Source of the DNA: Phytophthora sp. 'mugwort'
Taxonomy: Eukaryota > Oomycota > Peronosporomycetes > Peronosporales > Peronosporaceae
Reading direction: 5' to 3'
Assembly (NCBI GenBank): GCA_033558025.1
Contig: JAUCEF010000005.1
Location: 3,286,001 to 3,350,000, forward strand
DNA: 64,000 nucleotides
Shown here: piece after piece, positions 1 through 64,000 of the stretch
Numbering within the stretch: position 1 is the stretch's first letter
Layout: each line of letters opens with the position of its first letter
Notes under the pieces: model-generated
Seen by the model: only the letters and a program-made list of their open reading frames with translations
What the model was told of the DNA's origin: nothing
Databases searched by the model: none
Translations under genes and position numbers: made by a program

Positions 1-3000
1 TTACTGAAAAATGTGGTAAAACGAGCGACGGAATTAAATAATTCTGAGAAGGAGCGTCGTCGACGTACTCGACAAAGTTCCCTGCTCTCACCTGAAGTGG
101 ATGAGGGACGTAAAGAAGTTCAAGCTACAGAGGAAACGACTTTAAATGATGCAACGGCAGAAGCTATCGCCAGACGTGACGAAGAACGAATGGAACACCG
201 AAATGTTGTTCAAGCAATTCGAGAATGCGTAGGATCGATTGTACCATCCGCAAATCTCCACCTGATTAATTCCGTTCTACGGGACTTTAATCCACAGTCT
301 CTTGCCAGGGATTTTCGTGGAAGCTCCGTGTTAATACGTTCAAGAGTAGGCGAAGACGTACCCAAACGTAGTCTTGAAGATGAGGTGGAAAATTATGTTC
401 GTACACAGGAAACTGCGTGGAAGTGTTGGGGTGTCGAGTTTGGTTTGAAAACGGTGCAACTGCTGCAAACAATGAGAACTCATCGCGCGGTTGTATTATC
501 AGGCGAAAACCACACGGGCAAGACGAGTTTGTATGCTTCATTGTCTCGAGCACTTACCCAAATTTCAAAGAAAAAGGCTTCAGACCAAACTAATACACAG
601 AAACGGAACACTGGCGATGCAGACGGGGAACTGACGTTAGTAGCTCCAATACGCTGTGTTGTGGTGTGTCCTCGGGCTCTTCAACTAGGCCAACTACTCG
701 ATCTTGAAGCAGAAGAGCACTCCCGTAGTGTATTTTACAAGCTTGTACACGAAGCCAAGACGTTGTATAAGATAGATAAATGCACTCAAACGTGGCTTGT
801 TTTCGACGGAGATCTAGATGCTTTGTGGAGTGAACAACTGATGTATACCATCCAAGAGCTTCAGGATGATATCCCCGGGTATCGAAAAGGTGTGCGCCTT
901 TCTTCAGGAAAGTTTTTACTTGTTCCCGACTACGTTCGCGTGATAATGGAGACGACAACCCTCACAAACGCTTCACCGTCGTTTGTTACTCGTGTGGGCG
1001 CCGTCCACGTGAACGGATATCTTCGCAATATTGACAGCAAAGGGTGGGAAAATGTGTACAAAGTTTGGAAACTCGTCCGGAAGACGGAGTTCAAAGGGTA
1101 CGCGGAGTTGATTTTTGCCATTCTTGACACTGTAGTGTCGGAAACGGTCCCAGCGGCACTAGAATTTGTCGATGCGAATTTTCAAAACAGTATTCAAGCA
1201 GTGATGCGAATTCAGTGGACACTTGCGATGTTCTACAGTTCGTTAAAACAATTTTGGGAAAAATTTGGTGCTTTGACGAGTGACAAACAGCGTACTACTG
1301 CCGTTCAGTGCCTATTCTTGCAGGCTCTTGTATGGGGGGTGGGGAGTACAACGAATGCTCTGGAACGTCGACAATTTCATGTTTTCTTGTATGATTTAAT
1401 CCTACATGGCTCTAATCATGAGCAATCCCCGCTAAAACGGATGATAATGTTGTTTTTCCCGAATGGATTGCTGGTTGGGAGCCTTTCGAGTAACATTGGC
1501 GGGGACAAGAGCAACACAAGTTCAGGAATGACTAGTAATGCTGGATTAGCGTCACGAAAGCGAACGCTCTACGACTATGGCTTTTCGCTTGCCTTTGGCT
1601 CGAAATGGCTCCTCTGGACGGACTATTATCTCCGTTGGTCTCAAATGTTACTGGGAACTGCATCTAGTGGGTCAATCAATTCAGGATTCACGGCTGAAGC
1701 AAATTATCCTTTGAGCTCACAGCTAAACCACCTCGTGGTCCCCACAGGAGCGACTGCTTCAGCGATTTGTTTGTCTGGACAGTTGCTTCTTGCGAGCTAT
1801 CCTGCCATTCTTACCGGTCCAAAGGATTGCGGGAAGACAGTGTGTGGATCTGCGTGGCTTCTGTTAAGTGCTGCAGTTGCTCAGATACCAACAAGAGTAG
1901 AAATGGAATCGACTGGATCTGGATCATCAGAGGATGAATCAGAAATTGGAAATGCCAAAAAAGCTACAGATGAATCAACGAGCAATACGGTTCTTCCTTC
2001 AGTTGAAAAAATCTACGCAGGATTCTACACAGGAGCTAGCCACGTCTTACGCCAGTTTGAGCCTGCTCTGCAGCGAATACGTCATGAGCGCCAGCGAGAT
2101 TCAATAACTAGTCGTGCCACTCGAGCTCGAAACGACTCGAACGCCTCGTTGGAAACTCTGACTTCCACGGTGATTCCAGATTCCAAGCATACCGTGTATA
2201 TATTCCTCGATGACTTGCATTGCTTCGATCCGAATCGCAAAATGGACTCATCACTCGAAATGTTTCGGATGCTGGCGGAGTATCAGACTGTTGTTGACCC
2301 TGTTACTAGCTTGGTCACACCTTGCAACAAGTTTCTTCCATTCGCGACACTTGAACTGTCAAGTCAACACCGTCGAACTCAATCCGATGATCTAAGACGC
2401 CTTGTAGGCAGATTTATCCCCGTTGCACTGCAAGAGTTTTCAGATTCGGACCTCATCACTATCTGCGAAAGCTTTTCACTATCAAGTCTTAACCCTCTCT
2501 CGCAGTTATCTACAGGAGGAGCTTCAAGCGGAGCTCTCTTTAAAGAATACGACCAACTCCACTCGATGGTAGTCAAAGCGAGTCTGAAATTGTACCGACT
2601 TTTGACTTCACCCAACGACTTTGCAATCCTTTCGAAAGAATCGGCGTTCAATCCGATCAAATTACACTATAACTTTCGTGTAGCACATGTCTTTCAAGTC
2701 GTTCAAACGATCTGCTGTGAGTTACTACAACCAGCTCTATCACTTCCAGAGAAGTCGGCTCTAGCTCGATTATGGTGCCATGAAACTGCGCGTGTGTTCG
2801 GAGATAATATCACGGACCCGAACGAGTCGAGCGCTTTTCATCGTCGTACTATTGAAATTGCGCTGGCCACATTTGGTGTTGCAGATGTTGCCTTCTTCCC
2901 TGTGTATTTCGAGCCCCCAGCGCTTCAAAACCCGACAATCACCCAGCAATGGCTTGCGACTGAGTTGCATTTCTCATTTTTTGGGGACAGCACTACGAAT

Positions 3001-6000
3001 GGAGGTTATCGGAATGGCTACCACGAAGTCGAGATGTCAAAGCTTCAACTTGTCGTAGAACGAAGTTTAATGACAATGAATAATTCCGATTCCGACAACC
3101 CCGAATCAATGGAGATAATTATTTGTTCATTCGTTATCAAGCATGTCTTGCGCATCAGTCGACAGCTACGATTGGGGAGGAAAGCCGTGCTCTTACTGGG
3201 TGCAGCTGGAACAAAACTGGCCACGATCACACGTTTGGCGTGTTTGATGTGTAAGAAGGTACCAATCATGTCCCAAATACCAAAAATTTCTAATGAATTT
3301 GACAAGGAGCACGTTAGGGATCGTCGGAAATGGAATACAACGCTGAGAGCTGCAATGTTGAAATGTGTGCGAGCTCGCGATGCGCCCGTGGTTATACTAG
3401 TCAAAGACATTTATCTGCACCCAGAGGCATTTCCGTACCGCCTGATAGATCAATTTCTTGGTGGTCACAACTTGCCTGCTGAAGTCGTCGCCTTTGAGGA
3501 TCTTGATGACGAAATCCTTGCCATTTTGCGTGAAAATCTCCAAGCAGATACAGTCCCTCGTGCGCCAACACCTTCAGTATTTGGGTCAGAACAAGCGATA
3601 TTGGATCATTTCTTCCATTATGCCAGACAAAAGCTTCAACTCGTGCTTATTCTTGCCCCATCTTCAAACGAAATAGGAACTCAAAGCAAGAATTGGACAT
3701 CGATATTATGGCGATATCCGAATATTTGGAAATACTGCGACATTAACTACGCTGGATCATGGGCAACTAATGATTTGGTGACAATAGCGCAAAAATGCCT
3801 GACCCAGGCGTCCGTGACGGTAGATACGTCGTCTACTATGCAGCTCTCGGAGGCTGCTGTCCGGATGTATGAAACTACGTGCCGCTTTCTGGATGACCGA
3901 CGTCCTCAGGGACTCAAAACTGATGAAACTGGTGAAAATGATGACAAAAATGACAGTAGAAAAGAAGATGTGATCCCTACAATTTCATGGGATAACTATC
4001 TGTCTTCGCTTGTAAGGGTGGAGCCTAGCATGCTTATTGATCACTTAGGCTTATTCACGTCTCACTATGAGCAACTCCAGCGCTCGGTTGCTTCAAATGT
4101 GGCGCGCTTTAAAGCGGGTCTTGAATTCATGGACCAGACAGCCCAAATCTTAAGGACCGAACAGACTCAAGCGGAGTTGCTGCTTCCAGAAGTGCGGGAA
4201 AAGACGGAACTACGACGTCGAATGTCTGGAAGCTTGGAGAGAGAGAACATTGTGGCGGAGAAAGTCACAAGAGGGCTCGAGTTGGCAACGTCTTTGGTCA
4301 TCACTCAACGTGAACGACTTGCTACAGTTACTCAAGAATACTACGATTTAATTCAAGAATCTCGTGCACTTTTTCATGAAATGAGACATACACTACGAAT
4401 ATTTCATGAGGCTTTTCAAGACGAAGATGAAGATGACAATAAGAAAGACAAAACTGAAGATGAAAATGACGCTAACGGTGATAGAGAGGCCGATAAAGTG
4501 TACAATGCGGACAAAATTGCAGATAATACTAAACACAAACTTGACAGTGTCGAAGGGTTGGAAGCGGTAGCCAGACGACGACGTCGTAACCAAGTTTATC
4601 AATTTGCATCGCTGGATCGGATCCCGTCGTCCATTTATCAATTATCCGAGTGTCTTGGCGTGATACTTGGCATTGCACCAGTCGAAGGACATGACGAAAT
4701 GGACCCAGACGAGGTTATTATGGACTACTGGACAAATGTGGCCATCCAGGTCAAGACGGCTGCGTTCTGGCAGACACTGACGACGTTTGACGTGCCAAAG
4801 CATGCGACGGAAACGATGTTGACTGCATTGCTGCCGATTTGTCGGTCTCCTGACTTTGATCAAGAGTTGTTTGCGTCCGTCCACGAGGTTGCTGGCGTTT
4901 TGTGCGATTGGGTCCAGAAATGCGCGGCATTTGCCCGTGATTTCGTGCTAGCTGGGCCAAAACATGCTCAAGTGGAACGAGAACGAACCCTCTTGAAGCA
5001 AGCGGAGGCGCAAGTTGTCAAGAGCAAAATGGAGATATTTGACCAAAACGCATCGGCACAGAACGCTAGCACTCTTCGGGATGTATCCGAGCTAGAACGA
5101 CAGCGAGTGGACGCGAGGATGCAAGACACGACGTCGGTGCTACAAGTGACGAACGCTGCGTGGAAAGTACTAGTGTCAACACGCGCCAAGTGGAAGCTGA
5201 GGTATGAGGCGTATCGAATTTTTGCCGAGCATTGGGAGGCCGACCTGCTTCTAGCGACTGCAGTCGTGGCATATGCTTCATGCCTTAATGATAGAGCACG
5301 GGTAGAGCTTTATGGGCTTTGGACACAAGCTGTAGCACTACATTCATTAATCCCTTCGTCTCTGCGTCGCTCTCTGCACGAAGTTTTCCGGATTCGAGAC
5401 GTTGACCTCATTAAGATGACGCAGTTGAATGGATTGGCGAGTAATGATGAAAGTACGTTAGATAATGGCGTCATTGCATTGAATTGCTACCGATTGCCTC
5501 TCCTTGTTGACCCGTATGGGATTGCGACGGACTGGTTGAAAAAACAGTTAGGGACGGGAAGACTTTGTGTGGCCTCAGCTAACAAGACGACGACTAATGC
5601 TGGCGTCTGGAAAGTAGTGGAGACAAGTATTAAACAAGAGACGACCTTAATTCTTATGGATATCTGCAAGGATCGTTTACAGGGTCTGCACTCGTTCCTT
5701 GGGGCTAAGCGACGAGGGATTTTTAATGCGATTAATCACGATATGAGTATCAGGAATCGGACTAGTAGCGGTTATCACTGTTGGTGTTATCCTCCTGACG
5801 ATATAGAGGACAAGAAGGACTTAGAAGGAGCGAGTCACACTTTAGCAACAGCTAAAGTGGGCTCTTCTCATACAGAAGCTCGAGTATTTGAGTTCGGTAG
5901 TGACGTATGTAAAGTCTTTTTTGTTTGTACGACTAGTACGCCCGAGTGGATGACGGAGTATCTCAGTCAACTTACAGTCATTCCGTTCGAATTGACAGCT

Positions 6001-9000
6001 CCCTTTGTGGAGACACAAGCTCTGCAGAAACTGTTGGAGTCTCAAGGACGACTTCGAGAAGTGACAGCGATCCGAACACTGCAGCAAGAAGTGGTGGTTT
6101 GTGACGAACAACTCTATGGCCTCGAAGACGAGCTCTTGGATTTCTTCAGTACGGAACAGGCTGGTGTCGTTTACTCGGAGAACTCGAAAGCATTGCGGAT
6201 TGTTGCTAATCGAAGCGCTGTGAATACATTGCAGAGCGCTAAAGCCCAAGCACTGACAAAGATCCAAACCCATTGGGAGAGCATCGTGAGCTACGTTGCT
6301 GTGGCAAGGCGATGCGTGGATTCCGTGTGGGCTTGGCGTGAGTTTAAGTTTCTGACTCAAGAAGAGAATTCTTTTAGTAAAGAAAAGATAACGCTGAAGT
6401 GGGTCTGGCAATTATTGGTTCGTGCTGGTGCAAGGAGCAATACGAGCGACAATCATCTGGAAGAAGTCATGGCTCGGTTCACTAGTTCTCTGCAGTATTG
6501 TGTCCTTATGAATCTTCGTGATGAAAACCGTCTGCTCTTTAGATTTCTACTAGCATTTCGTATATGGCAGCGACGTATGGGAGAAAGCCTCGACGCGACT
6601 GAAATGCCGTTAAAAAATAGCTCTTCAAGTCACGTTTCCACGGGTATCGACTGCTTCGTTCGCTTGCTGTCGCTTGTTAGCTCCCAATCGGATCGAAATG
6701 TCTGCAGACCAACTCTGAAAAGTTTGCTTGCACTTCGTCCGACAAGCATGAAAGCTACTGTTTGGTCAGCGATCTGTTATCTAGCAGAAGTGTCAGAGGC
6801 TCTTCGACAGTTTATCTCGAGGATGGAGAGCTTAGCAAACGGTCCGAGTGTGTGGAAGGCAGTACTCGACTTAGGAATAAAGAGCTCCAGGGAATGGAAT
6901 GTGCCAGTTCCTCTTGACGCATTTATGCGCTTGTGCCTCGTGGTAGCGATTCATCCAACGAGGTTTTTGTGGGAGCTTGAAGACTTCGCTAGGCACGAGC
7001 TACAGCGACTTCATTCTGTACCACGATTCACATCGACCTTGAGCTCCGTTACCGTGACGGGAACAACGACATTATCGCTGCCTACAGTCGTAGCAGCCGC
7101 AGCCCATACGGCACAAAGTGAAGCCTCGGACCGACACAGCGTATTATTCTACATGTGGCAGTCATTCTCAAGTGCTAAGACGCCACTGATAGTATTCTGT
7201 CCCACAACGATTGATTTTGTCGATGCTGTAGCAAATGTATCAAGACGAGCTGGTGCAGCCATAAAGACGACCGACACGATCCAGTTGTTGCTTGCCGACG
7301 AAGCCTCGTTCAAGCAAATGATGCTGTCGGCGATGGAAAAAGGTCTATGGGTTGTACTCCCTAACTTGCATTCGTGTCCAGATCGGTTCGAACAATTGAA
7401 TAGCATCTATGAGTTACTCAACGATGAACAAACTCACTCTGACTTTCGTCTATGGATATCACTACGGAATGAATCTGTGCATGGTCTAGTGTCCCCGCTA
7501 GGGGAGTTAGAACCCACGTGGGTCCATTCAAGTACTATCCACAGACAATGGGGAACGGGTTTTCTTTCTTTGAAGCGAGGTTTGCACCATACGTTTACCA
7601 TTATAAAGGCAGAACTTGATGGATTTACATTTGCTAGCTCAAGAGCTTCTCCTACAGCCACACAGATCGAGACAGCTTTATTGAGTCATGACGACGAGAA
7701 ATGCATGAAACAACTTGGTGTGTTTCATGCTCTTGTATCCTGTCGCGACCAGTTGCCCTTTGCTCAGTGGAAAACGAGCCGAGAATTTGGTGATACGGAA
7801 TTGTGCGCAGCAGTTCGTTCGATGGTGAGTTTGAAGACAGAAGAGGCGACACATGTGAATGAACGTGAAAGTCCGCTAAGTGTACCAAGAATCGGAATGT
7901 GGAATCGAGTGACACTTGGTGGGGTCATCACAAACATCTACGCGTCGACGTTGAAGTCTAAGCAAGATCAGCTGCTGATTCAATGTTGTCTCGAATTCGT
8001 ATACAACGCGTGGCCCACAATGCAAGACGAGGTGAAACTTGACACCCCAACGAGGGTCGTAGCACTTACAACTGTACCAGAAGTCGTGTTCGCTATTGAA
8101 AAACTGGCTGTCATCCCGTGGGTAACAGTTGTAAATGAGATCCCGCTCTTCTGGATAAGTGAATCATGTGGTCCACCACTTGCGAGAGATTCGTTAGCTG
8201 TCGGTGGATCAAATTTCGAGGGCGTTATGTTGTGGGATCCCTACAACTTGCACAGAGACCGACAGAAGCAAATCATCACACAACTAGCGAAAATGGCAGC
8301 ACGCAGAGCATGCCACGTGAATTCGAATTTGTTGCCGACCAAATTGCCTTGTAGGAAGATGCTGCCACTACTGGAATTGCTGGCTTCATTTCGCAAGAAG
8401 ATCGATGACGTCATGCTCCCTGCATCAGGCGACAGTGATTATGAGTACCGAAAGCCGATCTCAGCTCTTATTAACCATGAACAACAGGCACTTGAAGAAA
8501 TCCGATCAGTAATTCGGAGGGATATTAAACGATTGGAATCGGTGTGTTACTGGATGGAAGCTAACGAAAAGAATCTCTCTTGACTAATTCATATGTTTGT
8601 GTTTGCACGAAATAGGTAAGTTTTCGAGCTCGCTCACTTGATCCGGCTACATGGCAAGTATTCGAAGATCTTCGAGATGACCGTGTCCCAACTCGGTGGC
8701 TCGCACTTTTGCGTCTGCCATCATCAAATATTGATTCAAGGGAAGGCTGGAACTTATACAAGTTTCAAGATCTCTTACTCGGTAGACTTAACGCTTTCTC
8801 CTCATGGAAAGAGCCTGGTGATGGCCCACACAAGCTACCGTTGGATAAATTCCTGGAGACGGAGGTACGTGTAGCTAGCCATTGTCATTTACTCCCTTAA
8901 CTTGATGAACGACCTGACCAGAGTATTTCTGTGTATGTTTTAATTTTATGTGAAAAAAAAAAGTATGTTCTTGAGGCTGTTCATCAGCACTTTGCCCGCA

Positions 9001-9479
9001 AACACGTTGGCAACGCCTTGTGCTGCGCAGATTGTCTGAAGATTGTTTCTCTCTATGAGGATTCTCCAAGACTTACACTTCCAGCAAAGGAAGATGTCGT
9101 GTACTTTACGGGTTTGCGAGCAATGGGGCATTTGCAGCTTCAAGTCATCAATAGCAGGGGGCATTTCCGTCGAGCTTCTATAACTCCTGAAGGCGTTCCT
9201 GTGATTCTACAGGTGAGCAGCTCGTGCTTATCAGAAATGCTTGGAACCTCCTCGAGAAAACCCGTACGTATTCTCTCTGAGATGAGAAGCGAAGATGAGA
9301 AGAGTAAAACAACGAAGCCCAGTCAGTCGATCGAGTTCCTGTGTCCCTTATTCCGAGTCTCTGCCGCTCGTGACCGTGCCATGAAGACGGAGACCAGCAT
9401 TCGAGTGGTGACGACGCTACCAATTGAGCAATTTGTTTTGAGTGGGGCGAGTTTGCATCTTCAGACTGGCGAGAGATAA
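1..9479 (+). CDS. Dynein heavy chain, divergent, C-terminal ~3,100 residues (5' end outside window)
   Basis: Microtubule motor ATPase heavy chain. The frame is open to base 1, so the tail and AAA1 lie upstream. Inferred exons are 1-8541, 8616-8864 and 8964-9479; the introns are 74 and 99 bp, and the first has a CTAAT branch site. Numbering residues from base 1, AAA2 has Walker A GENHTGKT near 168 and VFDGDLD near 265. AAA3 has GPKDCGKT near 606 and FLDDLH near 735. AAA4 is degenerate (GAAGTK near 1067, lacking the normal GxGK). The stalk coiled coil starts near 1355 and contains an Asp/Glu/Lys-rich insert near 1474-1500. The microtubule-binding domain covers about 1541-1645, and AAA5 has the VDPYGIATDW motif near 1835. 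The last exon ends in the usual dynein C-terminal barrel (TTLPIEQFVLSGASLHLQ). Axonemal versus cytoplasmic class cannot be decided without the N-terminus; the sequence is clearly divergent. It converges on the next gene with a gap of only 46 bp. Confidence 0.9.
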
Positions 9480-9525
9480 ACAGATTTAAATAAAAGGATT
9501 CTTTGAAAGGAGGCTGACGAGCATG

Positions 9526-12500
9526 CTAGGTTTTGATGGCGTAGAGTTGTCTAGAAAAACGGATAACGAGAGGAATACCCGCTTTGCGCATGATCTTGTC
9601 CCGGCCAGGCGAGTTGTCTAGCCACTGCAAAAGCCCTGTAATCTGTCGCTCGGGTGTTTCGTAGCTGGGCTTGGTACTGAAAAGTTCCAACGCTAATCGG
9701 GCTAGAACCATACTAAACGCAACTTTTTTCAATGTCTCGGCATCGGCACCAGTCGGTAGGTCTTTATCATGAAGGGCAAAGTATGCTTTAAGCAGTCCCG
9801 ATACTTCTGTGTGCAAGTGCTTGAGGCTCACGCGATCCATGAAGGATGGAATTAATTCAAAGTCGACTGCAAAGTTGAGTATGAGCTCAAAATTTAATCC
9901 GAATAGCTCCTTCTTGGCGATGGAGATTGCAGCTGCTGCAGTGGCGTTCGGAAGATACTGGGCGCTGTAGAATTCACAGATCGTGCCAAGTGGCCGTTGC
10001 TCTCGACTCAGTATTCCAGTCATCTCGAGCATCGAGAATACCACGTCTTCCCGTTTGTGCGACCGGTTCATTGATGATGGCGGATACAAGTGACAACGCA
10101 CTGCACCCTCGTTGTTTTCTAAGCATCTGGATGTTCGAAGGTGGTCGTCGTCGTTTCCGCGGCCCAAGTGGAGTGCTAGACCGTGTAAAATGGTCTTCAT
10201 GGCTCGAGTGCAAACTTGAGAGGGTGATCCAACGCTGGTACTGGGTCTTCGACTAACTGAACACGATGCAGCCGACCTGCTCCGTTGACTTGTAGAGGGT
10301 ATGCACAATGTTTCACGCTGACGTAGATACGGTTGCAAATACAAAGCCACCACGGTTTGCAGCACACAAAGCAGATCAGAACGTGGAAACTTGCGAATAC
10401 CTACTAATGTCACGGCCTCATTGAATGCATCCTGATTGAAAAATCGGAATCGTTTGACGTCGCTGGTAAAACTCGCGGATTTAGTTGGTGACGATCGCTT
10501 CTTGGTTTTTGCCCAGCCTACAGGCGTCGTCGATGGTTGTTGTGCTCGTACATTATTAAAATCCTTCCGTGCTATCGAGTTTTTCCGATTCGATTGAGCC
10601 TGAGCCAACACTCGAGCCAAAGTAACATCGACATCAGCAGGGAGCACATTCGGAGCCTGCACCAATCCGCTTTCCATAAAGAAACGACGGACGGTAGACA
10701 CATGGACGCCTTCTCCATTTGCTTCTTCAATCGACGTGTCAAGTGATTCAAATACTGAGACTAAGCAGCGCTGGATAGCTGCCGTATCAATGGAGTTGGG
10801 GTCGTCATTGAGATCTCGGTCCACCCCGTTTAAACTAGTATGTATGGGATATACACTGGCCGATCGGTACGTTGAAGAAGACAATGGTATGGGGGTTGTC
10901 GATTCTGACAAGAGAGTTTCGGTAGAAAGTAATGTTCTGTGAGAAGTCCGCAAAGTAGCATAGTCTCTGGTTTGCTGTGCTCCTTTTTGCATTGCTACCG
11001 TTTTTGCCAGTTCGCTGAATACTCCAGGACGTGGTACACTGACATCTTCTTCCCTCATTAAGAGAGCTTCGTATCCCTCTCGTCGACACCCTGCGAGATG
11101 TTGTAGAATTTCAACCTGTATGGACAAGAAGGTTGGTGAACGGTGTATCGCCAATGTGGCTAAAAATGCGTCAAAGTGTTACCTTCTCTTGCTTCAGGAT
11201 TGCAATCTGTATAAGCGCATTGTCCCGCTCGATCTCCGCGCGCTGTTTATCCTGTTTGCTTTCGCGCGTACGCATCATGTACTCCGTTCTCATACTTTCT
11301 TTCTGCTGTAGCTCCCGAACGGCACTCGACTGTTGAGCTGCAAGGGATTTAGCTTCACGAGCCGAGTCAGTCAGCGCTAGTGAAAGCTGTTCACATTGGA
11401 CCGCCTCTGCCGTTCGAAGCGCTCGCTCGACTTGACATCTTCGATCAGCTTCCTGTAATGACGTTTCAAGAGTGCGCATGCGTCGAAGTATTTGCTGATG
11501 CTCGTTGCCATGATTCGCAATGCGTGTGTTTTGTAATGCTAACAGTTTGGTCTGCTCCTTTGAACGGCGTAAAACGATGTGATATCGTTCATTCAGCTCG
11601 TCGAGGGAATGCTGAATTCGGTGCACTTCACGGCTGCTCGCTTCGTATAAAGCCTGCCAGTTTTCAGCGTCTGAAAAGCTGTCATGACGATCGGTTTGAC
11701 TCTGCTCTGCTTCACGTTTATTTGCTTCACTCAGACCTTGCGATTTCGCTGGATCTCCAGTCGATAAGCTTCGATATGAATTCGTGGTGATAGGGTCTGG
11801 ATCCTGTTCCCTCGTGCTTGGTTGGTTTGAATGGACTTTCGCGCAAATTCTAGCACCATATGGCGTTTTACACAACGTGTCGAGATGGTCCAGCTCAACA
11901 GTACTCGGAAGCGAGTCAACAAGACTGGAAACGGTACTTGCGCTGCTACTTGGAGCTTGTCGAAGGAACTTCTCATAGTATCCAGCGCCTTCGCTAAGAA
12001 GCAAACCAGTTGCATCGTAGTCATGTGGATCATGTACATTACCTAAACTCCCTGATGAGTCCACAGGGAGCTCGTCGCCGCTGTAACCTTCCGAATACGG
12101 CACTGTCGGGTGTGAATTAGAGTACACATATTGGCCGTAACCATCATAGTCGACGCTGTTTCCATCCGCAGGAACGAGTTGGTCAGTTTGCAGGTTGGAT
12201 GGCGTGATAGCAACTTTACTACTCTTTTGGTCGAGTATACTCTGCAATTTCCTCACAATACAGACCATACGGGCACTGCTCTCTTCACTCCCAACCTGGC
12301 TATGCCGTAGAGCCTCCACTTGACCTTTTAATGCGATCAATCTGTATTAGCAAGAACACAATAAAGGTCAATTGTTGCATTCTCGAATCAGTCCAAACTA
12401 GCAGAGAAACTTACCGTTGTGTCGATACCCCCTGGTCTTGAGGATTAGAAGTTGCACCAGAAAGCATTTCTCGCATTATTTTCAGTGTGGTGGGGTCTTG

Positions 12501-13584
12501 GAGTAATGTGTCAAGTAACAATACCAAATCACATGCTGCGTCATCCGAAGCAGTCGTCGACAATCCGTTCTCAACGATATCCCATATATTGAGCGAGCAC
12601 AGGATATGCTTTACAGGCGGATGCATCGCCAAACTGTTGGATTCGTACAGAATACACGACATGGATCAGAGCAGTTAGAGCGAGGCACAGTAATATCTTT
12701 AAACAAAGCACTGACCTGTTGAGGACAGCAACGCCGTTCGCTTGCACCAGTTCAGCGCTTTGAAGCACACGCATGGCATCAACAACAGCGGTAACGACCG
12801 CATGAAAAACGGTGGCGTTAGCGGTACGAAATGGGACGTTTTGGACCGGATCCTCTCGATACTCCAAGTCGACGCAGAGGAAGAGCAAAACATCTAGCGC
12901 CGTTACTACAAGCTCCGCGTTGTCTGGAAAGCGGGACAGTGCCGTCGTGACCGTCTGCAACCCACCTTGACGTCCAACACGTTCTCTGCAGTCCTCTTCC
13001 AGCGCCATCTGATACAGAAACTGACATGCTCGGAGCTGCACTGCAAACGCGCGCTCATGTCTCTGCATCAGCGCGATACACATCCGAATTGTGTGGGAGA
13101 CTTGCAAGCTCGGGCGGCTCTTGGCGTCTACCGCGAGCGACTGCAGGGTTTGCAACGCTGTGGCCGCCTCCAAGGCCGACAATGTTGAGCTCGATTCACC
13201 GCAGCGGACGATCAAATCTACCAATCCATCCCGAACCAGCGCTTCGCGTTCCTGCTCACCACGGGAGCCGACCTTGAGTAGGACGCGATTGGCGCACACA
13301 AAGACCGTCATGCAGCTCTCGTCGCTGGCGTCATTTGCTGGACCGTTAGGCGCAGTGGTTGTCCAATAAGTCGGATCACTCAGCACGGATCGAAGACAGG
13401 CTAATATCTTCGTGAACGCCCCATCCCCGACAGCAAATTCCTGAGGGCTCAGAGACGTCAACAGAACCTCGAGCGCTCGCCATAGCGCCCGCGCCTCCGT
13501 GACCCGCTCGCTACGACGTGCACTACGCGGGTTGTCGTCGTCATCGTTTGCAAGCTCCCACAGTCGGTCTAACAGCGCGTCCAT
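9526..13584 (-). CDS. Unrecognised helical-repeat plus coiled-coil protein, 4 exons, ~1,278 aa
   Basis: Exons on the minus strand are 13584-12716, 12633-12415, 12341-11183 and 11115-9526. The introns are 82, 73 and 67 bp with clean GT/AG ends, and the phases join to one frame. The N-terminal ~350 residues are Leu-rich amphipathic helices resembling armadillo/HEAT repeats (for example LSALEAATALQTLQSLAV and ALDVLLFLCVDLEY). The middle exon is Ser/Asp-rich and then a long coiled coil (Glu/Arg/Gln heptads, about 11560-11190). The last exon has a short segment that could be a weak EF-hand-like helix pair (FESLDTSIEEANGEG), a basic stretch and a helical C-terminal region. I do not recognise the family; a centrosomal or ciliary scaffold is one possibility suggested only by architecture. 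It is divergent from the LNS2 gene across a 279-bp shared upstream region. Confidence 0.8.
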
Positions 13585-13863
13585 CGCACCAGCCTCGTGG
13601 TCTCTTAATGGTCAAGGCAGGAAATACATACATGTACATGTATAATGTATTTTTGTCTTCAACTTGGTACAGGATAACACTGCTTAACCTGTCTATTTGT
13701 GCTGACATGAGACATGTTGTGAGAAAACAGGTTAGCGTTCTGGCCAATGTGCGGAGCCAAAGTTTTGAACCAATCGCAGAACGTATTGTCTTGAAGACGT
13801 CTTCTCGACAGCGAGCATCGCATTTAACTAGCTGTACCCGGCCCCTGACTCAAATTCAGCGCA
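13585..13863. promoter_or_regulatory. 279-bp shared upstream region of two divergent genes
   Basis: This gap separates two start codons on opposite strands, so it must hold both 5' UTRs and both core promoters. I see no clear oomycete initiator match; GCATTTAACTAG at about 13827 is the nearest candidate for the rightward gene. Bidirectional control is an inference from the geometry only. Confidence 0.4.
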
Positions 13864-15552
13864 ATGGACTCAGTCTCGTCCGCGCCTTCGGGCACGTCTC
13901 CGCTGTTGAAGGCTTCCTCGACAGGCGACATCGACAATCACGAGTATATGAGTCTCTTCGGGGGCCCTTCAATGCCGCCACCCCCCCCGGCGCCGGTCAA
14001 ATCCGTGTCCACGGGCGTGATCGACGACCACGAAAGCTACGATCTATTCGGCGTCGGTCCGAGCGTCCCAGTGGCCGCTGTAGTCGCCAAGGAACCTGCA
14101 TTCATTGCCAGCACCGCGCCAGTGGAAGAGGGTGGCGTCGGCGAGGTGCCTGTGCAGCCTGCAGAGCCAGTGTCCCCTGCCAACTACGAACTTTTTCCGG
14201 CCTTAGCATCAACGGACAAACCAGCGAAAGTTGAGGCGGTAGATGGAGAGTCGGAGATGTCCCTGTCCTCCAAGGGGCTCAGTCACAGTGACAGCAGCAG
14301 CAGTGCCACGGGCACGATGAGCGGCAACGGATCATTCCACGGAGAGTTGCCCCGTGCCAACAGCAACGCCTTTCAGGTGGTTCCGGCAGATGAGCAACAG
14401 ACCGCTCCACCGTCGTACAAAATGGCGGGCAACGCGGTGGACATTGTGGCGGTGAAGAACATGGACGAGAAGTATCTTACGACGTCGTGGCACGTATCAT
14501 TCTCCTGGTCTCGCTTTCGATCGAGCTATGCTACCGGTGTGGGCGATATGGTGAGGATCTTGGTAAATGGCAAGGAAATGCCGACCAAGATGGAGCTCCA
14601 AGAACGGGGCCGCTGTACCTTCATCACGGGCGGCGTGATGATCCCACCTGCAGATTTGTGCTTTGCAGATCTGTCGGAAGAACACCCAAATCATGTGCGG
14701 TTCGAGCACTACCAAAAGTATACGAACACAGTCCGCTACGTGGATGCGAAGTTGCATTTGTGGGGACCGAACGAATCGGTGGTTGTTGTTGATCTGGATG
14801 GTACACTTACAATCAGTGACGTGGAGGGCCACATCCGCACCCTGCGCCTCGGCCAGTACGATTTCCTACATGCGGGAGCTTGCGACTTCTTCACCAAGTT
14901 GCACGAGCTGGGAATGCGAATCGTCTACCTCACTGCACGCCCACTTGACTGGGCTTCAGCATCACGAACCCACTTGGAGAACGCAATGCAGCAGTCAATC
15001 CCGCTCCCACCAGGAGTTCTCATCACAAACTCGACGGGTCTAACAGGTGCGCTGTTTACGGAGGTAGTGAACAAGACACCGCACGTGTTCAAGATTCAAG
15101 TGCTGAACGAGCTGCAGCTTACGCTCATTCACGCTGGTCGCGTGATCGAGCATCCCGTCTTTGTGGCAGGTTTTGGCAACCGCCCCACCGACATCGTGGC
15201 CTACGAGGAAGTAGGCATCGACCCCAGCCTCATCTTCATGCTAGACCCGTACTCGAACGTCAAGGCTGTGTCTGACCATCGCCTCTACGAATCGTACAGC
15301 GATCCGAATGCGCTGCTATGGATGCTGCCCAAGCTCAAGCACCGTGTGCCCATTGAAAAGGTCGGCCGCATCGACGATTACACTGTGCGCGAACTTGTTC
15401 TGGCTGAAGATCGTGAGCAGCTACGCATGGCTGAGTTGCAGGCTCGACGATTGCAGCAGGAGGAGTTCGAGCGTGCTCGTCAAGAAGCCGATCAAGCGCG
15501 ATACGCTTCCAACAACGCTCTTCGAGCCAGCAGCAGGAGCCTCTCGAGGTAA
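13864..15552 (+). CDS. LNS2-domain protein (lipin/phosphatidate-phosphatase-type HAD domain), 562 aa
   Basis: Single exon. The C-terminal half, about residues 300-490, is an LNS2 domain. It carries the HAD motif D310-L-D312-G-T followed by TISDVEGH, the YLTARP segment, the PHVFKIQ segment and the GFGNRPTD motif typical of lipins. The DxDGT residues needed for Mg2+-dependent dephosphorylation are present, so phosphatidate phosphatase activity is possible. The usual N-LIP domain at the extreme N-terminus of lipins is absent. Instead the first ~180 residues are low-complexity and contain a duplicated motif, STGDIDNHEYMSLFG and STGVIDDHESYDLFG, near residues 20-60. Residues ~200-290 form a beta-rich region with WHVSFSWSRFRS that I cannot place. 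The C-terminus is a charged helix (about 510-550). It could alternatively be a lipid-transfer/sensor protein like the Nir LNS2 proteins, but those usually lack the catalytic Asp pair. Confidence 0.88.
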   Translation: MDSVSSAPSGTSPLLKASSTGDIDNHEYMSLFGGPSMPPPPPAPVKSVSTGVIDDHESYDLFGVGPSVPVAAVVAKEPAFIASTAPVEEGGVGEVPVQPAEPVSPANYELFPALASTDKPAKVEAVDGESEMSLSSKGLSHSDSSSSATGTMSGNGSFHGELPRANSNAFQVVPADEQQTAPPSYKMAGNAVDIVAVKNMDEKYLTTSWHVSFSWSRFRSSYATGVGDMVRILVNGKEMPTKMELQERGRCTFITGGVMIPPADLCFADLSEEHPNHVRFEHYQKYTNTVRYVDAKLHLWGPNESVVVVDLDGTLTISDVEGHIRTLRLGQYDFLHAGACDFFTKLHELGMRIVYLTARPLDWASASRTHLENAMQQSIPLPPGVLITNSTGLTGALFTEVVNKTPHVFKIQVLNELQLTLIHAGRVIEHPVFVAGFGNRPTDIVAYEEVGIDPSLIFMLDPYSNVKAVSDHRLYESYSDPNALLWMLPKLKHRVPIEKVGRIDDYTVRELVLAEDREQLRMAELQARRLQQEEFERARQEADQARYASNNALRASSRSLSR

Positions 15553-15717
15553 ACTCACAGCGAATGACCGACCATCTCGTATTATATCACTTACGTACAG
15601 TTTTAATGGCTAGAGGGTATATCTGCTTTACATCATTAATCAAATCACAAACAAAACATTTAATCAGAACAAGCACGATTCCAGCCACATGTAATGGTAG
15701 TATTGTTATTCGCCATT

Positions 15718-16208
15718 ATGCCCGCTGCATTCCAGCGTGGCCCGCGTCGCTCTTGCCACATGCGATTCCGCGCCCTACGTGGGGGTACAAACTGGGCTAT
15801 TGGACGAGCGAGCTACGACGAAGCAAGAAAAAGTTGCCCCAATACCAGCTAGAGGACCTGAACGCGCTGGAATTCAGCTGGAACGCTCGTGAGACGCGAT
15901 GGAATCGCTACTTTGTTCCGGCGATGAAGAGATACCAGGAATTGCACGATACTTCAGAAGTGCCGCAAACCTTTGTAGTACCTTGTGACGACCCAGACTG
16001 GCCAGCCGAGCTGGGAGGGTATCGACTTGGGCAGAAGGTGAATAACTTGCGCTGTAGCGACCCCTTTTTCCCCGGAAATGTCGAGGGGCTGCAAGAGATA
16101 GAGCTGATCTACAAGAACTGGATGCTACTTGAAACACTGCACAACTTTGAAGGAAGCGATGATCTAGATGGAGAGGAAGAATCAAGTGACGAGGAACCAG
16201 AGCACTAG
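15718..16208 (+). pseudogene. Truncated helicase-associated (HA) domain gene at the left end of the inverted repeat
   Basis: Positions 15718-15777 start MPAAFQRGPRRSC, which resembles the start of the intact gene at 22259 (MAATFQRGPRRAC). Over the first 39 bases the two agree at 35 positions, and the left copy then lacks 15 bases. At 15778 the sequence jumps to a near-perfect copy of the 3' end of the intact gene (WGYKLGYWTSELRR onward) in a different reading frame from the ATG. About 430 bp of the intact gene are therefore missing and the frame is broken. An open frame entering from 15564 reads through the 3' part, but its upstream portion is not HA-like. I call it a pseudogene made of a diverged 5' stub joined to an identical 3' part. 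Confidence 0.8.
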
Positions 16209-16424
16209 CTTCGTCGCTAATACAAAGGACAACTTTTCAATTCGTGGTGCATTCAGTTATAAAATATCGTGACGTCCAGGCAATCAGCTTCACCTCTCTC
16301 TCTTTCTCCATCTTGTCACCACCAAAACGTCCCACCACTAAGCGTTCCTACTACCGCTCGGATTGCTCAGTCAGCTCGTTCCTTGGCATGCCAGGATGCT
16401 TTTTGCAGCGATGGGACATCAGCT

Positions 16425-17702
16425 TCAGATGCTCGAGCCAAGCTGCACAATTCGGGGGTAGCACGGCAACGTGAGGAAGTCCACCATGTCGTCGCCCGTC
16501 AGCACCTTGCCCATGATCTCTCCACCGAGCGCCCACTTGTTGCCCGGACCGGCGTTCAGCGACCGCTTGTTGACACACTCCTTCAAAATGTCCAGCACCA
16601 GCGCCTTCGTTACGGTCTTGCCCTCCACGGTCTTGCAGCTGTGGCGGATCCACTGCCACACCTGCGCACGCGAGATCTCGGCCGTAGCAGCGTCCTCCAT
16701 CTTGTTGTGGAGCGGGATGCACCCGCTGCCACGCAGCCACGCCTCCGTGTACACGAGCGACACATCAATGTTCTCCACCAGACCGTTGTACGTTATAGCA
16801 CCCGTCGGGGGCTCGATGAGCTGGGCCGCAGTGATGTCCTTGCCGGCCTCGGGGATGAACGAGATCTGGTTCGGGCCCGACATCTTGCTAAACGCGTCCA
16901 TGGCGATCTTGACGAGACCGGGGTGGGCCACCCACGTGCCGTCGTGACCCGCAGCCACCTCGCGCGATTTGTCTTCCGTGACGGCGGCCATGAACTTGTT
17001 GTTAAGCTCTGGGTCGTTCTTCACAGGGATCTGAGCCGCCATGCCACCCATAGCGTGGGCGCCACGACGGTGGCACGTGCGGACAAGCAGCTTCACGTAG
17101 GCAGCCATGAAAGGTGTGGTCATACCGACTGATGAGCGGTCCGGCACCACGAACTTGGGGTGGTTGCGGAACTTTTTGATGTATGAGAAGATGTAGTCCC
17201 AGCGGCCGCAGTTGAGGCCCGACGAGTGATTGCGCAGCTCGTACAGGATCTCGTCCATCTGAAAGACAGCCACGATGGTCTCCACCAGCACGGTGGCGCG
17301 GATGGAACCCTGCGGAATGCTCAGGTAGCCCTGGGCGGCCACGAACACATCATTCCACAGCTTTGCCTCCAAGTGATGCTCTAACTTGGGCAGGTAGAAG
17401 TACGGGCCGGAGCCACGAGCCAGCAGCTCGTGCGCGTTGTGAAAGAAGTAAAGGCCAAAGTCGAAGAGCGAGCCAGACATGATTTGGTTGTTCACGAGCA
17501 CGTGGGCTTCGTCCAGGTGCCAGCCGCGTGGGCGCACCAGCAGCGTGGCCACTTTGTCGTTGAGCGCGTACTTCTTGCCTGTCTGAGGGTGTGTGTACGA
17601 GATGGTCTTTCTGACGGCATCGAGGAGGTTGACCTGGCCGTCCACCTGGTTGAACCACGTGGGGGCCGTCGAGTCCTCGAAGTCGGCCATGTAACACTTA
17701 GA

Positions 17703-17735
<33 letters not shown>

Positions 17736-18032
17736 GTCCACGGGGCCCGTGATTTCGACGCGGCGGTCGGCCATATCGGCGGGGATGGATGCCACCTTCC
17801 AGTCGCCCTCGCGGATGTAGGCAGTCTCCGGAAGGAAGTCCGGCAGTACACCGGCGTCCAGTTCCTTCTGGCGTTGCCTGCGTGCGGCCAACAGCGCTTG
17901 GCGACGCGACTCGAACTGCTCGTGCAGGAAGGCGAGGAAGCGCAGCGCGTCTGGCGTGAGCACTCGTCTGAACGCGTCCGAGACGTGGCCCAGCACGCGG
18001 ACATTGGCGGCATTGACGTTCAGCTCCGACAT
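16425..18032 (-). CDS. Malate synthase, copy 1 (left arm)
   Basis: Condenses glyoxylate with acetyl-CoA to malate, the second committed step of the glyoxylate cycle, used when lipid or acetate is the carbon source. It is a single exon of 535 aa, the normal size for the eukaryotic/G-like A-type enzyme. The LVRPRGWH segment (around residue 165) and the family signature [15 protein letters not shown] followed by [15 protein letters not shown] (from about residue 302) are intact. I chose ATG at 18032 (MSELNVNA); the frame is open a little further upstream but without another ATG. The C-terminus is QLGSSI, not a peroxisomal SKL-type signal, and I see no N-terminal PTS2 match, so cytosolic location or another import route is possible. 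It is identical to copy 2 except for one residue (Val here, Met there). Confidence 0.96.
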
Positions 18033-18083
18033 GACAGCTTCTGTGTGGTGGACTTTTGACAGATGCTTCTGCTCGCTTGAGGG

Positions 18084-18098
18084 CAAATTTCGGAATGA
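18084..18098 (-). promoter_or_regulatory. Oomycete-type initiator/FPR of malate synthase copy 1
   Basis: Reads TCATTCCGAAATTTG on the minus strand, 52 bases before the ATG. It matches the known oomycete core promoter pattern (TCATTYY followed by AWTTT). The assignment rests on motif and spacing only. Confidence 0.6.
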
Positions 18099-18658
18099 CT
18101 ATGCGGGGCGATCCTGAGGGGAAGCGCCGCACCCACTCTCGAACCCGACGTGACCCCACTCGTAGACGCAATGTGCTTCAACGTCGATTTTAGTGCAATT
18201 TCAGCCAATAAAGACCCGTGAGCGACGTCGCCAGCGTCACGGACTCCGGTAGCTCGGCACATACAAAATACAAGTCAGAGGTCGAAACATCATCACTTGC
18301 TATTGCGTTTAACTTCCAGATGTCCTTGCGAGCCACTGTAATACCGAAGCAGCGGTGATCGTGGTGATTGGACGGGCCCTTTCTCTGCCAAGTGATGCAT
18401 GTGAAAACACCCGTGAGGTTATGTGAGGAACCTCATCGAAGAGGCAGGGCGGCGGCCGAGTAATTGAACGCTTTAAAATTCAGGAGCCCCAAGTTTCTGA
18501 AGCAGAACTCGGGTTTTTTCCGGTGCGGCGGTCGTCGACGCGACTAACAGTAAACAAGAGGCCAAACTAAAAAATTTCTACGTGTTTGTTGCTCCAAGCT
18601 AGGCTGTGCTCTTGCTGCCTCGATACTCAAAAGATTTCGCGTCTTGATTGAGGACCTT

Positions 18659-18885
18659 TTCGAAATGGACAAGCTCTTCAGTGCTATGCTGCAGCCTGAG
18701 CCAGCTACCACTGCCGACAGGTCTCGTGCGAAGAGCAGCAGTCCGAACGCTGCCATGGCAGCAGAAGGAAATGTCAAGAAATCGAGACTCACGCGGGAGC
18801 AGATATTTGGACAGGTACTAAAAGGGTTAGTGGGGAGAGTGCAGGCTGAGCTCAAAAAGCAGGGGGAGCTGAGTCAGACTCGATG
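18659..18885. other. 227-bp unique spacer between the two inverted arms
   Basis: This is the only sequence in the 6-kb block that is not duplicated. It lies between the two divergent malate synthase upstream regions (about 626 bp each) and is almost entirely filled by a small open frame. Confidence 0.9.
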
Positions 18886-18886
18886 A
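18665..18886 (+). CDS. Small ORF filling the inverted-repeat spacer, 73 aa, possibly a truncated gene
   Basis: Starts MDKLFSAMLQPEP and ends GELSQTR with TGA at 18884-18886, so the stop codon uses the first base of the right arm. Its ATG lies 6 bp inside the left-arm boundary. The composition is protein-like: Ala/Ser-rich, then a basic-amphipathic helix (LTREQIFGQVLKGLVGRVQAE). I do not recognise it. It may be the first exon of a gene once transcribed divergently from malate synthase whose remainder was lost when the inverted copy formed. It could also be non-coding chance. Confidence 0.4.
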   Translation: MDKLFSAMLQPEPATTADRSRAKSSSPNAAMAAEGNVKKSRLTREQIFGQVLKGLVGRVQAELKKQGELSQTR

Positions 18887-19445
18887 AGGTCCTCAATCAA
18901 GACGCGAAATCTTTTGAGTATCGAGGCAGCAAGAGCACAGCCTAGCTTGGAGCAACAAACACGTAGAAATTTTTTAGTTTGGCCTCTTGTTTACTGTTAG
19001 TCGCGTCGACGACCGCCGCACCGGAAAAAACCCGAGTTCTGCTTCAGAAACTTGGGGCTCCTGAATTTTAAAGCGTTCAATTACTCGGCCGCCGCCCTGC
19101 CTCTTCGATGAGGTTCCTCACATAACCTCACGGGTGTTTTCACATGCATCACTTGGCAGAGAAAGGGCCCGTCCAATCACCACGATCACCGCTGCTTCGG
19201 TATTACAGTGGCTCGCAAGGACATCTGGAAGTTAAACGCAATAGCAAGTGATGATGTTTCGACCTCTGACTTGTATTTTGTATGTGCCGAGCTACCGGAG
19301 TCCGTGACGCTGGCGACGTCGCTCACGGGTCTTTATTGGCTGAAATTGCACTAAAATCGACGTTGAAGCACATTGCGTCTACGAGTGGGGTCACGTCGGG
19401 TTCGAGAGTGGGTGCGGCGCTTCCCCTCAGGATCGCCCCGCATAG

Positions 19446-19460
19446 TCATTCCGAAATTTG
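19446..19460 (+). promoter_or_regulatory. Oomycete-type initiator/FPR of malate synthase copy 2
   Basis: TCATTCCGAAATTTG, 52 bases before the ATG at 19512; the exact mirror of the copy-1 site. Both copies therefore keep an intact putative core promoter. Confidence 0.6.
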
Positions 19461-19511
19461 CCCTCAAGCGAGCAGAAGCATCTGTCAAAAGTCCACCACA
19501 CAGAAGCTGTC

Positions 19512-19808
19512 ATGTCGGAGCTGAACGTCAATGCCGCCAATGTCCGCGTGCTGGGCCACGTCTCGGACGCGTTCAGACGAGTGCTCACGCCAGACGCGCT
19601 GCGCTTCCTCGCCTTCCTGCACGAGCAGTTCGAGTCGCGTCGCCAAGCGCTGTTGGCCGCACGCAGGCAACGCCAGAAGGAACTGGACGCCGGTGTACTG
19701 CCGGACTTCCTTCCGGAGACTGCCTACATCCGCGAGGGCGACTGGAAGGTGGCATCCATCCCCGCCGATATGGCCGACCGCCGCGTCGAAATCACGGGCC
19801 CCGTGGAC

Positions 19809-19841
<33 letters not shown>

Positions 19842-21119
19842 TCTAAGTGTTACATGGCCGACTTCGAGGACTCGACGGCCCCCACGTGGTTCAACCAGGT
19901 GGACGGCCAGGTCAACCTCCTCGATGCCGTCAGAAAGACCATCTCGTACACACACCCTCAGACAGGCAAGAAGTACGCGCTCAACGACAAAGTGGCCACG
20001 CTGCTGGTGCGCCCACGCGGCTGGCACCTGGACGAAGCCCACGTGCTCATGAACAACCAAATCATGTCTGGCTCGCTCTTCGACTTTGGCCTTTACTTCT
20101 TTCACAACGCGCACGAGCTGCTGGCTCGTGGCTCCGGCCCGTACTTCTACCTGCCCAAGTTAGAGCATCACTTGGAGGCAAAGCTGTGGAATGATGTGTT
20201 CGTGGCCGCCCAGGGCTACCTGAGCATTCCGCAGGGTTCCATCCGCGCCACCGTGCTGGTGGAGACCATCGTGGCTGTCTTTCAGATGGACGAGATCCTG
20301 TACGAGCTGCGCAATCACTCGTCGGGCCTCAACTGCGGCCGCTGGGACTACATCTTCTCATACATCAAAAAGTTCCGCAACCACCCCAAGTTCGTGGTGC
20401 CGGACCGCTCATCAGTCGGTATGACCACACCTTTCATGGCTGCCTACGTGAAGCTGCTTGTCCGCACGTGCCACCGTCGTGGCGCCCACGCTATGGGTGG
20501 CATGGCGGCTCAGATCCCTGTGAAGAACGACCCAGAGCTTAACAACAAGTTCATGGCCGCCGTCACGGAAGACAAATCGCGCGAGGTGGCTGCGGGTCAC
20601 GACGGCACGTGGGTGGCCCACCCCGGTCTCGTCAAGATCGCCATGGACGCGTTTAGCAAGATGTCGGGCCCGAACCAGATCTCGTTCATCCCCGAGGCCG
20701 GCAAGGACATCACTGCGGCCCAGCTCATCGAGCCCCCGACGGGTGCTATAACGTACAACGGTCTGGTGGAGAACATTGATGTGTCGCTCGTGTACACGGA
20801 GGCGTGGCTGCGTGGCAGCGGGTGCATCCCGCTCCACAACAAGATGGAGGACGCTGCTACGGCCGAGATCTCGCGTGCGCAGGTGTGGCAGTGGATCCGC
20901 CACAGCTGCAAGACCGTGGAGGGCAAGACCGTAACGAAGGCGCTGGTGCTGGACATTTTGAAGGAGTGTGTCAACAAGCGGTCGCTGAACGCCGGTCCGG
21001 GCAACAAGTGGGCGCTCGGTGGAGAGATCATGGGCAAGGTGCTGACGGGCGACGACATGGTGGACTTCCTCACGTTGCCGTGCTACCCCCGAATTGTGCA
21101 GCTTGGCTCGAGCATCTGA
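19512..21119 (+). CDS. Malate synthase, copy 2 (right arm)
   Basis: Same 535-residue enzyme as copy 1, transcribed in the opposite direction from its own identical upstream region. All family motifs are intact (RPRGWH, the GMTTPF signature, [11 protein letters not shown]). The only coding difference I see is ATG (Met) at 20049-20051 where copy 1 has GTG (Val). Because the upstream 626 bp are also identical, the two copies should be co-regulated, which would roughly double dosage if both are real and expressed. The 3' neighbour is the convergent HA-domain gene, whose stop is 217 bp away. Confidence 0.96.
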
Positions 21120-21335
21120 AGCTGATGTCCCATCGCTGCAAAAAGCATCCTGGCATGCCAAGGAACGAGCTGACTGAGCAATCCGAGCGGTAGTAGGAAC
21201 GCTTAGTGGTGGGACGTTTTGGTGGTGACAAGATGGAGAAAGAGAGAGAGGTGAAGCTGATTGCCTGGACGTCACGATATTTTATAACTGAATGCACCAC
21301 GAATTGAAAAGTTGTCCTTTGTATTAGCGACGAAG

Positions 21336-22259
21336 CTAGTGCTCTGGTTCCTCGTCACTTGATTCTTCCTCTCCATCTAGATCATCGCTTCCTTCAAAGT
21401 TGTGCAGTGTTTCAAGTAGCATCCAGTTCTTGTAGATCAGCTCTATCTCTTGCAGCCCCTCGACATTTCCGGGGAAAAAGGGGTCGCTACAGCGCAAGTT
21501 ATTCACCTTCTGCCCAAGTCGATACCCTCCCAGCTCGGCTGGCCAGTCTGGGTCGTCACAAGGTACTACAAAGGTTTGCGGCACTTCTGAAGTATCGTGC
21601 AATTCCTGGTATCTCTTCATCGCCGGAACAAAGTAGCGATTCCATCGCGTCTCACGAGCGTTCCAGCTGAATTCCAGCGCGTTCAGGTCCTCTAGCTGGT
21701 ATTGGGGCAACTTTTTCTTGCTTCGTCGTAGCTCGCTCGTCCAATAGCCCAGTTTGTACCCCCACGCTGAGCGCGGCCACGCGTCGTCTCCTTCAGGCAC
21801 CGTGAACGAACTTGGAATCAGTAGGTCGCCGTAGATCGACCTGTAGGTCCGCATTGCTGCCACCGTCACCTCCTCCCACAGGAAGCGTTTCCAGTCCTCC
21901 ACGTCCGGTAGTCCAAGTCCCCGAAGCTGTACTCGAACCTCACCCAAGCTCTGACGCATCGTTGGTTTTTTGGCCGACGCCCACGCCTTTAAAAATCTTG
22001 AGATTGTTGTGCCCAGCTTCATACCCTGCAGCTCTTGGGGCCACTGCTGAGCCTCAGGACTCGGAGAGCTCGGCACCGTGAAGCGCAACGGGACGGCGCA
22101 GTGGCCGTGCAGACGCTGGAAAGTCTGCAACGCAGGCACCAGCAACTCGAAATGACGATGCTGATGCACCGCTGACTGGGTACTTTGACGACGGAGCTGC
22201 ATGTGGGCGCTTAATAACCAGCAAGCGCGACGCGGGCCGCGCTGGAATGTAGCGGCCAT
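21336..22259 (-). CDS. Helicase-associated (HA) domain protein, 307 aa, intact
   Basis: Contains about three to four copies of the HA repeat, recognisable by an aromatic/Leu helix, HGH or similar, VPxxFxVP, a WP pair and G-x-x-LG (for example RLHGHCAVPLRFTVP, SIYGDLLIPSSFTVPEGD and WPAELGGYRLGQKV). The C-terminus is acidic (GSDDLDGEEESSDEEPEH). Such proteins without a helicase core are common in stramenopiles and their role is unknown. The N-terminus, MAATFQRGPRRACWLLSA followed by several Arg and no acidic residues, could be a mitochondrial presequence. The inverted-repeat boundary at 21766 falls inside this gene, and the left copy at 15718-16208 is broken. Confidence 0.8.
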   Translation of the reverse strand: MAATFQRGPRRACWLLSAHMQLRRQSTQSAVHQHRHFELLVPALQTFQRLHGHCAVPLRFTVPSSPSPEAQQWPQELQGMKLGTTISRFLKAWASAKKPTMRQSLGEVRVQLRGLGLPDVEDWKRFLWEEVTVAAMRTYRSIYGDLLIPSSFTVPEGDDAWPRSAWGYKLGYWTSELRRSKKKLPQYQLEDLNALEFSWNARETRWNRYFVPAMKRYQELHDTSEVPQTFVVPCDDPDWPAELGGYRLGQKVNNLRCSDPFFPGNVEGLQEIELIYKNWMLLETLHNFEGSDDLDGEEESSDEEPEH

Positions 22260-22392
22260 GGATGAATGCCACTTACTTTATAGTAATCTGCAGCAATTAA
22301 GGAAGTCACAACAAAATTATATAACTCCATACATTTATAGTGTCATTTTTGTGATTAGGTTGGCCCTAGACGCCTTATTAGAGCGATTTTAA

Positions 22393-22403
22393 CCCCTTAC
22401 TTC
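22393..22403 (+). repeat. PiggyBac left terminal inverted repeat
   Basis: CCCCTTACTTC directly after TTAA at 22389-22392. After this the left side continues TCGGGCTTATTTATG, similar to but not identical with the right-end CCTTATGTTG. Confidence 0.85.
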
Positions 22404-22534
22404 TCGGGCTTATTTATGAGGGTATATTTTACTCCATCCCATAAATGTCTATATAAGAATTTGTATAGTTCTTCGTATAAGTCCGAATTTTTGAGGTGCG
22501 GGCTCGGGGACGATATAGGATGCACTGGTCAGTG

Positions 22535-22560
22535 CACAGACGGACGGAATCCAACGGCCA
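22535..22560 (+). repeat. Left inverted repeat of pogo-like element
   Basis: Pairs with 24252-24277 in inverted orientation, 25 of 26 bases identical. Confidence 0.88.
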
Positions 22561-22685
22561 GACACCGTAACGGCCACTCAGCAATATTAGCCAATCACAT
22601 TCTAATATCTAGTAGGATTTTGACCAACCCAGAGTTGGCCATAATTGCGTATTTCTGAGGTTGTCAGTCAGTAATCCCCCTCCTC

Positions 22686-24119
22686 ATGGAGTCGGAGCCC
22701 GATACCGCTGAGGCATCCATATCGGTATTGGTCCATGCTGTAGCAGCTTCTATAGCACGTCGTAAGCACTATTCTTTCCGGCTCAAGCGGGAGATTCTGA
22801 CAAAATCGGAGGGAATGAGTGAGCGTGCGGCTGCAAAAGTGCATGGCGTTCCTCGGCATACTTTGTGCGATTGGAGAGCTAACAAGGAGAACATATTTGC
22901 ATTTGATGGGTCGGAAAAACGTTAGCGCGGATACCGGGGTGCCAGAGATAACCCCCTTCTCCCCTCAGCTCGTCACCTACATGAAGGACTAACGACGATC
23001 CGATCAAGCGCTAACAACTACCAGGATGGCACAGTTGGCACAGTTTATCCGTGATAACCACGGCGGTTGGCTAGCGGACTATACTAGCAATAAGAAAAGT
23101 GGCGACGTGGTGTACGAATCTCCTCTCCGACTCCTGCGCCGCTTTTCGTATCGTCATGACTTCCTCCAACGGACTCACCATGGCTTATAGGTACAATTCT
23201 GATTTGGTACTTTGACAATTTGGTTTGTTTATACTGATTCGTGTGTCATTTATTTTGGCGTTGGCTCGTCTAGGAAAAACTAGACGACCTAATAACTATA
23301 CAGCAGGCTTTCAGCAAAACGTTTAAGGATTCCTACGGTTTAATGCCGCCCAAGACGATCTTTGATGTTGACGAAACTGTGGTGTACTATGACACCTTTC
23401 CCTCAAGAATTCTGTGCGAGCGAGGTAAGCCCTCAAACATTACAACCTCTCAAAAGCATTCAGCGAGGATGACAGTCGTGTGCTCTGTTCGCGGTGACGG
23501 TACGTTAAAATCATGTAGTATGAAATGCGCTAAAACTAACTTGTTTTTATTTTAGGTAAGAAAACTTCCGCTGTATTCATTGTGCGTGGGGAACCAGATG
23601 GCACGATTGCCACAGAGGAAGTGCCCACGTACCCAAAAGGTAATACGATGTGTCGCTTTTCTAGCTATATCTTCTATCTTGCTAATTTAGTTATGCGGTA
23701 CTGTATAGGACACATGTATGCGGTGCAGCCAAAAGCTTGGATAGATGGACAAGTCTGGTGTCAGTTTCTTCGCACCTTGCTGCCGCCGCAAATCCAGGAT
23801 CCATTCGTGCTCCTCGTCGACAATCTCGATTGCCACGTCTCGGAGGGGTAAAGAAGAGATCGTTGCAGCAAAGCTGTTTTCATTTTTGCAGCCTTTACCT
23901 AAAACTTCAACATTGGTGTGCCAGCCCTTAGACGTGGGCGTTATGGGGCCATTGAAAGCCAAGTTGAAGTCAGCATGGCTGCTAGAAGATACCAGAGCGG
24001 GGGCAACAACAAAAGACGAACATCTAGCTACCATTAAGCGTACTATCCGCGTGTGGGAGGAGATTAGCGAAGATACTGTACAGAAGGCATTTAACAAGGC
24101 CCTCAACGTTGAGTTCTAA
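22686..24119 (+). pseudogene. Pogo/jerky-type DDE transposase, inactivated
   Basis: Residues from 22686 include a psq-type helix-turn-helix (MSERAAAKVHGVPRHTLCDW). Downstream the frames hold LVTYMKD, then a TAA at 22990-22992 inside a conserved block, then VYESPLRLLRRFSYRHDF. A probable intron with acceptor near 23271 is followed by the first catalytic Asp region (TIFDVDETVVYYD), the second (FVLLVDNLDCH near 23815) and CQPLDVGVMGPLKAKL near 23925-23970, which is typical of the third catalytic region. The last stretch ends NKALNVEF at 24119. The in-frame stop and frame shifts between segments mark it as dead unless several non-obvious introns remove them. Confidence 0.75.
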
Positions 24120-24251
24120 ATAAAAAATACGCTTCCCGTTTCTTGCCCTAATTCTTAGCTCGCTCGTCCGGATTACTTAGGTGACTTTCTTTGCAGTTGT
24201 TTCAGCTAATCAAATCTGACTATGATTTGTATGCGTCTGTCAGATGCCATG

Positions 24252-24277
24252 TGACCGTTGGATTCCGTCCGTCTGTG
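24252..24277 (-). repeat. Right inverted repeat of pogo-like element
   Basis: Complement of 22535-22560 with one mismatch; about 130 bp after the transposase stop. Confidence 0.88.
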
Positions 24278-24526
24278 TATAGCAGACGCATCCAACATAT
24301 AGCGCTATTATGTAGACGAATGACTTCATACGATCACTTAAGTTGGCTAAATCTACATAATAAATGTCATGTTTATCGAGCCGCCCTTTTTTGTATCATT
24401 GCACACGCCCAGCAGAATGAATAGACGGTATTACAGAGGAAAAAAAAGAAAGTTTCATTTGATTACTTGCTGCATAGCTCCCCTTTGCACGCATAAAACT
24501 GCAAAAATCTACGCATCATCTGCCAT

Positions 24527-24645
24527 TCCTCCTTCATCACCGGCACCATCGCCGTCACCACCACAACCACCATCATCACCACCTTCATCACCACCGTCGC
24601 CGCCACCGTCGCCACCACCGTCGCCGCCACCGTCGTCTTCGCTTC
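24527..24645 (+). repeat. Low-complexity CCA/CCG/TCA trinucleotide tract
   Basis: About 120 bp of degenerate ACC/ATC/GCC triplets (translated as a Pro/Ser run in one frame). It lies in the 3' flank of the PiggyBac transposase. Probably slippage-prone and non-coding. Confidence 0.75.
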
Positions 24646-24777
24646 TTGCCCGGCCGCGATGCTGGTGGTCGCTCACGCGTCTTGTGGCCGTCTAGAACTG
24701 AAGGGGGAATTTCGTTCCCGTTCTTCCACTCGAGGTGCCAAATACGAAAGCAGGTATCACTGACATCACGTCCTACG

Positions 24778-27700
24778 TTACACAGGTATTTTCTGCAGCA
24801 ACACAGTACACATTAGACCGACTCTCATCATCCATAGCTCACTAGCGACGCATCGTCGGTTTCCGTTAGAGCATTCGGGGCAGAAATACTTCGTGAATTT
24901 CCTAGGCTGGACTTTGTACAGGGCGCACACCTTGCACGAGCGTTGGCGCCGCTTCACACCTTGCTCTCCCTCAACAGTGTCAGGATTCTCCACGCGACAA
25001 TGGCTTCCGTCAACGAGAGCATCCACTTCAGCCGGTGGTGCTGATCTCTCTCTCGCAGGCGACGCCGCTGTCCGCTCCCGCGCGGTAGTTGCTTCCTGCC
25101 AACAAAAAGAACATGTCCAACGTAAGTTAGACCTTATGTTAGATGTCTGTGCCACACACTCGGCGCTTATGTTGTCCATTCAACATTGCACGTACTTCGA
25201 TAGCTTTGAACGCCTCGGCGAGTCGATTGCAAATATCTGCTCCATCAGCTCTTCAAAAAAACGCGAAGTGCTTGGGCGGCCGATTGTTACTCACCTTCCT
25301 GTGGTAGCAGAACACGATGAAATCGTTGACGAGCGCCATATCGAACAGCCCAAAAACCAAAGGCCGATAGTACTTGCGCGACTTGTAGGACAACTGGACG
25401 CTGTTTGTTTTTGTACCGCTGCATCCGGAGCTGATCATGGACATCGACCCCGCCATCCAGCGGTGGTAATCGCGGGCCAGCTCCGGAGCAGGTAGGGGTT
25501 GCATTTCGCCATGGCCTCGGCGCACTACAATACATGCAAACAATCCGTTAGAGAAGCCATTTAAAAATACGAAAACCAAATAGAGTACTAACTGGTTGTG
25601 TAATCGACAACATGTGGACGGGGTTTCGGTCCATCCACATGGACGCCGTAAGCTACGGGAACTGTTTGTTCTGCGCCAGCTTAGTGGCGCCCTGGGGTGG
25701 CACCATAACCTTTCGTTTGTTCACGGGCTTCGTAGTGATCACGCCCTGCGCGTATCCCGCCCGATCCGTCTGAATCGTGCCCGTAAGATTTATGCGTATA
25801 TGTAGCAGCTCCACTGCCAGTTTCACGGAAGTGTAAAACCGGTCAGTGATAACCAGACGCCATGGCGACGGTAAGCGGGGAAGAAGAGTATTGATGTTCC
25901 GAAGAATCGCAGCCTCTCCAGAATTGTTGTCCGCTGGAACCGGTGTGCGAAGATGCGTCTTGGCTCCACAATAAATTTCGACTCTACAGCGCAACATCAA
26001 AACAAACAGTTCGCGTAAGCTAGTATTATGATGACTCATCAGTGAATGGATGCTTATAAAGTTGGATGTCAGGCAACATAAGCACTTAGGCCAAAACAAT
26101 TGGAGACAAGCCGGAACTTGCCACCCCAATCTTGTGCACACACCTTATGCAATACGCGGTCGTCACACAGGCCGCGACGAATACCTTCGTGCCCCATCAA
26201 TGCGGTTTCTTTGTTAAACTGCGCATAGGATTGAATTGAGAGCGTGATGGAAGCGTTGCTTCCTCGAAGCTGATGACTGGTGAGACCTGTACCCGCGAGC
26301 AAATGTGCGCTGTAGACACGTCCACAACAGGCCTAATTTTCCATGCACGGTCTTGGAGGGCTTGCGGGGACTTGTTGTTAGAAAAGTGCAGGTACACCAT
26401 GATGTGGAAGAACCTGTGCCTTTCCATGAATAGCCCCAAAACCGGTTAGCAGGGAGAGCACCCACCTTCCAATTTGCAGCGATGCCTTTTCGAATCGGGC
26501 CGAGCATTCTCGCGATGAGGAGAGCCATGCCGTGCAACACCTCATACGCTTCAATGTCCGGTACGCCAGCCAAGAGGAGGCTAATATTCCCCAGATCCTC
26601 GACTTCGCCACCTCTTCGGCGCTGTTGAGACCGAATTGTACGCGCTCGCAGAGGGATGGACTGCGCATGGTACCGGTTACTTACCACAGCAATTTGAGAC
26701 CACAGCTTCGGGGGCATGAAGTAAAAAAAGCAAAGCGAGTGGGTCGTCGGCCACGCGCAGCACGCTGTCGCTTGGACCGTATGGACCATCATATAAACCT
26801 TCTTAGGTCGGGTCCGGGCCAAACTTGGAGGGGTCTATGCAGACAGACAAAAATGAAACATTAGGTTAGTCCTTATGTTACACATAACCTTCATGCTTGA
26901 TTGTTATGTTGGATGCGATCAACATACCGTACTCCCAGCCAGTTTGGCGCATCACTGAGACCATTCGAGGATCCTTGGCGGCTGACGACCAGAGGGAATC
27001 AGGTAGCTCCTCCATATCTTGGTCAAGCTCCTCATCGGTAAAGTCACCGATGTTCCAATCTCCCTCCCAGCTGTATCCTCCTTCTCATCTTCTTCGTCTT
27101 CTGGTTCCTCATGAAGGTCCGGGTCCTCGTCTGAGTTTAGTCCGGTGCATTGATCAGCTCCCTGATCCATCCAATTAGGGTCCTCGTCCACAACACAGAT
27201 GCGAATGGAATGGCGTCACGAACGCTTTCGGTCTGAACTCCGTCGCTTGACAGCTAAACATGTTCAGAGCATACAATGTATGTTAGACTTATGTTGGTTA
27301 CATCGTAGACAGCATACCTCCTTATGATGGACAATATCAACACAGCGTATCTCGTCGTCATCCTCTTCATCATTTTGGAAGACACGGCGGTGCCGTTTTC
27401 TTGATGGTCCTTGCGCTGCCCGTTCACGCTGCGGCGTGCTGGAAGTCAGTGGTAGACGAGGAGAAACAAGAGACTGCACAGGTGTTGGAGCCTCCCCACT
27501 TGCAGTGGAGGCCACAATATCAGCCACGACTTCTACAACAGCGACCGGGGCTGTTGTGATCGCCAAGCAGCCCTGCGTCGCCTCTTCCGTGTCCTTAGCT
27601 CCCCTCACAGCGTCCTTCGGATCCACCTTGGTGCCCTTGGCTGCCGCCGTGTCCTTGGGTGCGGCCGCGGTGTCCTTGGCCGCCTTCTTCTTCTGCTGCC

Positions 27701-27944
27701 CCCGTCCTTTCGTCTTCTTCGCAGCCGCCCGCCCATTCGTCTCCTTCGCCTCCGCCCGGGTTGTCGTCTCCTTTGCATCCGCCTTGGTTGTCGCCTCCTC
27801 CGCAGCCTCCCGCGTTTTCGGCTCCTTCGCAACCGCTCGCTTGAGGTGCCGCCCGTGACGCTCGCTGAACAGCGCTTCGAGACATTGCTGCCGCTCTCGT
27901 TCAGTTAGCTGCTTCCGCGGAGTCTTCCCAACCGGTGTGACCAT
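24778..27944 (-). pseudogene. PiggyBac-family transposase (DDE_Tnp_1_7 type), multi-exon, probably inactive
   Basis: On the minus strand the gene begins at 27944 (MVTPVGKTPRKQLTERERQQ). An Ala/Lys/Glu-rich repetitive N-terminal region is followed by an acidic segment near 27190-26950. The transposase core includes FEEATLPSRSQFNPMR near 26270-26225 and LVITDRFYTSVKLAVELLH near 25850-25800. It ends with a Cys-rich zinc-binding tail (RSCKVCALYKV, YFCPECSNGNRRC) near 24960-24840. The block FEEATLPSR has Glu where PiggyBac-type proteins normally have the first catalytic Asp, which suggests inactivation. Several frames are needed to read across. At least three gaps look like introns (around 27240-27315, 26840-26935 and 25105-25195) that share an AACATAAG motif. 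Exon limits are approximate. Confidence 0.72.
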
Positions 27945-28157
27945 CTTGACTCCTTGACGTCTTCTTGAAAAATGAGGAGCTGGTGGCTGTGAGCCACTTA
28001 TGAGTGGTGGATCAGGCGTTCCCTTTTTACCATATTCAACACTGGCTGAAACCTAAGCCTGTGCACGTGACCGTTTACGCACACAAAAATGATTTGTTTT
28101 CACTATAGTGATCCATGATCAGTTGCAGCTATACAAATTCCAAATATAAAATAGGCT

Positions 28158-28177
28158 TATGTTGGAGGTCCAACATA
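28158..28177. repeat. 20-bp palindrome inside the PiggyBac right end
   Basis: TATGTTGGA, two G, TCCAACATA. It shares the TATGTTG core with the larger palindrome at 28218-28242, so it is a plausible transposase-binding repeat. Confidence 0.7.
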
Positions 28178-28217
28178 CCAGAGACACTGCGACGAAAAGC
28201 AATTAGGGTATATAGTG

Positions 28218-28242
28218 CTTATGTTGTACGGTACAACATAAG
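28218..28242. repeat. 25-bp perfect palindrome abutting the PiggyBac right terminal repeat
   Basis: CTTATGTTGTAC, one G, then its exact complement (12-bp arms). It ends one base before the 11-bp terminal repeat at 28244-28254. No equally good palindrome is seen at the left end. Confidence 0.85.
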
Positions 28243-28243
28243 G

Positions 28244-28254
28244 GAAGTAAGGGG
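28244..28254 (-). repeat. PiggyBac right terminal inverted repeat
   Basis: GAAGTAAGGGG followed by TTAA (28255-28258). It is the exact complement of the left terminus. Confidence 0.85.
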
Positions 28255-28784
28255 TTAAACTTAAAGGCATTTCAGAACGAAAAGAAACCTGATGAAAAGC
28301 TGATGAAATCTGATAGTTTTCGCCATTTCGGAGACGAGTCTCTCTGCTTTTCAGAACAAAAAAAAACGGAACCAGACAGATAGCCAGTGTAAAATTTGCA
28401 GCCTTGCCGCCGCGATGGGCTCCGACAGTGATGAAGACATCCTCACATATCGCCGTGGGGCGAGGGAACTGCCTACATTGAGACGCGGCGAGAGGGCTGG
28501 GGCCCGCAGGGCCCTCGCCGATGCTTTCCACGCCATGCATGGTACTGTTGTACCAGCAAAGGAATGCCTAGGAGTAAACACCAGATGCAAGGGTTAAAGC
28601 CTTACAGGTAGTTGAGGGGATTGACTAAGCGACGGTCAGTCGGCAAGACGAGAAGTGAGCTATGCAGCCCAGTGCGCGCAGCACATGTCGCATGTCTTAC
28701 CCTCGCAACCCGTACGTTATATTCGGACTGGTTACCTAGCTATACACGTAGTTATGAGCATGTCTGCTGTGAGTGTGCGCAGCA
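28255..28784. other. Intergenic, no supported gene; one short open frame
   Basis: The only coding-like stretch is a frame from 28415 to 28597 (+) starting MGSDSDEDILTYRRGARE, Arg/Ala-rich, 60 aa. It could be a fragment of another element's gag-like or N-terminal exon, or chance. I assign no function. Confidence 0.3.
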
Positions 28785-29060
28785 GCTCTCAGAATTTTCA
28801 CCCGCAAGGCAATCCCCAACACCAGGCGGCGCCGGTGCAGCAGCAACATCGCGTAGGAGTTGCACCCGCCGGACAACCTCCAGTACCAAGCAGCACTTGT
28901 ACGTTTCCAGCACGCAGGAGTTTCACCTCGCAGGGCGACCTCCAGCGCGAGTGTCTAACTCCAGCAGCGCCCTTGTCCAACGCCAGCAGCGCGCAGGAGT
29001 TTCACCTGCAGGGCAACCCCTACGCCAGGCAGCGCCTGAGCAGCAGCAACAGTCTGGGTA
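28785..29060 (+). repeat. Four degenerate tandem units of about 60-75 bp
   Basis: Each unit contains a variant of CAGGAGTTTCACCTGCAGGG followed by CAACCYCCAGCACCAG-like sequence and CAGCAG. They start at about 28791, 28848, 28908 and 28986. Units differ in length, so the frame (Gln/Pro/Ala-rich) is not kept. It looks like a decayed minisatellite, perhaps from the coding region of an element. Confidence 0.6.
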
Positions 29061-29229
29061 GCGGCGATATCTGGGAAGCAGCAGTTTTTGGGCAACGGCA
29101 GCGTCCCTTGAGGCGCCGATTGAGTCCTCGCGAGGTCGCACGTGATGAGCATCACCACTGCGGCCAAGCCGGAGACAAAGCAGGATGTCAGCACGACATG
29201 TGTGTGCGGTGCAGCATCCCGGCTTCACA

Positions 29230-29594
29230 CCACAGGTACGTTGGAGTCTCGCAGGTTAACACTGTATCTCACATGCATCAAGCTTGAAGCGGCCGCAAGA
29301 CTACGTCGCTATGGCTTAGCAATCCTCTACAAGTGTAGACCCCGGTTCACCCTCCCCCGTGTTCGATTCGATATCAACAAGATCACGGATGAAGGCTGCC
29401 AATTCTTCTACCGGTTTACTCACCGCCAGCTACGTCGCCTACAACCTTCATTTGGACTGCCGGACATTATTCGCATCGGTTCACACCCCCGTGCTTGCTG
29501 CAGTGGCCTCAAATGTCTCTGTATCTGTGACGGGGCACACAACACATTGCGCACAGGAAGTGTGACTTCCGGAGATTACACAGACTCTCTGTGA
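29230..29594 (+). pseudogene. Harbinger-like transposase N-terminal fragment
   Basis: The frame around 29350-29560 reads RFDINKITDEGCQFFYRFTH then LRRLQPSFGLPDIIRIG and CSGLKCLCI. This resembles the conserved N-terminal block of oomycete PIF/Harbinger transposases (FxFRF, DI.RL, LGLP..I, EALCILL). The catalytic part is absent downstream; retrotransposon sequence follows. I rate it a relic. Confidence 0.5.
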
Positions 29595-30179
29595 ACGGCA
29601 GTTCACAAGTCACTGGTCTGAGGGGACTGCTACCAAATTAAGTAGATATAAGACTGAAGATATGATAGGTGATCTCCTTAATGCGTCTACATACTAACGG
29701 TAAGTCACCTATAAAGTATCCTAGTTGTTATCCTATCGGGTGGCTATGACGTCCTTGTACCATATGTGTGGTACCCATCCTTGACGTCATTGCGGTGGCG
29801 TCTTAGTGATGTTGGCTCCATCACTTAGTGGTACTTAAGTACACCACTCTGAAGAGTGACTTGGCACTCTTCACGTAACCCCCGTTACATCCCCACTTAG
29901 GTTCGGTTTACCGACCATCCAGGACGAGTGAAAGGAAGTTGCCGCCTTTCACTCTCCAAGTCAAAAGACATCTACTTCGCAGCGGTTAGTTGCCGATATC
30001 CGTTTGTGCCCCAAGCATTTCCACGTGCTCTATTCCTCTCGACCTTCACGTCGGTCATGATCAATACTCGGTCTAGCAGCGGTGCGCAAGGCTCTGCTAA
30101 GCCTTTTGCTTCCAAGTAACAGGCTAAGAGCTATAAACCGTCTGGCAAAGACTCTGCTTCGAAGGATCCACAAAGGCGG

Positions 30180-33100
30180 CATCCAAGGTGACTCGCAAGG
30201 CGCCTAAGCCGCCTTGCGGAGGATTCTGAGATCCTCATGGACTATGAGGACGACTCGAACAAGTCTCCCATGTCCTGGAGCGACAATGACTTCCGGGAAC
30301 ATCTCATCAAGGGGTCTGACGGTGACCCGAGCCAGTCCGATTCGCTTGGATCTTGTATACCGCTGCCCAGCCGGCATGGCAACGATGGCGACGAGCCTAA
30401 GACGCCTGAACGTCAGGGGGTCCTGGCTAACCCAAGGAGGACGAAGAGAAACCTCGTTCTCCGATCAAGAACTTGACGCTCGCTGAGGCGTCAGCCCGCG
30501 TTAAGGCTGCGAAGGCAGCAGCATCCTCGGAAGTCAGCCGTGAGAGACGAACTGCTTCCTGGTCTCCGCTCCGTGAAGAGTTGGTGACCATCAGTTGTAA
30601 GACTGGGAGGGGGAGCTTTAGCTCCTCTTCCGATGAGGAGGGGGGGGGTCAATTAGACCGAGAGATCTCTAACGATCTCGACGGGTAGCAGTCGTAATAC
30701 CAGGCTGATCGTCAAAGGCTAGTGCCCGGCCCGGCGACCCAGTCGCCTGCGAAGAAGTATTCGTCTCCTATCCACGGGGCACTGCCTTACGCTCCCGGTA
30801 CTTCCTCCAAAGGGGTCCCACGGGTTGACGCCTACTTTGATCAGCTCCAGCCGCCTCGTGTGCCCCTCGGCTGGTCCTCTTTCAAGCGCGCGTATGAGCG
30901 CCACCTGGTGGCCAAGCAGCACCTATTCCAACATGACTTGCGTGCAGCTAGGTGCGTGTTCCTGACACCACATCACATCCCTCTTAAGGGGTTCACGAGC
31001 CAAACTCCCACCGGATCGTGGGATCAGGCACGAAATCGATCTCATGCCGGTCACAAAGTACTGTGTCACTAGACGATGGCCACTGTCTCGCGAGCAGTGC
31101 GAGGTCATTTTTTTATGCCTTCTTCGCCGATAAGGCTAAGGCAGCGGGCATAGTGCGGGAATCGAAATCCACGCGCTCGACGCCAACCCCATGCGTTCGG
31201 AAGCCAAACGGGAAGTGGCGTCTGGTTCATGCTTTCAGTAAGATGAACAGCGCAACATGGCGGCCCAGACACCCATCCCGCGAAAGGATGTGTTGTTAAC
31301 CAACATGGCCGGGTGTGAGTTACCCGGCGCCCTGGATCTGGCGGACGGATACTACAAGATCCTATTGCGCGAGAGCGACACCCCGCTCACCGCAGTGAGC
31401 ACCCCGAGCGGTATGCTCCGGGAGTGGCTCGTGATGCCACAGGCCTGTCTAATGCCCTAAAGGCCTGTCAAATGCCCCGGCAACGTTCAATCGTCTGGTC
31501 ACGCAGTTGTACGCACAGCCGTACTTCGATGATATATTCGTCCATAGCCGTGTCGAGGGAGGCAAGACGGCTATGGAGGTACATTTGGAGCATCTCTATG
31601 CCAATACCGACAAGTGCATCTTCGCGGCGCAAGAGATCAAAGTTCTCGGTTGCTTCGTCAGCAACGTCGGCGTTCGAGCCGACCCGGAGAAGGTCGAGGC
31701 AATTTCGGCTTGGTCAACGTTTAGGTCCAAAAAGGACCTGAGGAAGTGGCTGGGTCAGCACTCTCCACCAGTACAGCGAAGGGTACACGGGTATGGCTAG
31801 ACCCTTCGTATCTATTGAGGAAGGATACCGACTGGCACTGGGGGCGTAAGCCGTAAAAAGCCTTTGACAATGACAAAGCAAGCCTTCAGAAGGCGCCTGT
31901 CCCGGCACTGCCGCACGAGACGAAGCGTCTGTGATGCATCAGATTATGCTATCGGATGTCCATTGCTGCTGCAAAACGATGCTCCAGGGCGCGAACGAGT
32001 AATATCGTTTCAGTCCGGGCAGCTTTGCAAGGCTGCCGAGCGGAACTACCCCGTTCATGACAAGGAGCTGCTTGCCATGAAGTACGCCCTTGTTAAGTTC
32101 CGGGTTGCATCCCCTGGGCTCCCAGCTCTTTGTGATCTACACTGATCACCCAGCCTTGCGGACGGCGACGAATTCGCCCCATTTGTCTCAAAGGATGGCG
32201 AGATGGCTGTCCTTCTTCGCGGAATAATACAACTCCCGTGTCGAGTACAAGACTGGTAAGATCAGCGAGCTTGCCGATGCGTTGTCACGCCGGACGGACT
32301 ACGAGCTGTCGCACATCAGTCGTGCCACGACCGATTTATACGATCAGATACTATCGAGGCGACGAAGCACTGACACCTCTGCTACGGTTCCTAGCCGCTG
32401 GCAAAGAAACCAATGTGTGGCTCTCGCCACGTCCGAGAGCCCGGCTCCATCGATATGAGTGGCATGGTGGCCTGCTCTACTACCGTGTAGAGCCCCATGA
32501 ACCCCCACGGTAGTCGTACCAAACGACGAGGATCTCAAATTTGATATCCTTCAGGAGGCGCACGATGCGACGTTCAACGGTCACTTGGGCCGCGTGAAAG
32601 ACCTTCCAATCGGCCTCTCAGTACTTTGGATGGACTCGTATGTCAAGTTGACCGCACACATGTGAAACATGTAATCGGGTGAAACCCGCGGCGCACGCCT
32701 CGGCTCCCTTGCAGAGCCTGCCCGTTCCTGCGGACTGCTGGAAGTCGATGAGTCTGGATTTCATCTTCGGACTTCCAGCCGACGGCCACGGAAACACCGG
32801 CATCTTGGTGTTCATGTTCCGTCTGAGCAAGATGATGCATCTTGCTCCGGTCAAAGAGACAGTGACCGGGGAACATGCTGCGAATTGTTCCTGGATGGCG
32901 TTTTCCGCCATCATAGTCTGCCAAAGACAATTGTATCGGATCGTGACCCACAGTTTACCGCGGGCGCTCCAACGAACGCTGTTCCAGCTACTTGGGACGA
33001 GGCTGCATATGTCCACTGCCGATCATCCTCAAACGAATGGGCATACGGAGCGTGTCAACTGAGTGCTCGAAAACACTTTGCGAGTATCTGTGCGGAGTCT

Positions 33101-34400
33101 TCTAGCACTTGGTCAGAACGCCTACCAGTAATTGCGTTTGCACTCATCAATGCGGTTCACCCATCGACCGGGGGTACCCCCTTCTACATATACCTGATGG
33201 CTTACGTCATCCACGGGTACCGCTCACTTTTAGAGGAAGCACCCCGTCTTCTGTTCTAAGTGGGGGAGAGGCTCGGGAAGCGCTTTCCTCCGGGGTCTCG
33301 GACATGAGACCGGTTTCTTTGAGGAAACAAGTGGGGTCTTTTACAGACACCAGGCTGAAGGTAATCAGCCGTGTCCGCGATGCTATAGCCGAGGCGCCGG
33401 AGCAACAAAAGGAGTACTCAGAGAAACATGGAAGAGGAAACTTAAGCGTGTTTAATGTGGTGGATTTAATCCTACTGGACATTAGGAACTTACCATTAGC
33501 CACAGTAAGTTCCGTAAGGGGCAACAAGTTGAAACACCGCTTCATCGGACCCTTCGCGGTCCTGGCCAGAAATGTGCGGCGTACACCATCGATCTGCCTA
33601 AGTTGATGACGACCCACCCGACGTTCTACGTTGGTCGTCTGAAACGGTACCATGTTCCGCAGGGCCCGGCAGTCCCGCAGGCTATGCAAGCGGAAGCGAG
33701 ACCAGCTCCTGGAAGCGAGGCTGCGTCTCCACCGCCTGAGAGTGCCCAGGGCCAGAAGCTCAGGTCCCTTGCGAGACTGCGGAAGGGGTTCCATGAGTAG
33801 GAACCCCGGCTGAATACGACGAGTATGAACCATAGCGGTAAGGCTGGGAGTACGCAGGAGTCGCTCCCGCCTGAGGCACAGGCCACAGGAGATCCCGACG
33901 GAGGTACATCTCCCTCCGCACACCGTCTACGGACGTCCAAAGAACATCCAGATGTCGGAAGGCCTCGTCCACGTCATTGGTCCGACGGTCGACACGAACT
34001 TCAAGGGCCGACAAGTCGCTTTTCGGACGACTCAAGTCGTCATGGGCCGACCCAAGGATCCTAGCGTTCCCGGAAGGACTCGACGGCGGAGAGCGAAATC
34101 CTTAATGGCTCGAGGCGGAGCTGAAGACGGCGCACCAGGTCCTGAGCCGGACCGTAGAGGCGGTCCCTCATACTCGCACTCGTACGAAGGCACTACCGCC
34201 TCTCCTCTACCGTAATCGGGAGACCTACTACTACGTGGAGCGTGAACTTCAGGAGCGGTGTGTTCACAGGAAGCGCCAGCTTCGCGTGAAGTGGAGGGGG
34301 TACCCAGAGGCTGAGTGCTGCTGGGAGCCGATGGAACGGCTCCAGGCTGATTGCCTGAGATCTGGGAGCAGAATCGGCGACGGCTTCGTAAGTAGTTCGG
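30180..34400 (+). mobile_element. Ty3/gypsy LTR retrotransposon relic (chromovirus type)
   Basis: Collinear but frame-broken order. A gag-like region is at 30214-30690. Reverse transcriptase follows from about 31257 (PIPRKD, ALDLADGYYKI, EWLVMPQA, then the active-site-like YFDDIFVHS near 31525). RNase H is near 31935-32110 (VCDASDYAIGCPLLLQ, VHDKELLAMKYAL), followed by SELADALSRRTDY. Integrase has LDFIFGLPADGHG near 32760, VSDRDPQFTA near 32940 and TADHPQTNGHTERVN near 33015-33060. A C-terminal chromodomain lies near 34200-34350. Many frame changes and stops interrupt it. I could not find a matching pair of long terminal repeats, so element ends are uncertain; 29590-30180 and 34400-34790 may contain decayed LTR material. 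Confidence 0.85.
34200..34370 (+). pseudogene. Integrase chromodomain of the gypsy relic
   Basis: Reads YYVERELQERCVHRKRQLRV then KWRGYPEAECCWEPMERL, the chromodomain core with the aromatic and Trp residues kept. In chromoviruses this module directs integration to particular chromatin. It follows the integrase C-terminal segment (FYVGRLKRYH near 33630) after a frame change. Confidence 0.75.
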
Positions 34401-34789
34401 GCTTTCTTGCCCGAACGGGGTGTGGTCGTGGAATTAAGACCATACCCGCGCTCATCATGAGCGCTAGAAAGCAGCATGCTTTTGTAGATCTTTAGAGAAC
34501 TGTCGTTTGCCTGACACAGGGGCAAACTCAATGCGGAGATCACGGAGGTCGAGGATGTCCTTCGACGTGAGTTCCCACCGGGGAACAGAGTTGCCTTGTG
34601 AGCAGCGCGTAGCTTCACACTTCCAGAACACGGCCTCAGCCTCCTGGCAAGAGTCACAGTGTGGGGGCATTACAGATGGGTAGCCCCACACAGGTCGAAG
34701 CCCCGACCGGGACTCTGGCTGCTTTCGCCACATTAGTTTTTTCGCACGTAGCCCCACTCAAGGACTCGCTTGATGTGGTGTTTCCTGCG

Positions 34790-35585
34790 AAGTGACATTG
34801 TATGTTTGCAACCGCAGATCGCCTTGGTATTGGGACTGCTACTGTTTCGGACATCGTGAAAGAAGCTGCTCGTGTGAGATACCATTATATCAAAGGATTT
34901 ATAGCGTTACCCATTTTTCAACTGGGCGCCTCCCAGTTTGCAGAATCGTGGGATGTTCCTCGGTTCGTGGGGTGCATTGATGATTGCCATATCCTCATCG
35001 CCAAACCAACCAAGGACGGATCAATGTCCTTTAACAGGAAGTGCTGATTTAGTGTGGTTCCGCAAGCCATCGCGGACTGGAAAGGACGATAATGCGGTCT
35101 TGACTGCCAGTGGCCGGGACACGTGGGCGACAGCTGTGGCTTCCGTGACAGTGCATTGCAACACAGCTTCCCATCGCTCTCTCAGAATCCAACCGCGTGA
35201 CGCCCCGGGCTGGTGCCACCACTTACGTAACTATTCTTTGCTTCCTGATTGGTGATTCCGGGCATCAGAATAACGAATTCATGGTGAGAATGTTTTAAAC
35301 TACAGAGATGCAGGGCGCCCAGTGCGCGTCGCTCAAACAGAGACTTAGCCACGCTCGCTATCGTGTGGAATGCGCTTTTGGTCAGACCAATTCGTTGGCG
35401 AATTCTTCTTAAGGGTATTTATTAGTCAGGACATCGATGTCGTTCCCGATATCGTGTGTGCGCTGTGCATCGCTAAGAATGTTTGGCTGGATCGCAAGGA
35501 CTCTGATTCCATTATGAAGAAGAGCAACGACATATACTTCAGCTGTATGAAACTCATTTCCCTCAACCAGAACCGAACCTGAAGA
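34790..35585 (+). pseudogene. PIF/Harbinger (HARBI1-type DDE) transposase relic
   Basis: Starts with a helix-turn-helix-like block (FATADRLGIGTATVSDIVKE near 34805-34862). It continues with VGCIDDCHILIAKP, where the Asp of the IDxxHI motif is the first catalytic residue, and FNRK, then TGA or TAG stops from 35045. Further frames keep LKQRLSHARYRVECAFGQT (35330-35390, containing the catalytic Glu) and DIDVVPDIVCALCIAKNVWL. The central segment with the second catalytic Asp is disrupted. It is clearly inactive. Confidence 0.75.
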
Positions 35586-35713
35586 GCCAACAGGTTTAAA
35601 CCTCCGCAATGGCCTATAAAAACTGTATGCATTCTAGCAGCAACAGTTAGCTTATTAGCATCCTACCAATACAACATGCACTTTCGTCAACACGACGATG
35701 ACGCAGAGTGAGC

Positions 35714-36060
35714 TTATTTCTTCGTCATTGCGTCGATAAGTGCTTTCACTATAGTCACCTGTTCTGCGTTTGTTGCTACGGCGCTCTTGCATATCTTCTT
35801 TCTACAGCTGCTCGACGTGGGCAAAGAATGAACCATTCCCAAAAGCACACCAAATGAGAGCCCTCCTGCGTAAGCAATGCCAACGCCAATATCACCCAGC
35901 ACTTCGGTCAGCTCGTAGCTGCGCTTTTTGCGGTCTTGGAGTAGGGCCGGAAGCTCCATCTCCGAACGCAGCATCTTCCCCAAGCTTGCGTACTTCTGGT
36001 CTAGCGCCTTCTTTAGGAACTCAACTTCAGCAAAATGTGCACCGTCGACGCTGGCTTTTG
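35714..36060 (-). CDS. Small single-pass membrane protein, unrecognised, 3' exon
   Basis: Open on the minus strand from about 36060 to TAA at 35714-35716. It encodes a charged helix (EVEFLKKALDQKYASLGKML), then RSYELTEVLGD, a hydrophobic segment (IGVGIAYAGGLSFGVLLGMV) and a Cys/Lys tail. A splice acceptor fits at 36061-36065 (CCGTTTAG) with an ideal branch sequence CTACTAAC at 36079-36086, so a 5' exon probably lies upstream. I could not identify it with confidence (ATGAGAATGAACGAGAG near 36125 is a candidate). If unspliced, the first ATG gives a shorter protein beginning MLRSEMELP. It sits among transposon relics but does not resemble one. Confidence 0.5.
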
Positions 36061-36099
36061 CTAAACGGCGCCAGCGACGTTAGTAGGGACGTCTGACTC

Positions 36100-36790
36100 G
36101 CGCGCCAGCGTTCTCTCGTTCATTCTCATACTGAAAATCGACAATTTCAATGCGTGTGGTATATACGCGGACTTGTAATTACATAATACTGTGTGATTTA
36201 CACGTGTAATGGGTGCACACCACCTCTAAATGTAGAGAACACTGGTGGCCGGAGGTCGCGTGGCTGCGTAAGCTAACGGAATCTTCCGATTGGTGTTTCG
36301 GTATAACAACAATACTATATCACCGGACGATTGATATTCTAATCGTAGTTATCTTTTTGGGGTTTTACAGCTCACAGAGCAGCTCCGCCTTCTCGGAAAT
36401 CGTCTTACAAACGCATTGTCGTGGCATAGTAACAGTTTGTCATGTGTGGTCTCCAGTCAACATTAAATTGGGAGTCAAGCAGTTTGTCCTGTGTGGACTT
36501 CAGTCAACGTTAATATAGTGGCTCATATTTGGTATAATATTTGGAGGATATTTTAACTATTGTTGCACCGAAGTAAGTACCACCCGATCCACAATTTATT
36601 AATATACTACACCTCGCCGCATGGATTTGTCAGTTTACGTGCTAACGCGCTCTGATTGGGCTAACGTAATAGTGGAGACCAAGGCGAATCGAATGGAGTG
36701 CGCGTTACCGCAAACGGATGGCTTGCTGTGAAGCAAACCGCCAAACTACCAACTTATACGCAGATCACATTAGATTTCGCCCATCCTCCC
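36100..36790. other. Intergenic, no supported gene
   Basis: AT-rich sequence with a duplicated 34-bp motif (36433-36513) and no coding-like frame. It may include the 5' exon or promoter of the leftward small membrane protein gene. Confidence 0.5.
36433..36513 (+). repeat. Two 34-bp direct repeats 47 bp apart
   Basis: 36433-36466 and 36480-36513 agree at 30 of 34 bases (core CAGTTTGTC then TGTGTGG and CAGTCAAC). Probably an old tandem duplication. Confidence 0.75.
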
Positions 36791-36839
36791 GCACCCTCCC
36801 AACCTGCACCATGAGCCGCACCACTGTCAGCCCCACTAC

Positions 36840-37890
36840 GACTAGACTCTCCAAGCACCGCCACGCAAAGAGCTCATCGATGGCTTCCCATGTAGAAGCG
36901 CGATTGTCTCGGTGACCATCCTCCATGCCGTCCACCCGCGCACGATCTCGCGAATCTGGTGCCGTGCCAAGCACAAAGCCGAAACCAGAGGGTTCTACGC
37001 TGCTGATTCGCTGAAGACTGCAGCGGGCCGGCGTCTCGCCGACCACTCGGCTGCTCTGGCGCGATAGCGTGCCGTCCCATTCCACCAGCTCTCGACGATT
37101 CCTTTCGCCGCCGCCGCTTGCGGCATTCCTGCCAGGATTCTGGGTCGCCGGATCCACCAAGGCGAAGCCCGCGCTGCCACCAGCGAGACCAAACCCCGCC
37201 TCACCGATGATAACAAGCAACAACGGCTGTTACACTGCCTTAGCCACATAGACCGAGCTTCATCCCGGTTCGACGACATGTTGATGCCGTCCATGTGGAC
37301 GAGAAGCACTTTTACGTGACTGAGGTGGCGAAGCGGGTTTCCCTCCTTCCCGGCGAGCCTGTGCCGGAGCGTGCTTTGCAGATCAAGCGTCGCGTCTCCA
37401 ATGCCATTTTCCTTGCTGCTGTTGCCCGGCCGCTGGGGTTCCGTAGCAGGACGCCACTTCGATGGAAGCTGATCACCAACCTGCCGCCTGCGCTGGCCTC
37501 GCGCTGGCCTCATACGACGGGGGAGGACGTATTGTTGTGCAGAAGGAAAACGCACCTCCTCATATCGACCCCTTCGACCCTTCTTTCATGGATGCTTCGG
37601 CCACGAGCGGCATGGGTGTTGAGCTGAAGTTCCAGGCGCCTAACAGCCGCGATATGAATGTGTGCGACGTAGCGGTGCTCAATGCTGTCCAAGCCAGACA
37701 GAAGAAGAAGACAACCAGAACGCTGGGCGAGCTTGTCGTCGCGGCGTCGGAGGGGTTCTGGGAACTTCCAAGCTCAACGCTAAACAATGTTTTTCTTTCG
37801 CTGTAGGCAGCGATGGAGCCGTACATGAAAGATGGCGGGAGCAACAACTTCCGCCCTGCCCACATGCCGAAAGGTAAGTTGGCTCGGGAG
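36840..37890 (+). pseudogene. Tc1/mariner-like transposase relic
   Basis: Segments in order across frames. An N-terminal helix-turn-helix region (ILHAVHPRTISRIWCRA, then FAAAACGIPARILGRR near 37100-37145). The first catalytic block VHVDEKHFYVTEVAKR near 37290. FLAAVARP near 37410-37435. The second catalytic region VVQKENAPPHIDPFDP near 37540. QAPNSRDMNVCDVAVLNAVQ near 37632-37690. The frame then meets TAG at 37804-37806 where related proteins continue, and conserved-looking sequence resumes after it (AAMEPYMKDGGSNNF). The frame changes and this stop make it inactive. Confidence 0.75.
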
Positions 37891-37899
37891 GAAAGATTT

Positions 37900-39326
37900 C
37901 CCGTGAGTTTTTTTTGCTCTCGTGATGTTCTACAGTCTTCTGTCACTGCAACTGGATCGGCTGTGTAACCCCCAAGTGTTTTAACAGTTGTGGTTTTAGT
38001 TTAAGTGTACGTGACAACTGTTGTGGATTGGAGTAGTATTAGCGTACATGTATTGTATTCGGAAGGGCATAGTATAATTGGCGAAGCCCCATTACTCTGA
38101 GCTCCTTTGAGGAGTTTTCGACATCCCTCGCTTTACTTGCAAATTTTCGAACAACTCCTGATCTTTGCCTTGATTGCGTTTCCCAAAGCTCGACAGGGGT
38201 TAGGACGAGTCGCTAAACAAAGGGCCTGTGACCTGCGATCGGCCGTGGTGTCTTGAGGGTATGACTTTAAAGATATTTACAGATAAGGTTTTGCTTCGCA
38301 CTTGGTTTCTACTATGAGTGTTCTTACTGTTAGCTCAAAAAGTCATTAAATACCCCACCCATCTGGGAAAAGAAGTATATATAGGGTTAGCAAGGCTGTA
38401 CGCTGAAGGATTCGCCATTATTTGCGGGGCTAGGCTGGGGTAAGGTCGTATGGATGATGATTATAAAGGCAGATGTATGAATATATGTATACAACGTCCA
38501 CTATTGTACTGTAAAACCTTCGATATCCTGCGATACTGCCCCGTAAGAGTGAAGGGCTGCCGGTTGGAAAAGCACAAATGGCTTCATGTACTAAATATTT
38601 ACACTATGCTTAGCGAGGGGATCATCTGTACAGGATAGGCGAGGTAAGAATGATATTTGTCTTTTCTGAACAACGTCCGCAAACGTCATAGTATTTATTT
38701 GATCCTATAAATCTCCCGTCGTCGAGAGATTTGTAGGATCAATTAAATACTTCGAAGTACTAACCAATCGCATGTAAGACCTTGAACTTTGTGTAAATCC
38801 CGAAGTTGTAAAGGCAAACCCGTTCGACGTATTTGCGTCTCAGCGCGAAGGTTTCCAGAAAATGGGTACAACATTTGGAAAATTGTCTAATAAGGATGGT
38901 CCCACGTATTTGATCATAACTTTGACTAGCACGATCGAAATGCTCTCATTTTAACAAGTATCGGTTGTCTGCTTTACAGAGTTTATCAACAAACTCGTAG
39001 CCCGAGGAGTTTCTTTCTGCGGCTCTAAAGCTCTAGACATGTTGGTATTCACGCATGTGCCACTAGACGCCCTAGACGCTCTTCATATGGGGGGGTTCTT
39101 GATGCGCTCTGGACATTTTGGACAGCCCTTTTCCAACAACGTTTGGTGTACATCTAGATATTATGAGAGGGTACATCTAATCGGAAAAAAACCGTAATTA
39201 TAAATTATCCTTATTTGGGGTCGATTTAGGCTTAACGGTAGCATAAATTTAAGACTCAATTCAGTTGTAAATAGTAGTTATGTTAGCGGGATAAAACTGC
39301 GAAATTACAGACACTTTGTTCAATAA
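37900..39326. other. 1.4-kb intergenic region, no supported gene
   Basis: Both strands show only short frames. It contains a 9-bp inverted repeat (37983-37991/38014-38022) and a stronger hairpin at 38690-38751. It marks the transition from the transposon block to host genes. Confidence 0.6.
38690..38751. repeat. 62-bp hairpin: 26-bp arms, 10-base loop
   Basis: Arms 38690-38715 and 38726-38751 pair with two mismatches (for example GATCCTATAAATCTC against GAGATTTGTAGGATC). The loop is CCGTCGTCGA. It could be a tiny foldback/MITE remnant or an RNA hairpin; no gene adjoins it. Confidence 0.75.
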
Positions 39327-40557
39327 CTAAATCATGCCAGAGGTAAGCCCGTAATTTTTTTTAGCGGATGGTGTCTTCGGTCTCGAGGAGATGTGGCGCT
39401 GCACCGCAGTCGCCTCTGAATAGCTCTTGGATAGATCGATAGCCAGTCCTAACGGTACAACATTCTTGGCCTCTTCGATGAGGAAGATGACCGTGCTAAA
39501 GGACGGTCGCTGCATCGGGTCGGGATCCCAGCACGACTTCATGATTCGGTGCAAAATTTCGGGGATATGAGGCAGAAGCTCGGGGCGAAGATCCTCGTGC
39601 GCTACTAGATACGCCAAGTTGATGGCGTCCTTGTCCAGATACGGTTTCTTGAAGCAAAATAGCTCCCTGATGGCAGAAAGCGTTTTAGAACAGGAGCCAT
39701 AGTGTAGTCGAGTGCACAGTTTGCGTACCATAGCACAATGCCATAGGAATAGATATCGATCTTCTCTGAGTAATCTTCACCTCGGAACACTTCCGGTGCC
39801 AACCACCGCGGCGTCCCGCACATCGTCTGTGCATTGGTGTTTTTGTCGAGGCTGCGCGAGAGACCAAAATCGCTTAGCTTACAACGAAAGTTTTCCGTGA
39901 TTAATAGATTTTCTCCCTAAGAAAGCAAAGTCATTTGTTAGTAACAGTTCTATGCTGGGGTTTCCTAGCTAATGCATTGCATACCTTGATATCACGGTGA
40001 AGCACAGCAGGGCTAAGCGCGTGAAGGTAGGCGCAGGCTTTTGCACAGTCAAGCGCGATCTCAAGTGTAAGTCCCCAAGTGATATTAAGCTGCTTGCTGC
40101 GTGCGAGATGAAGCAGGTCCGCCAGGGATCCAGCACAGAGTTCGGTGAGAAGACATAGTGTTGGTGGCTCGAGAACGGCACCGAGGAACATTACAATGTT
40201 GGGGTGCTGTAAGATTGAGAGAATTGATAGCTCGTTCTTGAAGTCTTGGACAGTCTTAGCAGAATATCGCTGAGCGAGGAGGCGCTTGAGCGCTACGTGT
40301 TTCCCTTTGTAGAATGCCTTGTATACTACCCCAAAGGTTCCCGTGCCAATTTGACTCTCGATCTCAATTTCATCGAAAGGGACTTTGAGACCAAAGAAAA
40401 CAGAGTTGTCGATGCGTCTTGAATCGGTGATCGGGTTGACGCGGTGCTTCTTCTTCGACAAGGCCACGTAAACAAGGGTACCAGCTTGTGTTGTTGACTG
40501 GAAGTTGTGCGTCAGTGGCGACACCGTCACAGGCTCGCGCGAAAACATGCTACCCAT
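39327..40557 (-). CDS. TKL-type protein kinase, 366 aa, putative N-myristoylation
   Basis: Exons on the minus strand are 40557-39985, 39916-39729 and 39666-39327; the introns are 68 and 62 bp with good branch sites. The kinase domain has the Gly-loop GTGTFG (71-76), VALK with Lys91, catalytic HRDIK (187-191, with the first intron exactly after it) and then GENLL. It also has DFG (207-209), APE (231-233) and the segment DIYSYGIVLWE typical of tyrosine-kinase-like Ser/Thr kinases. The N-terminus MGSMFSRE has Gly2 and Ser6, fitting the N-myristoylation pattern, so membrane attachment is likely. Residues 9-60 are unstructured; the tail is short. Substrate is unknown. All catalytic residues are present. 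Confidence 0.9.
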
Positions 40558-40930
40558 GGCATAGGAAGGTGCTTCGAGCCGTAGGCCTCAAGTTTTAATG
40601 CCAGAGATCGTGTCTCGCGCAGGAGTTGAGTGAATGCCGTCGATTATTTTCCACAAACAGCAGAGAGAACCTGAGAAGCAAATGATCAGATGCAAGGCTG
40701 GGTCAAGGCAAGCAGGTGCGGTCTATTTGTACGCTGGGGTATTTTCGTCGACATCTTGTAACAGACACTAGATTGCGTTTACCCACCACCGTTTGTTGCT
40801 ATTACTACGTAATACGTGGTAAGGAAGTATGAATTGGATTAATTATGAGCGATAAAACTAAAGGAGGCACGTTTTGTTAAAACGCTGGACTCCGGTTATT
40901 GGTTAATCTGCTTGATAACGTTTGAAGCAC
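40558..40930. other. Upstream region of the kinase / downstream region of the Cys-rich gene
   Basis: 373 bp between two genes on the same strand. No open frame or repeat of note. It must contain the kinase promoter; no clear initiator match was found. Confidence 0.5.
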
Positions 40931-43900
40931 CTACACGTCGCTTATAATACCAGGGTCGCTAGCATTCGAGGTGATCAGCACGCTGGCGCGATTTCCGCCG
41001 TTGGGGCTGACCTTCTCCTTGTCTGACGATCGTGCACTGCGGCCCGCGAGGCTTCTGATCGTCCGCTTAAAGCTGAAAGCCGTCAAGCCCACGACCACGA
41101 CAACTCCGATGCAAGCCGCTGCGGCAATAGTCCACGAAATCGCGCTGCTTTTAAGCAGCTCCGGGGCTTTTGCATTCAATGCCCTCGTTTCGACAGAAAC
41201 GGCATCACCACCTTCAGCATCTAGGGACCCAGCACTGCCAGCATCAGACGAGCGAGAGCTTCCATCCTCAATGGACAGAGACAAACCCGATAGCGCATAC
41301 GCGACGCCGGTGCTGTTTACGATCGCGCAGTATTCCAGATATTCAGACACGTTCGTTGGGAACCTCATGCAGTAGCGGCAACCTTCACCACCAATGCATC
41401 CCGGTGCGAGACCCTCGGGGCAGTGAACTGTGTCGAGGACGACACCAATGCCTCCTGCCGCTTGACCATCAGCCAGCGACACGTTCGAGCAAACCGCCTC
41501 CGTCTCGGCTGACGTGAATTCGTCCGACTCATGGAGTGCGACTAGCGTATCGGAGGCAGACTCTTGTGCCAGCGTATCATCCGTGACGATTGTCTTGAAA
41601 TTAATGTCGGCGCCGTTGTCCGAGACGGGGATGTCCGAACAGCTCGTGTATGAGTGTGACTGCAGCGTCTCGAAGCGCTTGCAAAAGCGGCAGATGCTGT
41701 CCACACAGCCTACGCCTCCGTCACCGCAGCGAAGGTCGGTAACAATGTCTAACCCCAGACTTTTGTCGCCACTTGACGCCGTTTGATAGCAATTCAACGG
41801 GATCGAATGTATGGAAACTGGGGCGGTGGTAGGAGCCGTCGTCGTCGCTATAGACACGACGGTAGCTGGTGGGGGAATGGTGGCAGGAGCAGTGGTTGTA
41901 GACAAACTGGTCGTCGTTGGCGAGTAGTCTGAGCAACTCCCGAAATGCGCCGACTGATCTGTCGATTTCGTTTTGCAATATCGACAGACGCTATCGATGC
42001 AGCCGAGTCCGCCACGAACACAGTTAGTATCTGTGATGATGTTGATACCAACCGAGGCGTCACCGTCCGACACTGTTGTCATGCAGACCTTATCTGTAGA
42101 GATGGAAGTCCCGGTGGAAGTAGCTTCCGTGGCGGTGGACGGGCAAGTATAAAGGTGTGCCGACTGCGCAGTGTCCTTATTCTTACAGTGGCGACAGACA
42201 GTGTCGATGCAGCCGGTGCCACCGCTCGAGCAGCTTACGTCCGTCACAATGTTGATACCAACGGCAGCGTCACCCGAGGACACGGTCATGGTGCATATGC
42301 TAGTTATTGTGGCTTCGAAGCTTCCAGACGATGAATCCGTGGTATTAAATTCGTCAATGTCGCTTGTTGTGTCATCACTGCCGCTGGAAATGGACGAGTC
42401 TGCTGCGAGAAGTCGTGCAGGTGTATCGGGATCCGCAACAAGAGGGATCGGCACAAATGTGATGTCAGAGCCGACATCCGACGACGGGATAGTAGAGCAG
42501 TCGAGATACGCCTGCGACTGCACCGTGTCGAAGAGCTTGCAAAAGCGACAGACCCCGTCCAAGCATCCAGCTCCGCCTTCACTACAACGAATGTCCGAGA
42601 CGACGTCCAGTCCGACGGCTTTGTCTCCACTCGATACCGTGCGAGAGCACACAAATACAACCGAAGGAGTAGCGGCCGTTGTCGCTGATGCGGGCGTGGT
42701 TGTTGGCGTCGGCGTTGGTGTCGGCGTCGAAGTGATACCTGTAATTGCAGCGCAGTCCACATATGGAGCAGACTGAGTACTTGTTGTATCTCTACAGAAG
42801 CGACACACGGTATCGATGCAGCCCAGGCCACCCGATGCGCAGGTATTGTCCGTGACGATGCTAATCCCCGCAGCAATATCGCCCGCCGCAGCGGTAATGC
42901 CACAGAGTGCAGCAATCGGCACTGCCGTCGTGGCAGTTGGAGCTGGCGCTGTCATTGGAGATGTAGTGGTAGGCACAGGAGTTGCAGTGGTTGGTGCTGG
43001 TATTTTTGTCGGTGCTGCCGTGGTCGGTGCTGGTGTACTGGTCGGAGCTGCCGTGGTCGGTGCGGGTGTACTTGTTGGAGCTGCTGTTGCTGGAACTGAG
43101 GTGGTTGACGCGCCTACAATCGTGGCGCAGTCGACGAACGATGCGGACTGAGATGTAGTTATAACTCGGCAGAATCGGCAGACCTGATCAATGCAGCCTA
43201 AGCCGCCTGAGCTGCAGCTGGTATCCGTGACAATCTTGATCCCGACAGCAGCGTCGCCGTCCGAGACGGTGTGGCTGCAAGTTTGCTTCACTGGTATCGG
43301 TGCAGTCGTTGCTGGTGCTTTAGTGACAACAAGAGGAGCAGTCGTACTGGGGGCCGGAGTTGTAGTCACTGGCGTCTGTGTCGATGGCGCCGAGCTCCCA
43401 ATAGAGGCACAGTCCACGTAAGACGCCGATTGAGTTGTTGAAGTCGTCCGGCAGAATCGACAAACGCTGTCGATGCACCCCAAGCCTCCCTGCGCACAGG
43501 ACGCATCTGTGACGATATTGATGCCTACAGCCGCATCACCACCAGATACTTTTGTTGTGCAGACCTTCGTGACCACAAGACATGCATTTAAATGCGCAGC
43601 CTGCGTCGTGTCCTTAGCTCTGCAGAAACGACAAATGCTATTGATACACCCTACGCCGCCACTGGCACAAGTCGCGTCGCTGGTGATGTTAATGCCAACC
43701 GCGACATCTCCATCTGATGCTGTCAAGGTGCACGCACTAGCAGTCGTCGCTTCCAGTGCTTCGTCCATTTGCCCAGAATTTGTTGCATCCCGCACCAAAG
43801 CCAAAGACTTGGTTGGTGTCACATTCTCGGCTCTCAGGCTCGGGATCACGCCTGCATCACCAGCAGAACCGTCAGGAGACCCCGAGCTGCTGCTTGGATC

Positions 43901-44404
43901 TTCAAACCATGAACACAGTAAGAAATGAGAGGACTGAGGGCTTGCTGCAATTTGACAGAATCGGCAGTGGTCGTTGAAGCATCCAATGCCTCCATAAAGA
44001 CAAGAAGGGTCTGTCATCCCTCCAACGCCGACCGCAGCGTCGCCACTGGAGACGTGACAATCCCCCGCGGAGGTTGTCAGCGGTGCCATGGTAGAAAATG
44101 ATGCCCCAAACGACTCGCATGTCCCCAAATGTGCCGACTTCAAGGTGTCGATAAGTTTGCAGTATCGACAGTGGTCATTGTAGCAGCCAAGTCCACCAGA
44201 AGCGCAAGAGTCATCTGTGAATACCTGAATGCCGAACGCCTTGTCTCCATCAAAAATTGTACAGCTAGCTTCTCTAACCGATCCATTTCCGGAATCAATG
44301 TCGCTTGCCTGCGGCCGAGCTGTAGGAATGGCGCTTAAGATGAACACACAAGCTGCTGCAACTACCACAGAATAGCGCTGTCCTCCACCGGAAGAGTATA
44401 CCAT
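40931..44404 (-). CDS. Cell-surface protein with 11 six-Cys repeats, Thr/Pro-rich linkers and a C-terminal membrane anchor, 1157 aa
   Basis: Single exon. An N-terminal signal peptide (hydrophobic VVVAAACVFILSAIPTA near residues 14-31) is followed by eleven copies of a module spaced C-x(18-20)-C-x6-C-x4-C-x2-C-x13-C. Conserved features are GD(A/K)AVGI, a D before the second Cys, GG(L/V)GC and C-R-F-C. The eleventh copy is divergent. Repeats 4-7 are separated by Thr/Ser/Pro/Ala-rich mucin-like linkers with near-tandem APTSTPAPTTA units (about 42950-43090). Near the C-terminus lie a single transmembrane segment (IAAAACIGVVVVVGLTAFSF) and a basic ~45-residue cytoplasmic tail. It looks like a secreted-side, O-glycosylated, disulphide-rich type I membrane protein. 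I do not recognise the module; adhesion or cell-wall contact is inference. Confidence 0.88.
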   Translation of the reverse strand: MVYSSGGGQRYSVVVAAACVFILSAIPTARPQASDIDSGNGSVREASCTIFDGDKAFGIQVFTDDSCASGGLGCYNDHCRYCKLIDTLKSAHLGTCESFGASFSTMAPLTTSAGDCHVSSGDAAVGVGGMTDPSCLYGGIGCFNDHCRFCQIAASPQSSHFLLCSWFEDPSSSSGSPDGSAGDAGVIPSLRAENVTPTKSLALVRDATNSGQMDEALEATTASACTLTASDGDVAVGINITSDATCASGGVGCINSICRFCRAKDTTQAAHLNACLVVTKVCTTKVSGGDAAVGINIVTDASCAQGGLGCIDSVCRFCRTTSTTQSASYVDCASIGSSAPSTQTPVTTTPAPSTTAPLVVTKAPATTAPIPVKQTCSHTVSDGDAAVGIKIVTDTSCSSGGLGCIDQVCRFCRVITTSQSASFVDCATIVGASTTSVPATAAPTSTPAPTTAAPTSTPAPTTAAPTKIPAPTTATPVPTTTSPMTAPAPTATTAVPIAALCGITAAAGDIAAGISIVTDNTCASGGLGCIDTVCRFCRDTTSTQSAPYVDCAAITGITSTPTPTPTPTTTPASATTAATPSVVFVCSRTVSSGDKAVGLDVVSDIRCSEGGAGCLDGVCRFCKLFDTVQSQAYLDCSTIPSSDVGSDITFVPIPLVADPDTPARLLAADSSISSGSDDTTSDIDEFNTTDSSSGSFEATITSICTMTVSSGDAAVGINIVTDVSCSSGGTGCIDTVCRHCKNKDTAQSAHLYTCPSTATEATSTGTSISTDKVCMTTVSDGDASVGINIITDTNCVRGGLGCIDSVCRYCKTKSTDQSAHFGSCSDYSPTTTSLSTTTAPATIPPPATVVSIATTTAPTTAPVSIHSIPLNCYQTASSGDKSLGLDIVTDLRCGDGGVGCVDSICRFCKRFETLQSHSYTSCSDIPVSDNGADINFKTIVTDDTLAQESASDTLVALHESDEFTSAETEAVCSNVSLADGQAAGGIGVVLDTVHCPEGLAPGCIGGEGCRYCMRFPTNVSEYLEYCAIVNSTGVAYALSGLSLSIEDGSSRSSDAGSAGSLDAEGGDAVSVETRALNAKAPELLKSSAISWTIAAAACIGVVVVVGLTAFSFKRTIRSLAGRSARSSDKEKVSPNGGNRASVLITSNASDPGIISDV

Positions 44405-44621
44405 GGTAGCCTCAAATTTACCTGCCTCTGTTGTCCTCTCTTGCTCACTGTGGCTAAGGCAACGCGTTCAAGAATGGTGCCGATGCACGCAATGACTGGG
44501 ATGCAAAGGTATGGGATTGAGCTTTACCTTCGGTCGGTTTCAAGCATGAGAGAGGAAGCTACTGAGCTTTGATTTGTGCTGGTGCAAATGCCGTTGAGGA
44601 ACAAGCCATGAGCATTTCTCT

Positions 44622-44909
44622 ATGCGAAGACGCACAGCTATCGACTCTACTGCTGAATTGCATCGTTTCGCGGGCATCCTGCTTTTGGCTGTAGCAATCT
44701 ATTTTTTGTGTGAAACGAATGATCTTGCGATCAAGCAACGAGAGGGAGCCGCAGCAGATGTCACATTGCTCCTACGTCCCGTAGGGGGGACTGCTACACA
44801 AAGGCTGCTTAGCTCACCGCCACTTTTGCGATCGGTAATCGGAACCTCGAGCCGGAAGGTGGCCATCATTGGACTAGAGCAACTTAAAACTCAGCGCAAC
44901 CATGCGTAA
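44622..44909 (+). CDS. Candidate small secreted protein with an RXLR-like RLLS, 95 aa, uncertain
   Basis: Starts MRRRTAIDSTAELHRFAG, then a hydrophobic stretch ILLLAVAIYFLC that could be a signal peptide core, though it is preceded by an unusually long n-region. Residues ~58-66 read ATQRLLSSP, one residue away from an RXLR motif (RLLS instead of RLLR) at the normal distance from the start. No dEER motif follows, and the frame stops after 95 residues at a GTAAGT (44906) that could be a splice donor. It may be a decayed host-translocated effector gene, an exon of an unknown gene, or chance. I cannot choose. Confidence 0.28.
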   Translation: MRRRTAIDSTAELHRFAGILLLAVAIYFLCETNDLAIKQREGAAADVTLLLRPVGGTATQRLLSSPPLLRSVIGTSSRKVAIIGLEQLKTQRNHA

Positions 44910-45770
44910 GTGACACTTTAATGGCAGGATCATCTTGCGTTATCGAGAGCTGACACGATGCCTCGTTGCGCATGTCCTCGCAAACAATGGGTACAGAACG
45001 CAGACTACACGTTCGATGACGTAGAACACAAAACCAAACGACAAGCAAAACCACTGCACTGGTAGCCACGCATTCCATCCTAACTGAAAGCGTGTATGCA
45101 TGATGAGCGGACCAGACACACCCAAGAAGATGCGCTTGTTAGCCGTTGTGGGTTTGTTTGCTGAGCAGCGTTTACGCAGCCGCTCCAGAGGAAGGGGGGG
45201 GGGGCGGTAAATCGCAGAAGCTTGAATCTCGTTCAAGATGTACCGCAGAATCTGCGCGGCAAACGTGATGGACTGTTGAATTACGACGAATCTTGTCGCC
45301 TGAAATGACCACAAGATTTTGAGCATTACTCATTCATTGTTCAGTGCTCAAAGTACACAATCAGCTGTAACTATTTGTTTTGATCAAACTATGGTAGGAT
45401 GGTATCATTAGTTTTAGTCATCCGCTTGGACAGAGATCCCTAGCGCTATTGTCGCTTTGAACCACGAAGCTGTCGGGCGTCTGACGGTCACCGTCTTGAG
45501 TCGTCATCGCAAAATGCCAGAAGACTACTTTTAAGTCGTTAATCGGGCTCACGCTCATATCTTGTACGAGATTCATACGAATAAACCGATGCCTCATGAT
45601 CCACGATTTGTGAGTGCTGCGAGAACGTGGAAGAACCACAAAGGTGCCAACAGCAATGATAAAACACACTCGAAGCAAGTGTTCCCACAATTGACGACAC
45701 CTAGTAAAGAATACCCGTACGCTCTACGACTTACCCCAACGCATTAAAAACTGACACTTGCAAGTCTGTC
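44880..45770 (-). other. Possible exons of an unrecognised membrane protein (minus strand)
   Basis: Two open stretches contain hydrophobic runs. One is 45690-45418 (WEHLLRVCFIIAVGTFVVLP), preceded by a plausible GTAAGT...TTTACTAG intron near 45700-45740. The other is 45309-44940 (WLPVQWFCLSFGFVFYVIER), preceded by an acceptor CATTTCAG. I could not join them in frame with convincing splice sites, so this is only a hint of a gene overlapping the 3' side of the small (+) ORF. Confidence 0.22.
45194..45204. repeat. G11 homopolymer
   Basis: Eleven consecutive G. Together with C14 at 46563-46576 it is the longest mononucleotide run seen; likely polymorphic and error-prone in assembly. Confidence 0.85.
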
Positions 45771-47186
45771 CCTGCCAACAGGAGTCGAGTCCGCTAGGCA
45801 GCACTCCAGTAGAATCGGTAGACGCCGTGAATGCGGCTGACGTTTATGGCAGATATGCTGGCGCTAGCATTTTTTATTTCGTCATGAGTGCGCAGCACTC
45901 TACTGAAAAGCTTTCAGGCGAAAGGATATTGAATTTGGGCAGGCAAGAAGAACCTCATTCAAGATGTCCTGTGTTTGGTGCAATTAAACCCTATGGCTTG
46001 CGTTACCTTTGTCGGACATCGAATTTTCGACGCTGTCTATGTAATTGCGACTTTTTAAGCTGCCGCGGAGTCGAGCAGTTAAGTACATGGATCGCCTGGT
46101 ATCCTGGCGACTGGTATATCCAGCGAAGCACATAGTTGTGCTCGCTGAAGGGAATGTACGAATATTGCCACGATCATCGATTCCATGGGAGAATGCAGTT
46201 TCACTCATTTATTGGAAGCTATTTGTCAGGTAAATTAAAACATCGTTTGGCTAGAGCTGAGCACACATCGTTGATATGTTCAAGCCATTTCACATGACTT
46301 ACAAGTGAGCGCTGCATTTCACGGTTACAAACACGAACGCATCATTGAGCAAAGGAGCCACAACGTCGTTACTAAGTAACTTACTTACTACGGTACTAAG
46401 TACTACGTAACAGAACTTTTACGGTGACTGTGGGCCCCACAGTGTGAAGTGTAAAAAGCTATCTACAGGTAAACCTTCTGGGCTGGAGCTGTTTGGGCAG
46501 GGCTGCGAAAATGAAAAAAAGGCCCCGCAGCTACATGTATAGCACTTGATTCAGACAAAATACCCCCCCCCCCCCCTTCGCTGATGTCAATGCTTTCGGC
46601 ACATGGCGCGTGCAATGTCCGCTTGGAGGACGCCGTGTTCAGCGCTGTTTAGACTCGATGGATGATGACGCCGAGCCTGTCGTCGTTTTACCGACCATGG
46701 TCGAATCTCGGGGTGCTTTTCCGGTTGTGCAGTCGACATTTAGATTCACTATTGCGCTCACCGTAAACGAATCTCCGAATCTCGTGGCGACCGAATGCAC
46801 CTTTTGTTACATGTTTCACACCTTCGCCGAAATGACAATAATTATCAAATCCGGAGAGCTTATATATTAAGAAGCTGAAACAAAATGAATATGATGTGCC
46901 CATAGAAACTTGCACCTTGTTTTAGCATGAATATTCATATCACGACATGTTTTGTGCAACAGTAATTTGTAAAATTCGTGTGAGTCTAGCTTTTTTGAAT
47001 CTCGGAAATGGGCACGTTGAAGCAAGCAGCACAACTGAGTCCATTAGCTTTTTGGACTTATCAGAATCTCCACTCGTCTGAATCCCCCTGCGGCATGCCC
47101 AACACGGTTGCGCTCATCACTTCACAATCCCTCAGCTGCAGGACGGACCACGCTGTCGAACTCGTCAATTCAGTTCAAAGTTCGTC
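45771..47186. other. Intergenic, no supported gene
   Basis: About 1.4 kb with only short frames, a C14 run (46563-46576) and a TACGGTACTAAGTACTACGT-like partial palindrome near 46390. The SPX promoter must lie at its right end. Confidence 0.5.
46563..46576. repeat. C14 homopolymer
   Basis: Fourteen consecutive C in the intergenic region upstream of the SPX gene. Confidence 0.85.
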
Positions 47187-48218
47187 ATGAAATTCGGCAA
47201 GGGCCTGCTGCACGAAATCCTCCGAAGTAACCCCGAGTGGGCGCCCTTCTGGCTTAACTACAAAATCCTCAAGAAGCGCATCAAGGCTGTGACCCTCGCG
47301 GCGCATCACGCTGCCAGCCAGCGCGATATCTGTGCGTAGCTGTTGCGACCTGTGGTTGGCGTTAAATGCAGAATGACTAGACTCTTATCAGATTCTTGCG
47401 TCCGACAGCCGAGTCTGAGCTGGAAGTGGCCTTCTTCCGCGATCTACAGGACGAGCTCAAGAAGATATCGCTCTTCTACGCGGCCGAGGAGAAGCGCTGC
47501 TCTTTCCGCTATCAGCAGCTGCGCTCTGTGCTCAAGAACCTTAAGGTTTCTAGGAATTCTATAGGACAATTAGTTGAATACTGCAGACCATTCTCTGACC
47601 TTTGTGGTGATGTTGACCAGAAACGGGAAAAGATCGAAGCGTCCGAGGCGCAGCGACTCATGTTCGCCTTCGTGCACTTCTACCGGGAGTGCATCCGCCT
47701 CGAGAACTTCGCCGTAATGAACTACCAGGGATTTTCCAAGGTGAGACCAAGCCTTTATGCTTTTTACCGTCAACACCACGTCTTAGCTTTTTTATTTTTG
47801 TAATCAGATTCTCAAAAAGCACGACAAGATGACGGGGTACAATACCCGCTCCAAGTACATGCGCCGTAAGGTGAACCTCTCGTCGTTCTCGAGCTACCCG
47901 ACCCTGCTTCAGATTTTGTCCAGCACCGAGGACATGTTCCATGAGGTAGAACGCGACGTCCGAATGGCATCTGCCGTGTCCAACATGAAACTCAACATTG
48001 AGTCGCAGGTGACGACCAACCCGAGCAGCGCCCATGTGGTGGCTCCGGTGCATATCCCAGCTGGAGCAGTAACTTCGTCCACGCCTGTGCACATGTCGTC
48101 GGTCCCTCGGAAATTGCCCTCTCCCCATCTAACGCCATCCAACTCTTCGACAGGTGCTGCTTCGTTCCCGGCCTCAGTGTTGTGGACGTCGGATGATCAG
48201 GACACGGCTTACAAATAA
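47187..48218 (+). CDS. SPX-domain protein, 270 aa
   Basis: Exons 47187-47331, 47409-47545, 47621-47740 and 47808-48218; the introns are 77, 75 and 67 bp. It begins MKFGKGLLHEILRSNPEWAP, the canonical SPX start with the KFGK motif, followed by WLNYKILKKRIK. Later it has LQDELKKISLFY, FVHFYRECIRLENFAVMNYQ and the inositol-pyrophosphate-binding Lys cluster ILKKHDKM. SPX domains sense inositol pyrophosphates and so phosphate status. Here the domain is followed only by a Ser/Thr/Pro-rich tail, without EXS, MFS, RING or VTC catalytic parts. It is therefore a stand-alone sensor/adaptor type. The first donor (GTGCGT) and third exon donor fit the GTRNGT pattern; the second intron donor (GTTTCT) is weak. 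Role in phosphate signalling is inferred from the family. Confidence 0.87.
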
Positions 48219-48878
48219 TCCGAACAAAAGCTCCAGCGCTAGCCACATCAGCTCGTACTACGTCATATCAAATTTAATTTATCGATCTGGTGGGAACCCA
48301 CAGTGGCTACCAAGTATTAAGTAGTAGTACTACTAGTAGTACTATACATTGGTGCATGTAGTGCTCCGCTGTACCAGCTACAAGGTGTACGTGCCGTGGA
48401 TTACAGACAACGACTAAAAAAGCCGGCAACGAAAAACTCGGCAGTTTGCCTATCCATCTCCACAACTCCCATAGAAAAATCGAACATAAATTAGCCAATA
48501 GAATGCTGGAGCATCTAATTTAAATCAATTAAGCAACGAGATTTATGTAATTATCTAAGAAATCAGTCCTTTTGTTGTCCGACTGGACGTCATTTCATCC
48601 AATCCAATCCTGACTTTTGTCTGTGCCGAGTTTTCTGTCGGGTGCAGTAGCTGAGCTATACTATGTGGATGGGGTTCAGCGCTGTTTAGTCGTTGCAACA
48701 CAATTTAGAATGTCGAATTTACAATGTCAAGTTTCATCTTACAACAAATTCCCATCAATTATTTAGTTCAAGGATTTGGCTGATTAGTGGTAATAAGTAC
48801 AATAACACATTATCAATCTAATCCACGACGTCGATACAATGGCACAGCTACTCCGCGCGGCCGGTCCGTGCATATCCC
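48219..48878. other. Intergenic, no supported gene; short palindromic AGTAGTACT run
   Basis: 660 bp between two rightward genes. A TAGTAGTACTACTAGTAGTA-like segment near 48322-48345 is self-complementary. No coding frame is supported. The ankyrin gene promoter lies here. Confidence 0.5.
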
Positions 48879-50293
48879 ATGCTTGCGATTCTGTGCCTGT
48901 ACGAACTAACCCTTCAGCCTGTGCACTATACGCTAGCGAATGGCAACCTCGAGAAGGTGATCGAGCTGCGCAGCGACTGGGCCTTCCAGAACAAGAAAGG
49001 CGAGTCTGGTACGCCACTGTCGACGCTACTGACACAATAATTGTCCCCGTAGGAATAATTGTCGCTTTATTATTGTAATCTTGCTTGCAGTGCTGCATGT
49101 GGCGGTGGCTGAAGATCAGCTGGAGATCGTGCAGCACCTCGTAGCCAATGGGGCCATGCTGAACCTACAGGAGAAAAAACGCCGCTTCACGCCGCTGATG
49201 CTGGCGTTGGCCCAACAGCCGCCAAGCTTCGAGGAGATCTTCCAGGCGCTGCTCAAGGGCAAGCCGGACCTGAGTGTGCAGGACTCGTCGGGCCAAACGG
49301 TGCTGCATCTGGCGGCAGGTAAGAAATCCCAAAAGGATGAAGTCTTTGAAATATACTGACCTTTTGCATTGGCGCTGCAGAGTATGAGGAGGTGGAGTCA
49401 CTGAAGCTGCTGCTGAGAGCGAAGCCCAAGGTGGACGCTGTCGACAACAAGAACATGACAGCGCTTCATGTTGCGGTCGCAAAGGGGAACCTTGAGATCG
49501 TCCAGTTGCTGATTGAGACGGGTCGCGCCAACATTAACGCGGTAGATTCCAAGGGCAACACACCACTGTAAGGCTTAGGCTTTGGCTGGCTCCTGTTGCG
49601 GGAGTTATGATTATGACGCTAATACGATGTTGATACTTGCAGGCACTGGGCTTGTATTAAGAACGGCGACGACCAACTAGAGCTGATCAACTTCTTGACC
49701 TCCAAGGTTCGTGCTGCATCTCGACACCGTTGGTAAAAATTCTACCGGCGATGTAGATTCTTATATTTTTCTCGCGATTATGCTTGTGTAGGGTGCTAAA
49801 CCTCTCAAGAATTCTCACGGAAACACTCCGTTACATTCGGAGGCGATGCACTGTGACCCTACTACCAACTGGCCCACCACAGCCGCGGAAGCCCTGACTA
49901 CCGCGTTCACGGATTTGATCACCGAGGTTAACAACGATGGTTTGACTGCCCAGCAAACATTCGAGCAAGATATCGATGCGGAAGATCCAGTGGCGGAGTC
50001 GTCGGCCAAGTCGTCGAAGAAGGGCGGACGTCGTGGCAAGGGTGAGGTTGAGGAGCAGTACCAGGGCAACACAGCTGCGGCACGTGCCGGTACGTTTCAA
50101 GGTTTGTTGCCATTTCGTTGACTTCCGTCGGTCTAATTTGTGCATACGCGTTGATGAACTCTACACAGCCGCTATTGCTCACTCAAAGAAGGTTTCAAAG
50201 AGTACCAAGGAAGGCAGTGGCATGGCTCCGTACATCTGGATTGCCTTGATTTGTGCCATACTGGCCATCTTGAACGCAATGTTTTCGTCATAG
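48879..50293 (+). CDS. Ankyrin-repeat protein with C-terminal membrane anchor, ~343 aa, 6 exons
   Basis: Exons 48879-49008, 49091-49318, 49381-49567, 49643-49706, 49792-50089 and 50169-50293, all with consistent phase and introns of 62-85 bp. Six to seven ankyrin repeats fill residues ~15-230 (for example VLHVAVAEDQLEIVQHLVANG, TALHVAVAKGNLEIVQLLIE and TPLHWACIKNG). A charged linker (SSAKSSKKGGRRGKGEVEEQ) and a hydrophobic C-terminal stretch IWIALICAILAILNAMFSS at the very end follow, the layout of a tail-anchored protein facing the cytosol. The start is the least certain part: ATG 48879 is in frame but a different first exon is possible. It probably acts as a membrane-bound protein-interaction scaffold. 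It converges on the next gene, 130 bp away. Confidence 0.85.
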
Positions 50294-50423
50294 GTGTTAG
50301 CTTCATCATTATCGAGTTAACGAGTGGTCGTCTTCCAGCTAGGATCAGCTAAAAGAAATGGGTTTGAACTGTGGTGATCTAACTGTATTTAAATTTTAAA
50401 GCGCTTGGCACGTTCTGAAGATC

Positions 50424-52730
50424 TCAGTCACTATCAGACGAAGACGATAACTCTCCATTATTGTCACGGTGTTCCTTTTCTTCTTCTTCCTCCTCCTCTT
50501 CTTCACCGACATCAGCTTCGTCTTCAATAAACTGATTGCGGCGCCGAGGACGGCCAGATATTTCTACCTCTTCATCTGAATCCGTCTCACCCTCGTACGG
50601 GACCTCACCGTCTTCGCTGTCTTCCTCATCGTCTTCTTCTTCTTCAGATCCCTCTTCTCCACTGATATCACTATCCTCGTTAACAAGGAAGCCCTTCAGA
50701 TTGCCATTTTCATCAACGTCTTCCTGGTCCAAACGGCTCGGGAAGTCCAGTCGTCCAGCAAGATCAGGCAAGTCAAAAAGAATATCATCCTGGTTCCCGT
50801 CTAGATCGTCAAAAACACTCGACAGCAGAACCTGCTGAACCAAAGCAAGCTTACGTTCGAGTTGCCAATGCTCACACAGTTTCTTTAACAGGCAACCGAC
50901 ATCGTGAACGGTAGATAAGCTCTCCAAAAGCGGATGCAGCAGCTCCATGACTTCTGCATTCGACTCCATAAGTGCAACTCGACGCTCCAATGACGAGACA
51001 AATGAGGGGTCTCGCACACTCAAATGTCCGTTTTCCACAGCTGACGCCATTTTGTTCATTAACACTGTCGAGTTGCCTGAGCCAGCCTCAAAGACTTGCA
51101 TAAGCTGCTTTGCGGACAGGTTCACACCCAGTCCCTCCAGGAAGTCAACACTCACCAGCTCTGGACAAGTTTCACGCAGGAATCGCCCAGTTTTGCTCTC
51201 GTTGAAATCCCACTCGGCAGCAAAAAGTCGAGCGAGGCGACCAACCTCCACGAGTTCCCATCGCTCTCGAGCAGCCGAATCAATGAGACGAGAGAATAAA
51301 GACGAGTCGTTGACATCCTGGTGATCAAAATCAAATCCACCTTTAGCTTCGTTTTCCGACGAAGAAGACTCAGCAGTCAGCTGGACAACTTGAAGTGGCA
51401 CAGCCTTTTGTATGGGTTTCGTGGAAGTTGCAGGCTGACGCGACGTTTCTCGAGTAGGCAAAAACATGTCGTTCTTCTTCTTCGCATCCTTGACTAACGA
51501 AGCCGCGATCGGTGTCAAGAGCTTTGTAGGCATTGCAGGCTTCTTTTCCTCGTCGACGGCCACCTTTTTGGTCTGAACAGCAGTCTTAGTAGCCTTTTTG
51601 CCCTTCTTTTCTGGCGCAATTTTCGTCTTCTTGCACATGACTGCGTTTGCATCATTCACTGTACGTGATTCACTAGCATTTTCATTGTCTGCTTTGTCAG
51701 ATAGAAGCAGAGGTTTTCCTTGCCTGAATTGTGCACGTCCCTGCGTCTTGGGTGAGATGCTATTCATCTTCACCTTAGGAGACTTTTTCCGGTTTTTACC
51801 TGATTTTGGTGAAGCCGCAGAAGTTTTAACGAGTGTAGAGTCACTGTCGGTCTTCTTCGACGTCAACTCGATTCTAGTAACATTTTCACCAGCTGCAGAC
51901 GTAGAGTTCTTAGCTTCACCGGTGCTTGTCTCTTGATGTACAGACGCAAGCTTGCTGTCGTTTGCTTCAAGTGCTCGCATCTTTTTTTGCTTTTTCTTCA
52001 GATTTATCTTTTCTCTCTTCGATAGATGTTCAGTCGAGTCACCATCATCAACGTTGTTGTCCACATCACCTTTTACTGCATCATGCTTCTCCTCAACGGC
52101 ATTCAAGCTCTTCTTCGATTTCCTCTTCTTCAGTACAGGGACCGCCTTACCCGTCACGGTCTTGTGCTTCTTATGAGGCGGTTTGGCAGTCTTTTTCGTC
52201 TTGATCTCCTTCAGCGCCTGCTCCAACGGATCCATTCCGTCCTCCTCATCTCCTTCGTCCTTCTGCATCGAATGCCACTGCGGGGTCTGCACAATTGTCT
52301 TCTTTACCTCCACATTGTTCAGCTTCTTCACTTTCTTCACCTTCTTGGCCACCATCTTCTCCTTCAGATCGCTCTTGAGCGTCCCCCGAGCATTCACGAC
52401 CGCCGGGACTGTCACCACTTTCTTCTCCGTCACCTTCACCGACATCGCAGCAGGTGCAATTTTCTTCTTTTTCTCTTTTATCGGCTTCGTCTTGTTGAAT
52501 TTTACCACCGGCACGGGCTCCTCATCGTCTCCGCCCGCAGATTTCTTCGTGTGTTTCTTGTGCTTCGCCTTAAACATCACGCGGGGCGTCTCCGGGGCCA
52601 CGAAAGCCGTTTCTTCCTGCGGCAACTCGAACATTCGCGCGTGGAAGGCAGCCAGACGCTTACGGGCGTCGCCATCCTCGCCCTGTTCGGCCTGGAAGCT
52701 CTCGGAGCGTCGACGCTTCTTGGTCCCCAT
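50424..52730 (-). CDS. Lys-rich, acidic-tailed nuclear/nucleolar-type protein, 768 aa
   Basis: Single exon from ATG 52730 (MGTKKRRRSESFQ). The first ~430 residues are extremely Lys-rich with many nuclear-localisation-like clusters (KKKKIAP, KKVKKVKKLN, KKQKKMRA). Residues ~460-640 form a predicted helical domain (for example DSSLFSRLIDSAARERWELVE and VMELLHPLLESLSTVHDVGC). The C-terminal ~110 residues are strongly acidic (runs of Glu/Asp and a Ser-Asp end). This composition is typical of nucleolar ribosome-biogenesis factors, but I do not recognise the folded domain. It shares a 125-bp upstream region with the divergent TRM10-like gene, a pairing of two RNA-biogenesis-type genes that may be meaningful. 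Confidence 0.82.
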   Translation of the reverse strand: MGTKKRRRSESFQAEQGEDGDARKRLAAFHARMFELPQEETAFVAPETPRVMFKAKHKKHTKKSAGGDDEEPVPVVKFNKTKPIKEKKKKIAPAAMSVKVTEKKVVTVPAVVNARGTLKSDLKEKMVAKKVKKVKKLNNVEVKKTIVQTPQWHSMQKDEGDEEDGMDPLEQALKEIKTKKTAKPPHKKHKTVTGKAVPVLKKRKSKKSLNAVEEKHDAVKGDVDNNVDDGDSTEHLSKREKINLKKKQKKMRALEANDSKLASVHQETSTGEAKNSTSAAGENVTRIELTSKKTDSDSTLVKTSAASPKSGKNRKKSPKVKMNSISPKTQGRAQFRQGKPLLLSDKADNENASESRTVNDANAVMCKKTKIAPEKKGKKATKTAVQTKKVAVDEEKKPAMPTKLLTPIAASLVKDAKKKNDMFLPTRETSRQPATSTKPIQKAVPLQVVQLTAESSSSENEAKGGFDFDHQDVNDSSLFSRLIDSAARERWELVEVGRLARLFAAEWDFNESKTGRFLRETCPELVSVDFLEGLGVNLSAKQLMQVFEAGSGNSTVLMNKMASAVENGHLSVRDPSFVSSLERRVALMESNAEVMELLHPLLESLSTVHDVGCLLKKLCEHWQLERKLALVQQVLLSSVFDDLDGNQDDILFDLPDLAGRLDFPSRLDQEDVDENGNLKGFLVNEDSDISGEEGSEEEEDDEEDSEDGEVPYEGETDSDEEVEISGRPRRRNQFIEDEADVGEEEEEEEEEKEHRDNNGELSSSSDSD

Positions 52731-52855
52731 CGTCAAGTGAGCTCTTGTAGCTGCGACCGTTCCGGACCAGCAGCTTTTCCACCAATCAAAATGTGTCCAT
52801 ATATATATCCGCCAATGATCTGGCAGATTAGATTAACTTCCACAAAAAAAACAAG
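52731..52855. promoter_or_regulatory. 125-bp shared upstream region between nucleolar-type protein and TRM10-like genes
   Basis: Very short divergent gap with a TATATATAT run (52799-52807). Both genes must start transcription within or near it; co-regulation is inferred. Confidence 0.45.
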
Positions 52856-54029
52856 ATGAGAACATCGACCTTAGCGGCTGGCGTAATGGTGGCTACGACT
52901 TGTTGGACATTGGGCCTTTATGGGTATTACCATGGCTTGCAATACTTTAGTAAGGTTGCAAAAGGTACCAAGCGCTCTCGGCGTGAAGTGACGCGCTTAA
53001 AGCGCCGCAATTACAAGGACGAACGGCTAAGGGATAAGAAACAAGAGCGAACTCGAGCGCTGGCAGTCGCACGGGCCGAACTGACGGAGGAGGAGAAGAA
53101 AGAGCAGCGCGAGCGGATTCGCATGCAACGCGTGGAACAATACGTAGGTTTTGCAGCTAAATTGGAGGTTGGAATGCACGGACTTATTGGTGATTTCTGT
53201 AGCAAAAGCTGGAGGAGGCCCAGTCAAATGGTGTTCGGGTGGTGGTCGACTTGGCCTTTGCTGCGGACCAAACAACTCGAGTAAGCTTTGTCTCGACTGC
53301 AACTGTTAGTGAGTTGCTGCTATTGTTCATACTGAGTTGCTTTGTGTGTGTGTTGTTGAAGGAACGTCACAGTCTTTTCAAGCAGCTCGGATGCGTGTAT
53401 GGATATCTGAAGACTTGTCCGCTAGACAGACTGCTGTCATTGCATCTTGCGTCTTGTACGCAAGATCTTGCCCCAGTTTGCTCGCAGCATGGAGTACTAA
53501 GCTGGAAGGTAGGAAGGAGCCTGTGTTGTAGGTTTATGAAGTGTTCTAAATTGTTGATAATTGCGTGGCATCGCTTGGACAGATCGGGAGGCATGAAGAA
53601 CCGCTTGAACAACTTTACGCTGCTGATGACCTCGTCTACCTTTCACCAGACTCGGAAAATGTCCTCGAACAACTTGACCCAACCAATGTGTATGTCGTTG
53701 GTGGTATAGTCGACCGCTCCGTCCGCAAGGTGGGAGTATGTCTGCTGTTTTGTCTCGGGGTAAGTGGCGACTAACATGTTCGTTTGACGGTTCGCCAGGG
53801 CGAGACAAAGACGAAGGCAGATTCACGCGGCATTCGAACCGCGCGACTTCCTCTACAAGAGCATTTTAAGCAATCCAGACAAGGCGTTCGAACTCATATC
53901 CTCAATCTGGATTCTGTCATCATTGTGCTGAACGAGGTTGCAAACCATGGGGACTGGGGACGCGCGTTCCAGAGAGCAGTTCCTCTACGGATTTCTCGCA
54001 CTAAAAGATCCAAGAAGAAACAGATCTAA
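52856..54029 (+). CDS. TRM10-family tRNA (guanine-N1) methyltransferase, ~296 aa, 5 exons
   Basis: Exons 52856-53143, 53203-53280, 53362-53508, 53583-53729 and 53799-54029; every junction is phase 0 and the introns are 59-81 bp. The SPOUT-fold core is recognisable by VRVVVDLAFA (53240-53270), SLFKQLGCVYGYLK, LVYLSPDSENVLEQL, VYVVGGIVDRS, GETKTKADSRGIRTARLP and the C-terminal NHGDWGRAFQRAVPLR. TRM10 enzymes methylate N1 of purine 9 in tRNA using S-adenosylmethionine. The N-terminus is unusual: MRTSTLAAGVMVATTCWTLG plus LYGYYHGL gives a hydrophobic stretch followed by a highly basic, Lys/Arg/Glu-rich helix. This could be an organelle-targeting or membrane-anchor segment, as in mitochondrial TRMT10C, or the true start may be elsewhere. 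Confidence 0.88.
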
Positions 54030-54128
54030 CGCAGAGAGATGAAGAAACTCGATAGGTATGTAACAAATTAAACGATTCAAGATAAAACCTGATGCACTTT
54101 TTTCAAATCGATGCAAAATTACTGAAGC

Positions 54129-57100
54129 TTATTCCCCGGTAATGGCGGCCATGCCGGCCATGGCACTCGAGACTGCGGCGGCTGTGGTGGCTGTAGCCGT
54201 GGCAGCAGCATTGGTCCAGTTGATTCCTTGGCCAGCTCTTTGAGCGACAGTCGTGTTGTCAGCGTCAATTGACTGGCAGTGAGTAATGGCATACACAAGT
54301 TTGTCGTGCATGACCTCTCTACACGAATAAGCCGGAAGGTCGATAGAAAAGAAACCTGCAGTGACACTCAGAATCGTGAGTACGATGCTACCTAAAAGCA
54401 TCCGATAGAGTACAACAAAAACTTACAGGTATGGGCAATAGGCAGATACATATCGGCACGTCCTGCTGCCTTAGGCAACCCAGAGATCTTAAAGTCCTGC
54501 GTAAAGTCTGCTGCATGTGTAGGCAGTCGCGATCGACCCCTATCATTCATTAACGAAAACAAACAAATTAGACAAACTCACCAGCATAAGCGTTTAGCTC
54601 TGGTGGGAAAACTTACCAGACAAAGCGCAGGAATGACGACTTTTGCTCATCAGTGAACTCTGCCAAGACGTCCCAAAAGAAGGCAATATGCGGGTCTGTT
54701 GCCTGGCAACCGTCACCATAGATGGTGCGTCGCCGTAGCAGAGCGATATCGACTGAGGCCTTACCACAAACCAGCGTTCGCAGCTCATGCCACGAGAAAA
54801 GACCAAGAGTAGACGACGGTAGGATAGTCGCTAGACCTCGAGAGATATCTCCACATACCGGTGCAAACTCTGTTAAGCGATACGTTTCCACGGCGCACGC
54901 GTATTCTTCTCGATCTTCCCATGTCACATGCAAGTGTCTCCCGCCAGGAACCAGCTCAACCGTTTCCCGGGTACTGGACAAGACGGTAAAGCTTGCGTCC
55001 ACAATTTCGTCGAACATTGTCTCGGTGATCCCATGAGTATCTAGATTGGCAATGGTGTCAACAACCTGGAAACATCCTTGATGAATAGCTTCAATATCGT
55101 GGCGAGTCACTTGTTGCCCCACTAAGAGTTTCCATACAACCGGCGGGAGATTTAAATCTAGTGGCGTTTTCGTCCGCACTGCTACACCCGCAAGTTTGCC
55201 GAGGAACTCAGCCATCTGTACACGCCGTGGGGTTGTACGTAGGTTTGAGTTTGGCACGAAAAGCTCCCGGTTTTCACCTGTACTCATCAACGCATTAGGG
55301 CACGGTCGTAACACTGGTAGCATTGGGGTGAAGGTCTGTAGCTCGGAACTTAATTGCGCTAAGCATTCGCGGTACAATCCTCCAAAATCGTCACCAAACT
55401 CGCCCACAAACTGGCATTTGAAGGCACGATCAGCTCCACGTAATAGTGCCGGCTGCAGTCCATGGAGTTGCTCAAACGTCTGTGCAAACACACTGTCACG
55501 CTCACCAGCGTCACCAGCAAGTGGATCGCCACGTTCCGAAAGCTCGAGTGCGTCATGAGCACGGTGGCGGTCCACCTCAATCTCTGGACGAGCTGCTGCT
55601 GGTGCCTGCTGCTCTTTCAAGACGCCGAGCCACCACGCCAGCTTGACATGCTGGAAGACGACGCCGCGAAGTGTACGTGCTCCACGCGCCAGAAGCGAGC
55701 GTTCGTCTTGTGCTGAAAAATCGATGAAAGCCAGCGAAGTCTGCAACCGACAATTGAAGTTACGCAACACCAAAAAGCGGCGTTGAAGAGCGTCCAGAGG
55801 AATCTCTCGTAACACTGGAAAGGCGTGGATCTGCTCTTGTGTTGGGATAAACTCCTCTGGGATCATACGGAGTGGGTCACAACTTAGCAGAGCTTCGGCA
55901 CGGGTCTCACAAATCTCATTGACGAGCTGCACCAGCGCGCGATCACGCGCTGGCGTAAACGCGCGCTGTGACGCATGTAGACGGCGCAGCTTGGGACCGT
56001 ATTTCGTTGCCAACAGGCGGCGTCCAGTCACTGAGAATTCCGGTACAGCCGTAAATGCTACACCCCACTTGGTGTCTCCACTGGACTGTTGCTGCTGCTG
56101 AAGTAGAGTTGAAACATCATCTGTAGCTGCTACCTCTTCTGCGGATCGAACGGCGTCGACGTCTCCTTCGAGAGGTGGTGGTGGTGGTATTAATGTTCCA
56201 TCTAATGCATCGCTGTCTAAGGTTTCAGACAGGACTAAAGACTGTTCATGAAGTAGCTGGCGGTGATGCACACGGCGTGCCAACGCCTCAGTTTCTTCAC
56301 GAACCAGTGCTTCCATGGCGTGCATATTGGCGAGAATATAGTCTGCAGCCTGCTCAGCGTCGTCTTCACAATGTCGTAGAGCGTAGACACACCACTCCAT
56401 AGGGAACCCCATTTGACTCAGTGCTATCCCCAATTCCATTCGGAAGTTCGGGATGGAGCCATCCCCAAGGCCTCCTTCACCACCTACAAAACCGCCGACG
56501 TCTTCATCTTCTTCGCTGTAGTACGAATCTTCTCCACTCGCCAGTCCACTACCCGTCCGAGGGATCCCTGGCTCCAATCCTCCATCTTCAACACGGTGGC
56601 CACCGATCAGATCAATCGAGTCACGTTGGTTATATAAGGCGAAACCAGGGTAGAATATCCCCTCGAGCTTAGGACCTGTACCACCCGGGCCAAAAGCAAC
56701 ACCGAGATCTTTGCCATTAAGCGCATAACTGAGTGTACCACGCCGTAGATCCAGCGTGAGTCGGACAATATCTCCCGTCTTAAACTTGTCACCGTACGTG
56801 CCTCGTTGTTTACTGCCGTTATGCCAGAGTGCACGATTGCCGATCCAACCCCATCCGCGATTGTCTTTACCTAAATACGAGTCCAAGCGAACGTCTCGGC
56901 GAGCGATCCCTAAGAAGATATTGGAGCTTGCAGTCACGAAAGTAATGCGCACCTCCCAAATGTGCACTCCACCATCGAAACGTGCCACTCCAATCCCTGT
57001 TTGCCAGCCCTTGTCGCGCACGAGCGAGAGTCGTGTATCTCGAGCTTCTAGTTTAAGGTACGGTCCTTTGCGCACGCGGTCAACACGACACTGGAAGTTC

Positions 57101-60100
57101 GATTGGACAGGGAATCTCCACACAAAGCTGTCGCCATCAATCGTGACCTCTTGACCTCCACAAGCACCTGTAAAAGCTCGCACTTCTGCTTCTCCTCCTC
57201 CAGTCGTGGACCCATCGGCTCCACCTTCAGTTCCTGTAGTATTTCCACCTTGTAGAATTTGTAAGCAGTGAGAACTAGCCGTCTCACTTTGAGGAGCCAG
57301 ACGGACGCGAATACTTGTAGCTAATGGGATGCTAACAAGAGACTCTTGTAGCTCCAGGTCGTACGGGTGAGAGCTCTCCACGCGGATACAGACGTCCTCT
57401 GAGATGTCCGACAAGAAATTGTCCGCTGAAAGCATAAACTCATCGGGCAACTGAGCCACACCTGCAGTGTCACTCGATTCGCTGTTTGACTCCACGTCAC
57501 GAACATCCAATTCGTCTGGTCTTGCAGGATCCATAAGTGCCTTCATGACGCCGTACACTTGACTCAGTGGTTCAAACCACTCGAAAGCGCTCATAAGGTT
57601 GTCACAGTCAAGCGAATGGAACCTGAAGCTGAAATTGACGTGTTTTGCTGCCGTTGTCGCCGTGGCTCCCAGGTTGGCAAGCAGTTTGCACTCTGCGTTC
57701 AACGAAATCGTAGGATGGAGCTGCTGAGGACGTGAAATACTCGAGAAGGCAGTGCCTAGTAACTGGCCATTTTTGCAGAAGAAAATCTCCTGTGTGTCGA
57801 GACGTAAGCCACAGCCAAACACATCACCAGGACTCACAGCACCCGCAGGCTCAACCCACCGCCATCGATCTACAACCGTGTCACCTGCGCAAAGTACTTG
57901 GCCGTTTGCTGGTGCGAACGAGTAAGACCGGGACCCGTCGACGTTACCGCCGACTAACGCTCCTTCCAGCGGGAAGGCCGGCGATGAAAACCCCAGCGCG
58001 AGTGACCCTCCCAGGTTCGTACTCGTGCTCCATTCGACGACTGTGACTTCAAAATATACAATTTCAGCCTTTATCTCGTCTCGCATTGTCATGACAAGAG
58101 CTGGAGTGTGTTCAAAACGACAAGAATACACTTCCCCGGGTGGGGCTCCAAGTCCCTCAGCTGCCAGCGCTTCACGTGATACCGCGTTAGTGCCATCTTC
58201 TGCCCGATAATTCAACAAGAACTTGCGCTCTTCTCCAGATAAATGCCGTGTGACTGCCATCTTGGACGAATGACTAACCAACATCTCCACGAATGGCTGC
58301 TTGGCAAAGTGGAATCGATACGGCAAACTCAATGAATTCCCATCATCGCGTTCCAAACAAGCAGCCAGTTGTTGAACGTGTCGACTGCGTTGTTGATCTT
58401 CGACTGCTAGCATTAATTCCACGAACGCTTGTAGTAGAGCATGCAACGTAAATCCACCGTCCTGGTCTTGACAAAGCGCCATGATCTTGGAACGACAGTA
58501 CAGAAGCGAGTGCTTGTCGTACCAGTGCGCGCCTCGCTGCACTACTGTAATCAGAGCTCGCACTAGTGACACTGCAGCTTGACCACTTGATGGTTGATTC
58601 TCACGTAAAACTTGTTGCACCAGCGCAAATAACGCAGCGGGTAGTTCCGGACACAACTGCGTCGAGATAATTTCGTGTTTTTCTTGCTGCTTACTGGATA
58701 CCAGTCGCTGGTACTGAAGCAAGACTTCAAGAAACGCAAGTACAGTGTCCACACTGACTGGCGCACACAGAACTAGGTCATCGTCCGAGAGGTTCAGAGC
58801 AAACGCTGTACTGGGCTCGCTAGCGCTGGCCTCGTTTAGTGTGACGACAGGAAGGAGCAGACCAGTGCTGAAGTCCGAATCCACAGCCCAAAGCGATGTC
58901 TGCACGACGACGTCATCAGCAACAGGAAGCAACAGCTGCATCCGAGATGTGTCAGTAGACTGATTCTTGGCGTTTCGACTACAGCCAGAGCTGTCGTGTT
59001 CTCCTTCTGTGTTTTCATCATCTTGAGCTTCGTTTCCAACCTCAACAGTAATGGGGAGTTCCACACCTCCGCCACCAGTGGATGCTAGCGAAGCTGCGCG
59101 CCACGCGCAGTGGAATGCCTCGACACGTTTCACAAGGTCTTCGCGTACACAGCGTGTACAAGATCCGTCTGGAGGTTCAAAGGGGTCTTCTTTGCTTCCA
59201 GCGATGCAGCCTAATGCGACGTATCCAGACGGCGCAACAGGCCACCAAATCGACCGGAGCTGCTTGCGTTGAAAATCCGGATCGCTCTCTGAATTTCTGG
59301 GTAACCCCTTTCCAGTAATATCCACTCGTTCAAAACTGACTGGAGGCACAAGAAGTCCCTGGTTGTCACTGTCGTTGACTAGAATCATTGGCGCATCTGG
59401 TGCACCATTGCCACATTTTGCAACGTCCCCGAGACAGAACCATTTCGTGCCTGAAGTAGCAGATTCAAGCGCTGGTGGCACAATGGGACGCCAGATTGTC
59501 ACGGCATAATCTGCTGCTGACTTCATCCATCCGTTCTCATTGAGCCCAGCAGTGGCAAACCGCTTCCTCCACTTATGACGGTGCTTCAGTAGCGGATCAG
59601 GAGGCGGGATACTCCACAGACGCTCATACGTGTCGACTACCACAACTTCTAGACCGCATGATAGCTGTATCGGACCTTTCGGGAAACACCCATCAGCTTT
59701 GCGTGCTCGAAGCGGTGAGCTTTCCCAACAACTCAGTGTTGTACCTGGTGCTGCGTGGGTACGCGAAAGAATGTGCAGAATCGTCTCAAATGTGATAGTC
59801 TCCAATGTCGTTGGCTGATCCTGATCGTTCACGTCTTCTCCTGCGCTGATCTCCATGTGTTGCTCGTTTTCAACAAGAGATTCGACGAGACTCGTTATAC
59901 CTGTCCAGCCAATCTTCATGGGCAGCTCGGTCACTTGGTCAATTGATCTCTGCACCATCGTTAAGTTCTGAGACGAGCGCAGATTTCCGGCTAACGTCTG
60001 CGCCTGGGAGCGTGTCATCACTTCATGAGCCATCCGAGAGAGGATTTTCTGTATTTTCCCGCTCTTTTGCGCCTTTGGTTGTTGATGTAGTTGATACGCC

Positions 60101-63100
60101 AGCTCATAGGACGATAAACCGGCGTTAGGTTGTCCAGGCGCGTTCAAAAGTGAAACCAAAGGACGAAGAACCCGAGGATTCGCTAGCTCCTTCAGTGGTC
60201 CTTCCCCATTTGGTGACGCGTCGTTGAAAAGCCTAACAATTTGAAGAAGAATCTTGCGTGCATGAATCGCAGCAAGACGCTCGCACAGTACTTGTTCCTC
60301 CAGCCCGACCTCAAACGCATTCATCTGCCGAACTCCATCGTCAAAGCTGCTATTGCACTCACTCCAGAGTGTCAGGTCGGACTTCGGTGGGAGCGTATCC
60401 AGAAACGGATTACTCGCGTGCTGAATCTTCTTCACCTTAATAGGACTACCATTTCCTCTGGCTGCATGTCGTTGAGATACCGCTGGACAAAACGCACTGG
60501 ACTCTGTCAGAGCGTAGCTTGGATTCTCACCGCCGATATCTTGGAAATTAACCAGCGGTTCACTAGTCTGCACATTCTCCGAAACCAAAGAGCTACGCCT
60601 TGGTAAACTCGGATCGAGATGTCTGGGTGACAATACGGAATTTTCCAGCTCACTTGCTCTGCTGGATAGAAGTAAGCGCAATGCATCACCAGAATTATAA
60701 TCCGTTTGGCGCAGCGCTTCAGCACACACTGGCTCACTTCGACCGAGCACCATCGCCAAGTGACGAACGTTTGAAGGATAATTGTGCTGCGGAGTATGAA
60801 CAAACTACGAATCAACGTTAGATATCATTGCTACAATGAAGTAAAACCTTCCCAGTCATTAACGTTTTACACATTCACTTACCGAGTAAGATCCGAGACT
60901 TTTCTTAATTACCGCGTAAGCCTCGTCCATATTGCCAGCTGTCAGTCGAAGTGCTTCTTCACACTGAGTAGCACTGACAGCTAGGTTTTCTTCTTGAACC
61001 CGAGCGAGCAACCGTAGAGTAAGTACTTGCATCTCCTCAAGTCCTGGAGGGGTATTCTGTTCCAGTTTCAACAAGGAAAATAAAACAAAATATCAATTAG
61101 CCTCACAGTACGAAGTACAAACACCGTAAACGATGAATAATACACGTACCGAGCGACCAATGTCACCGCTAGAGCGTAAAACACGTGTCTTTGATAATTC
61201 GTTGGAGAAAATTGGCCGTTGTGAGGAGGACTCGCGATTTACGCTATCGCGGCCTAGTGCAATTCGAAGCATTGACCCAACACCGCCTTCGAGAGATCGA
61301 GGAGATGTAACTGGTGTGGACTCGTTTGGTGCAAAACTTTCTCGCTGCTGGTACGACGCAGGAGAAAGGATGGCAGCTGGTACCATGGTCGGAAACATGT
61401 TTGCCGTAGGAGACCCCACCGCAGGGGTACCGGGAGCTTGAAGAACCGAAGACCGAGGGGAAGTATATCCACCAGCACGAGGGGAATCCACAGCAGGATT
61501 CGGCGAGATCAGCGCTCGCGGAACATCACTCTCTGCTACAGACGTAATTAAACGCAAACCTTGTGTTACTGTCTGGCGGCTGCGGCCATCTACAAGTCCG
61601 TCCGAACTTCCGCGGGTCCCGCGGTTCTGTAACTCGGCTGGACTCCTCGGTACGATCTGGGGCGTACTAATCTGTGGTTGCTGGTATTCCTGACCAGGGA
61701 TTAAAATGTTCAAATCACCTGGGTTTTGTGGCGCTGTTACAATAGAAGGTGGTGCGTGACGACCTCCAATACTTCCACCAGGTGCCCGTACTTGGAACTC
61801 ATACGTCACCAACCCACCTCGCGACAAGATGAGGGAAATTCGAGATCCCGAAGAAATTCGAGTACTGGAGCCATGGATTCTCACTCCATTGACGATAGTT
61901 CCGTTCTTACTGAAATCTTGAAGCTCGAACTGCTCTTCGCTTCCCTCAGCTTCACGTCGTAAGCGACGCAAGTGGAAATGACGTCCACTAACACTTCGGT
62001 CGTTCACAATGAGATCGCAAGCATCGGCAGCGCGACCAACTCGGATGATAGGAGCCGTTAAAGGGAACGGAATATAGTCGATCGCGGATTGTCCCGAGGC
62101 TCCAGTCGCATGCCCGTGCTCAGTCTCATTTAGCGGTGGAAGTGGCAATAAAACACCCCAAGCACCAAATGGCAGATCTCCATTACTAGATCGCTCAGGG
62201 CGCTGCCCATCTCCTCGTAAACCATTTGCGCTGAAGCCCACAGAGGCAGAAGCTGCAAACGAAGGATGATTCACCTTACGACGAGGTGACTGGATGGCAT
62301 CCATTCCCCAACTTAAGGCATTTGCACTCCCCAGTTTTTGCACAACTTCATCGCGCATTTCGACTTCGTAATGATCAAGTGCTGAGTTCATCACGTCTTC
62401 AGTATCCAAGAAAATTTGTCGCTGTTTTACACAAATCCATCGCTTCTGAAGAGCAACTGCAGTTTCAAGTCCAGTCGTTTCCGATTTGCTCGCCCACGAA
62501 AGGGAATTCTCGGATGAGAGCAACGTGGACAAACTTAAGACGAGTTGGGAATCCATACTCAATAGCATGGGGCTGAGTGTCGGAATCTGTTTTAATAAGG
62601 ATGCTAATGCCTTCGATGACCGCCACCGGATTTGTTGCTTGTACATTTTTAACCGGTTCCGCAATACCTCTTGAACGGGGTTGTTTTGAGGCGAATCAAG
62701 ATCCGAATGCATGGCACACTCCACCTCACTAGACGAAATCGTAGAGATTGTTAATGATAATGTCGTAATAATGCCTTCTACGTCGTCAAACATGTCGGCA
62801 AGTGCCGGGATGCGCTCTACAGCCTGAAGTTTTAGAAGTGGGAAAGTCTGGGCTCGTGCATCCACTTGAATTAAAGGTGATGCTGGTCCTTCCGTACTGG
62901 AATCCACGACTACCTGAGCCAAGAAGTCAGCAGTACGTTGATCCCTTGTCATCCCTGACAGCACACCCAATCGACTTGAGCCCTTAGACTCATCGTCTTC
63001 AATAGCCACATACCCACCTTCCCTGAAGGTTTCGACATGGCCACCGACGATACTGACTGCACCTACAACCGTCGCCAATCCATCTAGTGCATCTTTTGCC

Positions 63101-64000
63101 TTTTGCCACATCAAAAGCGATTGTTTGTCTCGCATAGTAGAGTCGGACTCATCAACTTGGATATTGCCATCCACAATGTTATTGATCGACTCGTCAGTTT
63201 CTGGTGACGAAGTAGTCGCCTCAGGTTTTCTCAGCGACGTTGTATCCTTTTCTTCGTGAAGAATATCTAGCACAGCCGTTTCCAGAGCCATACCATCGAC
63301 TAGCTGGAGGTTAGTATAGTACGCGCATATGGTATCCAACAACTCTCCAACCTTGTTCGACTTGGCGAAACCTCGGCTCAGAGCGGCATTAATCGCTACT
63401 TTCCACGTGGGGTACAGTGTGAGATACCTCAGCAGCGCCACTACCTCAGCCGCTTTGGCCTCTGCAATATGCGCCTTCTCCAACGCAACTTGCTGGATGT
63501 GTGCAATTCCTGTATCTTTTGCCATAGTTGTCCCCTTCAGACAGCGAGCTGACTGGCATAAAATTGAGCTCGAGCACTCCAAGCCGAGCTCGTGCGAGCA
63601 AAGACGCGGGCGCAGAAGCAGTGGGAGCCCCACGAGTGTCATGAGCATGTTGAGAATATCTCCGGAGAGAACTGGAGCGGACTGTTGAGATCGATAGATC
63701 TTGTTGAGCGCAGACACGGAGTGATGTGGGAACACTAGCATTGCTAGTCGAATGCACACCGTTGCCAATGCTAAGTCAGAAGAATTCATTCCACTGATAA
63801 TGTGGCCCGTAACCACAACATTTGCTGCAATGATGGAGCCAACATTAGTATCCGTCGAACCACACGCAAGGAGAACACTTAAGATCTGATTTCGGTAGAA
63901 ATGACCATTGAAAGTGTCCGACGGCATTCCTCCTGTTGCCCCTGACGTTGATGAAAGCCCCGCAAGGTTGGAACCGAAGTACTGGAGCAAGCCAACACAA
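54129..64000 (-). CDS. Giant HECT-type E3 ubiquitin ligase with FHA, UBA-like and two SPRY domains (N-terminus outside window)
   Basis: The frame is open to the right edge. Exons on the minus strand are >64000-61150, 61056-60883, 60786-54617, 54539-54427 and 54355-54129; phases agree and the introns are 71-96 bp. About 3,180 residues are visible. In order: a helical N-terminal region; an FHA domain (about 62080-61790, with IRVGRAADACDLIVNDRSVS and GRHFHLRR); UBA-like helices (about 61050-60650); SPRY 1 (about 58150-57750); and SPRY 2 (about 57060-56650, HIWEVRITFVTASSNIFLGI). A UBA domain follows (about 56440-56330, MGFPMEWCVYALRHCEDDAE), then the HECT domain to the end. The catalytic Cys is in PIAHTCFFSIDLP and its codon is split by the last intron. 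It should form a Cys-ubiquitin thioester and ubiquitinate substrates; FHA suggests phospho-Thr-dependent recruitment. Confidence 0.92.

Follow-up and report, generated by a model that had tools for sequence, protein, structure and literature searches.

Several described systems share features with the inverted duplication reported here, which in the assembly doubles a malate synthase gene in Phytophthora sp. 'mugwort'. In yeast, fold-back inversions and inverted duplications occur at double-strand breaks, and the cases shown proceed through dicentric intermediates, starting at the break and reaching towards the opposite end of the chromosome (PMC10622511). Insertions templated from distant loci have also been reported at yeast breaks (PMC11724301). 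Gene-converting palindromes are described on sex chromosomes, for example the W of willow (PMC7023750), and according to a review a palindrome endangers genome stability more when its arms are more alike and its spacer is shorter or missing (PMC7999016). Within one open-access library, our searches for oomycete palindromes or inverted duplications, for malate synthase with inversion or the glyoxylate cycle in Phytophthora, and for gene conversion with inverted repeats and gene duplication in Phytophthora, gave no title or abstract opening, among those listed, on a locus of this kind. An effector-evolution study in P. ramorum (PMC3820680) reportedly mentions gene conversion.

The malate synthase palindrome resembles each of these systems in part. 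As in the yeast fold-back inversions (PMC10622511), a segment appears to have been placed next to itself as a reversed copy, with a short inverted repeat as the possible priming site. Unlike those inversions, the palindrome is interstitial, with arms of 2.9 kb, flanks that are unrelated and inserted DNA at the joint. That insert is like the distant templated insertions of PMC11724301, in that a short piece of another locus was copied into a repair joint; unlike them, it is central to a gene-bearing palindrome, and in an oomycete. With the willow W palindromes (PMC7023750), it has in common near-identical gene-bearing arms, a non-repeated spacer, and identity that is broken by insertions or deletions. 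However, it is far smaller than these, carries a housekeeping enzyme and shows no sex-chromosome sign, and conversion is argued here from one 39-bp comparison rather than from a comparison of species.

Results

Architecture of the inverted repeat

The window analysed is a stretch of 64,000 nucleotides (C5:3286001-3350000), and genome searches covered the assembly to which it belongs (86.26 Mb, 154 contigs). Position-by-position comparison of the window identified two opposed arms of 2881 bp each, separated by a 227-bp spacer (Table 1). The arms are identical at 2880 of 2881 positions, the sole mismatch lying at 17495/20049, and the preliminary description of arms, spacer and mismatch was exact to the base. 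A repeat search recovered the same pair extended outward by 10 bp (15768-18658 and 18886-21776), the added bases matching weakly. A 2.88-kb match of this quality is not a product of chance, and long, near-identical, opposed arms around a spacer are what characterizes a palindromic segmental duplication. It was the sole inverted repeat of at least 100 bp detected by megablast within each of five pieces of the same genome (100,303 bases in total). Searching the genome with window positions 18600-21900 returned the two arms, the inner 59 bp of the arm again, and one match to the spacer.

Each arm contains the 3′ part of a gene with a helicase-associated (HA) domain, a complete malate synthase frame, and the 626 bp 5′ of its start. 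The identity extends to non-coding DNA, namely the 626 bp 5′ of malate synthase and the stretch that separates it from the HA gene, so that purifying selection alone is an insufficient explanation for it.

Table 1. Features of the palindrome and its surroundings, in window coordinates.
Feature	Position	Strand	Basis and remarks
Lipin (LNS2) gene, left neighbour	13864..15552	+	ORF; PF08235 E 1e-46, PF04571 E 6e-9
Left HA gene 5′ remnant, outside arm	15718..15777	+	15718-15756 vs 22259-22221, 35/39
Left arm	15778..18658	.	Position-by-position comparison
Left HA gene 3′ part, broken	15778..16208	+	PF03457 E 5.5e-10; preceded by a net loss of 433 nt
Left malate synthase, 535 aa, Val180 (relatives' conserved state)	16425..18032	-	PF01274 above cut-off; residue comparison
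Spacer	18659..18885	.	2 nt + 209-bp C7 coding copy + 16 nt with GAGTC-A-GACTC
Templated insertion	18661..18869	+	208/209 to C7:3296971-3297179, mismatch at 18789
Right arm, probable derived copy	18886..21766	.	Comparison; gene order
Right malate synthase, 535 aa, Met180 (derived)	19512..21119	+	PF20656, PF01274, PF20659 above cut-off
Right HA-domain gene, intact, 307 aa	21336..22259	-	PF03457 E 2e-19; arm end at 21766 falls inside
Repeated element, probably DNA transposon	22530..24279	.	26-bp terminal inverted repeats

Two complete malate synthase copies

Both malate synthase frames are complete and uninterrupted over 535 codons, as had been proposed, and their products differ at one residue (V180 on the left, M180 on the right). 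N-terminal, TIM-barrel and C-terminal domains (PF20656, PF01274 and PF20659, respectively) scored above cut-off in the right copy, and PF01274 did so in both. In a protein search, the enzyme matched a protein of Phytophthora fragariae at 98% identity. Among the first 33 of 120 listed homologues, residue 180 was Val in 30, Ile in three and Met in none; counting Ile with Val as the conserved type, the left Val180 agrees with 33/33 of the homologues examined, and the mismatch at 17495/20049 is therefore a change in the right copy.

The 626 bp 5′ of the ATG are the same in both copies and lie within the arms. The preliminary description had considered both 5′ regions complete, which holds for these 626 bp but not beyond them, where each gene meets the inserted scrap and then the promoter of the other copy. 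With the same proximal promoter and a single Val/Met difference, both copies look able to function. Separately from the palindromic pair, a second, diverged malate synthase-like gene was present in pieces on another contig (L010, C7:2703924-2704475), with matches to PF01274 (E 9e-22) and to MS_C (E 1.7e-16) in adjacent frames that are probably exons.

An HA-domain gene intact on the right and broken on the left

The HA-domain gene in the arms was absent from the preliminary description. Single homologues in Phytophthora species align with most of the right protein at 68-76% identity (76% at best, in P. pseudosyringae, and 72% in P. sojae, a value that led us to reject P. sojae as the source organism), and the next best match in its own genome is 36% identical. 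The left copy begins at 15718, 165 bp past lipin, and keeps 60 bp before a net loss of 433 nt relative to the right copy. This remnant is out of frame with the portion of the gene in the arm, and a 214-codon frame (15564-16208), from an unrelated upstream ATG at 15564, runs open through the left 3′ part; it is in this frame that the left PF03457 match was scored.

The first 39 bp of the left remnant match the right copy at 35/39 positions (window self-blast, E 3e-7), compared with 2880/2881 in the arms (Fisher p 1.3e-7). Homology was not used past 39 bp, where the best match was 13/21 (chance 0.17). The step in identity is sharp and falls at the net 433-nt loss, where perfect arm identity begins. 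Within the right protein, the arm half departs at 5/61 sites that are invariant in 12 other chosen sequences and the other half at 2/54 such sites, a comparison too weak to use.

Unrelated outer flanks

The lipin gene to the left is 89% identical at best to other lipins (P. pseudosyringae and P. capsici, protein search), and its own genome holds one full lipin plus one weak match of 31% on C2. A genome search found no lipin match on the right side of the palindrome. Between the outer flanks, self-blast of the window detected only the 39-bp HA gene end as an inverted match, and the left intergenic DNA (15553-15717) did not align with DNA upstream of the right HA gene (score 25, shuffled mean 31). 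The genome holds a single copy of the left outer flank, and the DNA beside the right HA gene is made up of repeats present elsewhere. Specifically, two short repeated pieces adjoin that gene (22279-22380 and 22389-22533), and the element that follows, a probable DNA transposon, has several further full-length copies in the genome at about 91-92% identity. A further repeat to the right (24284-26498) is 88% identical to C18. Elsewhere in the window, diverged internal repeats of 69-73% identity (41655-43723) were present in a 1157-codon frame without a Pfam match (40931-44404), and a dynein heavy chain frame (13-8583) is found to the left, some 7 kb away from the palindrome.

The spacer contains a copy of coding DNA from C7

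All but 18 nt of the spacer is a copy of DNA on C7, where the source sits in an open frame of 152 codons (L009:4302-4760) without its own Pfam match. About 290 bp upstream of this frame, on the same strand, is a 659-codon frame that matches families of dynein axonemal assembly factor 5 (PF25757 E 1.3e-41, PF24573 E 3.7e-22), and the two frames may be exons of one gene. The donor thus lies elsewhere in the genome, remains in place and is still open, as expected of a templated insertion. In this region (C7:3294533-3297259) the source thus adjoins a dynein assembly factor-like frame, and the nearness of a dynein heavy chain frame to the palindrome is probably coincidence. We also considered the spacer as a gene in its own right, and rejected this: its 73-codon frame (18665-18886) has no Pfam match and is a fragment of the C7 frame.

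By eye, the joints of the insert as they now stand had no clear shared bases. The 5-bp inverted repeat in the last 16 nt of the spacer, expected by chance in 2.4% of random 16-mers, gives a hint of a fold-back origin. The spacer differs from its source at 1/209 positions, significantly fewer than in the HA remnant (p 0.0024) and indistinguishable from the 1/2881 of the arms (p 0.13).

Gene order in relatives

Gene order was read by eye from contig entries and locus tags in three protein searches, with shared contigs deduced from these entries. Lipin and HA genes were on one contig in P. pseudosyringae, P. lilii, P. fragariaefolia, P. cinnamomi, P. oleae, P. megakarya and P. boehmeriae; their tags are consecutive in P. 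oleae (V7S43_001178/001179), and in P. cactorum they are predicted as one fused protein. In [Pythium] brassicae they were on separate contigs. Malate synthase shared a contig with lipin or HA in P. fragariae, P. nicotianae, P. cactorum, Bremia lactucae, Hyaloperonospora brassicae, Pythium oligandrum (consecutive tags, 013891/013892), Lagenidium giganteum (tags 22 apart) and Thraustotheca clavata. It was on a separate contig from lipin and HA in Saprolegnia parasitica, Achlya hypogyna and the four Aphanomyces species that list both proteins. The Pythium insidiosum entries come from different assemblies, so contig sharing is uninformative there.

From contig sharing and tags, we infer that the ancestral order was lipin, HA, malate synthase, as it is on the left. 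With this order on the left, the duplicate that arose later is probably the right arm.

Origin of the palindrome

The explanation we prefer, to which we give about an even chance, is that the inverted duplication is real and older than its arms appear, gene conversion having homogenised them. The original locus would have read lipin and HA gene in one direction, facing malate synthase in the other. A break just upstream of malate synthase would then have been repaired by copying, in reverse beside the original, from the break point through malate synthase to the whole HA gene. The C7 scrap may have entered the centre at the duplication, or at a later break and repair of the palindrome centre. 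The original left HA gene would subsequently have decayed, losing a net 433 nt and diverging in its 5′ part, whereas its counterpart on the right escaped damage; arm-to-arm conversion would have kept, or recently made, the 2.88 kb from spacer to deletion identical, halting at the end of homology. Our leaning comes from the HA remnant, which is far more diverged than the arms, and an identity step located at the deletion is the trace expected of conversion between older duplicates, which favours this order of events. The age argument uses this single 39-bp segment, and the nearly unmutated spacer argues against an older duplication. Since the spacer is less diverged than the HA remnant, either the centre postdates the duplication or the end of the HA gene changed in some other way.

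The latter possibility leads to a different history, in which the inverted copy and the C7 insert arose in one and the same recent break-repair by template switching, whether primed by fold-back or copied at microhomologies. Here the arms would be identical through youth, and the damaged left HA end would either stem from error-prone repair in that event or represent an allele already diverged and deleted beforehand. The statistical likeness of spacer and arms fits such an event, as does the inverted repeat at the joint; an insert at an inverted joint is also the expected trace of template switching, and distant templated as well as inverted insertions are documented in yeast (PMC11724301). 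However, the event itself leaves unexplained both the four mismatches in 39 bp of HA remnant and the coincidence of the deletion end with the identity boundary. We regard it as a serious contender, though one we would not bet on. A history that joins identical arms, young spacer and diverged HA 5′ end in one account begins instead with a pre-existing inverted HA pair around malate synthase, through which a recent malate synthase duplication recombined, leaving the HA 5′ ends as old paralogues. This needs a close inverted HA paralogue beforehand, but nothing nearer than the 36% match is found in the genome, and the matches in relatives fit one HA gene near lipin; we consider it very improbable.

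Near-perfect arms are also typical of assembly errors, in which reads that are chimeric or folded, or a head-to-head joining of two haplotypes, would disguise a single malate synthase per haplotype. Mirrored flanks would be expected of a fold-back, as from a missed adapter, and of a haplotype merge, but self-comparison showed no inverted match beyond the HA gene, and such an artefact is unlikely because the outer flanks are unmirrored; a haplotype merge with mirrored flanks was rejected on these alignments. Moreover, the single full lipin, the single occurrence of the left outer flank, the dispersed repeats that make up the DNA beside the right HA gene and the match of the centre to another contig all speak against an artefact, which would take two independent false joins. 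Overall, we judge it improbable. The preliminary description had named a very recent event, ongoing conversion and an artefact, and this was the right set: flanks, lipin and the C7 centre weaken a simple artefact, the HA remnant leans towards conversion, and a single recent event keeps the lesser standing given above.

Taking the preferred reading further, we tentatively suggest, as a possibility that we would rate below an even chance, a self-maintaining palindrome in the nuclear genome of an oomycete. An older duplication of a central metabolic gene would have its arms continually converted, as in sex-chromosome palindromes, and its fragile centre would have broken and been mended with a gene fragment taken from a different chromosome, a patch that would stabilise the palindrome by making its centre asymmetric.

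Implications

The locus is a readable case of mirror-image gene doubling in a Phytophthora genome, with a repair scar that can be traced to its source. Beyond the preliminary description, it has yielded the C7 origin of the spacer, the probable ancestral order on the left, the Val/Met difference at residue 180, and the left HA remnant with its deletion. Should conversion between the arms be at work, palindromes can stay intact away from sex chromosomes too, and the spacer together with the decayed HA copy would offer a yardstick for timing it here. For the organism, the duplicated glyoxylate-cycle enzyme could alter dosage, with extra malate synthase possible from the two copies, or, if transcription crosses the palindrome centre, may yield hairpin RNA that silences malate synthase.
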